DNA from: Candidatus Accumulibacter meliphilus
Lineage (GTDB): Bacteria; Pseudomonadota; Gammaproteobacteria; Burkholderiales; Rhodocyclaceae
Length of the DNA stretch: 51,885 nucleotides
Assembly: GCA_003332265.1 (NCBI GenBank)
Contig: QPGA01000009.1
Coordinates: 1 to 51,885, forward strand
Reading direction: 5' to 3'
Position numbers and translations under genes: made by a program. Below are positions 1 to 51,885 of the stretch, piece after piece. Each line of letters starts with the position of its first letter. Within the stretch, counting starts at the first letter, position 1. The notes under the pieces were generated by a model that saw nothing but the letters and a program-made list of their open reading frames with translations, was not told the origin of the DNA and searched no databases.

Positions 1-669
1 CTCGACCGCGACGGACAGCCGGTCGAGTTGTCCCGTTATCTGGGCAAGCCGCTGCTCGTCAACTTCATTTACACGGCCTGTTTCCAGGTCTGCCCGACGA
101 CCACCCGCAACCTGCAGAAAGCGCTCGAAAATACGGTCAGCGTGATGGGCGCCGATCGCTTCAACGTCATCAGCATCGGCTTCAACCAGCCTTTCGACTC
201 GCCGGCCGCCTTGCGGGATTTTTCCCGGCAATACGGCATCGATCTGCCGAACTGGAATTTTCTCAGCCCGGCAACGGCGATCGTCGACTCGTTGACGGCT
301 CACTTCGGCTTCCGCTTCGTCGCCACCGCGGCCGGCTTCGACCACCTCAACCAGGTGACGATGGTCAACGCCGAAGGCAAGATCGTGCGCCAGGTCTATG
401 GCGAGAAATTCACCGCCGAAGACCTCGCCGAACCGCTCAAGCTGCTGATCACCGGTTCCGCCATCCCGCCCGAGACCGGCACCCTGCAGGAGATCATGGA
501 ACGTATCCGCATCATCTGCTCGGTCTACGATCCCCGGACCGGAAGCTACCGCACCGACTACTCGCTTTATTTCATGTTCGCCGGCTTCCTGACCTTCGTC
601 TTCTTCATGATCTACCTGTCGATCAACTTCTGGAAAAATCGGCGCCGCGACGAGCCCAAGGCGCGCTGA
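1..669 (+). CDS. SCO1/SenC-type copper-binding protein, 5' end outside window
   Basis: The reading frame is open from base 1, so the true start lies upstream and the in-frame TTG at 28 is not a convincing start. A thioredoxin-like domain carries the SCO1 signature CFQVCP (CxxxCP) and, further on, a conserved-type His in FDHLNQ; together these are the usual copper ligands. A C-terminal hydrophobic helix (around FMFAGFLTFVFFMIY) followed by a basic tail would anchor it in the inner membrane, which is unusual because SCO1 proteins normally have an N-terminal anchor; that end is not visible here. Known family role: delivery of copper to the CuA site of cytochrome oxidase, or thiol redox in the periplasm. 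It stands upstream of the cytochrome b operon, separated by two unrelated genes. Confidence 0.85.
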   Translation, partial: LDRDGQPVELSRYLGKPLLVNFIYTACFQVCPTTTRNLQKALENTVSVMGADRFNVISIGFNQPFDSPAALRDFSRQYGIDLPNWNFLSPATAIVDSLTAHFGFRFVATAAGFDHLNQVTMVNAEGKIVRQVYGEKFTAEDLAEPLKLLITGSAIPPETGTLQEIMERIRIICSVYDPRTGSYRTDYSLYFMFAGFLTFVFFMIYLSINFWKNRRRDEPKAR

Positions 670-670
670 T

Positions 671-690
671 CGGCGAGCGCCAGCTCGCCG
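671..690. terminator. Hairpin between convergent genes
   Basis: A perfect 8-bp stem, CGGCGAGC / GCTCGCCG with loop GCCA, sits in the 29-bp gap between the stop codons of two converging genes. There is no T-tract on either side, so if it stops transcription it is not a classical intrinsic terminator; it could work on both strands. Confidence 0.5.
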
Positions 691-698
691 CGCGCCTG

Positions 699-1259
699 TC
701 ACTCCCGTGCTGGCCGCTCACCAAGCCGCTGCCAGAGGCGACTGAAATCAAAATCCATGGCGCAGCCCGACAGCTCGAAATGATGCGTTTCGTTCGAGAA
801 ATCAGCGACCTTGCGGTACTCGCCGGCAAACAACTGGTACACCTTGGCCTTGTGCGCCTGTGGGTAAACCAGCACATAGTGAGTCACCCCTTCGCTACGG
901 TAGAGCTCGAACTTGACGACTTCGTCACGGCGGGCGGTCGGTCGGGAGACCACCTCAAAAATCAGCTCAGGCGCACGCGTCAGGCGATCGCCCGCGGGGG
1001 TGTAGCAGATCACCAGCACGTCCGGCCGGACGACAGTATCGTCGGCGAATTCGACGTCGATCTCGAACAGCGCCTGGCACTGCGGACAGTCGTCGAGCGA
1101 TTCATCGAGTTGCCTGAAAATGGCGGCGCTGAGTTGCTGATGCGCCAGCGCAGGAGAAGGCGCCATGGCCAGCGGCGCGCCGTGAATCAACTCCCAATTG
1201 CCTTCCCAGAGCAGGTAGTCCTGCACCGTATAGCTTTCCGACACCGCCCGATCGCTCAT
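699..1259 (-). CDS. Uma2 family endonuclease-like protein (DUF820)
   Basis: A 186-residue protein of the Uma2/DUF820 family, which has a PD-(D/E)XK nuclease fold. Visible family motifs are WELIHG near residue 23, VRPDVLV near 79 and PELIFEV near 97; the Glu, Asp and Glu in these would form the acidic site. I chose the ATG at 1259 because GGAGAGAAGG lies just upstream; the frame remains open back to 1394 but that extension has no family similarity. Function is unproven for the family, although the fold suggests DNA cleavage. It converges on the SCO1 gene. Confidence 0.8.
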   Translation of the reverse strand: MSDRAVSESYTVQDYLLWEGNWELIHGAPLAMAPSPALAHQQLSAAIFRQLDESLDDCPQCQALFEIDVEFADDTVVRPDVLVICYTPAGDRLTRAPELIFEVVSRPTARRDEVVKFELYRSEGVTHYVLVYPQAHKAKVYQLFAGEYRKVADFSNETHHFELSGCAMDFDFSRLWQRLGERPARE

Positions 1260-1618
1260 CACCTTCTCTCCGTCTGGCGAAGTTTCTCCGCTGTGCTGCA
1301 AGCGTGGCTCCTCGCCAAAATAGTACGCTACATTAGCGCCTGCAAGTGTCGCGAGCTTGCAGCCAACGCAAACGCCCGACCATTGCCCGACCATTGCCCG
1401 AGCATTGCCTAACGGTCATTACACCTGCAGACACGCCAAATCATGAAAGTCATGACCGTCTCCCCCTCTTCCCCGGCCCTTCTCCCGCAGTGAGGAGAAG
1501 GGAGGTTCGTGAGTCGCATACGCGACTTTCACATTAACGTTCCCATGCGCTGTCGCCTCACTTCGCGATGCGCAAAAGCCACTCGCACGCCAGGCAAACC
1601 GCCCTTCCGGAGCAGCCA
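1260..1618. other. Intergenic region with a structured repeat
   Basis: No gene was recognised here. The stretch holds one copy of the ~120-bp structured repeat (1411-1536) and, before it, a short run of CATTGCCCGAC-type direct repeats near 1379-1410. Confidence 0.6.
1411..1536 (-). repeat. ~120-bp structured dispersed repeat, copy 1 (reverse orientation)
   Basis: Read on the minus strand, this begins with GTGAAAGTCGCGTATGCGAC, continues through a CCCTTCTCC...GGGAGAAGGG hairpin, then GGTCATGACTTTCATGATT, and ends with TGACCGTTA. The same order of blocks is found at 20548-20666, 43749-43876 and 43879-43999. This is the most divergent copy, especially in its last third. Confidence 0.8.
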
Positions 1619-2083
1619 TTGAGCGCCGTCGTTCTCTTCCGCCCCGAAATCCCGCCGAACACCGGCAATGTCATTCGTCTGTGTGCCAACACCGGCTGCG
1701 AACTGCACCTCGTCGAACCGCTCGGCTTCCGCTGGGAAGACCGCTCGCTGAAGCGTGCCGGCCTCGACTATCACGAGTTCGCACGCGTTTTTCGGCACGC
1801 CGACTGGGACGCCTGCAAGCAGGCCCTGAGTGGGCGGCGCCGCTTCGCGATCAGCACGCGCGGCGGACGCCGTTTCGACGATCCCGACTTCGCTACCGAC
1901 GACGTCTTCGTCTTCGGCCAGGAGAGCAGCGGCCTACCGGCCGAGGTGATGGCCGAATTCGCCGCCGAGCAGCGCCTGCGCCTGCCGATGCGGCCCGGGC
2001 AACGCAGCCTCAACCTCTCGAATGCGGTCGCGGTGATGGTTTTCGAAGCCTGGCGGCAACAGGGTTTTGCCGACGGCGTCTAA
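1619..2083 (+). CDS. trmL: tRNA (cytidine(34)-2'-O)-methyltransferase TrmL
   Basis: A SPOUT-family methyltransferase that 2'-O-methylates the wobble nucleotide of certain leucine tRNAs. The N-terminus contains the family pattern LFRPEIPPNTGN; the trefoil-knot cofactor loops FGQESSGLP and SLNLSNAVAV are present near the C-terminus. I prefer the TTG start at 1619 (154 residues, matching the ~155 of the family, GGAG eight bases upstream). The ATG at 1568 would add a non-conserved basic tail of 17 residues. The gene stands alone, followed by the promoter of the cytochrome b operon. Confidence 0.9.
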   Translation: MSAVVLFRPEIPPNTGNVIRLCANTGCELHLVEPLGFRWEDRSLKRAGLDYHEFARVFRHADWDACKQALSGRRRFAISTRGGRRFDDPDFATDDVFVFGQESSGLPAEVMAEFAAEQRLRLPMRPGQRSLNLSNAVAVMVFEAWRQQGFADGV

Positions 2084-2136
2084 GCCAGCATCAGTGGTCT
2101 CGCGCCAGGCCAGGACCGTCATGGCATGTTTTGTAT

Positions 2137-2178
2137 TTGACTCGTGTCAAGTCGCCTCCAGCCCGCAGTCTATATAAT
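2137..2178 (+). promoter_or_regulatory. FNR/FixK-type operator and -10 box of the cytochrome b operon
   Basis: A perfect palindrome TTGAC-N4-GTCAA occupies 2137-2150 and a consensus -10 box TATAAT lies at 2173-2178. If 2178 is -7, transcription starts at 2185 and the palindrome centre is at -41.5, the classical class II activator position. There is no good -35 box at 17 bp, as expected for an activator-dependent promoter. FNR/ANR/FixK consensus sites are TTGAT-N4-ATCAA with C/G tolerated at the inner position in the FixK branch. The regulator itself is not in this window. Confidence 0.65.
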
Positions 2179-2187
2179 CACCGGCTA

Positions 2188-2229
2188 ATGATTATTCTCA
2201 ACCACGCTTCAGAGGCCTCCGGCAGGTGA
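2188..2229 (+). other. Possible 13-codon leader ORF coupled to the cytochrome b gene
   Basis: An ATG at 2188, only three bases after the predicted transcription start, opens a 13-codon ORF. Its TGA overlaps the GTG start of the next gene as GTGA. This may be chance, or it may provide translational coupling to a gene that otherwise has a weak ribosome binding site. Confidence 0.3.
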
Positions 2230-3797
2230 GCTTCCACGCAGCATTGCGCAACGGCACAAAGAGCATTTTTCTGCGTGTTGAAGAAGCCTTCGATCACCCG
2301 TTCAGCGGCCAGGACAACCCCCTGCGCCATCTCGGCGCGATGGGTCTCTATCTGCTGTGGATCGTCGTCGGCAGCGGTCTGTATCTCTACACCGTTCTCG
2401 ACACCGGCATCGATGCGGTCTACCACTCCATCGGCCATCTCTCCCAAGAGCAGTGGTACCTCGGCGGCGTCCTGCGCAGCCTGCATCGCTACGCCTCGGA
2501 CGGCTTCATGCTGGTGATGATGCTGCATCTGCTTCGCGAATGGTCCTACGGTCGCTATTACGGCTTCCGCCTTTACTCGTGGATGACCGGCATTCCGCTG
2601 ATCTGGCTGGCCTATATCGCGGGCATCGGCGGCTACTGGATCGTCTGGGACGAACTCGCGCAATTGTCGGCCACCGCGACCACCGAACTGCTCGACTGGC
2701 TGCCGATCTTCAGCGAGCCTTCGGCGCGCAACTTCATGTCGCCGAGCGCAATCAGCGACCGCTTCTTCACGGTCCTGATTTTCATTCATCTCGGCGTGCC
2801 GCTGCTACTGATCCTCGGCCTGTGGGCACACGTCCATCGCGTCGCTCACGTCGATTACCTGCCGACGCGCCGGGTGATGCTGGCTACCGCCGCTGCTCTG
2901 ACCCTGCTCGCCCTGTTCCGACCCGCGCTCAGCAACCCGCCGGCCGATCTGGCCAGCGTTCCCGGCACCCTGGCTTTTGACTGGTTCATCCTCTTCATTC
3001 ATCCGCTCACCGACCTGACATCGCCAGCCATCGTCTGGTCGCTGCTCTTCGGCCTGACGGCACTGCTCTTCGCCCTGCCCTTGCTGCCGCACGGCAAGGC
3101 GCAGCCGGTCGCCGTCGTCGACCCGGCCAACTGCACCGGCTGCGACCGCTGTCATGTCGACTGCCCTTATGCGGCAATCTCGATGGCGCCGCACCCGGGC
3201 CGACCTGGCTACCAGCTGGCGATCGTCGACGCCGACCTCTGCGCCAGTTGTGGCATCTGTGCCGGCTCCTGCCCGTCATCAACCCCTTTCCGCCGTCGCG
3301 AGACGCTGATCACCGGCATCGACATGCCGCAACTGCCGGTCAACGCCCTGCGCCAGCAACTCGAACAGGCGCTGGCGCAACTCGCCGGCCGCACCCGCAT
3401 CGTCATTTTCTCCTGCGCGCGCGGTGCCCAGGCCAGCCCTCTGGCCGGCGTCGACACCGCGGTGATTGAGCTGATTTGCACCGGCATGCTGCCGCCGGCC
3501 TTCGTCGAATATGCGCTGCGCGGCGGTGCCGACGGCGTCGTCGTCGCCGCCTGTCGCGGCGGCGGCTGCGACTTCCGCCTCGGCGAGCGCTGGACCAGCG
3601 AGCGCCTGCTCGGCTATCGTGAACCGCACCTGCGCCCCAGCGTACCCCCCTCGCGACTGCAACTACTGCTCGCCTCGGCGCACGACAGCGGCGCCCTGGC
3701 TGCTGCGGTGGCCGAACTCAGAACCCGGATCGAAACCCTCGGGGTTGCGACCGACCGCCTTCCACCCTACCTGCGGAGTGCTTCACATCATGCTTAA
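2226..3797 (+). CDS. Cytochrome b - 2x[4Fe-4S] ferredoxin - MvhD-like fusion protein
   Basis: A 523-residue membrane electron carrier. Residues 1-290 are a cytochrome b/b6 N-terminal domain with two His pairs 14 apart, H87/H101 and H188/H202, for two b hemes. Residues 300-350 hold two ferredoxin clusters: C303, C306, C309, C313 and C339, C342, C345, C349. Residues ~390-455 resemble the delta subunit (MvhD/HdrD-associated) of methyl-viologen-reducing hydrogenase, with Cys at 397, 418, 443 and 448 as likely [2Fe-2S] ligands. I infer transfer between the quinone pool and a low-potential soluble carrier. Start is GTG. The stop overlaps the next ATG by 8 bp, so the two are translationally coupled. 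Homologous in its first half to the fusion at 4394. Confidence 0.85.
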   Translation: MSFHAALRNGTKSIFLRVEEAFDHPFSGQDNPLRHLGAMGLYLLWIVVGSGLYLYTVLDTGIDAVYHSIGHLSQEQWYLGGVLRSLHRYASDGFMLVMMLHLLREWSYGRYYGFRLYSWMTGIPLIWLAYIAGIGGYWIVWDELAQLSATATTELLDWLPIFSEPSARNFMSPSAISDRFFTVLIFIHLGVPLLLILGLWAHVHRVAHVDYLPTRRVMLATAAALTLLALFRPALSNPPADLASVPGTLAFDWFILFIHPLTDLTSPAIVWSLLFGLTALLFALPLLPHGKAQPVAVVDPANCTGCDRCHVDCPYAAISMAPHPGRPGYQLAIVDADLCASCGICAGSCPSSTPFRRRETLITGIDMPQLPVNALRQQLEQALAQLAGRTRIVIFSCARGAQASPLAGVDTAVIELICTGMLPPAFVEYALRGGADGVVVAACRGGGCDFRLGERWTSERLLGYREPHLRPSVPPSRLQLLLASAHDSGALAAAVAELRTRIETLGVATDRLPPYLRSASHHA

Positions 3798-4287
3798 ACC
3801 CGCCGCCATCGTCGGCCAGGTGATCCTCTACGGCGCTTTTGCCGCTTTCATCGGTTATTTCGCCACCTCGCCGACCTACGACCAGATTCCCGACGACGTC
3901 GCGCTGATCAAGCTCTCGATCAGCCACCTCGGCGACCGCGCGTGTCGCAAGCGGACACCCGAAGAGCTGGCCAAGATGCCGCCGAACATGCGCGCACCGA
4001 TGGAATGCCCGCGCGAACGCTCCGACATCAATCTCGAAGTAGACCTCGACGGCGAGCCGGTTTTTCGTACCGTGCTGCACCCCACCGGCCTCTACAAGGA
4101 CGGCGTGTCGACCGTCTACAAGCGCTTCGAAGTCAAGGCGGGCACGCACCAGCTGGCAGTCCGGATGAACGACAACCTGATCGTTCCCGGCTTCAACTTC
4201 GTCCAGGAGGAAGAGATCACCCTTGCCCCACGACAGGTAATGGTCGTCGACTTCAACCCGGATCAAGGTGGCCTGTACTTCAAGTGA
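3790..4287 (+). CDS. Membrane-anchored small protein of the cytochrome b operon, unknown family
   Basis: A 165-residue protein that I cannot assign to a family. One N-terminal hydrophobic helix (about residues 6-24) is followed by a soluble domain likely to lie in the periplasm. It has two cysteines (in RACRKR and MECPRE) but no CxxCH heme motif. The end looks beta-rich (VYKRFEVKAGTHQLAVRM). It starts inside the last codons of the upstream fusion gene (8-bp overlap) and lies between two cytochrome b fusions, so it is probably a subunit or assembly partner of that complex. Confidence 0.75.
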   Translation: MLKPAAIVGQVILYGAFAAFIGYFATSPTYDQIPDDVALIKLSISHLGDRACRKRTPEELAKMPPNMRAPMECPRERSDINLEVDLDGEPVFRTVLHPTGLYKDGVSTVYKRFEVKAGTHQLAVRMNDNLIVPGFNFVQEEEITLAPRQVMVVDFNPDQGGLYFK

Positions 4288-4393
4288 TCGCCGCCACTAC
4301 GCATAACTCCAGACGCTGCCGCCGGCACAGGTCCCGGCCCACAGGCACGCAGGCGAGTTCCACGTCAAACAATTTCCCGAGCTGACATCAAAA

Positions 4394-6313
4394 ATGGTCA
4401 AAATCATTCAACAAGTCATCCGCTGGCTGTTCATGCGCATCGAGAACGTGTTCAACGTCGCTTTCGGCGACAAGATGAACCCCTTCTACCACCTCGGCAC
4501 GATCAGCTTCTGGCAATTCTGGTTGCTGCTCATCTCCGGCCTCTACCTTTACATCTTCGCCGACACCGGCGTCCATGACGCCTTCGAATCGGTCGAGAGC
4601 ATCACCCATGACCAGTGGTGGCTGGGCGGCATCCTGCGCAGCGTGCACCGCTACGCCACTGACGGCATGATTCTGACCATGCTGCTACACATGCTGCGGC
4701 ACTTCGCCTACGACCGCTATCGCGGCTTCCGCTCGTTTTCCTGGCTCACCGGCGTCGTCCTGCTGTGGCTGATCTACATCGCCGGCGTCAATGGCTTCAT
4801 GCTCGTCTGGGACAAGCTTGCGCAGTTCGTGGTCATCGCCACCGCCGAGTGGTTCGACATTCTGCCCATGTTCAACGGCACCCTGATCCGCAACTTCCTG
4901 TTCCTTGAAAACGTCAATAGCCGCCTGTTCACCCTGCTCGCCTTCCTGCACATCGGCATCCCGCTGATCATCGGCATCGTGATGTGGGTGCACGTGCAGC
5001 GCGTCCCGCGGGCGCACATCAATCCGCCGCGCCCGATCGCCATCGCCGTGACCCTGATGTTCCTGGCGCTGTCGCTGGTCAAGCCAATCCTCAGCCAGGG
5101 TGGCGAAGCCGACATGGCGGTAGTCCCGACCGGCATTGCCTTCGACTGGTTCGAGTTGCCGGTGCTGGCGCTGGTCTACGTCACCGACCCCCTGCACCTC
5201 TGGTTCTGGGTCATCGGCCTCAGCGTCCTGCTGCTCCTCGTTCCCTGGCTACCGCCGAAGCGACTCGGCTCGGCCAAGGCAGTGACCTCGATCACCTTCC
5301 AGCCCGATCACAGATCGGTCAGCGCCCGCTTTGGCGAAACCCTGCTCGACGCCGGCCTGCGTCAGGCCATCAACCTGCCCTACGAATGCCGTAACGGCGG
5401 CTGTGGCGTCTGCAAATGCACCGTCCTGCAAGGCAAGGTCGACCCCGGCCTGTACCAGCCGAGCGCGCTGTCCGACGCCGAACTGGCGCAGGGCAAAGTG
5501 CTCTCCTGCTGCGCCACCGCCCTCGAAGACGTGACCATCGAGTACCAGGCCAGTGCTGCCAGCAGCCGCATCCCGGAGTACACCGCCCGCGTCGTCAAGA
5601 TGGAGAAGCTCACCTACGACGTCATGCGCGTCCTGCTCAAACTGCCGGAAGGCCAGGCGATCAGCTTCAAGGCCGGCCAGTACGTGAACATCATCCTCGA
5701 CGACGGCCAGCGACGCGCCTTCTCCTTCGCCAACCCGCCGCACGAACCCGAGTTCGTCGAGTTGCAGATCCGTCTGATGACTGGCGGCAAGTTCACCACG
5801 CACGTCTTCGAGACGATGAAAGTAGGCGACGAGATCCGCTTCGAAGGCCCGATCGGCGACTTCAGCCTGCGCGAATCCGAGCGCCCGATCGTCTTCGTCG
5901 CCGGCGCCACCGGCTTCGCCCCGGTCAAGAGCATGGTCGAAGACGCTTTCAAGCGCGGTCTCAAGCGCCAGATCCATCTCTACTGGGGCGTCAGGACTCT
6001 CAAGGATCTCTACCTTCCCGAACTGCCGACGCGCTGGGCGCAGGAACACGACAACTTCCACTTCATCCCCGTGCTCTCCGAACCCGAGTCGGAAACCGCC
6101 TGGAGCGGCCGCACCGGCCTGGTCCACGAAGCCATCCTCGAAGACTTCCCCGAGCTCAAGGAACACGAAATCTACGCCTGCGGCTCGGTGCGCATGGTCG
6201 AAGCCATCTTCCCCTTCCTCAAGCAGCACGGTGCAGAAGACGGCGCCTGCTTCTCCGATGCCTTCAGCGTCTCGGCCAGGTCGATGGCCTTCCAGCCCAG
6301 GCAGCGGTCGTAG
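4394..6313 (+). CDS. Cytochrome b - [2Fe-2S] ferredoxin - flavin/NAD(P) oxidoreductase fusion
   Basis: A 639-residue fusion. Residues 1-290 are a cytochrome b/b6 domain with heme ligand pairs H85/H99 and H186/H200. Residues 296-385 are a plant-type [2Fe-2S] ferredoxin with C332, C337, C340 and C372. Residues 395-625 are a ferredoxin-NADP reductase-like module with FAD motif RAFSF (441-445), NAD(P) motif GATGFAPV (504-511) and CGSVRM near the end. It could pass electrons between quinol and NAD(P)H in either direction. From memory, a cytochrome b/b6 fused to flavin and NAD(P) domains was highlighted in Accumulibacter genome work as a possible route for anaerobic reoxidation of quinol. It is the third gene of the putative FNR-controlled operon, 106 bp after the preceding gene. 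Confidence 0.9.
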   Translation: MVKIIQQVIRWLFMRIENVFNVAFGDKMNPFYHLGTISFWQFWLLLISGLYLYIFADTGVHDAFESVESITHDQWWLGGILRSVHRYATDGMILTMLLHMLRHFAYDRYRGFRSFSWLTGVVLLWLIYIAGVNGFMLVWDKLAQFVVIATAEWFDILPMFNGTLIRNFLFLENVNSRLFTLLAFLHIGIPLIIGIVMWVHVQRVPRAHINPPRPIAIAVTLMFLALSLVKPILSQGGEADMAVVPTGIAFDWFELPVLALVYVTDPLHLWFWVIGLSVLLLLVPWLPPKRLGSAKAVTSITFQPDHRSVSARFGETLLDAGLRQAINLPYECRNGGCGVCKCTVLQGKVDPGLYQPSALSDAELAQGKVLSCCATALEDVTIEYQASAASSRIPEYTARVVKMEKLTYDVMRVLLKLPEGQAISFKAGQYVNIILDDGQRRAFSFANPPHEPEFVELQIRLMTGGKFTTHVFETMKVGDEIRFEGPIGDFSLRESERPIVFVAGATGFAPVKSMVEDAFKRGLKRQIHLYWGVRTLKDLYLPELPTRWAQEHDNFHFIPVLSEPESETAWSGRTGLVHEAILEDFPELKEHEIYACGSVRMVEAIFPFLKQHGAEDGACFSDAFSVSARSMAFQPRQRS

Positions 6314-6361
6314 CCCGCCGGGGGCCTGGAGAGACTGATCACCCGCGCCAGCCGCTTCGAG

Positions 6362-6400
6362 CCCCTCGCCCCTCGCGGGAGAGGGGTTGGGGAGAGGGGG
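6362..6400. repeat. GC-rich hairpin repeat (CCCCTC...GAGGGGTTGGGGAGAGGGG type)
   Basis: A short inverted repeat, CCCCTCGC / GCGGGAGAGGGG, followed by TTGGGGAGAGGGG. The same unit recurs near 16580, 17170 and 17761, and in inverted form near 16963 and 17551. Repeats of this type are common between genes in proteobacterial genomes. Confidence 0.6.
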
Positions 6401-6456
6401 CCAGCAGCCAGTCAACCGCCCCCAGCCAACATCCACCCCTTCGCCAGGACAAGCCC

Positions 6457-6804
6457 ATGATCACCGTCATCGTCGAATTCAAGCTCCCCCAGACTCTGTC
6501 CAGAGAACAGGCCCAGGCCACTTTCCAGAGCACGGCGCCAAAATACCAGGGCATGCCCGGCCTGATTCGCAAGTACTACTTTCTTTCCGAAGACGGCAAC
6601 CGCGCTGGCGGCATCTATCTCTGGAACACGCGTGCCGACGCCGATCGGGTCTACACGCAAGAATGGAAAGCCTTCGTCCGCGGCAAATACGCCAGCGAGC
6701 CGTCGCTCACCTTCCTCGAATGCCCGCTGGTCGTCGACAACCTCACGCAGGAAATCATTGCCGACCAGGCAGTTCAAGGCGAGATAGCGCCCGCCACTCG
6801 GTAA
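6457..6804 (+). CDS. YdhR-like dimeric alpha-beta barrel (monooxygenase-like) protein
   Basis: A 115-residue protein resembling the YdhR/antibiotic biosynthesis monooxygenase fold. The family pattern is an N-terminal strand ending in VEFKLP, then PGLIRKYYF, GGIYLWNTR and a C-terminal strand around FLECPLVV. No cofactor site is obvious; catalytic activity is not established for the family. I chose the ATG at 6457 because the upstream open frame runs through the GC-rich repeat and is antisense-like to the preceding gene. It is followed 28 bp later by a thioesterase gene and may be co-transcribed with it. Confidence 0.75.
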   Translation: MITVIVEFKLPQTLSREQAQATFQSTAPKYQGMPGLIRKYYFLSEDGNRAGGIYLWNTRADADRVYTQEWKAFVRGKYASEPSLTFLECPLVVDNLTQEIIADQAVQGEIAPATR

Positions 6805-6832
6805 CGCCCACCACTACAGAAAGGAAGCAAAA

Positions 6833-7309
6833 ATGCCCGACAAAGCTTTTCAGGATTTTTATCCGGAGGATTTCAGTCATTGCTACGGATGCGGCAAAAG
6901 CAATGAACACGGCCATCATTTGAAGAGCTATTGGGATGGCGAGACGACCGTTGCCCGCTTTACACCCCGGCACTACCACACCGGCGGCGTCCCCGGCAAT
7001 GTCTACGGCGGGCTGATTGCCTCCCTGCTTGATTGCCACGGAGCCGCATCGGCGGCGGCCGCCGCGTGCAAGGCAGAAGGTCGCGAAATGGGCGGCGCGC
7101 CGCCGATGCGCTTTGTCACCGCCTCGCTCAAGGTCGACTATCTCCGCCCGACGCCCATCGACGCCGAACTGGAAGTCCGCGGCGAAATCGTCGAAGTCAA
7201 AGCGCGCAAAGTCACCGTCAGCCTGTCCTTGACTGCCCATGGCGAAGTTTGCGCGCGCGGACACATGATCGCCGTGCGACTGCCCGATGCGGCAGCGAAA
7301 AAGCATTAG
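6833..7309 (+). CDS. PaaI-type hotdog-fold thioesterase
   Basis: A 158-residue hotdog protein likely to hydrolyse acyl- or aryl-CoA thioesters. The segment GGVPGNVYGGLIASLLDCHG includes the helix and the catalytic-type Asp of PaaI/YbgC relatives; LKVDYLRPTP and GHMIAVRL are typical hotdog strands. The N-terminus has CYGCGKSNEHG, a Cys-rich start found in one PaaI subgroup. AGAAAGGAAG upstream serves as ribosome binding site. Confidence 0.8.
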   Translation: MPDKAFQDFYPEDFSHCYGCGKSNEHGHHLKSYWDGETTVARFTPRHYHTGGVPGNVYGGLIASLLDCHGAASAAAAACKAEGREMGGAPPMRFVTASLKVDYLRPTPIDAELEVRGEIVEVKARKVTVSLSLTAHGEVCARGHMIAVRLPDAAAKKH

Positions 7310-7396
7310 GCAGGCTGCGACGACGGCATAGCCGAAACCTTGGCCGGCTTAACGGGAAGCCCTGAACCATGCAGGCTGCCAGCGAAAAGCGCCGAA

Positions 7397-7416
7397 GCGG
7401 GGGAAGTCTCCCCCGC
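7397..7416. other. 8-bp hairpin downstream of variable repeat 1
   Basis: A perfect stem GCGGGGGA / TCCCCCGC with a 4-base loop (GACT on the coding minus strand). It lies about 70 bp beyond the end of variable repeat 1 and 58 bp after the stop codon of the target gene. An identical hairpin lies at the same distance after variable repeat 2 (12918-12937). DGR targets elsewhere carry a hairpin just after the variable repeat that stimulates retrohoming; this may be that element, or a terminator. Confidence 0.6.
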
Positions 7417-7473
7417 ACCCCCTCCAGAGTCAGCGCACCCGAGCTCCAGAGGCCAGAGGAGCAGAGGCCAGAG

Positions 7474-10400
7474 CTACTCAACAGGGGAAGAACGCAACAC
7501 CACCCGGAAACCGAAGTAGCGGCTACGGTAGCCGGGAACGCCCCAGCTGCGATAGGCGCAGCGCGCGAGGTAACGAGGGGAGCCCCACGAGCCGCCGCGA
7601 ACGACCCTTGGAACGTCGTCAGCCGCGCGCAGATCCTCGCGGCCATCGTCAGGGTGATAGGGATACGGCTTGTAAAGGCTGCGCGTCCATTCAAACGCGT
7701 TGCCAATCATGTCGTACAGGCCGAAATCGTTGGCCATAAAGCAGCCGACAGCGGACGTGTCGCCGATCCCCGAGTCAGCATAGTTGGCCCGAGACGGGTC
7801 AACGTCATTACCCCAGGAGAAGACCGCACCCCGCAACCCGCCACGAGCGGCTTTTTCCCACTCCAGCTCGCTGGGCAGTGCAAGCCTCCACTGGTGCTGG
7901 CGCACGAGCCTGCCCGCGTCACTGCCCTCGAACAGCGGCGAACCGGCAAGCTGTTCGTTCAGCCACTCACAGTACGCGATAGCCTCATGCCAGCTCACCC
8001 ACTGCACCGCTCGGCTGTCCGGGTTTCGCAACGAGTCAGCATCGCCGATCTCGTAGTGCGCCGCCTCGACGAAGGCGCGGAACTGCGCGACGGTGACCGG
8101 GTAGCGCGCGATAAGGTACTCCGGCGTCGGCGTCGGCGCGTCATTGATTTCGCGATCATCCACCTCGCGGCCGACGATCTTCGCCACCCGCTCCACATCC
8201 ACCTTGCGAGTACCGATCCGGAACTCGGGGTCAGCCGCAATGCGCACAAAACCGAGCATCTCGTCGGCCGGCAGCCAGAAGCGCTCTTGGTCAAACCGCG
8301 GGTCGCCCAGCGCCGAAAGCACATCGCCCGCACGCGCACGAACAACCGGCATGGCAGCTCGCAGCGTCGACTCGTCTGCCAACAGTTCAACGATCCTCCG
8401 CGCGCAACCGCCGCGGGTGGCTTCGCCGCATTCGAGATCGGAAAGCGCCGCCGTGCCCGCCAGTTCGGCTGCCGAGAACTGCGCGTTCGGCTCGCCACCG
8501 ACCCTGGCCAGCGCTCCGAGAAAATCGCGCGCCGACTTGGCGGCATTGCTCGCCCGGTAGCCAGCCAGCAATAGAATCGGCTCGCGCCACCATGGATCGT
8601 CGAGGCGGTCGCCGAGCACGGCAAGGATCGCTTCACGGCCCTCGTCGCCGGTGACTTCGCGCAGGTAGCGCGCCACCAGGAATTCCTGAAAAGCCAGATG
8701 AATGAAGCGATAGGCGCCCTGTCGCTCCTCCAGCACGCTGCCGCGCTGACGGGCGTGGCTGAGGAAGAGGTCAATGTGCGGCCGAAATTCGGCCTCCTCA
8801 CGCAAGACCTTCTGCAACGCCCGCTCACCGATCTCGCGCCCCTGGTCACGCCCCTGCTGGTGCATGTGAAAAGCGAGATGCTGCGCCATGTCGCGAAACA
8901 CCTTCCAGTCGCTGGCCAACTCGCGGATGTCGGCCTGCTCGCGTCCGTAGTCGACTTGCAGCAAGGCGCTGATCGCCTTGTCGAAGAGCTCCGCGCGCCC
9001 GTCAGGAAGCGTGCGGTTGTTCACATGCACGATCAGCAACAGGCGCACCATCAGCGGACTGTCGACCAGCACCTGCGCATCGTCGCCGAGGCGCGTGCGG
9101 CGGTCGTCCTCGAGCCGCCGAATGCCACCCAGGAGTTCCTGCACCCGCTCGCTGCGCAAATCGGCGTCCTGCGGGTGAATACAGGCGTACGCCTGGCGCA
9201 CCATCGGTACGACGTGTTGCTCGAAATCGAGCGGCTGCACGGCAATCTCACGGAACCTCACGCCCAGCGCAGTACCGCCGCTGCGGTAGGCGATCGTGCG
9301 ACAGGTGACAACGACGCGCATGCGCTCCTGGCCACTGACCAATTCCTCGACCGACGCACGCACTTCGGCGCGCTCTTCTTCATTGGCGACCTCATCGAGC
9401 CCGTCGAGCAACAGGATCACCGGCCGCCCGTCCCTGAGGAGTTGTACGAAGAAATCGTCGGGCAGATCGACGTCGGCCTGCTTCCTTATCAGGTGATACG
9501 AGATGAAGTGTGTCAGCGTCCTCTCGCGTGCCGGTGCGTTGGCCGGCCGCTCGCGGCGGAAGCGGGCGAACGACGCGAGCGGCACAAAGATCGGCAAGGG
9601 CAGTTCGCTGGTAGCGACCACCGCCAAACCGAGGCGCGACTGCGCCGGCTCCGCCTGCCCGGTGAGCAGTGAAGACGCCAGCGCCCACGCCATGTGCAGC
9701 AGTACTGTCGTCTTGCCTGACCCTGGCCCGCCGATGATCACCAGGCGGTTGCCGAGACCGAGCACCTGGTTGAGGTCAATATCGCTGTCGCGCTCACGCT
9801 CATCGGGTTCTGTTTTCTCGCCAGCGTCACCGCGGCTGCGGGGGCGAGGGAGAGACTGCGCTGCCATCTTGTCCTGCGCGTCACCGGGCCGCGGGATCGG
9901 TCGGGCACGCAGCGGCACATAGGCCGCCTCCAGCGGCAGGGACACCACCAGCGCGCCCCCCGCACGTTCGATGCCGCGCAGCTCGATGGACTCGGTATAG
10001 CTACGCAGCCAGCGCAGATAGCCGTCGACCGGGTAGGCCCTGCCGGCCGTCGGGCCGGCGTCGACCTTGGGTGACTTTTGCGACTGCTCAGGCTGGTGCG
10101 ACGCGACTCGGATCGAGCCGCTTGCAAGCAGCTTATCCAATTGTTGATTGAACTCATGCTTCAGCTGGTCGGTGTTCGTGTAACGCGTTGGGAAGTGCTC
10201 CAGGAGCTTGAGCTTGTCCTCGAACGCCCACAAGCTTGCCATATCAGCCCGGTTGACACTGGCATAGCTGATCTGCACGTCCTTGAAATAGGTGAAGATC
10301 AAGGGCCTGCCGGTGGCCTTGAATTGCGCGTGGGCGGTCTCGAATTCTTCGTCGGTGTAGCGACCAACCTTGCTCCCGACCAACGTTACAAAAAGGTCGC

Positions 10401-10599
10401 ATTCGCGAATCGCCTGGTTGTACTCGTCCTGCAACCGAGTCTTCGACATGGCATTGAGGAAGTCTTCCCAGAGCACCACCTCGATGACGACACCCCGCGG
10501 ACGTAAAGCCTTGTTCTTGCGGCTGATGCAGAGCTCAAACTCCTTCCGCTCCTCGCAGAATTCGGAGGACGAGGCAAGGAAGAGCTTGTTCGTGGTCAT
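7474..10599 (-). CDS. DGR target protein 1: DUF4062/TIR-like - NACHT - FGE/C-type-lectin-like
   Basis: 1041 residues. The N-terminus (1-110), starting KLFLASSSEF and including WEDF and ECDLF, is a DUF4062/TIR-like putative effector or signalling domain. A NACHT/STAND NTPase follows, with Walker A GGPGSGKTT at 290-298 and Walker B VILLLDGLDE near 398-407, then a helical region. Residues ~780-1041 are a formylglycine-generating-enzyme-like (FGE-sulfatase/C-type lectin) domain with FEWTR and VRGGSW. The last residues are encoded by the variable repeat. Start ATG 10599 aligns exactly with target 2 (MTTNKLFLA versus MTTKKLFLA). I infer a sensor whose ligand-binding surface is diversified by the retroelement; antiviral or self/non-self recognition is likely but not shown. 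Confidence 0.9.
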   Translation of the reverse strand: MTTNKLFLASSSEFCEERKEFELCISRKNKALRPRGVVIEVVLWEDFLNAMSKTRLQDEYNQAIRECDLFVTLVGSKVGRYTDEEFETAHAQFKATGRPLIFTYFKDVQISYASVNRADMASLWAFEDKLKLLEHFPTRYTNTDQLKHEFNQQLDKLLASGSIRVASHQPEQSQKSPKVDAGPTAGRAYPVDGYLRWLRSYTESIELRGIERAGGALVVSLPLEAAYVPLRARPIPRPGDAQDKMAAQSLPRPRSRGDAGEKTEPDERERDSDIDLNQVLGLGNRLVIIGGPGSGKTTVLLHMAWALASSLLTGQAEPAQSRLGLAVVATSELPLPIFVPLASFARFRRERPANAPARERTLTHFISYHLIRKQADVDLPDDFFVQLLRDGRPVILLLDGLDEVANEEERAEVRASVEELVSGQERMRVVVTCRTIAYRSGGTALGVRFREIAVQPLDFEQHVVPMVRQAYACIHPQDADLRSERVQELLGGIRRLEDDRRTRLGDDAQVLVDSPLMVRLLLIVHVNNRTLPDGRAELFDKAISALLQVDYGREQADIRELASDWKVFRDMAQHLAFHMHQQGRDQGREIGERALQKVLREEAEFRPHIDLFLSHARQRGSVLEERQGAYRFIHLAFQEFLVARYLREVTGDEGREAILAVLGDRLDDPWWREPILLLAGYRASNAAKSARDFLGALARVGGEPNAQFSAAELAGTAALSDLECGEATRGGCARRIVELLADESTLRAAMPVVRARAGDVLSALGDPRFDQERFWLPADEMLGFVRIAADPEFRIGTRKVDVERVAKIVGREVDDREINDAPTPTPEYLIARYPVTVAQFRAFVEAAHYEIGDADSLRNPDSRAVQWVSWHEAIAYCEWLNEQLAGSPLFEGSDAGRLVRQHQWRLALPSELEWEKAARGGLRGAVFSWGNDVDPSRANYADSGIGDTSAVGCFMANDFGLYDMIGNAFEWTRSLYKPYPYHPDDGREDLRAADDVPRVVRGGSWGSPRYLARCAYRSWGVPGYRSRYFGFRVVLRSSPVE
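7485..7609 (-). repeat. DGR variable repeat 1 (VR1)
   Basis: 125 bp aligned without gaps to the template at 12734-12858. On the coding (minus) strand, VR1 differs from the template at 20 positions and every one is an adenine in the template; there are no other mismatches. Changes concentrate in the AAC codons: GSWNN becomes GSWGS, PRNNAR becomes PRYLAR. The repeat ends 8 bp inside the target stop codon. Confidence 0.97.
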
Positions 10600-10916
10600 C
10601 GTGGCGGTTCCTGGAGGCGTTTCGCGGCACAGTATAGCCAAACAGCAGCGAGAAAGAACGACGACTCCGCTCTACTGGCCGAGCCTGGGGCTCTCGCCAT
10701 CCGTGAAGCGTTTGTCTGCCTACCGTGCAAGCCGCATCCGTGACCCACCAGTGGAGGACAAGTCCATGAGTCAGACGATGGCGCTGGACTGCCGCGTCGC
10801 GACGCTCCTCGCAGTGACGGCACGGGGTACGCGGGTGCAATGGCCGCAAGACAGCAGCTTTCGTGATCGACCGCATCGGAACACAGGCCATCACGTACTT
10901 GAACCTGGCGCCGTGG
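10600..10916. other. Gap between target gene 1 and the reverse transcriptase
   Basis: No gene is seen in 317 bp. The first ~70 bp are the promoter and leader of target gene 1 and match the region upstream of target gene 2. The remainder has no recognised feature. Confidence 0.6.
10631..10636 (-). promoter_or_regulatory. -10 box shared by both DGR target genes, copy 1
   Basis: On the minus strand GGCTATACTG contains a near-consensus -10 (TATACT) 31 bp before the start codon. The same block, including the CCTCCAGG leader, is found 32 bp before target gene 2, which supports a conserved promoter. No clear -35 box is seen in either copy. Confidence 0.45.
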
Positions 10917-12014
10917 TCATGCGCTCGGTTTCGGAATCGGATGGCTTGCAAACACGTGCTCGCGCAAGCCCCAGGTATCGGCGTAGCGCACGTGGTTGAT
11001 CCAGCCCTGCACGCTGGCATCGAGTTCGCCAAACGAGAGCTTGCCGGCCTGGTAATCGTCCAGGTTGCGAGCCAGCCGACGGGTGAAATTCACCGCGTTA
11101 CGCCGTTTGAGCAAGCGGCGCGCGGGGTAGACGACGAAACCGAGCCAGGGGATGCCACAGCGCGTCGGCAGCACCTGCGCCTGTGGTTCGTGGATCGTCA
11201 GCCGCTCGCGCCCAAGACGGGCAACGATCGCCTCTTTCCACTCGGCAAGCACGGCCTTGCTGTCGCCGAACAGGGCAAAATCGTCCACGTAGCGCAAATA
11301 AGCGCCGCAGCCCAGTTCACGCTGGACGAACCAGTCGAAGTCATTGAGAAAGACGTTCGACCAGAACTGCGAGGTCAGATTGCCGATCGGCAAGCCGCGT
11401 GGACGGCAGGCGGCGAGCAGGTCGTCGCCCGGAAAATAGACGGGCGTGTACTCAGTCGTGAGCGCGCCGACGCCACTGGCAAGGATGCTGTCGACCAGCC
11501 ACATTACCTCTTCATCCGCGATCACGCGCGCGAGCTTGGCGCGCAGCAGCGCATGATCCAGCGACGGGAAATGCTGGACGATGTCGGCACGCAGTACGTA
11601 GCGATGACGACACGCCAGCTCCTGCAAGCGGTCGACCGCGCGATGCGTCCCCTTGCCGCGACGATTCGCGTAACTGTGCGTGACAAAGCCCGCCTCACAG
11701 ATCGGCTCGATCACATTGCACAGCGCATGATGGACGACGCGGTCGACAAAGGGCGCGGCGCTGATCTTCCGCCGCTTTGGTTCGTGAATAAAAAAATGAC
11801 GGTAGGCGCCGGGCCGATAGGTCCGTGTTCGCAACGCGCTCTGCAAGGCGATCAAGCGATCGGCAAGCGCTTGCTCGAAGTCCGCTGCGCTATCTTTGCG
11901 GCGCTTGCCGCGTGCGGCCAGACGATAGGCGCGCCAGAGGTTGTCCCAGTCGGTAATCGCTGCGAACAGGGGTTCAATTTGTCGCGCTTCGTGAATTTGG
12001 CGCTCTTGCCGCAT
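10917..12014 (-). CDS. Diversity-generating retroelement reverse transcriptase
   Basis: 365 residues, the normal size of a DGR RT. Motif A is [13 protein letters not shown] (142-154, catalytic D144). The region before the catalytic loop reads [10 protein letters not shown] (207-216), where DGR RTs have GxxxSQ instead of the QGxxxSP of retrons and group II introns. The catalytic loop is YVDD at 242-245. Start ATG 12014 has GGAG six bases upstream. It copies the template RNA with errors at adenines and drives replacement of the variable repeats. It is transcribed in the same direction as both targets and the template, but opposite to the Avd gene 43 bp away. Confidence 0.95.
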
Positions 12015-12057
12015 CTGCTCCGCCTGCCCAATCGAACACTTCGAGGATTATTCCCCC

Positions 12058-12462
12058 ATGCCACCGACCAAAGAACTGGTGATCTTCACCCAAACCTACG
12101 ACTTGCTGAGCTGGCTGCTTCCTCAGTGCGAACGCTTCCCAAAGAGCCAGCGCTTTGTCATCACGCAGCGTCTGCAGGGCGCAGCGCTGAATTTTCAGGA
12201 AGAGGTCTTCGAAGCGAATGCGCGCAGTGGAGCGCAGCGACTGCAGCATCTGCAGGCGGCCGACGCGCAGCTCAACAAACTGCGGCTTTACCTGCGCCTT
12301 TCGCGACAGTGGGACTGGCTGAGCAGCGGCCAGTACGAGCACGCCAGCCGCATGGTCGCCGAGATTGGCCGCCTGCTCGGCGGCTGGCTCAAGCAGACCC
12401 GTTCGGGCGTGCAGGCCAGGCCCGGCGGCACCACGCGCAGCGACGACTCGGATTCTGGATGA
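12058..12462 (+). CDS. avd: DGR accessory protein, Avd-like four-helix bundle
   Basis: 134 residues resembling Avd, the pentameric barrel-like partner that binds the RT and the template RNA. Visible Avd features are the early helix LVIFTQTYDLLSWLLP, the central LNKLRLYLRLSRQ and the terminal VAEIGRLLGGWLKQTR, close to LIAEVGRILGSW in the Bordetella phage protein. Basic residues suit nucleic-acid binding. The ORF on the opposite strand lacks similarity. The orientation is unusual: it diverges from the RT with only 43 bp between start codons, and it would be transcribed toward the template repeat, antisense to it. Confidence 0.85.
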   Translation: MPPTKELVIFTQTYDLLSWLLPQCERFPKSQRFVITQRLQGAALNFQEEVFEANARSGAQRLQHLQAADAQLNKLRLYLRLSRQWDWLSSGQYEHASRMVAEIGRLLGGWLKQTRSGVQARPGGTTRSDDSDSG

Positions 12463-12484
12463 GCATCGTCGGGAGGGGCGGGCC

Positions 12485-12586
12485 ACGGCGGGCGCGATGG
12501 CCTGGCCGTGCCCTGGTTTGACTATCTGCCCGGCGCAGGCGATGCCCCTGCTGTCGCCCTGCCTCGCGGCATGCGCACGGACCAGA
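12485..12586 (+). repeat. ~100-bp dispersed repeat, copy 1
   Basis: A block starting ACGGCGGGCGCGATGGCCTG and ending CGGACCAGA, nearly identical to 17030-17130 and 17622-17723, where it is part of the DUF559 tandem unit. The frame around VPWFDYLPG is open in this copy but no start or family is recognised. Confidence 0.8.
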
Positions 12587-12693
12587 CCTGTCTGGCGCTG
12601 TTCTTCTTCCTTCGCCTCGGCGGGCAAAACCACTTGCGCGGATCGGCCCGCATTTCCGGAACGTGGTCGGCGCGGGTGCACCGTTACGCCATC

Positions 12694-12707
12694 CCGCCTC
12701 GCGGCGG
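12694..12707 (-). other. GNRA-type hairpin 3' of the template repeat
   Basis: On the minus strand CCGCC-GCGA-GGCGG forms a 5-bp stem closed by a GCGA tetraloop, 27 bp beyond the 3' end of the template repeat. If the template RNA extends this far it could be a structural element recognised by RT or Avd. Confidence 0.4.
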
Positions 12708-12733
12708 AACCAGAAGAAGGGTGAGAAGGACGT

Positions 12734-12858
12734 GGGAAGAACGCAACACCACCCGGAAACCGATGTTGTTGTTACGGTTGTCGGGATCGTTCCTGTTGCG
12801 ATAGGCGCAGCGCGCGTTGTTACGAGGGTTGTTCCACGAGCCGCCGCGAACGACCTTT
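12734..12858 (-). repeat. DGR template repeat (TR)
   Basis: 125 bp, non-coding, lying between avd and target gene 2 and read on the minus strand. Translated in the target frame it gives [14 protein letters not shown], then clusters of N codons, and ends GFRVVLRSS. Ten AAC codons mark the adenine-rich diversification sites. It contains 28 adenines on this strand, and all differences in both variable repeats fall on them. Identity with both repeats breaks abruptly on each side, giving its limits. Confidence 0.97.
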
Positions 12859-12867
12859 CCAGACTGC

Positions 12868-12893
12868 CTGGCCGGATGTCGCCACCCGGCCAG
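12868..12893. other. 8-bp hairpin 5' of the template repeat
   Basis: A perfect inverted repeat CTGGCCGG / CCGGCCAG with a 10-base loop lies 9 bp from the 5' (minus-strand) end of the template repeat. It is absent from the flanks of the variable repeats, so it belongs to the template side and could fold in the template RNA. Confidence 0.5.
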
Positions 12894-12917
12894 TGAATGA
12901 TAGCGAAAAATAGCGCC

Positions 12918-12937
12918 GCGGGGGAAGTCTCCCCCGC
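12918..12937. other. 8-bp hairpin downstream of variable repeat 2
   Basis: The same GCGGGGGA / TCCCCCGC stem and loop as at 7397-7416, in an ~88-bp block that is nearly identical after both target genes. On the minus strand a run of five T follows after six bases, so a terminator role is also possible here. Confidence 0.6.
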
Positions 12938-12994
12938 ACCCCCTCCAGAGTCAGCGCACCCGAGCTCCAGAGTCCAGAGGAACAGAGGACAGGG

Positions 12995-15900
12995 CTACTC
13001 AACAGGGGAAGAACGCAACACCACCCGGAAACCGATGCCGTCGAAACGGTTGCCGGGACCGACCCTGAAGCGACAGGCGCAGCGCGCGACGTCACGAGGG
13101 AAGCCCCACGAGCCGCCGCGAACGACCCGCATGACATCATTCCCTGCATCAAGCGCCTCACGCTTTCCGTCGTCCGGGTCGTACGGATAGCCGAACTCGG
13201 GCTTGAATATGTCGCTTCCCCAGAGGCTACGCGTCCACTCCCACACGTTCCCGGCCATGTCTTCGCAGTCGTAAGGGCTGCGCCCAAGCTGAAAACAACC
13301 CGCCGCGCTGGTGCTTCCCACGTCTACCTCGGCGTTGGCGTGATCCGTTGCGAAATCCTCGCCCCAGGGATAAGCGCGCTGCGGAAACGGATTCTCGCAA
13401 AGCTCGGACGCGACCAACGCAAAACCCTGCGCGACCGTCGTCATCTGCAATCGCACCGGTAGCTGCTCGCCACCGCGCGCAGCCTTCTCCCATTCCGCCT
13501 CCGACGGCAGTGCCACACTCCAGCCCGCGGGAAGCTGGTTCTGCCACCGTTCAGTCAACCATCGACAGAAGGCTTGCGCGTCGTACCAGGATACCTCCGT
13601 CACCGGCCGATTCTCGACATTCTGCAAGCTTTCCGCAGAATGTTTCTGATAGCCGCTCTCGGTAACAAACTGCCTGAACTGAGCCACGCTCACCGGCGTC
13701 TGCGCAATCCAGTAGTCGCGACCAAGTCCAGCAAGGCGATGCAGCAGGGCGCCGTCGTCACCCGCCTCACCCATCCAGAACGCACCACCCGGTACAAGGC
13801 TGAAGCGCATCTCATCCACATCCAGCAGATGCTGGCGTGTCTCGCCAAGGCGCGCCAACAAGTCACCCGCCAGCACCCGCTCGCGCGCCGGCAATACCGT
13901 ACTGCGCAGCACACACAACTGCCAATCACGCACCCGCCGGCGCTTGCGCTCGTGGCGTTCCTGAAGGCCTGGATCGGCGGCAGCCAGTCCGGTTTCAAAC
14001 AGCACCTGTCCGGCCAGCAGCGCGCCCCATTGCGCCTCGCTGTCCGGCTCCGGCCCATCGTCCGCCGGCGCCGGATCCTTGGCGCATAGTTCGTCGACGA
14101 GTTCCCAGATTGAACTCGGCGTTGCGCGCGAGCGCGCCGCCGCGAGCAGCAGGACCTCGCGCCAGCGGTTGGGGTCGCTCCTACCCAGCCGGCTCAAGCT
14201 GTCCGGGTAATCGAAGCGCACCAGGTGACAGGCCGCCAGGTACTCCTGGAAGGAACGGTGCGGAAACTGGTACAAGCCCTCGCCGTGCGAAGTCAGCAGG
14301 CCGGCGCGGTCGCGCAGGTATTCCTCCAGTCGCAGCGGGCGCGTGTCGGCGCGTTCCTTGCCGGCGGCCAGCAAAGCCGCAATCAGGTCAGCCTGACGGA
14401 TATCGGCCGTACCGATCAGCGTCGGCTGATCGAGATGCGCATGGTAGGCGAGCTTGTCCAACTCGCGGCGAATATTCTCGCGGCTGGCGTTCAACCACTC
14501 GCTCAGGCTCGGCTCTTCGACGATCGTTGCCCCTGTCGCCTGGTCGCGTCGCAGTTTCAGACCTTCCCACTCATCGAGCAGCATATCGACCGACTGCGCG
14601 TAAAGTGCCTCGCGGTTCTCCGGCAGCGAGCCGCCACTCTTGGTCTGCAGGCGCGCCATAAGCGTGAGCAGCAGCGGTCGCCCGGCAAGTTCGGCGAGTT
14701 CCTCACGCCGGGTCGCGCGCTTGAGCACTTCGGCACGCGCCTGCGCGTCGGCCTCGGTCAGGCGGAACAGGTCATGCGCCATGTGTGCGTACCAGGTAGC
14801 GATGAAACGCTCGATCTGCCCACGCGTGAAAGGCAGCAGCTCGCGCTCGGCGAAGGCATTCAGTTTCCAGTCCTGGCGCTGGTAAGCATAGGTGCGCGTG
14901 GTGACCAGGAAGCGGCAAGCGCGACGCATGCCCGCGAACTCCTGCACCGCCTGCTTCACCTGCTCACGCCGGCGCAGCGCGTCGGGCACTTCGTCGAGCC
15001 CATCGAGCAGGATCAGCCCACCCTTGCCCAGCAGTTCGGCGTGCAGGTCTTCGGCGTAAGGCTTGAGGTGCTCGGGCAACTGGCTGACGATGAAATTCCA
15101 CAGCGCGTCGGCGGTCATGCAGCTGCCCGGCGGCGGCAGAGCGGCGGCGAAATCGCGCAGTACCACGCGTACCGGCAGCAGCGCCTGGTGCGACCAGGCT
15201 TGCGGCTTGGATTCTTTCTCCGCATTGTCCGGGTCCGGGTCCGGGTCCGGGCGTGCATCTGGCTCCGGCGGAATTGGCGCGCACAGGATTTCGAGGTCCG
15301 GCGCACGGCCCAGCATCTCGCCGGCCATGCAAAGCGCCACGAAATTGAGAAAAGTCGTCTTGCCGCTGCCGGGACCACCCATCAGCACCAGACAGCGCTC
15401 CTGGTCGAGCGCCTCGAGCGCCGACTGTCGATTAGCGTCGCCGCCTGAACCAGCACCGGCCAACGCATGGTTGCTGCCCGCGGCGGCGCGCAGCAGCCGC
15501 GCCGCGTCGGGATCTAGTGAATTCACGTCGCCAACATCGCGCGCTTCGGTCAACAGCGCCGTGTAAACCGACGACAGTTGCACCGGCTTGCCACTATCCG
15601 AAGCGAACAGCGGCAACTCGTTGGCACGCAGGCTCACCCAGTCCAGATACGCCTTGCGCAATTCCGCGCTGCTCGCACGCGAAAGCGCAGCAGACTGAAG
15701 CGCAGGCCTGACGTCCGCCGCCCCTGCCTCGCCCTGCTGCAACCCAAGTTTGATAACGCCTCTCTCGACCAGTTTGTCGAGTTGCTGGTTGAACTTGTAC
15801 TTCAGTTCGTCGATATTCTTGTAGACAGTCTGGTAGTGTCCCAGCGCTTTCAGTTTTTCCTCGAATGTCCGCAGGCTCGTCAGATCAGCAAGGTCAATGC

Positions 15901-16240
15901 TGCGAATACTGGTTTCCGCTGCGTTGAAATAGGTGAAGATCAAAGGCTTTCCGATGGCCTTGAACTGCCCCAGTGCGGTTTCGAATTCTTCGTCGGTGTA
16001 GCGACCGACCTTGCTCCCGAACAACATCACGAAGAGATCACATTCGCGAATCGCCTGGTTGTATTCGTCCTGTAGCCGAGTCTTCGACATGGCATCCAGA
16101 AAATCCTCCCAGAGGACGACCTCGATGAACACGCCCCGAGCATGCAATTCCTTGTTTTTGCGGCCAATGAAGAGCTCAAACTCCTTCCGCTCCTCGCAGA
16201 ATTCGGAGGACGAGGCAAGGAAGAGTTTCTTGGTGGTCAT
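12995..16240 (-). CDS. DGR target protein 2: DUF4062/TIR-like - NACHT - FGE/C-type-lectin-like
   Basis: 1081 residues with the same layout as target 1. The N-terminal ~107 residues are about 80% identical to target 1. The NACHT NTPase has Walker A GGPGSGKTT at 288-296 and Walker B LILLDGLDEV near 410. The middle is strongly diverged. The FGE-like domain runs from ~803 (VPGGAFWMG, LPSEAEWEKAARGG, GNVWEWTR) to the variable repeat. Start ATG 16240 is set by alignment with target 1; the frame stays open to 16987 but overlaps a DUF559 gene on the other strand. An acidic DPDPDP run is encoded by a hexamer repeat at 15228-15251. Probable second diversified sensor. Confidence 0.9.
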   Translation of the reverse strand: MTTKKLFLASSSEFCEERKEFELFIGRKNKELHARGVFIEVVLWEDFLDAMSKTRLQDEYNQAIRECDLFVMLFGSKVGRYTDEEFETALGQFKAIGKPLIFTYFNAAETSIRSIDLADLTSLRTFEEKLKALGHYQTVYKNIDELKYKFNQQLDKLVERGVIKLGLQQGEAGAADVRPALQSAALSRASSAELRKAYLDWVSLRANELPLFASDSGKPVQLSSVYTALLTEARDVGDVNSLDPDAARLLRAAAGSNHALAGAGSGGDANRQSALEALDQERCLVLMGGPGSGKTTFLNFVALCMAGEMLGRAPDLEILCAPIPPEPDARPDPDPDPDNAEKESKPQAWSHQALLPVRVVLRDFAAALPPPGSCMTADALWNFIVSQLPEHLKPYAEDLHAELLGKGGLILLDGLDEVPDALRRREQVKQAVQEFAGMRRACRFLVTTRTYAYQRQDWKLNAFAERELLPFTRGQIERFIATWYAHMAHDLFRLTEADAQARAEVLKRATRREELAELAGRPLLLTLMARLQTKSGGSLPENREALYAQSVDMLLDEWEGLKLRRDQATGATIVEEPSLSEWLNASRENIRRELDKLAYHAHLDQPTLIGTADIRQADLIAALLAAGKERADTRPLRLEEYLRDRAGLLTSHGEGLYQFPHRSFQEYLAACHLVRFDYPDSLSRLGRSDPNRWREVLLLAAARSRATPSSIWELVDELCAKDPAPADDGPEPDSEAQWGALLAGQVLFETGLAAADPGLQERHERKRRRVRDWQLCVLRSTVLPARERVLAGDLLARLGETRQHLLDVDEMRFSLVPGGAFWMGEAGDDGALLHRLAGLGRDYWIAQTPVSVAQFRQFVTESGYQKHSAESLQNVENRPVTEVSWYDAQAFCRWLTERWQNQLPAGWSVALPSEAEWEKAARGGEQLPVRLQMTTVAQGFALVASELCENPFPQRAYPWGEDFATDHANAEVDVGSTSAAGCFQLGRSPYDCEDMAGNVWEWTRSLWGSDIFKPEFGYPYDPDDGKREALDAGNDVMRVVRGGSWGFPRDVARCACRFRVGPGNRFDGIGFRVVLRSSPVE
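13006..13130 (-). repeat. DGR variable repeat 2 (VR2)
   Basis: Aligned to the template without gaps over 125 bp. It differs at 22 positions, all adenines in the template, and nowhere else. The pattern is independent of VR1: GSWNN becomes GSWGF, PRNNAR becomes PRDVAR, CAYR becomes CACR. So both target genes have been diversified separately from the one template. Confidence 0.97.
15228..15251. repeat. Hexamer microsatellite in target gene 2
   Basis: Four tandem copies of a 6-bp GGTCCG-type unit encode an Asp-Pro repeat in the linker of the NACHT domain. The copy number may vary by slippage without breaking the frame. Confidence 0.6.
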
Positions 16241-16579
16241 CGTGACGGTTCCCTGGAGGCGTGTCGCCGGACAGTATAGCCAAGCGGCCACGAGAAAGAG
16301 CGGCAACTCCGCCCGCCCACCCGGCGCTGCCGCTTTTGCCGTCCGGGAAGCACTCCCATACCAAGCACGCTGCATCGCTCCGCCGTGAATCAAGGACAAC
16401 GGCCATGGCTCGCCACACGCCCACCGGCGGGCGCGGCCAAACCGATCACCAGGATAATCGCCACAAGCTGCGCGCCGGCACCCCGAACGCACGACACGGT
16501 GAGCACAGCCACGCAGCGTCGCCAACACGCGAGCAACATGTTCGCCACGACAAACCGACCACGCCAGCAGCACCACTAG
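16241..16579. other. Leader of target gene 2 and unassigned sequence
   Basis: The ~40 bp next to the gene match the leader and -10 region of target gene 1. The remaining ~300 bp have no recognisable gene; the sequence just before 16554 is the left edge of the DUF559 tandem array. Confidence 0.5.
16273..16278 (-). promoter_or_regulatory. -10 box shared by both DGR target genes, copy 2
   Basis: TATACT on the minus strand, 32 bp before the start of target gene 2, within a block conserved with the upstream region of target gene 1. Confidence 0.45.
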
Positions 16580-16627
16580 CCCCTCGCCCCTCGTGGGAGA
16601 GGGGTTGGGGAGAGGGGGAGAAAGCCA

Positions 16628-17011
16628 ATGCCCAAGCACGACTTCGTCAAATCCCTGCGCCAGAACATGACCGACGCCGAAAGTCTCCTCTGGCGCCACC
16701 TGCGAGCGCATCGCCTGGGCGGCGTGAAATTCAGGCGCCAGCAAGCGATTGGCCCGTACGTCGTCGATTTCGTGCATTTCGGTGCTCGTGTCGTCGTAGA
16801 AGCGGACGGCGGACAGCACAATGAATCGCTGGCCGACGAGAAACGCGATGCCTGGTTGACGGCTCAGGGATTCCGAATAATGCGCTTCTGGAACAACGAC
16901 ATACTGAATGACACTGCGGCGGTTCTGGAGGTGGTGATGGCGGAAGTGGAACGTGGCTCCCCCTCTCCCCCAGCCCCTCCCCCGCAAGGGGGGAGGGGAG
17001 CAGGCAGGTGA
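16628..17011 (+). CDS. DUF559 (Vsr-like) endonuclease-domain protein, copy 1
   Basis: 127 residues. The DUF559 domain has a PD-(D/E)XK fold related to very-short-patch-repair nucleases. Visible motifs are LWRHLRAHRLGGVKFRRQ, then YVVDFVHF with the acidic Asp, VVVEADGGQH and the terminal RFWNNDIL. The C-terminal Pro/Gly-rich tail (SPSPPAPPPQGGRG) is encoded by the GC-rich intergenic repeat and is probably not part of the domain. Function is unknown; the neighbourhood (DGR, hsdR, Fic) suggests an accessory or defence context. Confidence 0.8.
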   Translation: MPKHDFVKSLRQNMTDAESLLWRHLRAHRLGGVKFRRQQAIGPYVVDFVHFGARVVVEADGGQHNESLADEKRDAWLTAQGFRIMRFWNNDILNDTAAVLEVVMAEVERGSPSPPAPPPQGGRGAGR

Positions 17012-17029
17012 ATGGCCGCACTGCCGACA

Positions 17030-17130
17030 ACGGCGGGCGCGATGGCCTGGCCGTGCCCTGGTTGACTATCTGCCCGGCACAGGCGATGCCCCTGCTGTCG
17101 CCCTGCCTCGCGGCACGCGCGCGGACCAGA
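17030..17130 (+). repeat. ~100-bp dispersed repeat, copy 2
   Basis: Nearly identical to 12485-12586 and 17622-17723, with one base missing in the GGTTTGAC segment. It lies between two DUF559 copies in the tandem unit. Confidence 0.8.
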
Positions 17131-17219
17131 TTGGCGACGCAGTAACCCGACCACGCCGATAGCACCACTAGCCCCTCTCCCCTCGTGGGAGAGGGGTTGG
17201 GGAGAGGGGGAGAAAACCA

Positions 17220-17603
17220 ATGCCCAAGCACGACTTCGTCAAATCCCTGCGCCAAAACATGACCGACGCCGAAAGTCTCCTCTGGCGCCACCTGCGAGCG
17301 CATCGCCTGGGCGGCGTGAAATTCAGGCGCCAGCAAGCGATTGGCCCGTACGTCGTCGATTTCGTGCATTTCGGTGCTCGTGTCGTCGTAGAAGCGGACG
17401 GCGGACAGCACAATGAATCACTGGCCGACGAGAAACGCGATGCCTGGTTGACGGCTCAGGGATTCCGAATAATGCGCTTCTGGAACAACGACATACTGAA
17501 TGACACTGCGGCGGTTCTGGAGGCGGTGATGGCGGAAGTTGAACGTGCTTCCCCCTCTCCCCCAACCCCTCCCCCACAAGGGGGGAGGGGAGCAGGCGGG
17601 TAA
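17220..17603 (+). CDS. DUF559 (Vsr-like) endonuclease-domain protein, copy 2
   Basis: 127 residues, almost identical to copy 1 (few changes, mostly synonymous or in the low-complexity tail, e.g. AVLEV to AVLEA). The catalytic-type residues are retained, so it could be active. It is the second unit of the tandem array; the near identity argues for a recent duplication or gene conversion. Confidence 0.8.
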   Translation: MPKHDFVKSLRQNMTDAESLLWRHLRAHRLGGVKFRRQQAIGPYVVDFVHFGARVVVEADGGQHNESLADEKRDAWLTAQGFRIMRFWNNDILNDTAAVLEAVMAEVERASPSPPTPPPQGGRGAGG

Positions 17604-17621
17604 ATGGCCGCACTGCCGACA

Positions 17622-17723
17622 ACGGCGGGCACAATGGCCTGGCCGTGCCCTGGTTTGACTATCTGCCCGGCGCAGGCGATGCCCCTGCTGTCGCCCTGCC
17701 TCGCGGCATGCGCACGGACCAGA
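17622..17723 (+). repeat. ~100-bp dispersed repeat, copy 3
   Basis: Third copy of the block seen at 12485 and 17030; closest to copy 1 in sequence (GGTTTGAC and GGCATGCGC retained). Confidence 0.8.
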
Positions 17724-17810
17724 TTGGCAGCAGTAAACCGACCACGCCGGAAGCACCACTAGCCCCTCTCCCCTCGTGGGAGAGGGGTTGGGGAGAGGGG
17801 GACAAAACCA

Positions 17811-17826
17811 ATGCCCAAGCACGAAT
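17811..17826 (+). pseudogene. DUF559 gene copy 3, truncated after about five codons
   Basis: ATGCCCAAGCACGA is identical to the start of the two full copies and lies 591 bp after copy 2. The sequence then switches at GAATTC to hsdR-like sequence on the other strand. Confidence 0.8.
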
Positions 17827-19352
17827 TCTGAAATACCGAGCTGTGCGCCTCGTCGATGATGATCAGATCGAAATGGCCGGCGCCGAAGCGACGCTGGCCG
17901 CCCGCCGTTCCCGTACTTCCCCCTTCACGCCCTCCGCGCCCACTGCGCTCCACCGCAATCTCGTCGATCAGCCCCATCATCGTCGGATAGGTCGAGACGA
18001 AGACGCGCCCGTCGGCGTACCTGTCGGTGACCAGATTCACCGGCGACGCGTCGGGCAGGTGATGCTTGAAGGCGTTGACCGCCTGCCTGACCAGCGCCAC
18101 GCGGTCGGCGAGAAAGAGCACGCGCTTGACCCAGTTGCTGCGCATCAGCAGGTCGCAGAGGGCGATCACCGTGCGCGTCTTGCCGGCGCCGGTGGCCATC
18201 ACCAGCAGCGCCTTGCGCTCGTGGTCGCGCTCGAAGCTTTCGGCGACGCGGCGGATGCTGCGCTTATGGTAAAAGGCGCCCGGCGATCGCCTCGTCGATT
18301 GCCGCCGCAGCCAGTGGCTTGCGCAGGCTGCGGCGCTGCATCAGCCACGCCAGCTCGTCCTTCTTGCCGAAGCCCTGCACCGCGCGCGGCGGGTCGTTGC
18401 TGTCGTCCCACAGCCAGTGCTCGTAGCCGTTCGAGTAATAGATCAGCGGCCGCTGGCCGAACTGCCGTTCCAGGCAGTCGGCGTAGGGCCGCGCCTGCTG
18501 CTGGCCGACGCGCGCATCGCGACGCGTACGCTTGGCTTCGACAACCGCCAGCGGCTTGCCGTCGTCGCCCCACAGCACGTAATCGACGAAGCCCCTGCCC
18601 TCACTGCTGGGCATGCCGCCGACCTCGAACTCGCGCGACGCGGGCCGGCCCGGCTGCGGATCGAGCAGCCAGCCGGCTTCCTTGAGCAGCAGGTCGATGA
18701 AAAAGTGGCGCGTTTCGTCTTCCGAATAGTCGTGCGTATCGGCCTCGGCCGCTGCCGCCCGTCTGGCGGCGGCGACTTCGGCACGCAGCCGCGTCAGCTC
18801 GTCGTCGAGCGCGGCCTTGTCGGCGTGCACCTGCGCGAGCGCCTCGTCGCGCTCGCGCAACTCGGCTTCGAGCCGCTGCAGGGCTGCGGCGCTTTGCGCT
18901 GGAGCCGGCGCCGGCATGGCTGAGGAGTTCGGCAGCGCGGCGGCGTCGAAAGCCAGCCCCGGCGCCAGCCGCGCCACGCGGCCATAAGTGCGTGCCAGCC
19001 AGAAAGCGACATGGAACAGCTCGCGCACGGCGACCAGCGCATCTTCGCTCGGCATCGCGCGCGGGCCATGGACGGCGCGGTTGCCGAGAGCCACGATCAC
19101 CCGCGCCTTGCTGAATACCGCCTCGCCGGCCGCCTGCTTGAAACTCGGCTCGTGGATCAGCGCCGAGATCCGGTTCTGGTACGGCAGCTTGAGGGCGGGG
19201 TCGTGCTTGTAGGCCCAGGCCAGCGCCAGTTCGAGCGAGCGGCGGGCGTAGAAACAGGCGCTGCGCGGGTCGGCGTGCGCCGCCGCTTCGGCGCGTGTGG
19301 CGGCGTCGAACACCGCCGGCCATTCGCGATCAAGGAAGGAGAACGGGCTCAC
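17827..19352 (-). pseudogene. Type I restriction HsdR-like gene, frameshifted and 3'-truncated
   Basis: The first 358 or so residues (from ATG 19352) hold a DUF4145 domain (YARRSLELALAW), a coiled coil, and an HsdR_N nuclease core (FVDYVLWGDDGKPLAVVEAKR). A single extra G in the GGG near 18284 shifts the frame and gives a stop at 18264. In the other frame the protein continues as AFYHKRSIRRVAESF, then Walker A MATGAGKT and IIIDEAH, before being cut at the DUF559 repeat. The helicase second half and any hsdM/hsdS are missing, so it cannot encode a working restriction enzyme. Confidence 0.85.
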
Positions 19353-19373
19353 GGCGGCTTCACCCCGTTCGTT

Positions 19374-20543
19374 TCAGGCCGCGGCTGGCGGCAACTCGGC
19401 GTTCAACAATTCGACGTAGCGCCGGTAGCTGAACACCCGTCCGCGCTGGCGTTGCGTCAGCTCGGTGACGATGCCGAGCGCGCTCAAGTGAGCAAGCGAT
19501 TTGTTCACCGTCGCTGCCGTCAGCCCGGCGGTCCTGACCAGCGCCGCTGCTGTGCTCAGTGGCTGGCGCTGCAACGCCTGATGCACTGCCAGCGCGGAGG
19601 CCGCTGCACGGCCAAGCGTCGCGATGCGGTCGCGGTCCGCGTTCACCAGCGCCAGCAGCGCATGCGCCGTCACCACCGCCTGCGTCGCACTCGCCTGCAC
19701 GCCCTCGGCGAAGAAATCGAGCCAGCGCTCCCAGTCACCGCGCAGGCGCACCTCGTTCAACAGCTCGTAATACAGCGAGCGATGTGTCTTGAAGAACAGG
19801 CTGGGGTAGAGCAGCGGCTCGCGCAAGACGCCATCGGCGACCAGTTGCAAGACGATCAGCAGCCGCCCGATGCGGCCGTTTCCGTCGAGAAAGGGGTGGA
19901 TGGTCTCGAACTGCACGTGCGCCAGCGCCGCCTTGAGCAGTGGCGAAGTCGCCTCCGGCTGGTCGTTGAGAAAACGCTCGAAAGCAGCGAGACACGCCGG
20001 CAGCTCGCCTGCCGGCGGCGGCACGAAGGCCGCATTGCCAGGCCGCGTGCCGCCGATCCACACCGCCGAGCTACGGAACTCGCCGGGAGCCTTGCCGCGC
20101 CCGCGCGGATGGTCGAGCAGCACCGCGTGCACTTCGCAAAGCAGGCGGCCGCACAGTGGCAAGCCGCCGCGCAGCAAGGCCAGCCCGCGCTCCAGCGCCG
20201 CAACGTAGCGACTGACCTCATGCGCATCGTCGAGCGGCACGCCGGGCTGCTCGTCGATCTCGAAAAGCAGCAGGTCGGCGAGCGACGACTGCGTACCCTC
20301 GATCTGCGAGGAGAGCACGGCTTCCTTGCGTACAAAGCTGTAGAGCAACAGAGCGGCGTTGGGCAGCAGCGCAGTAATCGCATCGAGCCGCCCGAGCGCC
20401 ACCAGCGCGTCGTCGAAGCGCCGCCGCAACGCCGGCGTCCACGCCAGCGGCGGCTGCGGCGGCAGCGCTGCCGGGACGAAGGACTGGTAGGGCTCGTCGG
20501 CCGTCGAAACGGTGACGTACTGGCCGGGCGGCGGTCGGTGCAT
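19374..20543 (-). CDS. Fic family protein with C-terminal winged helix
   Basis: 389 residues. The Fic core motif HPFLDGNGRIGR is intact, so AMP- or other nucleotide transfer to a target protein is expected. The N-terminal SSQIEGTQSS fits the (S/T)xxxE(G/N) inhibitory helix of class II Fic proteins, which keeps the enzyme autoinhibited. A winged-helix-like end (TAATVNKSLAHLSALGIV) suggests DNA binding or autoregulation. The gene starts two bases from the end of a structured repeat and has no visible ribosome binding site. It lies 21 bp downstream, in the same direction as the hsdR remnant, which it precedes in transcription. Confidence 0.85.
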   Translation of the reverse strand: MHRPPPGQYVTVSTADEPYQSFVPAALPPQPPLAWTPALRRRFDDALVALGRLDAITALLPNAALLLYSFVRKEAVLSSQIEGTQSSLADLLLFEIDEQPGVPLDDAHEVSRYVAALERGLALLRGGLPLCGRLLCEVHAVLLDHPRGRGKAPGEFRSSAVWIGGTRPGNAAFVPPPAGELPACLAAFERFLNDQPEATSPLLKAALAHVQFETIHPFLDGNGRIGRLLIVLQLVADGVLREPLLYPSLFFKTHRSLYYELLNEVRLRGDWERWLDFFAEGVQASATQAVVTAHALLALVNADRDRIATLGRAAASALAVHQALQRQPLSTAAALVRTAGLTAATVNKSLAHLSALGIVTELTQRQRGRVFSYRRYVELLNAELPPAAA

Positions 20544-20547
20544 TACT

Positions 20548-20666
20548 GTGAAAGTCGCCTACGCGACTCACGAATCGCCCTTCTCCCCCTGCGGGAAAAG
20601 GGTCTGGGGAAGAGGGGGGCAGTCATGACTTTCATGATCCGGTGTATCTCGACTGTCATGACCGTT
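20548..20666 (+). repeat. ~120-bp structured dispersed repeat, copy 2
   Basis: GTGAAAGTCGCCTACGCGAC, CCCTTCTCCCCCTGCGGG, AGTCATGACTTTCATGAT and TGTCATGACCGTT in the same order as the other copies. It abuts the start codon of fic and would form part of its leader. Confidence 0.9.
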
Positions 20667-20897
20667 TGCGCGAACCTGAAATAAGCGTTGCCGTTATTTT
20701 AGGATGTGGGGGGAAAATAAAACAGGGCGATTTCTGCTTGCGGCTTACAGATCTACAGCTCGCCGCGAAAAGCGCGGTGCTGGAGGGAGGCGAAGAGAGC
20801 GTCGATTGCGACGCGTACCCGTAACGACCGTCGCCTTGACGCCGTGCACTTCGACCACCCGCGCCAGCATCGCAAGCTCGAGGCGGCACGCTCCTCC
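20667..20897. other. Degraded sequence upstream of a toxin-antitoxin remnant
   Basis: No intact gene. It may contain remains of the 5' part of the antitoxin below, but the frame is not recoverable. Confidence 0.4.
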
Positions 20898-20981
20898 ATG
20901 GAAGCCGGCGCCGGACAGTCGAATGATGAGGTTGAGGCCGAGCTTGCTGCACGGCGAGCCAGCGTGACCAGCCAGAAGTAA
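20898..20981 (+). pseudogene. Antitoxin C-terminal remnant (ParD/RHH-like)
   Basis: 27 codons ending SNDEVEAELAARRA-type, typical of the C-terminal end of ParD-like antitoxins. The DNA-binding N-terminus is absent. Directly upstream of the toxin remnant, in the usual antitoxin-toxin order. Confidence 0.5.
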
Positions 20982-20992
20982 AAGTCAGCTGG

Positions 20993-21262
20993 ATGACAGA
21001 GGCGTAACAGGACCGCGCCGACGTGTGGAACTACATCGCGAAGGAAAACCCGCGAGCGGCCGTGCAAATCGACCAGTTGTTCAGCGACGCGGCCGCCAGG
21101 CTGGCCGAATATCCACATCTGGGCCGGCCGGACAGAATTTCCGGCACCCGCGAGCCGATCCCTCACGACAGCTATCGCCTTGGGTACGAGGTCGCCGGCG
21201 AGACCTTCTGGAGCCTCGCGCTGGTCCATACCTCCAGGCGGTGGCCGCCTGAGCGCAAGTGA
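20993..21262 (+). pseudogene. ParE/RelE-family toxin with an in-frame stop near its start
   Basis: From 21008 the sequence reads QDRADVWNYIAKENPRAA and continues through LAEYPHLGRPDR and LVHTSRRWPP, a near-complete ParE/RelE fold. The expected N-terminus (KVSWMTEA) lies in the same frame but is separated by TAA at 21005-21007. A GTG at 21023 could start a shortened 79-residue form lacking the first strand. Probably inactive, consistent with the eroded antitoxin. Confidence 0.7.
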
Positions 21263-21418
21263 GGAAATCGGGGTCGTATTTTCGCCTGGCCGAAGGGCGC
21301 CACACCACCCAGGCCGATCAAAGTGGCATCTCTCACGCCGTCAATCAACGCCAGAATCGCCCGCCAGGCAGCTTCGCCCAGGCCTTCTGTCACTGCACTG
21401 ACTTCTGGACCCGGCAGC
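21263..21418. other. Unassigned sequence
   Basis: No recognisable gene or repeat between the toxin remnant and the sapC remnant. Confidence 0.4.
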
Positions 21419-21908
21419 TCAGTTGAGCTTGGCACCGGCATCAGCAGAAGCATTGTTCTTCCCCGCCGCTGCGTCGGCCTTGTCTGCCTTCCTGGCTTTC
21501 TCGGCTTTCTCGGCTTGCTCGGCTTTCTCGGCTTTCTCGGCTTTGCCTGACGTGCCGCCTTGGTCGGCTGCCTGGCTGGTCGGCTCGCTGCCGGGCGACT
21601 GATCGCCAGCACTGGTGGCGCCGCCGACCCTCAGGCGGTCCTTGACGGCGTTGAAGTTGCGCAGGGCCTACAAGTGCAGGTAGATCAGCTCCAGTTCATC
21701 GCTGACCGCCAAGGCGTGCAACTTTTCCGCCGGCAAGGCCTTCAGACGCTTGCGGTCAACCGCCAGGAAGCCGCTCAGCGCGAGCTTCTCGCCGCTGGGC
21801 AGCGTGAACCGTGCCTGCATCGGCTCCAGCAAGCTTCGACCGAGCACGTGCCGTGCCGAGCATTGGAGACCGGAACGGCAGTTTCGTAGATGAGCAACTG
21901 GGTGGCAT
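21419..21908 (-). pseudogene. SapC family protein, internally deleted and with a premature stop
   Basis: The start is recognisable: ATG 21908 gives MATQLLIYETAVPVSNARHG, the usual SapC opening. Within 25 codons it jumps, out of frame, to the C-terminal part (LLEPMQARFTL, LSGFLAVDRKRLKALPAE, SDELELIYLHL), so roughly 140 central residues are missing. A TAG at 21668-21670 then interrupts the frame, which continues as ALRNFNAVKDRL and a low-complexity AEKAEK tail to 21419. Intact SapC proteins are about 240 residues and linked to surface layers. Confidence 0.7.
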
Positions 21909-22341
21909 GCAAGAGATCCCCTTATTGAATGATCGTGAATTGGAAAGCAGGCGCAACGGACGGAGGTTCGGACGGCTACTGAGCTGCCGCGCAACATCGA
22001 CCGGAAGGCGCACAGCTTTTGCCTGTTCTCGCATTTTCGTATCGTGGTCCGGCATTCTTCTATCGGGTGCTGGCCACCACCGCTGCCCACACGCTTGCGC
22101 CTCAGCAAATGCTGCAGCCGTCGATTGCCGGCACCGGGGACCCGAAAATAGAGCTTTCCTGCCGGCTCGCCAATGACCGAACGCTCAGAGCTCGGGCCGC
22201 CCGCATCGCGGCGACGCGGCCACCACGCAGCGTCGGTTTTGCTGGCTCGCTGGAACAGCCGGCGAGCGAAGGCGCTCTTTACGGTACACTTTGCAGCTCG
22301 CGCAAATTGCCCGAAACAACCCCAGAAGATAGCCGATTTCG
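21909..22341. other. Intergenic region upstream of mutS
   Basis: No gene is recognised in 433 bp. A possible mutS -10 box TACACT lies at 22285-22290, without a clear -35 box. Confidence 0.4.
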
Positions 22342-24921
22342 ATGAGCAAACAAGACCTGTCCGCGCACACCCCGATGATGCAGCAGTACCTGCGCATCAA
22401 GGCGCAGCATCCCGGCTTGCTGATGTTCTACCGCATGGGCGACTTCTACGAGTTGTTCTTCGACGACGCGGAAAAGGCGGCGCGCTTGCTGGACATCACG
22501 CTGACGACGCGCGGACAGTCGGCCGGGCAGCCGATCCGCATGGCGGGAGTGCCGTATCACGCGGTCGAGCAGTATTTGGCGAAGCTGGTGCGGCTGGGCG
22601 AATCGGTGGTGATCTGCGAGCAGATCGGCGACCCGGCGACGAGCAAGGGCCCGGTCGAACGTGCGGTGGCGCGCATCGTCACCCCGGGAACGCTGACCGA
22701 CGCGGCGCTACTCGATGAGAAGCGCGACACGCTACTGCTCGCGGTGTCGATGACGCGGCAGCTCGCCGGGCTGGCGTGGATCAATCTGGCGAGTGGCGAG
22801 TTCCGCGTCTGCGAAGTCGCGCCGCCGAAGCTGGCTGCTACCCTGGAGCGCATTCGCCCGGCCGAGATCGTCGTCCCCGAGAGCCTGACAACAGACTTCA
22901 CGGCCGACGCGGCGCTCACCCGTCGGCCGGACTGGCACTTCGACGTCGAGGCGGCGGGCCGCGAGCTGCGCACCCATTTCGGCACCACGTCGCTGGCCGG
23001 CTTCGGCACCGACGGCCTGCGGCCGGCGATTGCCGCTGCCGGCGCGCTGCTGCGCTACGCGCAGGCGACGCAGGCGCGCGCCCTGCCGCACCTGCAAGCC
23101 CTGATCGTCGAACGGGACGCGACTTATCTGGGCCTGGACACCGCCACCCGGCGCAACCTGGAACTGACCGAAACCCTGCGCGGCCAGCCGGCGCCGACGC
23201 TGTGCAGCCTGCTCGACAACTGCAGCAGCGCCATGGGCTCGCGGCTGCTGCGGCATGCGCTGCACCACCCCTTGCGCGATCCGGCGATCCCGACCGCCCG
23301 ACACGCGGCAGTCGCCATGCTGCTCGACGACGAGGAGTCCACGCTGCGTGCGCTGCGCCAGAGTTTGCGCGGCGTTGCCGACATCGAACGCATCGCCGGG
23401 CGCATCGCGCTGTACAGCGCACGGCCGCGCGACCTGTCGAGTCTGCGCGACAGCCTTCAGCAACTTGAAGCCCTGCGCGCTCCGCTGCGTGACAGCGCGG
23501 CGCCGCTGCTCGCCGAGCTGCATGCACAGCTGGCGACGCCGCTGGCCGCGCTCGAACTGCTGCAGCGGGCGATCCTGCCCGAACCGGCGAGCCTGCTCCG
23601 CGACGGCGGCGTCATCGCCAGCGGCTTCGACGCCGAGCTTGACGAGCTGCGCGCGCTCAACGACAACTGCGGCACTTTCCTGCTCGCACTCGAAGCGCGC
23701 GAACGCGAGCGTACGGGTATCGCCAACCTCAAGGTCGAGTACAACCGCGTGCATGGCTTCTTCATCGAAGTGAGCAACGCGCAGGCCACCAAGGTGCCCG
23801 ACGATTACCGGCGCCGGCAGACGCTGAAGAACGCCGAACGCTATCTGACGCCCGAGCTGAAGGCTTTCGAGGACAAGGCGCTGTCGGCCAAGGATCGTTC
23901 GCTGGCGCGCGAAAAGCTGCTCTACGACGCCGTTCTGGCCGAGCTGCAATGCGAGCTGCCGCGCCTGCAGCAGATCGCCCAGGCGGTCGCTTACCTTGAT
24001 CTGCTGGCCGCTTTCGCCGACAGCGCGCAGCGGCACAACTACTGCCGGCCGCTGTTTTCGTCCGAGCCGGGCTTGTCGATCGAGGGCGGCCGCCACCCGG
24101 TCGTCGAAGACCAGCTCCCCGGTGGCGCCAGCTTCATCGCCAATGACACGCGTCTCGGCGACGGGCGCCGGCTGCTGCTGATCACGGGCCCGAACATGGG
24201 CGGCAAGTCGACCTATATGCGGCAGACGGCGCTGATCGCCCTGCTCGCCCACGTCGGCAGCTATGTGCCCGCCAGCAGCGCCGTTCTCGGGCCGCTCGAC
24301 CAGATCTTCACGCGCATCGGTGCGGCCGACGACCTGGCCGCCGGCCGCTCGACGTTCATGGTCGAAATGACCGAGTCGGCGGCGATTCTGCATCACGCGA
24401 CAGAGCGCAGCCTGGTGCTGATGGACGAAGTCGGGCGTGGCACTTCGACCTTCGACGGCATGGCGCTGGCTTTTGCGATCTGCCGCCACCTGCTCGAGAA
24501 GAACCGCTGCCTGACGCTGTTCGCCACGCACTACTTCGAGCTGACGCTGCTCGCCAACGAATACGGCGACCTGGCGAATGTCCATCTCGGCGCCGTCGAA
24601 CATGGCGAACGCATCGTCTTCCTGCACGCGGTCGAGGAAGGCCCGGCCAGCCAGAGCTACGGCATCCAGGTCGCGGCGCTGGCCGGCATTCCGTCGCCGG
24701 TGCTGAGAGCGGCGCGGCGGCAGTTGCGCGAGTTCGAGCAACGCGCGTCGATCAACCCCCTGCAACCTGATCTCTTCGCGAGCGCACTGGCCAACGCCGC
24801 CGACGCCAGCGAGCCGGCCATCGACCCGGCGCTCGAACGGCTACGCAGCGTCGATCCCGATCAATTGACTCCGCGCGAAGCCCTCGACGCGCTCTACGAA
24901 CTGAAAGCGCTGCTCCAATGA
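22342..24921 (+). CDS. mutS: DNA mismatch repair protein MutS
   Basis: 859 residues, normal length. The mismatch-binding domain has [16 protein letters not shown] with the Phe-x-Glu intercalation motif. The ATPase has Walker [15 protein letters not shown], then FMVEMTE and [12 protein letters not shown] with the Walker B acid, and the composite-site segment LFATHYFEL. It recognises base mismatches and recruits MutL. Its stop overlaps the next start (ATGA), suggesting co-translation with the downstream gene. Confidence 0.98.
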
Positions 24922-25883
24922 AAACGATTACGGCCACGACCGGGGTTCTGCTGGGCACTCTCGGCCTGCTGCTGGCAAGCGGCTTGCATGCCGAGACCTG
25001 GCGTTTCGCGGTCATCGGCGACGTCCCCTACAACAGCTACGAAGAACGTCAGCTACCCGTAATGCTCGACGACATCGCCGCCGAACACCCGCAGTTCATT
25101 GTTCACGCCGGCGACTTCAAGGCCAGCCGGATGCCCTGCAGCGATGCGCTTTTCCGGGACCGCCGGGCACTCTTCGACGCTTCGCGCGTGCCGCTGATCT
25201 ACGTCCCCGGCGACAACGAATGGACCGACTGCCACCTGATGACTGCCGGTGACTTCGATCCCCTGGAGCGCTTGCAGAAACTGCGCGAGCTGTTCTTCGC
25301 CACGCCGCGCTCGCTCGGCCAGCAGGCGCTGGCGGTCGAACAACAGCCTGGCGCCTATCCGGAGCAGCTGCGCTGGCGCCTCGGGCCGGTGCTCTTCGTA
25401 TCGCTCAACGTGCCGGGGTCGAACAACAATTTCGGCCATCGGAAAACCCCCAGCCCGGAGTATCTCGCTCGCCACCCGGCGGTCATCGAATGGCTGGAAC
25501 AGGGCTTTGCCGCCGCCAGGCGCGAGAAGGCCGCCGGCCTGGTAATCGTCATGCAGGCCAACCCCGGCTTCAAGCACGCGGTCGCCGGCCTGACGCATAG
25601 CGGCTACCGCCAGTTGCTCGAAACCCTGCGTCGCGAAACCCTCGCCTTTCCCGGCCAGGTGCTGCTCATTCACGGCGACACGCACTGGCAGCGGATCGAC
25701 AAGCCACTGCGCGACACGAGCGGCACAAGCAACCATTCCGGGGATGCCGACAATCAGCCAATCGCCAACTTCACTCGCCTGGAGACTTTTGGCTACCCGC
25801 TGCTCGGCTGGGTCAAGGTCATCGTCGATAGCGAGAACCCGCAACTTTTCCGCTTCGAGGTGCATGCGCACCGCGCTCACTGA
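24918..25883 (+). CDS. Exported metallophosphoesterase-like protein
   Basis: 321 residues with a signal peptide cleaved near LHA-ETW (residue ~25). Calcineurin-like phosphoesterase motifs are visible in order: [21 protein letters not shown] and HGDTHWQ, which would bind two metals. Substrate is unknown. Overlaps mutS by four bases, an unusual partner for a repair gene; likely a local arrangement and not a functional link. Confidence 0.8.
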
Positions 25884-25989
25884 ACCTGCCACCGGGCAGA
25901 GTGCGGCAGAACTCGGTAAAAGCACGCACAAGTGCATCGACAGGCATGCCGCCAGGCCCTAGACTTGCGCAGACATTCAAGCGGAGCGG

Positions 25990-27132
25990 ATGATGAAGCT
26001 GATCTCTTTTCTGGGCAGAGTATGGGCAGCCGTCCTCATTGGACTGGCGTCGTTCAGCGCCAATGCCGCTGAAATCGTCGTCGGCCAGGTAGCCCCGTTC
26101 AGCGGCCCGCTGGCGCCGACCGGGACATCCATGCGCGCCGGCGCCCAGCTGTACTTCGACGCCGTAAACGCTAGCGGAGGAATTCACGGCGCCCAGCTCC
26201 GCCTGGTCTCCAAAGACGACGGCTACATAACCGCGGAGACCATTCGCCTGGCGCGCGAAATGCTGAAGGAAGAGCGGCCAGTGGCGTTCTTCGGCTTCGT
26301 CGGCACCGGCAACGTCGAAGCCATTCTCGAAAACGGTTTGCTCAGCGAAGCGGGCATTCCGCTAATCGCCGTGCGCACCGGCGCGGCATCGATCGTTCAG
26401 CGCAACGACCCGCTGCTGTTCATGACCCGCGCCACCTATGCGGCAGAAGTGAACAAGATCGTCGGTCAGTACGCCACCACCGGCTACAGCAGCTTTGCCA
26501 TCCTCTACCAGGACGACGCCTTCGGACGCGACGTGCTGGGCAGCGCCGAGCGGGCAATCAAGGAAGCCGGCGGCTCGCTGGTGGCCACCGGCTCGTACGT
26601 GAAAAACACCACCGATGTCGGCGCGGCGGTGAAAACGATTGCCGCCGCCAAACCGCAAGCGGTGATCATGATCGCCAACACCGCGGCCAGTTCCGAGTTC
26701 CTGAAACAGTCACGCGAATACGGCAACTTCGCGCAGTACGTCGCGCTCTCGGTCACCGACGCCGCACAGGTCGTCAAGCGAATCGGCGCCGACAAGGCCG
26801 CCGGACTGGTCCTCACCCAGGTGGTCCCGGATCCGGACAGCCCGACGTTTCCCTTGATCAAGGAGATCCAGAACAATTTCGCGAAGTTCAAACCGCAGGA
26901 CGTGACGGTCAATCACACCCTCGTCGAAGGCTATCTGGGCGCCAAGGTGCTCGTCGAAGCCCTGCGCCGTGCCGGCCCAAACCCCAGCCGCCAGAAAGTT
27001 CGCGAAGCCCTCGAAACCATGAAAAGCTATGACGCAGGCGAAGTGTTCATCAGTTTTTCCGCCAACCGCCATACCGGCTCGCGCTACGTCGATATCACCA
27101 TTGTCAATCAGGCCGGCAAGCTGCTGCACTAA
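25990..27132 (+). CDS. ABC transporter substrate-binding protein, branched-chain amino acid type
   Basis: 380 residues, signal peptide ending near ANA-AEI. Belongs to the Leu/Ile/Val-binding (Peripla_BP_6) family: IVVGQVAPFSGPLA at the start, AGAQLYFDAVNASGGI, LVSKDDGY, and GYLGAKVLVEALRRAG near the end. No permease or ATPase genes lie next to it, so it is an orphan binding protein; the ligand cannot be predicted. Two adjacent ATG codons (25990, 25993) are possible starts. Confidence 0.85.
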   Translation: MMKLISFLGRVWAAVLIGLASFSANAAEIVVGQVAPFSGPLAPTGTSMRAGAQLYFDAVNASGGIHGAQLRLVSKDDGYITAETIRLAREMLKEERPVAFFGFVGTGNVEAILENGLLSEAGIPLIAVRTGAASIVQRNDPLLFMTRATYAAEVNKIVGQYATTGYSSFAILYQDDAFGRDVLGSAERAIKEAGGSLVATGSYVKNTTDVGAAVKTIAAAKPQAVIMIANTAASSEFLKQSREYGNFAQYVALSVTDAAQVVKRIGADKAAGLVLTQVVPDPDSPTFPLIKEIQNNFAKFKPQDVTVNHTLVEGYLGAKVLVEALRRAGPNPSRQKVREALETMKSYDAGEVFISFSANRHTGSRYVDITIVNQAGKLLH

Positions 27133-27164
27133 AAGCAGGCGCGCAAGGATGCGCTGCGCGGCGC

Positions 27165-27731
27165 CTACGCAAGGACGCCGCGCCAGGCTTCGAGCAGCAG
27201 CCGCACGACGCCGCTGACGAGCAGCGCGACGAGCACCGACAGGCCCATCGAGAAGCACGCCTGACGTCAGCCGATGCTCCTCAGCATCACCGCAAAGGTC
27301 GACACGCAGGGAATGTAGAAGGTGAGAAATACCAGGAATGTGGCGATCTGCAGCCAGTCGAGCAGCGGCACGATGTCCATTGTCCCCAGCGCCTGGTAGA
27401 CCATCAGCAAGGACAGTTCCTTGCGCAGAACGCCAAACAGGATCGGCACGCCGAGGAGCGCCGGTAATCCGAGCCACCAGCTGGTGATCGGCAAGAGCAG
27501 GACATTGATCACCCGGTCGGCACCAAAATGGGTGAGCAGAGCCAGCAGCACGCTACCGGCGACCAGCAAGGGCGTGACGATGGTCACGATGTCGCTGGTG
27601 CGCTGCCAGGTGGTCGCCAGCACCGCGCGCCAGCAGGGCAGCGCAGAGGGCGGAATCTGCTGGATCATGCCCACGGCCACTTCCTTGTAACGGCTGGCGA
27701 GCAGCCGCCCAAGCAGCGCCAGGACGAGCTG
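27165..27731 (-). pseudogene. feoB: FeoB ferrous iron transporter, C-terminal remnant
   Basis: Only the C-terminal membrane part survives: LLGRLLASRYKEVAVGMIQ, then LGVPILFGVLRKELSLLM and FYIPCVSTFAVMLRS, the conserved FeoB end. There is no start codon after the upstream TAG, and a TGA at 27267-27269 interrupts the frame. The frame continues as MGLSVLVALLVSGVVRL to TAG at 27165. The GTPase domain is absent. Confidence 0.75.
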
Positions 27732-27739
27732 CTACGCAG

Positions 27740-28183
27740 CCACCAGCGAGCGCGCTGCCGGCCTCGAATCCGTGCTGCACGACGTGCAGCTCGATCCGCC
27801 CGGCGTCTTCAGCCTCGCCGACCTGGCGCACTATCGCATCGCCGTGCTGAAACCGGACGATGCGATCCAGTGCGTATCGTTTCATACCCCTTCCTGCCGA
27901 AGCTGCATCTCACCCGCGGTCAGTTGATTGATAGCGAGGCCGCCTGGTACCCGGAAACCCGGACCTGGGCGCAGGCCGGGTTCGATCAACGCCCAGTTGC
28001 CCGGGGGATCGTCTGGGGCTCAAGGCGTGACGACTCGGCGCGCTGCCTGATGCTGTTCCAGCGCTGTCGCGCTTCCACCGGTCACCGATCCAACGCGTGC
28101 TGCATGAGACGGCACTGCCAAGTCCGCCGCAACGGGAACAATTCGTCGACCTGGCGCGGCTCCTTGGCATACACCTGATCTGA
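27740..28183 (+). pseudogene. RES-domain toxin remnant with frameshifts
   Basis: Reading across frames gives a continuous RES-like protein: FSLADLAHYRIAVL, DDAIQCVSF, then (new frame) PFLPKLHLTRGQLID, AWYPETRTWAQAGF, GIVWGSRRDDSARCLMLF, then (third frame) QREQFVDLARLLGIHLI and a stop at 28181. RES domains are NAD-degrading toxins usually paired with an Xre-type antitoxin; none is present. At least two frameshifts, near 27885 and 28060, and no start codon, so inactive. Confidence 0.55.
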
Positions 28184-28278
28184 AGCCGTCGTCGGTCGGA
28201 GTGCGCCAATGGACGGTTCGGCTGGACGCCGGTTTGACGCTGCCCGTGATGACATCTACCGTGAACGCGTATCGAGCC

Positions 28279-28500
28279 CTACTCTATCTTCCTTCGTTGC
28301 AGTTCGTACTTGCGGACGGCACGGCTGACGGTCATGTAGTGAACCGCGAAATGCCGGGCGATTTCCGCCATCGTATAGGCACCAGCCCGGTAGGCCTCAG
28401 CCATCGCGACATCACGCTCGGGGTGGCGCATCGCGTACTCATCGAGCGACAAAGCCAGTGATCGCCTGTGAGCCTTCGAAGCCTCGCGTCGATTCGGAGC
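28279..28500 (-). pseudogene. REP-associated tyrosine transposase (RAYT), C-terminal remnant
   Basis: The end SLDEYAMRHPERDVAMAEAY followed by YTMAEIARHFAVHYMTVSRA is the typical C-terminal helix-turn-helix of RAYT (IS200-like) proteins. The catalytic HUH domain is missing. Confidence 0.6.
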
Positions 28501-28522
28501 AAACTGCCGCAGCGAGCGCGAG

Positions 28523-28882
28523 GTGGTGCACAAAAAGAGTGGCAAGCGTACGCTCGAAACCGCTCTCGGAGTCACCAGTCGCCCTCCAGAACAGACCAGC
28601 CCGCAGCGACTCCTCGCCATCAATCGCGGCCATTGGTCGATTGAGAACCGCTGTCACTACGTCATCGACTGGAATTACGACGAGGACCGCAGCCCTATTC
28701 GCACCGGTCACGGCCCCGAGAATATGTCACGCCTGCGCCGCTTCGCCGTCGGCATCCTCCATCACTTCGCCGATGGCAAAACCAGTCTTGCCGAGAAAAT
28801 GCACCGCCTCAAGCGCAACATCCGCTTGGTCTTCGACTATCTGCGCATGACCAAGAACTCTACCGGCCATGTCTCGTCTTGA
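28523..28882 (+). mobile_element. ISAs1/IS4-like transposase, C-terminal fragment
   Basis: 119 codons containing AINRGHWSIENRCHYVIDW, NYDEDRSPIRTGHGPENM and LRRFAVGIL. This is the C-terminal part of a DDE transposase with the catalytic Glu region (HWxIEN). The N-terminal two thirds and terminal inverted repeats are not present. Confidence 0.75.
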
Positions 28883-29062
28883 TCCGAGTGGGAGAACAAA
28901 TTTACCGTGTGAGCCCGGCCGTTGCCGGACCCCGACCGTTGCCTTGACCCCGGCCGTTGTGCTCGTGTGACCCCGCCCGCGCGCGGGAGTGCGTGCTCGG
29001 GAGTGTGGATGTGCAACTCGCGGTGCTAGACTGTGAGGCGTTCATTTCTGGAGGTCGCGGCC
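28883..29062. other. Low-complexity intergenic sequence before hicB
   Basis: Degenerate copies of a CCCCGGCCGTTG-type motif (28913-28975). The hicB ribosome binding site GGAGG is at 29050-29054. Confidence 0.5.
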
Positions 29063-29290
29063 ATGGCTGGTACGATGCAGTTGACGGCAATCATCGAGCG
29101 TGAGGGGGGCGAGTACGTTTCAGTCTGCCCCGAACTGGACATCGCCAGTCAAGGGCCCACAATCGAAAAGGCACGTGACAATCTGCAGGAGGCGGTCGAG
29201 CTGTTCTTCGAGACGGCCGATCCATCCGAGATCGCCACCCGCCTCCATGACGAGGTGTTCGTCACCCGGCTTGAGGTCGCGGTTGGTTAG
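29063..29290 (+). CDS. hicB: HicB-like antitoxin
   Basis: 75 residues from the ATG at 29063, chosen for GGAGG eight bases upstream. The partial RNase-H-like HicB fold is visible in LTAIIEREGGEYVSVCPELD, SQGPTIEKARDNLQEAVELF. It lacks the C-terminal DNA-binding extension of longer HicB proteins. It would neutralise the toxin encoded by the overlapping next gene. Confidence 0.85.
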   Translation: MAGTMQLTAIIEREGGEYVSVCPELDIASQGPTIEKARDNLQEAVELFFETADPSEIATRLHDEVFVTRLEVAVG

Positions 29291-29507
29291 GCTTCGAGTT
29301 TTCTCGGGAAGGGAGTTGTGTCGGCTGCTCGGCGACCACGGTTTCGAAGTGGTCAGGCAGCGTGGCAGCCACGCGGTCATGCAGAAGCGTACGGCAGGCA
29401 CCACCGTAACCGTCCCGGTCCCGCTGCACGACGAAATTCGCATCGGGACACTTCAATCCATCATCCGCCAGTCAGGCCTGCCCAAGTCCATATTCGAGCA
29501 AGGTTGA
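29283..29507 (+). CDS. hicA: HicA-like mRNA interferase toxin
   Basis: 74 residues from a TTG start at 29283 that overlaps the hicB stop by 8 bp. The dsRBD-like fold of HicA with the catalytic His in RQRGSHAVMQK is intact, as is GTLQSIIRQSGL. HicA cleaves mRNA when free of HicB. The order hicB-hicA is the reverse of the Escherichia coli arrangement but occurs in many bacteria. Both genes look intact despite the decaying surroundings. Confidence 0.85.
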   Translation: MVRLRVFSGRELCRLLGDHGFEVVRQRGSHAVMQKRTAGTTVTVPVPLHDEIRIGTLQSIIRQSGLPKSIFEQG

Positions 29508-29770
29508 GCGTTCAGGCTTGAAGAGAAAGTGATTTGTCCCCGTTTCTGCAGCGCCGAAAGGAAACGAGGCAAGCCGTCGAACTATTGCGGGGGTGGCCGG
29601 CACCATGAATCGGTCAAGAAACGGGGTCTGTCCGTTATTGTTTGTTGGAATGCTAGACCTGACCCCGGCTCTTGCTTATGACCCCGGCTCTTGCTTAGAC
29701 CTGACCCCGGCTCTTGACCCAGGCAAGCGGCTAGGAGAAATTGCTGACGACACTCGGCCGCCAGCGCAAC
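29508..29770. other. Intergenic region with short tandem repeats
   Basis: Three copies of a ~20-bp unit containing GACCCCGGCTCTTG lie at about 29659-29716. No gene is recognised. Confidence 0.6.
29659..29716. repeat. Short tandem repeat (~20-bp unit, 3 copies)
   Basis: TGACCCCGGCTCTTGCTTA-like units in direct orientation; the motif GACCCCGGC also occurs before hicB (28945-28962). Confidence 0.6.
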
Positions 29771-30277
29771 TCAGTCGTCGTCGTCGAAGTCACCGTCGTG
29801 GGTGTGACCATGGCTGATTTCTTCGGCAGTGGCCGGGCGAATATTGGTCACCGTACAGGTAAACACCAGCGCCATTCCCGCCAAGGGGTGGTTGCCGTCG
29901 AGAACGACCTTGTCGTCGGCCATTTCAGTCACCCGATAGATCAGCACATCCTCGTCGTCGTCCTCGTCTTCGGCGCCCTCGGGGACTCCTTCAAACTGCA
30001 TGCCAACCTGCAACTCCTCCGGAAACTGCGCGCGTGGCTCGACCTGAACGAGCGCCGCGTCGTACTCACCGAAGGCCTCGTCCGGCTGCATCTTGACGAC
30101 CACCGACTCGCCAACCTTCTTGTCCTGCACCGCTTCTTCGATCAGGGGAAAAATGTCGTCGTAGCCCCCGTGCAGATAGACCAGCGGCTCCTGACCCGCA
30201 TCGACCAGCTCGCCCTCGAAATCGACGACGCTGTAGTCAAGGGTGACCACGGTATTCTTTGCAACTTGCATGTTCAT
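29771..30277 (-). CDS. FKBP-type peptidyl-prolyl isomerase, SlyD-like
   Basis: 168 residues. The FKBP domain with an inserted flap (IF) domain is typical of SlyD: VVTLDYSVVDFEGELVD, then PDEAFGEYD, the acidic loop EGAEDEDDDEDV and GNHPLAGMAL. The C-terminus is His/Asp-rich (HGHTHDGDFDDDD) and may bind metal, shorter than the E. coli SlyD tail. It catalyses prolyl isomerisation and chaperones folding. Its start overlaps the stop of the upstream peroxiredoxin gene (ATGA). Confidence 0.88.
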   Translation of the reverse strand: MNMQVAKNTVVTLDYSVVDFEGELVDAGQEPLVYLHGGYDDIFPLIEEAVQDKKVGESVVVKMQPDEAFGEYDAALVQVEPRAQFPEELQVGMQFEGVPEGAEDEDDDEDVLIYRVTEMADDKVVLDGNHPLAGMALVFTCTVTNIRPATAEEISHGHTHDGDFDDDD

Positions 30278-30744
30278 GAATTGAGTTCCTTCACCACGCG
30301 CAACATTTCGAGCGCGTGGCCTTTGGCGGTCACCCCGTAAAGCACGAGACGAAGAACGCCTTGTTTGTCGATGACGAAAGTCGAGCGGACGATACCGTAC
30401 TTCCTGGCACCGTTCACTTCTTTCGCCTGCCAGACACCGTAGCGCTTGCACGCGACCCCTTCGCTATCGGACAGGAGAGAGACCGAAATTCCGTGTTTGT
30501 CTCTGAATTCGGCGTGCCTGATGCAGTCATCGCGGCTAATGCCGATGATCGTGCAATCGTGGCGCGCGAACTGATCCTCATGATCCGAAAAATCGGTCGC
30601 CTGCAAGGTGCAGCACGGCGTGTCATCTCTCGGGTAGAAAAAGAGAATGACATTACTCTTGCCCTGAAACTGGGCAATATCGATAAGCTCCATGTCCGCA
30701 TCGGGAAGGACGAACATCGGCGCTGCCTGTCCTGCTTTCAGCAT
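30274..30744 (-). CDS. bcp: Bcp/PrxQ-type peroxiredoxin
   Basis: 156 residues, thioredoxin-fold peroxidase using thiol to reduce peroxides. The active-site segment is DDTPCCTLQATDF: the second Cys aligns with the peroxidatic Cys of TPGCT, while the Gly before it is replaced by Cys and the resolving Cys five residues later is Thr. The enzyme may therefore work as a 1-Cys type or use the adjacent Cys. First gene of a two-gene unit with the FKBP isomerase. Confidence 0.85.
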   Translation of the reverse strand: MLKAGQAAPMFVLPDADMELIDIAQFQGKSNVILFFYPRDDTPCCTLQATDFSDHEDQFARHDCTIIGISRDDCIRHAEFRDKHGISVSLLSDSEGVACKRYGVWQAKEVNGARKYGIVRSTFVIDKQGVLRLVLYGVTAKGHALEMLRVVKELNS

Positions 30745-30998
30745 GGTGACCCCTCATAGACCCTTGCCGCCCGTACGCGAGCAAACGCGAGACGCTGATT
30801 CTAACCAAGCTTCCGGCAACTGACCACAAGAAAGCAGTGCCCGGATCACGCTACAATGAACTCCCGACGAAGATGCTCGCTGACTCCATACCCGCCAGGC
30901 ACGCCTCAGACATCTTCCCTTATCCCAGCGATCCCAGCGGCGCGCGGAGCTGAAGGATACCCGCCATCTTCATGCGCAGCAAACCCGGAGAGCGACAC
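30745..30998. other. Intergenic region between divergent genes
   Basis: No gene is seen in 254 bp. A possible -10 box TACAAT at 30852-30857 points toward the SIMPL gene; no convincing -35 box. Confidence 0.35.
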
Positions 30999-31697
30999 AT
31001 GACTTCCTATCGACCTTTGCTGCACGCCGCCCCCCTACTACTCCTGCTCTTCGCCACGCCGGCAGCAGCAGAGAGTGACGAGGCCACGCTGACCACCATC
31101 GAGCTTTCCGCCGAGGCCGCACGACCGGCAGCCAATGATCTGGCGCGCGCCTCGGTTTTTGCCGAGGCCAGCGGCGCAACGCCGAGCGAACTGGCGAATC
31201 GGGTCAATAGCCAGATCAGCGACGCCCTGAAGACCGCCAAGACCTACGCCAACGTCAAGACGCAAAGTGGCGCCACCCACAGCTATCCGATTTATGCCAA
31301 AGACAACAAGATCGAAGGCTGGCGAATGCGCTCCGAACTGACTCTGGAGTCGCGCGACAGCGCGGCTCTGTCAGAACTTCTCGGCAAACTCCAGACCTCG
31401 CTGGGCGTCGCCAACCTGATGATGCTGCCGAGCCCCGAAACCAGGGAGCAGGCCGAAAGCAAGGCCATCATCGACGCCATCGCCGCCTTCAAAGTACGCG
31501 CCAAAACAGTCGCCGACGCCCTGGGCACGAGCTACCGGATCAAGCTGCTGTCGATCAACAGCAGCGGTCGGCCAGCCGGCCCGCCGATGATGCGTGCGGC
31601 GGCCATGGCCTCGGCCGATGCCGCAGCGATGCCGATCGAGGCCGGCGAGACGCAGATCCGGGCGACAATTTCAGGCCAGATCGTACTCACCGAATAG
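30999..31697 (+). CDS. SIMPL (DUF541) domain periplasmic protein
   Basis: 232 residues with an N-terminal signal peptide ([13 protein letters not shown]). The SIMPL domain is visible in [36 protein letters not shown] and [14 protein letters not shown]. Start ATG 30999 has GGAG at eight to ten bases; the open frame begins earlier at 30972. Family members are periplasmic, of unclear function. The 3' end overlaps the end of ftsB (opposite strand) by 11 bp. Confidence 0.8.
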
Positions 31698-32061
31698 TCG
31701 GAACGGGGTGCTTGACTGGTTTTCGCGGAACAGCCGTCGCGGCGACGGCAAGCTTGCCAGCCTTCGGCGTGACGGCTGGCGGGGCCCGAGGACGATCAGG
31801 AATCTGCACGAAAACTTCGTCCTGCTTGACCATCCCTAGTTCGAAGCGGGCACGCTCTTCGATCGCGTCGTAACCCTGCTTCAGGTCGCGCGCTTCGGCG
31901 TCGAGGCCGGCGTTGCGCATCTCGAGGCTCTGATTGATTTCCTTCTGTTGCTGCAACTGCCGGCCGACATCCCATACCCGCAGCCAGCCACCCTTGCCGA
32001 TCCACAGGGGCGCCTGCAGCAAGGCAATGACGACCACCAAGCCGATAGCGAGCCAACGCAC
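31687..32061 (-). CDS. ftsB: Cell division protein FtsB
   Basis: 124 residues, GTG start. A single N-terminal membrane helix ([19 protein letters not shown]) precedes a periplasmic coiled coil ([19 protein letters not shown]) and the conserved [16 protein letters not shown]. FtsB joins FtsL and FtsQ in the divisome. The Pro/Ala-rich C-terminal tail is longer than in E. coli. It lies 27 bp after eno, a standard proteobacterial order. Confidence 0.92.
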
Positions 32062-32088
32062 GGTGCGGGACTTCTATGCGCCGACAGG

Positions 32089-36204
<4,116 letters not shown>

Positions 36205-36274
36205 TCATCGAGGACGGCCGAGAACCGGGCTGGGCATCACTTCGGACCGTCAAAACGGCCCTCGCCGGCACGAA

Positions 36275-36817
36275 TCAGCGAATAAACTCGCGGCTGACTT
36301 CGCGAAAAACGTCCGTCCCGGCCTGCCCCAACCATTCGAAGGCGACCATTTCACGCGACACGATGTCGGCGCCGTGCGCACGCATGCGCTCCAGCGCCAG
36401 CGCCTTGTCGGTACTCCGCCGCGACCCGACCGCCTCCTCGACGACGAAGACACGGCGGCCGGCGGCGATCAGATCAAGGACCGTCTGCTGGACGCAGACA
36501 TGCGCTTCGGTGCCGGCAACGACAAATTGCGCGCGATCGCCACCGACCGCCCGAAAGAGGGCGCCTTCGGCAACAGCAGAGAAATGCATCTTCTCGATGA
36601 GGCAGTCGTCCGGCAGCAGACCACGCAAAGACGGCATGGTCGGTCCCAGGCCTTTCGGATACTGTTCCGTGCAGATCACCGGGACGCCCAGACGCTGCGC
36701 CAGTCGAGTCAGCCAGGAGCTGGCTTCAAGGACGGCTGCAGCGTCATGGATTGCCGGATAAAGGCGCTCCTGCAAATCAACCAGCAGCAAAGTGGAACGG
36801 TCAGCATGAATCAACAT
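36275..36817 (-). CDS. Isochorismatase family cysteine hydrolase
   Basis: 180 residues with the catalytic triad of the family: Asp in LLLVDLQERL, Lys in CLIEKMHFSA and Cys in TEAHVCVQQTVLDL. Resembles YcaC-type hydrolases; substrate unknown. It lies 24 bp after the substrate-binding protein gene on the same strand and may be co-transcribed with it. Confidence 0.85.
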   Translation of the reverse strand: MLIHADRSTLLLVDLQERLYPAIHDAAAVLEASSWLTRLAQRLGVPVICTEQYPKGLGPTMPSLRGLLPDDCLIEKMHFSAVAEGALFRAVGGDRAQFVVAGTEAHVCVQQTVLDLIAAGRRVFVVEEAVGSRRSTDKALALERMRAHGADIVSREMVAFEWLGQAGTDVFREVSREFIR

Positions 36818-36841
36818 TTCATCTCTCCAGACGACAGGCGA

Positions 36842-37978
36842 TCAAGCTTTGGACGCCAGGAACTTGCGCGCCCCCAAAGCGACGAGCAGCAGCCCCAGTG
36901 CGGCACCGCCCAACATCCAGGGCACGAAGGGACCGAGACCGCCAGCGTCCGGATCGTACACAAAGCCCAGCAGGTCAGTGCCAGGCTTGAGCTTGCCCTG
37001 CGCGGTGTAGACATCGACGACATGCTGCCAGCGCGCAATACTCATGGCTCCCGAGCCGACGCCCGCTGGTCGCGCCAGGTCCCGAAGCTGCCGCGCTTCG
37101 AAGAGCAGCTGCTCGCGGCTCTTGTTCTGCGTGTTGTATCTGGCCAAGACCCTATCGACCAGTTCCTCGGGGTGATCGAACGCATACTCCAGACCCTTGA
37201 GGCTTGCCGCGCGAAACGCACGCACCGTCTCGGGATGCGCTTGCAGAAAACTTTCCGAGGTGAACAGCAGCATGCCGTAGAAGTCGATCGCCGCGCTACG
37301 CGGCAGAAGCAACAGGTGATCACCGCCGGCGACCAACTCCCCTACAGCCGCGTCGCCGATGAAGACGCCGACCGCTTCTGCCTGCCCTGCCAACAGCGCC
37401 CGGCGCGCATCACCGATAGCCGGCAGGTGCTCGAACTTCCCCGACGGTAGCGCGTTCGCCGTGAGGAAAGCCAGGATCTCGTCCTCGGTGGCGTGACTGG
37501 TACCGACACGCTTGCCAGCAAGATCGCCCGCCGCGGCGATTCCTGCCTGTCGGCTGGCCAGCAGGCCGGCCGCTGAATGCTGGAGCAAGGCGGCGACGGC
37601 AATTACCGGCCGTCCGTTGGCACGTTCGACGAGCAGTGTCGAATCGAGCGTCCCGAAGTCGGCCCGCCCTTCGGCGACCTCCTGGGCCACATCGACGCCA
37701 GGCGACCATTCTCTGAGCGAGACATCGAGCCCGGCTTCGTGGTAATAAGCTTTCTCCAGGGCAGCAATGAAGGCCGCGAACTCGAACTGATACTTCCAGC
37801 CGAGCTGCACGGAAACTGCTTGCCGCGGCCGGGACTCGCCAGCCGCCGGCTGCGCTAGCGCTAGCGCTGGCGGCAGCCCGGCAAGCAAGGCAAAGGCAAA
37901 CATCAGTCTGGCGGCGACCTGGGACAGGCGGCGAAGCGTGTGATCGGCGCCAGCGAAGAGGCAAGGAAAGGTTGTCAT
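36842..37978 (-). CDS. NMT1/THI5-like periplasmic substrate-binding protein with C-terminal membrane helix
   Basis: 378 residues from ATG 37978. After a signal sequence (FALLAGLPPALALA) comes the NMT1/THI5 fold: VQLGWKYQFEFAAFIAALEK, DFGTLDSTLLV, HPETVRAFRAASLKGLEYA. It ends in a membrane helix (WMLGGAALGLLLVALGA). In many proteobacteria such a domain forms the sensor part of a histidine kinase or diguanylate cyclase; here nothing follows the helix. The ligand may be a thiamine-precursor-like or aromatic compound; not determinable. Confidence 0.75.
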   Translation of the reverse strand: MTTFPCLFAGADHTLRRLSQVAARLMFAFALLAGLPPALALAQPAAGESRPRQAVSVQLGWKYQFEFAAFIAALEKAYYHEAGLDVSLREWSPGVDVAQEVAEGRADFGTLDSTLLVERANGRPVIAVAALLQHSAAGLLASRQAGIAAAGDLAGKRVGTSHATEDEILAFLTANALPSGKFEHLPAIGDARRALLAGQAEAVGVFIGDAAVGELVAGGDHLLLLPRSAAIDFYGMLLFTSESFLQAHPETVRAFRAASLKGLEYAFDHPEELVDRVLARYNTQNKSREQLLFEARQLRDLARPAGVGSGAMSIARWQHVVDVYTAQGKLKPGTDLLGFVYDPDAGGLGPFVPWMLGGAALGLLLVALGARKFLASKA

Positions 37979-38235
37979 CGCCAGCGATGGTAATATGCGC
38001 GACGCTGGGCGCCAAGCACGAACTCGACATTGCCGCCACCCCGGAAGCCCGGCAAGGCCGCAAAGGACGAGCGAGGAACGAGAGAAAGAGAGAACTGGCC
38101 GAACGATGAACGATAGGGCGACTCTCTGCCCGCCACGGCGATCACAGGGTCGACAGACGGGCGCCAAGGCCGTCAAACTGGAAGCTGGGAGCAAGTGAAG
38201 AACAGCAGTTTCATCCTGGCAGGAGATTTTCGCAG
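37979..38235. other. Intergenic region between divergent genes
   Basis: 257 bp with no recognised gene; the ankyrin lipoprotein ribosome binding site (GGAG) is at its right end. Confidence 0.5.
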
Positions 38236-38850
38236 ATGAAAACAGCCGCAACTCGCGCCGCGCTGCTGGCCGCTGCCGTCTTGGCGCTCGCCCTGACCGG
38301 ATGCGGCGAGAAGCCGGCGGACAATGCGCAAGCGGTCACGCCCGAGGTGGTAGAAACGACTCCGGCCGAAACCCCGCCACTGGTCAAGGCGGCCATTGCC
38401 GGCAACCTGACGGAAATCAGGGCGCTACTCGACGCCGGTGCAGAAATCGACGCGACTGACGCACTCGGCAGAACACCGCTGCATATGGCCGCCTTCTATG
38501 GCCATCCGCGAACAACGGCGCTGCTGATTTCGCGCGGCGCAAACATCGAAGCCAAGGACCGTATCGGCATGACACCCCTGCACGCGGCGGTGATTTCAGG
38601 GGGCAGGCGCGAGGTGGAAACGCTGATCGAGCGCAACGCCGAGGTGACCGCAAAAACCGACGCCGGACAGACGCCGCTTCACCTGTCGGCAGCAACCGGC
38701 CAGCCAAAGCTCTCACAGTACCTGATCGCACAGGGCGCCGATCCGAAGAGCACGGACCGGGACGAGAAAACGCCGCTCTACTACGCGTCGCGAAACGGCC
38801 ACCCCATCACCACCGGCGTTCTCAAGAAATACGTCAGCAGCAAAAACTAA
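38236..38850 (+). CDS. Ankyrin-repeat lipoprotein
   Basis: 204 residues. A lipoprotein signal with lipobox LTGC (Cys ~23) anchors it in a membrane. Four to five ankyrin repeats follow: NLTEIRALLDAGAEIDATDA, GRTPLHMAAFYGHPRTTALL, GMTPLHAAVISGGRREV, GQTPLHLSAATGQPKL. It probably mediates protein binding in the periplasm; partner unknown. Confidence 0.85.
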   Translation: MKTAATRAALLAAAVLALALTGCGEKPADNAQAVTPEVVETTPAETPPLVKAAIAGNLTEIRALLDAGAEIDATDALGRTPLHMAAFYGHPRTTALLISRGANIEAKDRIGMTPLHAAVISGGRREVETLIERNAEVTAKTDAGQTPLHLSAATGQPKLSQYLIAQGADPKSTDRDEKTPLYYASRNGHPITTGVLKKYVSSKN

Positions 38851-38889
38851 AGCGAGCGCAGAAGCACTCCAGCGCCCGGCCCCGGACAA

Positions 38890-40566
38890 TCAGGCCTTCT
38901 TCAAAGCCTCGTCGCGCAGCTCGCGGCGCAGGATCTTCCCGACATTGGTCTTCGGCAACTCGCTGCGGAACTCAATCTGGCCCGGCACCTTATAGCCGGT
39001 CAGGTGCTCCCGACAATGGGCGATCAGTAACTCGGGAGTAAGCGCTGGATCCTTCTTGACTACGAAGATTTTGACGGCCTCGCCCGACTTCTCATGCGGC
39101 ACGCCGACTGCCGCCACTTCCAGCACGCCAGGATGCAGAGCAACAACGTCCTCGACCTCGTTGGGGTAAACATTGAATCCTGAGACGAGAATCATGTCCT
39201 TCTTGCGGTCGACGATGCGCACGAAGCCGTTTTCGTCCATCACCGCTATGTCGCCGGTGAGAAGGAAACCATCGGCCATGATGACCTTGGCGGTTTCCTC
39301 GGGGCGATTGTAGTAACCCTTCATCACCTGCGGACCACGCACGCAAAGCTCACCACGCTCACCGAGCGGGACGTCGGCGCCCGCATCGTTACGAATCACC
39401 ACTTCGGTGGACGATATGGGCAAGCCGATCGAGCCATTGTACGCGGGGATATCGAGCGGATTGATGGTCGCCGCCGGGGACGTTTCAGTCAGGCCATAAG
39501 CCTCGATCAATGGCTTGCCGGTCACGACTTTCCACTTCTCGGCGACCGCTTTCTGTACCGCCATGCCGCCGCCAAGCGTTACCTTGAGCTTGCTGAAATC
39601 AAGCGCGTGGAAAGCATCACTGTTGAGCATCGCGTTGAACAAGGTGTTGACGCCAGTGAGCACCGTAAAGGGATACTTGGCCAGCTCGGCGACAAAGGCC
39701 GGAATATCGCGCGGATTGGTGATCAGCAAGTTGCTGGCACCGACCTTGAAAAAGGTGAAGCAATTCGCGGTCAAGGCGAAGATGTGGTAGAGCGGCAAGG
39801 CCGTCACGACCAGATGCTGCTCCTTGCCAAGTGCCGGCTTGATCCAGGCGTGCGCCTGCGCCAGATTCGCCAGGATGTTGCGATGGGTCAGCATTGCCCC
39901 TTTCGAAACACCGGTCGTGCCACCGGTGTATTGGAGAAAAGCGAGATCGCCCTGAACGACGCTCACCGATTGCAGTTCCGCGGCTGCACCCTCGGCCAGC
40001 GCGGCCCGGAAATTCACCGCCTGCGGCAGATTCCAGGCCGGAACCATTTTCTTGACGTACTTGACAACGAAATTGACAATCGCAGCTTTCGGGAAGCCGA
40101 GCATATCGCCAAGCCGAGCCACCACGACATGCTTGACCGGCGTCCGCGCCACCACCTGCTCCAGAGTGACGGCAAAGTTCTCGAGAATGACAATAGCCTC
40201 AGTACCCGAATCCTTGAGTTGATGCTCAAGTTCGCGCGGGGTGTACAGCGGGTTCACGTTCACCACCACATAGCCCGCTCGCAAGGCCCCGAAAATACAA
40301 ATGGGATACTGCAGGACATTGGGCATCATCAGCGCCACGCGCGCGCCCTGTGGCAGTTTTAGGACCGATTGCAGATAGGCGGCGAAATCACGCGACAACT
40401 TGTCGAGTTCCCCGTACTTGAGCTCGACACCCATGTTGATATAGGCAACCCGATCACGATACTGCGCAACGCTTCTTTCGAAAAGCTCACCCAGCGACTG
40501 AAATTCATTCAGTTCTATTTCGGCCGGCACGCCTTGCTGATAGCTCTTGAGCCAGATCTTTTCCAT
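38890..40566 (-). CDS. fadD: Long-chain fatty acid-CoA ligase
   Basis: 558 residues, AMP-forming acyl-CoA synthetase. The AMP-binding motif [16 protein letters not shown], the YGLTETSP adenylate motif and the C-terminal Lys region ([19 protein letters not shown]) are intact. It activates fatty acids for beta-oxidation or lipid and polymer synthesis. GAGGAGAGCAG precedes the start. The gene is monocistronic. Confidence 0.93.
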
Positions 40567-40967
40567 CTGCTCTCCTCCTCTGTCACGCTGTTGATAGGTG
40601 TACCGCTGGCGTCGCCTGGCTCGCCACCTCGCGGCTGCTCACCAGCGCAACAACTAGCGCACATCTGTTCGCTACAGTTTTAATTCTAAGGGATTTTTGC
40701 GGCCGGGACTGCACTTCAAGCGGAGCCGACATCGCCTTCAGGCGGTTCGAGTCGAGGCAGCCGTCCGACGACAGGCGGCAGTGCAGCGCACGCGGGAAGC
40801 AGACAGGATTCCAGCACACGAGCCACCGCACCACAGGCTGGTCAACGGCGAGCGCAGCGGGCGACGGCAACCGCGTCGCCAGAGGCCCAGTTACGAGCGC
40901 ACCACGCACCGATCTCGAAGGACCGGGCTCAGCGTCTCGGCAAGCGTTGCCCAGCTCCGCTGCGGAC
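40567..40967. other. Intergenic region between fadD and fdxA
   Basis: 401 bp. Several open frames cross it but none has a recognisable domain or ribosome binding site. I see no repeat or RNA gene. Confidence 0.5.
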
Positions 40968-41291
40968 TCAGCGTTCGAGGAGCTTCAGCTTGTCCGGTTG
41001 GTTGTTCCACTCGTCGGCATCGGCCGGAGGTTCCTTGCGCTCGGCAATGACCGGCCACCTCTTGGCCAACTCGGCATTGAGCGCGATGAAGGCGTGCTGC
41101 GAGTCGGGCACATCGTCCTCGGCGAAGATGGCCTCCGCCGGACACTCCGGGACGCACAGGGTGCAATCAATGCACTCATCCGGATCAATGACCAGGCAAT
41201 TTGGACCTTCATGAAAGCAGTCCACGGGACAGACATCGACACAGTCCGTGAATTTGCACTTGATACAGTTCTCGGTAACGACGTAGGTCAT
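40968..41291 (-). CDS. fdxA: Seven-iron ferredoxin FdxA
   Basis: 107 residues from ATG 41291. The Cys pattern (C9, C12, C17, C21, C25, then C40, C43, C46, C50) fits the Azotobacter FdI type, with one [3Fe-4S] and one [4Fe-4S] cluster. A low-potential soluble carrier; a possible partner for the membrane fusions at 2226-6313, but no direct evidence. Divergent from trxA. Confidence 0.92.
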
Positions 41292-41502
41292 TGTCTTTGA
41301 TCTGGAAATTGAGATGCGCGCTACTATAGCCCATTTGCCGAGGGCGAGACAGCTTGGCGTCGTCCTTTGCTTCCCTTCCCGGGATTTTTTCGCTAGCATG
41401 AGCGGGCTAGCTGACCCTCGCCCCGTGGCTTCCGCCAAGCATGCGGCCCGCTTCCGTTACGCACCCCATCCAAGTCAACAGTCCCCCGCAAGAGGCTTCT
41501 TA

Positions 41503-41829
41503 ATGAGCGAACACATCCACCATGTTACGGACGCCAGCTTCGGCGCCGATGTCCTTCAGTCAGAGCAGCCGGTTTTGATTGACTACTGGGCCGAGTGGTG
41601 CGGTCCCTGCAAAATGATTGCCCCCCTCCTCGACGACATTGCCAACGATTACGCTGGCCGTCTGAAGGTTGTCAAGTTGAACATCGATGACAACCAGCAG
41701 ACGCCTGCCAGCTATGGAATTCGCGGCATTCCGACGCTGATGATTTTCAAGAACGGCCAACCGGCAGCCACCAAGGTGGGCGCCCTGTCAAAGCTGCAAC
41801 TGACCACTTTCATTGACAACAATCTCTGA
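41503..41829 (+). CDS. trxA: Thioredoxin 1
   Basis: 108 residues with the active site WCGPC and cis-Pro in RGIPTLMIF. General disulfide reductant. The ATG at 41503 gives the normal thioredoxin length; the frame upstream is open but unrelated. Followed by rho, the usual trxA-rho order. Confidence 0.97.
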
Positions 41830-41894
41830 AGCCGTTACCCTGCGTCCGAAGGTTCGATGGGTGCAAGCTCTGGCCCATAGCAAATCAAGAATCC

Positions 41895-41914
41895 GCGCTG
41901 AGTCAATTCAGCGC
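41895..41914 (+). promoter_or_regulatory. Hairpin in the trxA-rho intergenic leader, with an alternative pairing
   Basis: GCGCTGA / TCAGCGC (7-bp stem, 6-base loop). The right arm can instead pair with the next segment as CGCTGAA / TTCAGCG (41912-41927). The two structures exclude each other, as in attenuators. Rho is autoregulated by attenuation in its leader in E. coli; here the evidence is structural only. Confidence 0.35.
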
Positions 41915-42068
41915 TGAACCTTCAGCGGATCGTCCAAACGTCCTCTCCTGATCGTCGTAGCCCCCTCCCGCCTTCGCCGCACTGCGTTCAGTACGCGCTT
42001 CATTCGCGACAACGCGTGGCGCTTCTGGTTTTCCCCTTCCCGGTGTCCCCCTTCTTCGTCTCCAGCGC

Positions 42069-43325
42069 ATGCATCTATCCGAACTCAAAGCACTCCACGT
42101 CAGCCAGCTACTTGAAATGGCGGTCACCAACAATGTCGAAGGCGCGAACCGCCTGCGCAAGCATGAACTGATCTTCGCCTTGCTCAAGAATCAGGCGCGA
42201 AAAGGCGAGACCATCTTCGGCGATGGCACGCTGGAAACGCTCTCCGACGGGTTCGGCTTTCTGCGCTCGCCGGACACTTCATATCTGGCCAGCACCGACG
42301 ACATCTACGTCAGCCCCAGCCAGATCAGGCGCTTCAACCTGCATACCGGCGACACCATTGAAGGCGAGATTCGCACGCCAAAAGACGGCGAACGCTATTT
42401 CGCGCTGGTCAAGGTCGACAAGATCAATGGTGAAGTGCCCGAAGCGTCGAAGAACAAGATCCTCTTCGAGAACCTGACACCGCTGCACCCAGCCGAGCAC
42501 CTGAAACTCGAACGTGAAATCCGTGGCGAAGAGAACATTACCAGTCGCATCATCGACATCATCGCGCCCATCGGCAAAGGCCAGCGCGGCCTGCTCGTAG
42601 CCAGCCCGAAGAGCGGCAAGACGGTCATGATGCAGCATATCGCACACGCTATAACCACCAACCACCCGGACGTCACGGTCATTGTCCTGCTGATTGACGA
42701 ACGCCCCGAGGAAGTCACCGAAATGACACGTTCGGTGCGTGGCGAAGTGGTCGCCTCGACTTTCGACGAACCCGCCACACGTCACGTACAGGTCGCCGAG
42801 ATGGTGATCGAAAAAGCCAAACGCCTGATCGAGCACAAGCGCGACGTGGTTATTCTGCTCGACTCGATCACCCGCCTGGCGCGCGCCTACAACACCGTGC
42901 AGCCGGCATCCGGCAAGGTGCTGACTGGCGGCGTCGATGCCAACGCCCTGCAGAAGCCGAAACGCTTCTTCGGTGCCGCACGCAACATCGAAGAGGGGGG
43001 GTCGCTGACGATCATCGCCACCGCCTTGATCGACACCGGCAGCCGCATGGACGACGTAATCTACGAGGAGTTCAAGGGAACCGGCAACATGGAAATCCAC
43101 CTCGATCGCCGCATGGCCGAAAAGCGCGTCTATCCGGCAATCAACGTCAACCGCTCGGGCACTCGCCGTGAGGAACTGCTGCTCAAGCCGGATGTGCTGC
43201 AGAAGATGTGGGTCCTGCGCAAGTTGCTCTACAACATGGACGATCTCGACGCGATGGAGTTTCTGCTCGACAAGATCAAGGCAACCAAGAACAACGCCGA
43301 GTTCTTCGACTCGATGCGCCGCTGA
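42069..43325 (+). CDS. rho: Transcription termination factor Rho
   Basis: 418 residues. RNA-binding cold-shock-like domain with GFGFLRS; Walker A SPKSGKT, Walker [17 protein letters not shown], the Q-loop region [11 protein letters not shown] and the R-loop. ATP-driven hexameric helicase that releases RNA polymerase. Normal length, no insertion. Confidence 0.98.
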
Positions 43326-43348
43326 TCGACACTGCGATCATCAGCCGA

Positions 43349-43377
43349 TTGCAGATGATCAAAAAATCACCGATAAT
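43349..43377 (+). promoter_or_regulatory. Sigma-70-type promoter for rpmE
   Basis: TTGCAG, 17-bp spacer, GATAAT, in the gap between rho and rpmE. Expected start about 43384, giving a ~78-base leader. A small ATCGCC / GGCGAT hairpin lies in that leader near 43409-43426. Confidence 0.6.
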
Positions 43378-43461
43378 CGCGTTCTTTCAAAAAAATGCTC
43401 TCGTGCCGATCGCCTCTCCCGGCGATGGCCGGACCGCACGAACACACAGGAGAAGCACCCG

Positions 43462-43677
43462 ATGAAAGCCAACATTCATCCAGCATACAACGAACTCGCG
43501 GTGACCTGCTCCTGCGGCAACACCTTCACCACCAAGTCGACAATGAAGAAAGACTTGCATGTCGAGGTCTGCGCGGCCTGTCATCCTTTCTACACCGGCA
43601 AACAGAAGATCATCGATACCGCTGGTCGGGTCGAGAAATTCAACCAAAAGTACGGCGCGATGCGCAAGTCGGCTTAA
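43462..43677 (+). CDS. rpmE: 50S ribosomal protein L31, zinc-binding form
   Basis: 71 residues. The zinc-binding Cys set CSC ... [10 protein letters not shown] marks the C+ form, which serves as a zinc reserve. GGAGAAGC precedes the ATG. Followed by a strong intrinsic terminator. Confidence 0.97.
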
Positions 43678-43710
43678 GCCACGCGAAAGGGTCGACTGGA
43701 GTCGGCAGAA

Positions 43711-43735
43711 AAGGCAGCCGGAAGGCTGCCTTTTT
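43711..43735 (+). terminator. Rho-independent terminator of rpmE
   Basis: AAGGCAGCC / GGCTGCCTT stem with GGAA tetraloop-like spacing, followed by TTT. A clear intrinsic terminator 33 bp after the stop codon. Confidence 0.9.
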
Positions 43736-43748
43736 CATGTGGGTTAGC

Positions 43749-43876
43749 GTGAAAGTCGCGTACGCGACTCACGAACCTCCCTTCTCCACCTCTCCACCTG
43801 CGGGGATGGGCCCGGAGAAGAGGGGGACGTTCATGACTTTCATGCGCTGGGGTATCTCGACATGTCATGACCGTTA
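43749..43876 (+). repeat. ~120-bp structured dispersed repeat, copy 3
   Basis: GTGAAAGTCGCGTACGCGAC, then a CCCTTCTCC-rich segment with an internal duplication, TCATGACTTTCATG, GGTATCTCGACATGTCATGA, CCGTTA. Directly followed by copy 4 in the same orientation, two bases apart. Confidence 0.9.
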
Positions 43877-43878
43877 AT

Positions 43879-43999
43879 GTGAAAGTCGCGCAAGCGACTC
43901 ACGAAGCGCCCTTCTCCCCTCGCGGGAGAAGGGTCTGGGGAAGAGGGAAACGGTCATGACTTTCATGATTCGGGGTATCTCGACATGTCATGACCGTTA
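43879..43999 (+). repeat. ~120-bp structured dispersed repeat, copy 4
   Basis: The most regular copy: palindrome in GTCGCGCAAGCGACT, hairpin CCCTTCTCCC / GGGAGAAGGG, and the outer pair GGTCATGAC ... GTCATGACC. Ends 13 bp before the glycosyltransferase start codon. Confidence 0.9.
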
Positions 44000-44012
44000 G
44001 CAGAAGACGAGG

Positions 44013-45695
44013 ATGAGCACTAGTTCAGCGGTGTCAGCTCAGCCGGAGCAGAAACGATTCAAGGGGATCACGCTACCGCCGAGTGGCTGGACTCTGGCGA
44101 TCCTGCTCGTCCTTTATATTTTTACCGGGCTGCTCGGCCACGACCCGTGGAAAAACGACGATGTGGTGACCATCGGCGTGGTCCACGATCTGGTCCGCAA
44201 CGGCCACTGGCTGAGCCTGAGCCTGGCGGGCGCGCCCTACCCCGACGCGCCCCTGCACTATTGGCTGGCGGGAGCGACCAGCTACCTGTTTGCCTGGCTT
44301 TTGCCGCTACATGAAGCGACGCGACTGGCCAGCGGCGCGTTTACGCTCCTCGCCCTGACCTTCATCTATCTCGCGGCACGTGAACTGCACGGCCGCGAGC
44401 AAGCCCCGGCAGCCCCGCTGCTGCTGGCGGGCAGTATCGGCTTCCTGTTCCACGCCCACGAAGCGCAACCAATGCTGGCAACACTTACCGCGCACACCGC
44501 CGCCTACTGGGGCCTTACCCAGCTCAACGGCCGGGCGCTGCGTGGCGCGTGTTGCTTCGGCGCCGCTCTCGGCCTCGGTTTCCTCACCAACGGGCTGGCA
44601 GCAATGCTGCCGCTGCTACCCGTGGCCGCCTTTGCCGCCTGGCGCGCCGAAAACCGCCAGCGTGCTAGCGTGATGCTGCTTGGCTCGCTGCTCCTGGCGG
44701 CTCTGCTTGCCGGCGCCTGGCTGGGTGCCTTACAGCGTGCGGCCCCTGACTTCCTGGCCGCTTTCTGGCAGGGCGAGCTGGCCGTGTTCGCTGGCGGCAA
44801 TCAGCCACTGCTCAATCTGACGCGTCTTTCCGGTTTGCTCCCCTGGTACGCATGGCCGGCGTTGCCGCTCGCTGGCTGGACACTGTGGGCAAAGCGCCGG
44901 CAATTGCACACGCTTCCTTTGGCCTTGCCGATTCTCGCTTTCCTGGTGACCCTGCTGGCCATCATCACCTACCTTGGCGCACGTAGCGCGACTGCCTTGC
45001 TGCTGCTACCGCCGCTGGTTCTGCTCGCCGTCCCGGGCGTATCATCGCTGCGCCGAGGTGCGGCGAACGCCTTCGACTGGTTCAACATGATCACCTTCAG
45101 CTTCTTTGCCATTCTGGCCTGGATTGGCTGGTCGGCACTGGTGTTCGGCTGGCCGGAGAGGCTGGCACGGCAGGCCATTCGGCTCGAACCGGGCTTCGTC
45201 GGTCAGTTCAACTTGCCGGGCGTCAGCTTCGCTGTGCTCGGGACACTGATCTGGTGCTGGCTGATCGTCACCAGCCCACGCTCACCGATGCGCGGCATCA
45301 TGCACTGGATGGCCGGCCTGACCCTGTTCTGGCTGCTGATTGCGACCCTCTGGATGCCCTGGATCGATTACGGAAAAACCTACCGGCCGGTGTCGGCGGC
45401 GCTGGCCAAAGCACTACCCGAGAAGCGCGGTTGCATCGCCGGACTGAACCTCGCCGACTCCCTGCTCGCCTCGCTCGACTATTTTGACGGCATACGCACC
45501 CTTGCGCTGTCCAGCCCCGCCGGAAAGAAATGTGATCTGTTGCTGACCACGCATGCTGCGCCAGGCGCTGGCAGCTGGCAAAAAGTGTGGGAGGGTGGAC
45601 GGCCCGGTGATCGCCGCGATAACGAAAAGCTCCAGCTCTACCGACGCCAAGCAAAGACAACAGGTAAGCGCCAGCCAGGCGACAATCAGCAGTGA
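44013..45695 (+). CDS. Membrane glycosyltransferase, GT39/ArnT-like
   Basis: 560 residues with about ten membrane helices. The catalytic-type acidic pair is in WKNDDVVTIGVV in the first periplasmic loop; YPDAPLHYWLAG follows, as in ArnT/PMT_2 enzymes. A soluble periplasmic domain closes the protein. It probably transfers a sugar from a polyprenyl-phosphate donor to lipid or protein; acceptor unknown. Ribosome binding site GACGAGG. Converges on orn. Confidence 0.85.
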   Translation: MSTSSAVSAQPEQKRFKGITLPPSGWTLAILLVLYIFTGLLGHDPWKNDDVVTIGVVHDLVRNGHWLSLSLAGAPYPDAPLHYWLAGATSYLFAWLLPLHEATRLASGAFTLLALTFIYLAARELHGREQAPAAPLLLAGSIGFLFHAHEAQPMLATLTAHTAAYWGLTQLNGRALRGACCFGAALGLGFLTNGLAAMLPLLPVAAFAAWRAENRQRASVMLLGSLLLAALLAGAWLGALQRAAPDFLAAFWQGELAVFAGGNQPLLNLTRLSGLLPWYAWPALPLAGWTLWAKRRQLHTLPLALPILAFLVTLLAIITYLGARSATALLLLPPLVLLAVPGVSSLRRGAANAFDWFNMITFSFFAILAWIGWSALVFGWPERLARQAIRLEPGFVGQFNLPGVSFAVLGTLIWCWLIVTSPRSPMRGIMHWMAGLTLFWLLIATLWMPWIDYGKTYRPVSAALAKALPEKRGCIAGLNLADSLLASLDYFDGIRTLALSSPAGKKCDLLLTTHAAPGAGSWQKVWEGGRPGDRRDNEKLQLYRRQAKTTGKRQPGDNQQ

Positions 45696-45714
45696 ACTGC
45701 CGGCAGCGGCCTTC

Positions 45715-46260
45715 TCAAAGCCTGATGAAATGCTCGCGGTAGTATTTCAGCTCTTCGACAGACTCGCGGATATCCGCCAGCGCGGTGTGATCGGCCTTCT
45801 TGACAAAGCCTTTTGCCAGCTCGGGTTTCCAGCGCCGACACAGTTCCTTGAGGGTGCTGACATCGAGATTCCGGTAGTGGAACCAGGCCTCGAGCTGCGG
45901 CATGTACCTGACCATGAAGCGCCGGTCCTGACCGACGGAATTGCCGCACATCGGGCTGACCGACTGGCCAACGTACTCCTGCATGAAGGCCAGCGCGGCC
46001 GCTGCAACGGCCCCCTCGTCGAGCGCAGACGCCTTGACGCGAGCGATGAGGCCCGAGCGCGCATGCGTCTTCTGGTTCCACTCGTCCATGGCTTCCAGGC
46101 AGGCGTCATCCTGATGGACCACCCACGCCGGTGATTCGGCGATCGTCGTCAGCTGACTGTCGGTGACGATCATCGCCAGCTCGATGATGCGATCGCGCTC
46201 AGGTTCCAGGCCGCTCATTTCCATGTCCAGCCAAACGAGGTGATTTGCATCCTGTGCCAT
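45715..46260 (-). CDS. orn: Oligoribonuclease
   Basis: 181 residues, DEDDh 3'-5' exonuclease that removes short RNA ends and linear dinucleotides. Exo [15 protein letters not shown], Exo [13 protein letters not shown], Exo [13 protein letters not shown] are all intact. Divergent from the M48 peptidase with 44 bp between starts. Confidence 0.97.
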
Positions 46261-46304
46261 ATAATCCGCCTGAACCGATAAAAAGGCTATTGTGTCACAC
46301 TCGT

Positions 46305-47543
46305 ATGCTCAATCCTTTCTCTCTCGCCTTCCTTGCCGCCCTGCTGGCGATGTTCATCCTGCGTCTCTGGCTGGCTCAACGCCAGATCTCGCATGTCATT
46401 GCGCACCGCGCAACGGTTCCCGCGAGCTTCGCCGACCGCATCGAACTTGCCGCGCACCAGAAAGCCGCTGACTACACGGTGAGGCGGACCCGCTTCGGCA
46501 GAATCGACCTGGCCGTCGAAGTCGCGCTGCTGCTCGCCTTGACGCTGGGAGGCGGCCTGCAGGCACTGCACGACTTCTGGTCGCCACGACTCGACGGCCT
46601 GCCCTACGGCGTCGCCCTGATCTTCAGTGTGCTGGCGATCTCGGCCATCATCGATCTGCCACTGGCGCTTTATCGACAGTTCGTCATCGAAGAAGAATTC
46701 GCCTTCAACCGCATGACGCCACAGCTGTTTCTCGCCGACCTCCTGAAGCAGGCGGCCCTTGGCGTCGCCATCGGCACGCCGGTGCTGCTCGCCGTGCTCT
46801 GGCTGATGGAAAGAATGGGCAGCCTGTGGTGGCTCTACGTGTGGCTCTTCTGGTGCGTCTTCAACCTGCTGATCCTGTTCCTTTACCCGACCTGGATCGC
46901 GCCCCTGTTCAACAGGTTCGTCGCCCTCGACGACGCGCCGCTGAAAGCGCGTGTCGAAGCCTTGCTGAGCCGCTGCGGCTTTAGCAGTTCAGGCCTTTTC
47001 GTGATGGACGGTTCGAAGCGCTCCAGCCACGGCAACGCCTATTTCACCGGCTTCGGCAAGAGCAAACGCATCGTCTTTTTCGACACCCTGCTCGGCCGCC
47101 TGCAGCCTCTCGAAGTGGAGGCCGTGCTGGCGCACGAGCTCGGGCACTTCAAGCATCGGCACGTCATCAAACGCATTGCCATGCTCTTTGCGCTATCGCT
47201 CGGCTTTCTCGCCATCCTCGGGCAGCTGATCGACGCCGGCTGGTTCTTCAACGGCCTCGGTGTCGAAACGCAGAATACGGCCCTGGGACTGCTGCTGTTC
47301 TTCCTCGCCGCGCCGGTGTTTACCTTTCTGCTGACCCCGCTGCTGAGCCTGCTCTCACGCCGCGACGAATTCGAGGCTGACCGCTACGCAGCCGACAAGG
47401 CTTCCGCCAGCGATCTCGTTGCCGCGCTGGTCAAGCTGTACGAAGACAATGCAGCGACCTTGACCCCCGACCCGCTGCACTCGCTGTTCTACGACTCGCA
47501 CCCACCCGCAGCACTGCGTATTGCACGCCTGCAGCAGGGGTGA
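46305..47543 (+). CDS. M48 family (Ste24-like) membrane metallopeptidase
   Basis: 412 residues from ATG 46305. Several membrane helices flank the zinc site HELGH with the downstream Glu in EFEADRYAA; the CAAX-protease N-terminal helix domain is present. Likely membrane protein quality control or C-terminal processing. First of a run on the plus strand leading to phhB and rsgA. Confidence 0.9.
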
Positions 47544-47569
47544 ACCAAGCACCCGAGGATCTCGCCACC

Positions 47570-47911
47570 ATGACGACCGCACACGAACTTGCCCGCGAAC
47601 ATTGCCGCCCCCGGCGCGGCAGCGAACACCTGCTCGAGCCAACGCAGGCAGCCAGCCTGCTGACCTGCCTGCCGGGTTGGCAGATTTCTGACCGTGGCGT
47701 GCTGCAGAAGGAATTCACCTTTGCCAGCTACGCCGCGACGCTGCTCTTCGTCAATACCGTCGCTGGCCTCGCCGAACGCGAAAACCACCACCCCGACCTG
47801 GAAGTCGGCTACGGCCGTGTCAAGGTCAGCTACAGCACGCACGATGTCGGTGGCCTGTCGCGCAACGATTTCACCTGCGCTGCAAAAATTGAGGCCCTGA
47901 CAGGGTTTTGA
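47570..47911 (+). CDS. phhB: Pterin-4a-carbinolamine dehydratase
   Basis: 113 residues from ATG 47570 (GAGG upstream). The family core ENHHPDLEVGYGRVKVSYSTHD carries the active-site His pair. Recycles tetrahydropterin or acts in molybdopterin or pterin metabolism. Its stop overlaps the rsgA TTG start. Confidence 0.92.
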   Translation: MTTAHELAREHCRPRRGSEHLLEPTQAASLLTCLPGWQISDRGVLQKEFTFASYAATLLFVNTVAGLAERENHHPDLEVGYGRVKVSYSTHDVGGLSRNDFTCAAKIEALTGF

Positions 47912-48774
47912 AGCTGACCGGCACCGTCGTCGCAGCTTACGGCCGGCAATACCGGGTCGAGCTGGCCGATACCACGACGCTACTCTGCTTCCCTCGCGGC
48001 AAGAAGAGCGCCATCGCCTGCGGCGACGAGGTCATCGTCGAACAAAGCAGCACCAACCAGGGCGTGATCAGCTCGATCGAAGCGCGCCGAACCCTGCTCT
48101 ATCGCTCGGACCACTTCAAGCAGAAACTGATTGCCGCCAACGTCACGCAAGTGATTGTCGTGGTCGCCACCGAACCCGCTTTTTCGGACGAGTTGATCAC
48201 GCGCTGCATCGTTGCTGCGGAGAGCCAGGATATCAAGGTGTTGATCGTTCTCAACAAGTGCGACCTGAGCGAGCGGGTGGCCGCAGCCCGCGCGCCGCTG
48301 GCGCAGTATGAAAAGCTCGGCTACCCGGTCGTGACGCTCTCCGCAACAGAGGACAGCGCCCCCCTCCTGCCCCATCTTGCCGGCCATCTCAGCCTGCTGA
48401 TCGGCCAATCCGGGATGGGCAAATCAACCCTGATCAATTCCCTGATCCCCGACGCCCGAGCAGCCACGCGCGAGATCTCGGAAGTGCTCAACACCGGCAA
48501 GCACACTACCACGCATTCCCGGCTCTACCGTCTCGGCACGGCCGCGGCGCTGATCGACTCGCCGGGGCTGACCGAGTTCGGCCTGCAGCACCTGTCGCCG
48601 GAGGACATCGCGCTGGCGTTCCTCGAACTTCGCCCGCTGCTCGGCAAGTGCCGCTTTCGTAACTGCCGGCACGACCGTGAACCCCACTGCAGCGTGCATA
48701 CTGCACTCGCTCAAGGCGACATTGACCCACGCCGCTACGCGGTATTCCGCTCACTCTGCGCCGAAATCGGCTAA
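47908..48774 (+). CDS. rsgA: Ribosome small subunit-dependent GTPase A
   Basis: 288 residues, TTG start overlapping phhB. Circularly permuted GTPase: NKCDL (G4) comes before GQSGMGKSTLIN (G1) and DSPG (G3). A zinc-binding end, CRFRNCRHDREPHCSV, completes it. Late 30S assembly factor. Shorter N-terminus than the E. coli protein. Confidence 0.95.
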   Translation: MKLTGTVVAAYGRQYRVELADTTTLLCFPRGKKSAIACGDEVIVEQSSTNQGVISSIEARRTLLYRSDHFKQKLIAANVTQVIVVVATEPAFSDELITRCIVAAESQDIKVLIVLNKCDLSERVAAARAPLAQYEKLGYPVVTLSATEDSAPLLPHLAGHLSLLIGQSGMGKSTLINSLIPDARAATREISEVLNTGKHTTTHSRLYRLGTAAALIDSPGLTEFGLQHLSPEDIALAFLELRPLLGKCRFRNCRHDREPHCSVHTALAQGDIDPRRYAVFRSLCAEIG

Positions 48775-48793
48775 CCCCACAGGAGTCTTTACG

Positions 48794-49072
48794 ATGAGCG
48801 ACATCAGTATTCGCCGCAGGCATGGAAAAACGCGCGCCCAGGCCCGTAAATCCGCTGAACACATGGCTGCCGAGTTGAAGGAGGAGTTCGACCTGGATTA
48901 CGACTGGAACGGCGATGTCATGAACTTCAAGAGGCCAGGCGTTAGCGGCGAGTTGTCGCTCGACAGCAAGGAGGTCGCGCTCGAAATCACGCTCGGTTTG
49001 CTGCTCTTCGCGCTCAAGCCAAGCATCGAGCGCGAAGTACACCGTTTCTTCGATGAGAATTTTCCAGCCTGA
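48794..49072 (+). CDS. Polyhydroxyalkanoic acid system family protein
   Basis: 92 residues of the PHA_gran_rgn family, found in PHA-storing proteobacteria. Visible: DISIRRRHGKTRAQARKSAE, FDLDYDWNGDVMNF, and the end REVHRFFDENFPA. Thought to bind PHA granules or regulate their formation. The ATG at 48794 has AGGAG upstream. Confidence 0.88.
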   Translation: MSDISIRRRHGKTRAQARKSAEHMAAELKEEFDLDYDWNGDVMNFKRPGVSGELSLDSKEVALEITLGLLLFALKPSIEREVHRFFDENFPA

Positions 49073-49111
49073 GCTTTGCGTTCCCGCCCGAGGCCGGCGG
49101 CCAAGGCTGCT

Positions 49112-49372
49112 TCAGCTCGCGTGCAAGCTCTCGACCAGCGCGATGTACTGCTTCATCGCATCGTCAGACACAGTCCCTTTTAGCGCAGCCCAAGCGTCAT
49201 ACTTGGCGCGACCAACCATGTCCGTAAACCCTGGACGCCGGCCCTCGACATCGCCATCGGTGGCCTGCTTGTAGAGCGCATAAAGCTTCAGCAAGGAGGC
49301 GTTGTCCGGCCGCTCGCTGAGGGTTTTGGAAGCGGCCACGGCGGCCTCGAACTGGGTCTGTAAATCACTCAC
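49112..49372 (-). CDS. Acyl-CoA-binding protein (ACBP)
   Basis: 86 residues, exactly the usual ACBP length, from GTG 49372 with GGAGA upstream. Four-helix bundle motifs: LLKLYALYKQATDGD, KYDAWAALKGTVSDDAMKQY. Binds long-chain acyl-CoA in the cytoplasm. Rare in bacteria outside certain lipid- or polymer-storing groups, and it lies beside a PHA protein and a WS/DGAT remnant. Confidence 0.92.
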   Translation of the reverse strand: MSDLQTQFEAAVAASKTLSERPDNASLLKLYALYKQATDGDVEGRRPGFTDMVGRAKYDAWAALKGTVSDDAMKQYIALVESLHAS

Positions 49373-49450
49373 GCTGATCTCTCCGGTCGATAAACTGATG
49401 AATCGTCTTGCCATTATATGCCTTGGCCATTTTCTCGGGGAGCAGTTGCG

Positions 49451-49840
49451 ATGACCGCGCGCGAAAAAGTTTCCCACGTCGACACCGCCTGGCTACGCAT
49501 GGACCGACCTGAAAATCTGCTGCAAATCGTCGGGGCACCGGGACTGGCGCGAGCGCTGATCGACACGGCAAGGCTGGCGACGCGAGCGATAGAGGCGACT
49601 TCTTCTGGCAGCTGGTCTGAACCGCTCAGCGAAGTCAGCGCGAGCGTGATCAGCGTCGGCGGCAAGCTCTGGGGACAATACTTCGCGCTGCGCAAGGAGT
49701 CGGCGCCAATTGGCGACCTTGCCCGGATCGGCGGCGCCGTTGCCCGAGAAATCGGCAAACCGGCGCTGATGCCGGCGGACAGCCCGACACGCTTCAAGGG
49801 AAAGCCGGGCACGGTCAAGCGGGTCGCCTGGCCAAGCTGA
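49451..49840 (+). pseudogene. Wax ester synthase/diacylglycerol acyltransferase (WS/DGAT), internally deleted remnant
   Basis: The start MTAREKVSHVDTAWLRMDR and PENLLQIVG is the WS/DGAT opening, but it joins in frame to a middle segment (ARALIDTARLATRA ... DSPTRFKGKPGTVKRVAW) and stops there. The catalytic HHxxxDG motif and the C-terminal half are missing from the ~480-residue family. The frame itself is unbroken over 129 codons, so the deletion is in frame; a protein might be made but cannot be an acyltransferase. Confidence 0.7.
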
Positions 49841-49885
49841 CCCGCGTCGCCCGCGCGAACAACGCGGCACGGCTACGGCGAAGTC

Positions 49886-50659
49886 TCAATCAGCCAGTTC
49901 GGCCCGCGCCGCTTCGACATCGAGGCGCTCCATCGCGTCCATCGGCGTGAAGGCCGCGGCTTCCTGATAGAAACGCTCGGCATCCTTCATTTTCGCCTTG
50001 CCAAACATCATCACCAGGGCATTCGCATACTCGATGCGGGTAATCGCAGAATCGGGGTTAAGCTTCAGAGCCGCTTCGAGGAGTTCGTTGGCGGTGCTCT
50101 TCTTGACTCCGTAGGTCACTCCCCCGACCAGAGCTCCGACCTTGTCGAGCACCTCGGCGTGATAGGCGCCCAGCGCGACACGTGCGTCGGCGTGCCGGGG
50201 TTGCAGTTCGAGAGCCTGCAGCAGACTGTGTTTGATCTTGCCGCCGAGGCCCTGCGTCAGCGCCTTGACCACCGAGATGCTCTGGCTGTAGCGGCCAAGG
50301 GCATAGGCGTGCAAATACCAGCAATTGGCGTCAGCCGGCGTTTTCTCCTGCTGCTCCTCGCAGCGCCGAGCGACTTCCATAAGTAGTCGACGCTTGTGCT
50401 CGTCATCGGTATCGAGGTAATTTGCATAGATGGCGGCAGCCTTGTTGGCGGCGTTGTAGCCGGCCATACCACAGGCCAGGCCGGACTCGACCGCTTTGCC
50501 AAAGTCACCCGCGTGATAACTGCGCCAGGCATCCTGGACCTTGGCGTCCTCGGGAAACGGCTCGCAGTCACCACAATGCAGGCGCTCCCAGCTCTTCTGC
50601 AGCGCCGCGCCAGGATAGGCGTAGGCTTTTTCGGGATAGGGAAATTTGTTCCAAGACAT
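49886..50659 (-). CDS. Tetratricopeptide-like helical-repeat protein, unknown function
   Basis: 257 residues. Helical-repeat segments suggest TPR-like folding (AWRSYHAGDFGKAVESGLAC, LLQALELQPRHADARVALGA, LLEAALKLNPDSAITRIEYA). No signal peptide. I do not recognise a named family. A strong GGAGGAAG site lies before the ATG. It shares direction with the TetR gene upstream. Confidence 0.75.
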   Translation of the reverse strand: MSWNKFPYPEKAYAYPGAALQKSWERLHCGDCEPFPEDAKVQDAWRSYHAGDFGKAVESGLACGMAGYNAANKAAAIYANYLDTDDEHKRRLLMEVARRCEEQQEKTPADANCWYLHAYALGRYSQSISVVKALTQGLGGKIKHSLLQALELQPRHADARVALGAYHAEVLDKVGALVGGVTYGVKKSTANELLEAALKLNPDSAITRIEYANALVMMFGKAKMKDAERFYQEAAAFTPMDAMERLDVEAARAELAD

Positions 50660-50701
50660 GATCTTCCTCCAGATGCGTGAGCAGTTTCCAAGAGCCTGCT
50701 G

Positions 50702-51349
50702 CTACGTCGTGACGTACTCACGCGACAGCTTCTCGAGCAGCATTTTCGATTCGTCAAGCAGAAATGGTGAGAGCATCGCCATCACCTGATACACACCGCG
50801 CCCGATGCGACCACTCTCGATCTTGCCGCGTGGATCGCAAGCGTACTCGAACGACAGCCAATAGCTGGCGATGACCGCCACGTTCGTCGCCAGCGCCCGC
50901 AGTTCCAGAGTTGTCGCCCGCATGGCACCCGTCGATACCAGGCCCTCGCAGAGAAGGGTTGCGGTATGCACTTTGTGCGCCATGATCTGCTTGAAATGGA
51001 TCTCGAGCAGGCGATTGCGAGTCAGCAGATCATTCAGATCGCGGTAGAAGAAGCGGTACTTCCAGATCGTCTCGAAGAGTAGATGCAGAAACAGCCAGAT
51101 ATCTTCCACATCGGCCAGGCGCCGCGTCGGCGCGGCAAGTGTTTCCTCGATCTCTCGCTCGAAGACGACGAAAATCTCCTCAATGATCTCGTCCTTGTTG
51201 TGGAAGTGATAATAGAGGTTGCCGGGACTGATGTTCATCTCGTCGGAAATGACCGTCGTCGTCACGTTCGGCTCACCAAAGTCATTGAACAAGCGCAGGC
51301 TGGTCTCGATGATTCTTTCGCGGGTTCGCCTCTTCGGCTTTTTCTCCAT
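50702..51349 (-). CDS. TetR family transcriptional regulator
   Basis: 215 residues from ATG 51349 (GGGGGACGG upstream). The N-terminal helix-turn-helix is clear (TRERIIETSLRLFNDFGEPN, SPGNLYYHFHNKDEIIEEIF). The ligand domain resembles regulators of lipid or PHA metabolism only in a general way. Probably controls the neighbouring helical-repeat or lipase genes; not shown. Confidence 0.9.
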   Translation of the reverse strand: MEKKPKRRTRERIIETSLRLFNDFGEPNVTTTVISDEMNISPGNLYYHFHNKDEIIEEIFVVFEREIEETLAAPTRRLADVEDIWLFLHLLFETIWKYRFFYRDLNDLLTRNRLLEIHFKQIMAHKVHTATLLCEGLVSTGAMRATTLELRALATNVAVIASYWLSFEYACDPRGKIESGRIGRGVYQVMAMLSPFLLDESKMLLEKLSREYVTT

Positions 51350-51453
51350 CCGTCCCCCACAGTAAGCCTGATTGTCGACGCTGGTCAGGATAGCACCGCT
51401 GGCAAGCGCAGGGAATGCCACTCGCCTTGTTCCCGAGGGCGGGAGCAACGCGG

Positions 51454-51885
51454 TCACGTCTTTTGCGCCTGCAACCACAGCTCCAGGTCAGCCAAGGACG
51501 AATCGAGCGCGCTGGCGCTGGTCGCCAGATCCGGGCGGCGCTTGCGTGACAGGAGGGAGCGCGTGTGATCCTTGAGCACGCCGAGATTCAAATGGAAGCC
51601 ATGGCGCGCAAGAATGGGCTGCAGTTCGTGGCGGCGCTGATAGAGGTCCTTGCGGGTACGCTGATAGGCATGCTCACAGAGGCGACTACGGCCGGAATAG
51701 CTGAAGACATTGGTAAAGAACATGTCAGCATCGTCGCGTGTCGGTTCGAAGAGCAGCACGTCCGCCCCTGCGAACTCGAGCCGGTAGCGGTCCATGCCGG
51801 TGCGCATTCGCGAGTGGATGATGGCGCGAAAAGTCTGTGCCAGGACGACCGGTAAACCGCCCTCGACCAGATGTGTGGGCGCCGA
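51454..51885 (-). CDS. Patatin-like phospholipase family protein, 5' end outside window
   Basis: The frame is open to the window edge, where the minus strand reads VVLAQTFRAIIHSRM, then RYRLEFAGADVLLFEPTRDD, MFFTNVFSYSGRSRLCEHAY. This is the C-terminal part of bacterial patatin-like proteins that follow a GxSxG lipase core, which lies outside. Upstream of the TetR gene on the same strand. Confidence 0.65.
   Translation of the reverse strand, partial: SAPTHLVEGGLPVVLAQTFRAIIHSRMRTGMDRYRLEFAGADVLLFEPTRDDADMFFTNVFSYSGRSRLCEHAYQRTRKDLYQRRHELQPILARHGFHLNLGVLKDHTRSLLSRKRRPDLATSASALDSSLADLELWLQAQKT

Follow-up and report, generated by a model that had tools for sequence, protein, structure and literature searches.

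Among the closest described systems to the locus considered here are the diversity-generating retroelements (DGRs) of clade 5D. According to the portion of Dore et al. 2024 (PMC10907252) that deals with this clade, its members commonly have two targets with a C-type-lectin end and a central STAND/NACHT part, some with TIR; several DGRs occur per genome, with degenerate loci alongside complete ones, and Accumulibacter is named there for multiple related DGRs. The available part of the DiGReF survey of 2012 (PMC3521204) reports one Accumulibacter with DGRs of different structural types, and infers that the template repeat (TR) and reverse transcriptase (RT) RNAs are separately transcribed. For Bordetella phage BPP-1, the accessible text of PMC12875486 describes a folded spacer to which RT-Avd is recruited and in which cDNA priming takes place at an internal adenine. 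Here, we report a locus in a 51,885-nucleotide stretch of DNA (the window, i.e., the whole stretch analysed) that we read, with a probability of roughly 0.93, as a complete chromosomal DGR of Candidatus Accumulibacter. The preliminary description had already called it complete, and this is borne out by TR-to-variable-repeat (VR) changes at adenines only, an SQ-motif RT, an Avd and two targets with an FGE-type end. The locus is a further example of a known DGR type; earlier publications cover DGRs in Accumulibacter and, for bacteria of this sort, DGRs that act on NACHT sensors.

Components of the element and the adenine-only differences

The TR (12734-12858), VR1 (7485-7609) and VR2 (13006-13130) are 125-bp repeats on the minus strand. 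The coordinates and counts first given for them were reproduced: among the 28 template adenines, 20 are changed in VR1 (A>G 9, A>T 8, A>C 3) and 22 in VR2 (A>G 13, A>T 8, A>C 1), and the non-A template positions carry 0/97 mismatches in VR1 and 0/97 in VR2, i.e., 42/42 differences are at template A. If the mismatches were randomly placed, the chance of all of them falling on A would be 4e-17 for VR1 and 2e-19 for VR2. Compared directly, the two VRs are unlike at 19 positions. The earlier claim that the system acted on each target separately is strengthened by the A. regalis comparison below. A whole-genome search with the TR returned seven matches: the TR itself, the two VRs, and four more whose identity to it is 71-83%. 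These four were rejected as remote, current targets of this TR, as all carry non-A mismatches (14/16 and 14/28 of the mismatches on contig C41, 12/31 on C44 and 28/38 on C27); thus, the search revealed no other current target in this assembly of about 91% completeness.

A hairpin with a perfect 8-bp stem and a 4-nt loop lies 68 nt 3' of VR1 (7397..7416, minus strand), and one of identical sequence lies 68 nt 3' of VR2 (12918..12937, minus strand), where it was also scored as terminator-like; the sequence occurs twice in A. regalis as well. It is a candidate homing hairpin or terminator, and it resembles the phage hairpin only partly, with its 68-nt distance and GACT loop vs the 4-34 bp and GRNA loop given for phages.

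The RT (10917..12014, minus strand, 365 aa) had been credited with a DGR-type GxxxSQ motif and an intact YVDD, and IGNLTSQ and YVDD are indeed present. Its best solved relative by sequence is 8ub7_A (E 3.6e-47), from an entry that also holds Avd. In a tree of 35 rows (among the 38 listed loci, three had no RT match and L131 was left out for its short frame), it falls with the SQ-motif RTs, whose 32 rows, including BPP-1, are split from three group-II-like rows at 100/100. The gene previously described as Avd-like (12058..12462, plus strand, 134 aa) scores 101.3 bits against NCBIfam Avd (NF033474, cut-off 80) and also matches Pfam bAvd and PDB 4dwl and 8ub7_B. It is antisense to the RT, the TR and both target genes, an orientation relative to the RT found in 50/60 RT loci (the near-identical L096 and L097 are both counted, as in the TR and -10-element surveys). 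Both the RT and Avd frames are open.

Both target genes are on the minus strand and open through to their stops, with likely ATG starts at 10599 and 16240 (complement). Target gene 1 (7474..10599, 1041 aa) has an N-terminal TIR/DUF4062-like part, a central NACHT NTPase and a C-terminal FGE-sulfatase domain ending in VR1; target gene 2 (12995..16240, 1081 aa) has the same TIR-like, NACHT and FGE-sulfatase order and ends in VR2. In Pfam, FGE-sulfatase and NACHT are matched at 6e-42 and 2.1e-9 in target 1, with TIR_2 below cut-off, and at 8.1e-44 and 4.3e-8 in target 2, with TIR_2 at 1.3e-5. By score, TIR_2 reaches 29.5 vs a cut-off of 28 in the isolated domain of target 2, and 26.1 and 20.6, below cut-off, in the whole target proteins; isolated N-terminal domains gave TIR_2, DUF4062 and NPHP3 matches in 7/7 homologues, with E up to 0.1. 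The FGE-sulfatase end belongs to the C-type-lectin-like domain class, and the pairing of a central NACHT with a C-terminal FGE-type domain in two targets is as in the NACHT-target DGR group. The TIR-like and NACHT parts, and the structured RNA described below, are additions beyond the first reading of the locus.

History of rewriting and role of the targets

The aligned locus of A. regalis, which is syntenic and about 86% identical at the DNA level, has a TR that differs from the window TR at seven positions. At these positions the window VRs match the window TR in 14/14 cells, and the A. regalis VRs match the A. regalis TR in 12/14, the other two being changed template adenines; compared with their own TR, the A. 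regalis VRs carry 21 and 18 changes among its 30 A and nowhere else. The VRs thus follow their own TR where the two TRs differ, and so were rewritten after the split. A stop codon in the A. regalis RT, suggested by one TAG in the search table, was dismissed, as none is present in the 361 codons of the translated L096 and L097.

Two other explanations of the repeats were weighed. One is an ordinary duplication whose likeness is maintained by gene conversion. In its favour, the 3' ends of the targets are 88% identical over 227 bp, a stretch that extends past the VR, so that a duplication did occur at some time. However, conversion would not limit 42/42 differences to template adenines, nor does it account for an RT and an Avd between the copies; this explanation is already contradicted by the A-only pattern, and we give it practically no weight. 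It is harder to dismiss that the DGR once worked and is now silent, the VRs being frozen products. The TR and VRs common to A. regalis and A. appositus are identical, meaning that no rewriting is seen since both came to share the locus, and decayed DGRs are present in the same genome as the window, on contigs C41 and C47. On C41, one TR/VR set has 2/18 and 2/22 mismatches at non-A positions and no RT was found; on C47, what is left is the tail of an RT and a remnant of the RNA. Against silence stand the open frames of RT, Avd and both targets, the 97 non-A positions that stay free of mismatch in two VRs, and VRs that have tracked their own template since the A. regalis split despite the locus identity of only about 86%. 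We consider silence rather improbable, and the element may well be active at present.

The function of the targets is a separate matter. Because of their domain content, they are probably immune-type sensor proteins of this wastewater bacterium. The diversified proteins could instead serve other recognition (kin, surfaces or small ligands) or be modified FGE-like enzymes, with no part in defence. FGE folds do occur in enzymes, as reflected in matches to EgtB, SenA, PvdO and formylglycine-generating enzyme (the NCBIfam ones below cut-offs), and the lectin-type domains of STAND targets are described in the relevant portion of PMC10907252 as lacking experimental characterisation. However, the domains are fused here to NACHT and a TIR-like domain, EruA, an antiphage protein with NACHT, is matched weakly (far under the model cut-off), and the published NACHT group, as far as the same portion of PMC10907252 describes it, has this architecture class. 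A role outside defence is unlikely in our judgement, although it deserves to be kept in mind, and the sensor role is preferred.

The template RNA and related loci

The template RNA of this DGR seems to be held in a folded frame that is conserved. About 170 nt 3' of the TR form a covarying RNA, whose core (12568..12736, minus strand) consists of a closing stem round three hairpins, followed by a fourth hairpin. Compensated changes are found in 20/48 pairs, all within helices 3-7; covariation support is absent for the closing stems (helices 1 and 2) and hairpins 8 and 9, which hardly vary. Pairing holds in 96.0% of cells vs 86.0% when shuffled, and in 41-49% when partners are slid as a control; the covariation score is 0.354 vs 0.162 (sd 0.009), with 0/500 shuffles as high. 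The core scores 182.8 bits against covariance model R1, a value to be read with the window locus being in the R1 training set. Outside that set, R1 gives 24 matches, 18 of them with a TR by the criterion used here, and 18/18 of these matches start no more than about 25 nt from the TR 3' end on the same strand. Further 3', the proposed TR RNA would continue through 12463..12567 (minus strand) with conserved hairpins according to RNAalifold of 15 loci; in the terminal one, both strands of the stem vary (judged by eye in this alignment, RNAalifold being run without a control).

The covariance models match RNA beside TRs in several phyla and can therefore aid the detection of DGRs of this lineage, including those that have no visible VR, are decayed or lack an RT. 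The fold is not general to DGRs, given that R1 and R2 have no match at the other two TR/VR sets of this genome (contigs C27 and C41) and R2 has none in BPP-1 or two other phages; the idea of a fold common to all DGRs was dropped on these grounds. Rfam (4227 families) gave no gathering-score match over 5000-20000 and none up to E 1 over 12460-12910. Copying of the spacer by the RT into 17030-17130 and 17622-17723 is not favoured because, by eye, the copies differ at few positions and without the A pattern.

On the 5' side, GTCTGG directly 5' of the TR (12859..12864, minus strand) could pair with CCAGAC (12590..12595, minus strand) in a possible long-range helix bracketing the TR. The covariation test behind it covers 40 loci, all counted, with the upstream search region wrongly anchored in the window, L096, L138 and perhaps others, and placed by hand for L134. 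The CCAGAC bases are also part of the fourth hairpin of the core (hairpin 8), so the two pairings would be competing alternatives. A hairpin GGCCGG ... CCGGCC (12870..12891, minus strand), similar in related loci, is followed outward by the -10-like element TATCAT (12897..12902, minus strand), a candidate promoter of the TR RNA; such an element occurs in 12/28 loci vs 2.7 in shuffles. A -35/-10 consensus promoter for the TR RNA was looked for and none was found.

Taken as a mechanism, the minus strand would give rise to the TR RNA, probably as its own transcript, and the 5' hairpin, the folded 3' domain and perhaps the long-range helix would present the template to an RT-Avd complex that binds it. 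RT-Avd would copy the TR RNA into cDNA with adenines misread, and the cDNA would then take the place of the 3' end in one or the other target gene. With every round, a TIR-like/NACHT protein would acquire a new surface on its FGE-type end. The targets would probably sense invaders, with the recognition face varied and the NACHT and TIR-like parts carrying the response. The conserved stems offer mutable sites for probing the mutual recognition of template RNA and RT-Avd.

The related loci are the best 80 of 93, of which 59 were used for the TR and avd surveys; the remaining 21, whose RT is partial, did not enter these, and 16 of them were examined separately for a TR. TR/VR pairs were kept when A positions accounted for at least 80% of their mismatches (70% in partial-RT loci, 65% in a further set), and the 1083/1133 mismatches at A across loci are therefore not independent evidence. 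Some related loci are without avd and the catalytic part of the RT, yet keep TR, RNA and open targets; L165, L167, L168 and L172 are RT-less with open targets. It could be that the TR RNA (free-standing, folded, with its own promoter), not the RT gene, defines the unit, and that RT-less loci are non-autonomous DGRs served in trans; if so, a single RT could act on more and more sensor genes. Full-length DGR-type RTs for such a supply were found in 1/5 genomes searched, and L221, a candidate for a working RT-less locus, was rejected as decaying. For these two reasons we lowered our view of this proposal from tentative to doubtful; supply in trans for RT-less loci has little support.

Comparison with described systems

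BPP-1 (AY029185, in the part compared, with PMC12875486 and PMC3240598 as literature) is like the window in having RT, Avd, TR, VR and a structured RNA 3' of the TR, and the two RTs are about 35% identical. In BPP-1, however, avd lies 5' of the TR on the same strand, whereas in the window it is antisense and between the TR RNA and the RT; the BPP-1 target is a phage tail protein, in contrast to the TIR-like/NACHT/FGE-sulfatase proteins here; and model R2 has no match in BPP-1. The term avd has 0 occurrences in the available part of PMC3521204, whereas the window locus has an avd. With its two NACHT targets and lectin/FGE-type end, the window DGR is like clade 5D in target architecture, as portrayed in the corresponding portion of PMC10907252. 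The RNA structure and the possible bracketing helix have no counterpart in what that portion says on clade 5D. Altogether, the element agrees with what has been published on NACHT sensors that mutate themselves in bacteria that form aggregates, and we consider the RNA anatomy a weightier addition to it than the element itself.

The retroelement and its adenine-restricted repeats

The complete diversity-generating retroelement (DGR) of the preliminary description is real: reverse transcriptase (RT), Avd, template repeat (TR), two variable repeats (VRs) and two targets are all present. The TR lies at 12734-12858, VR1 at 7485-7609 and VR2 at 13006-13130, all on the minus strand, and ungapped comparison with the TR gives 20 mismatches for VR1 and 22 for VR2. 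All 42 of these mismatches fall on the 28 template adenines and none on the other 97 positions, so the adenine-only pattern first described is real and its coordinates are correct; under random placement, the probability of every change falling on A is 4e-17 for VR1 and 2e-19 for VR2. Apart from one incomplete leading codon, the codons holding changed positions are AAC, AGG, GAT, GAC, TAT, ATC and AAG, and the changes in VR1 and VR2 create no stops in the reading frame.

The RT (10917-12014, minus strand) carries GNLTSQ, i.e., the DGR-type GxxxSQ motif already noticed, and an intact YVDD. Its closest solved structure by sequence is the 8ub7 reverse transcriptase (E 3.6e-47), followed by group II intron RTs (5e-16). 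The avd product (12058-12462, plus strand) matches the Avd of 8ub7 and the Bbp7 of 4dwl, and it scores above the NCBIfam Avd cut-off. In a tree of 35 rows, 32 with the SQ motif (Bordetella phage BPP-1 included) and three group-II-like, the two sets are separated at 100/100, and the window RT groups with the former; 11 of the 32 inner branches are weak and the BPP-1 branch is long. The window RT is sister to that of Candidatus Accumulibacter regalis (100/100), both within a 20-row set (99/99) mostly named Pseudomonadota, Chloroflexota, Acidobacteriota or Poribacteria.

Counted from inferred starts, the two targets have lengths of 1041 and 1081 aa, and both combine an N-terminal TIR/DUF4062-like domain with NACHT and FGE-sulfatase domains. 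When the N-terminal domains were isolated, TIR_2, DUF4062 and NPHP3 were matched in 7 of 7 homologues (E up to 0.1), and the one TIR_2 score given, that of target 2, is above the cut-off; a profile of the domain against solved structures gave no convincing relative (best E 0.6). Near the DGR, at 18264-20543 (minus strand), are genes with an HSDR_N-like domain of type I restriction and with a Fic domain.

Past action and other elements of the host genome

The window covers positions 1-51885 of a contig of 110 kb; the assembly totals 4.70 Mb in 120 contigs. The closest named loci, from A. regalis (L096) and A. appositus (L097), are syntenic with it, with RTs 91% identical, and the host is taken to be a member of Accumulibacter. 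The window and A. regalis TRs differ at 7 of 125 positions; the window base is present in the window VRs at all 14 cells of these positions, and the regalis base in the regalis VRs at 12 of 14, the remaining two being changed adenines of the regalis TR. Since VR cells match their own version of the template, the VRs have tracked their own TR since the split, in agreement with the earlier claim that the system acted on each target. In the two regalis VRs, 21 and 18 of the 30 adenines of their own TR are changed, and no other position is. The TR and both VRs are identical between L096 and L097, which counts against recent activity. About 10.6 kb (L096 2365-13000), the whole DGR included, is shared by these two loci with only 9 differences, next to divergence of ~10% on one side and 0-2% on the other; the pattern suggests that the locus was recently exchanged, or that assembly produced the similarity.

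A second DGR of the host, on contig C27, has avd, RT and TR all in the same orientation, an RT 45-46% identical and VR mismatches at A in 16 of 20 cases. Contig C41 carries a TR and two VRs (mismatches at A 16/18 and 20/22); no RT was found on C41, and some relatives have an RT near the corresponding TR. RT remnants lie on C47 and C36. FGE-sulfatase is matched 23 times in the host genome (C44:65976-66632, C46, C2, C25, C34 and others); several of the matches lie in long open frames, and some of these genes may be former DGR targets. Among the window and 14 stretches fetched around such matches and on C99, A-biased TR/VR pairs occur at C99, C27 and C41, with weaker A-biased matches to C44.

A structured RNA 3' of the template repeat

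We consider the conserved RNA frame the part of this DGR most worth following. Across eight Accumulibacter loci (L048-L055) the TR flanks are conserved over 42 nt 5' and ~200 nt 3', except that in L054 alignment is lost after ~100 nt, the 3' region running into the RT tail. In an alignment of the 3' region from 20 loci there are 48 consensus pairs, 20 of them with compensatory change. Paired cells amount to 96.0% vs 86.0% in shuffles and the covariation score is 0.354 vs 0.162 (sd 0.009), with none of 500 shuffles reaching the observed values on any of five measures; kinship of sequences can beat such shuffles, and the count of pairs and their types is the stricter measure. Pairing falls to 41-49% when partners are slid by 1-3 columns. 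The compensated pairs sit in helices 3-7, while the closing stems (1 and 2) and hairpins 8 and 9 are nearly invariant.

A covariance model of this RNA (R1) gave 40 matches in 95 sources (E up to 0.1): 15 training sequences, L097 as a duplicate of one, and 24 that are new and include Chloroflexi, Acidobacteria, Poribacteria and Gammaproteobacteria. By our TR/VR criterion a TR lies beside 18 of the 24, and each of these 18 matches begins on the TR strand no more than ~25 nt from the TR 3' end; for the other six (L117, L136, L114, L162, L163 and L037) the criterion gave no TR/VR pair. A second model (R2), built from 37 matches, gave 40 matches in 84 sources, of which 24 had served to train it and 16 were new; it matched neither C27, C41, BPP-1 nor two other phages. 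With stricter filters R2 was positive in 14 of 61 genomes from a search of relatives, all in the genus, and in 3 of 274 genomes in a sample of the class; the host is among the positives in both. Rfam gave no match to the region, and in the portions of the open-access literature consulted we saw neither a published covariance model for DGRs nor a conserved RNA of DGRs. The abstract of Handa et al. 2025 reportedly holds the mechanisms to be probably conserved in distant taxa.

Directly 5' of the TR, GTCTGG (12859-12864) is complementary to CCAGAC (12590-12595) 3' of the core. Both sides change together in TTCCGG/CCGGAA (L109), GTCTGC/GCAGAC (L167), AACCTG/CAGGTT (L113, L125) and CCCGG/CCGGG (L105, L110, L116, L122). 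Over 40 loci, which are related and some of whose upstream windows, the window's own included, are mis-anchored, the mean best helix score is 5.56 vs 4.81 (sd 0.14) for permuted partners, none of 400 scoring as high. This CCAGAC also pairs within hairpin 8, so that hairpin and the possible bracketing helix are alternatives. A -10-like hexamer (TAnnnT, at least 5/6) lies 5' of the TR in 12 of 28 loci (mean 2.7, maximum 7 in 500 shuffles); no full consensus promoter was found there. For BPP-1, the consulted part of PMC12875486 describes a folded 3' spacer by which RT-Avd is recruited, together with a 5'-flank motif that terminates reverse transcription.

A 102-bp piece of the 3' region (12485-12586, minus strand) recurs at 17030-17130 and 17622-17723 (minus strand) with 96% and 98% identity, both copies adjoining a tandem DUF559 gene array with GC-rich repeats; there are no further copies among the genome search matches listed.

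Loci with a reduced RT, and locus architecture

In some loci that retain TR, RNA and VRs, only a tail of the RT and no complete avd are seen. When gaps are counted and frames checked, mismatches fall at A in 11/11 (L172) and 13/14 (L168) with the target open, 18/19 and 16/20 (L167) and 14/16 and 13/14 (L165) with both targets open, and 21/25 with one gap (L158). L223 (19/26 and 16/24), L224 (12/15 with two gaps; 21/24) and L221 (13/13 with one gap shifting the target frame; 13/21 in the second target, which has three gaps) look, from these counts, like decaying loci. TR/VR pairs occur in 5 of 16 partial-RT loci scanned, drawn from the best 80 of 93 RT-search loci, and in 3 of 7 additional loci chosen for their RNA match. 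Such loci might be diversified in trans by RT-Avd made elsewhere, the free-standing TR RNA defining the working unit. Of five genomes searched, only that of L167 has full-length open RTs with DGR-like identity, two at 44-45% and a further one at 58-59% that is split in two; those of L165, L168, L172 and L158 gave the tail itself and otherwise distant (28-33%) or short matches. Some assemblies may be incomplete. Degenerate loci alongside complete ones have been published for Thiohalocapsa PB-PSB1. Given the decayed loci, an RT found in one genome of five and this precedent, recent RT loss is the simpler reading, and we put the reading of a free-standing TR RNA with supply in trans at roughly one in six.

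The L167 genome (G335, a Zoogloea sp. record) has 12 RT matches, at least two full-length with DGR-like identity (44-45%), beside the RT-less locus. In L054/L223 (G008 contig 1), L167, L168 and L037, the RNA 3' region almost abuts the RT tail, resembling internal deletions. RT matches are confined to residue 222 onward in 15 of the best 80 of 93 loci and to the N-terminal half in none, a tally from a peptide-pattern search that is possibly biased.

Architecture was surveyed in 60 RT loci, i.e., the window and 59 of the best 80 of 93. Relative to RT, avd is antisense in 50 loci, sense in 6, present on both strands in 1 and not found in 3; L151 (Chloroflexi) has avd-like frames at 7667-8053 (minus) and 8944-9408 (plus), one antisense and one sense, around a single RT. 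TR/VR pairs were found in 42 of the 60, the VR being inverted relative to the TR in 16; both window VRs share the TR orientation. All 34 loci with an antisense avd and an upstream TR on the RT strand have that avd between TR and RT. We found no mention of antisense avd in the open-access literature searched. The consulted part of PMC3521204 already reports or proposes separate transcription, a VR opposite to the TR, and a TR on another strand than RT, and that of PMC6642488 counts 122 cassette patterns by TR/VR/RT order. BPP-1 has all three components on one strand in the order avd, TR, RT, whereas in the window avd is antisense and lies between TR and RT. The window DGR is real, complete and of a published kind, in a host genus already published for DGRs.
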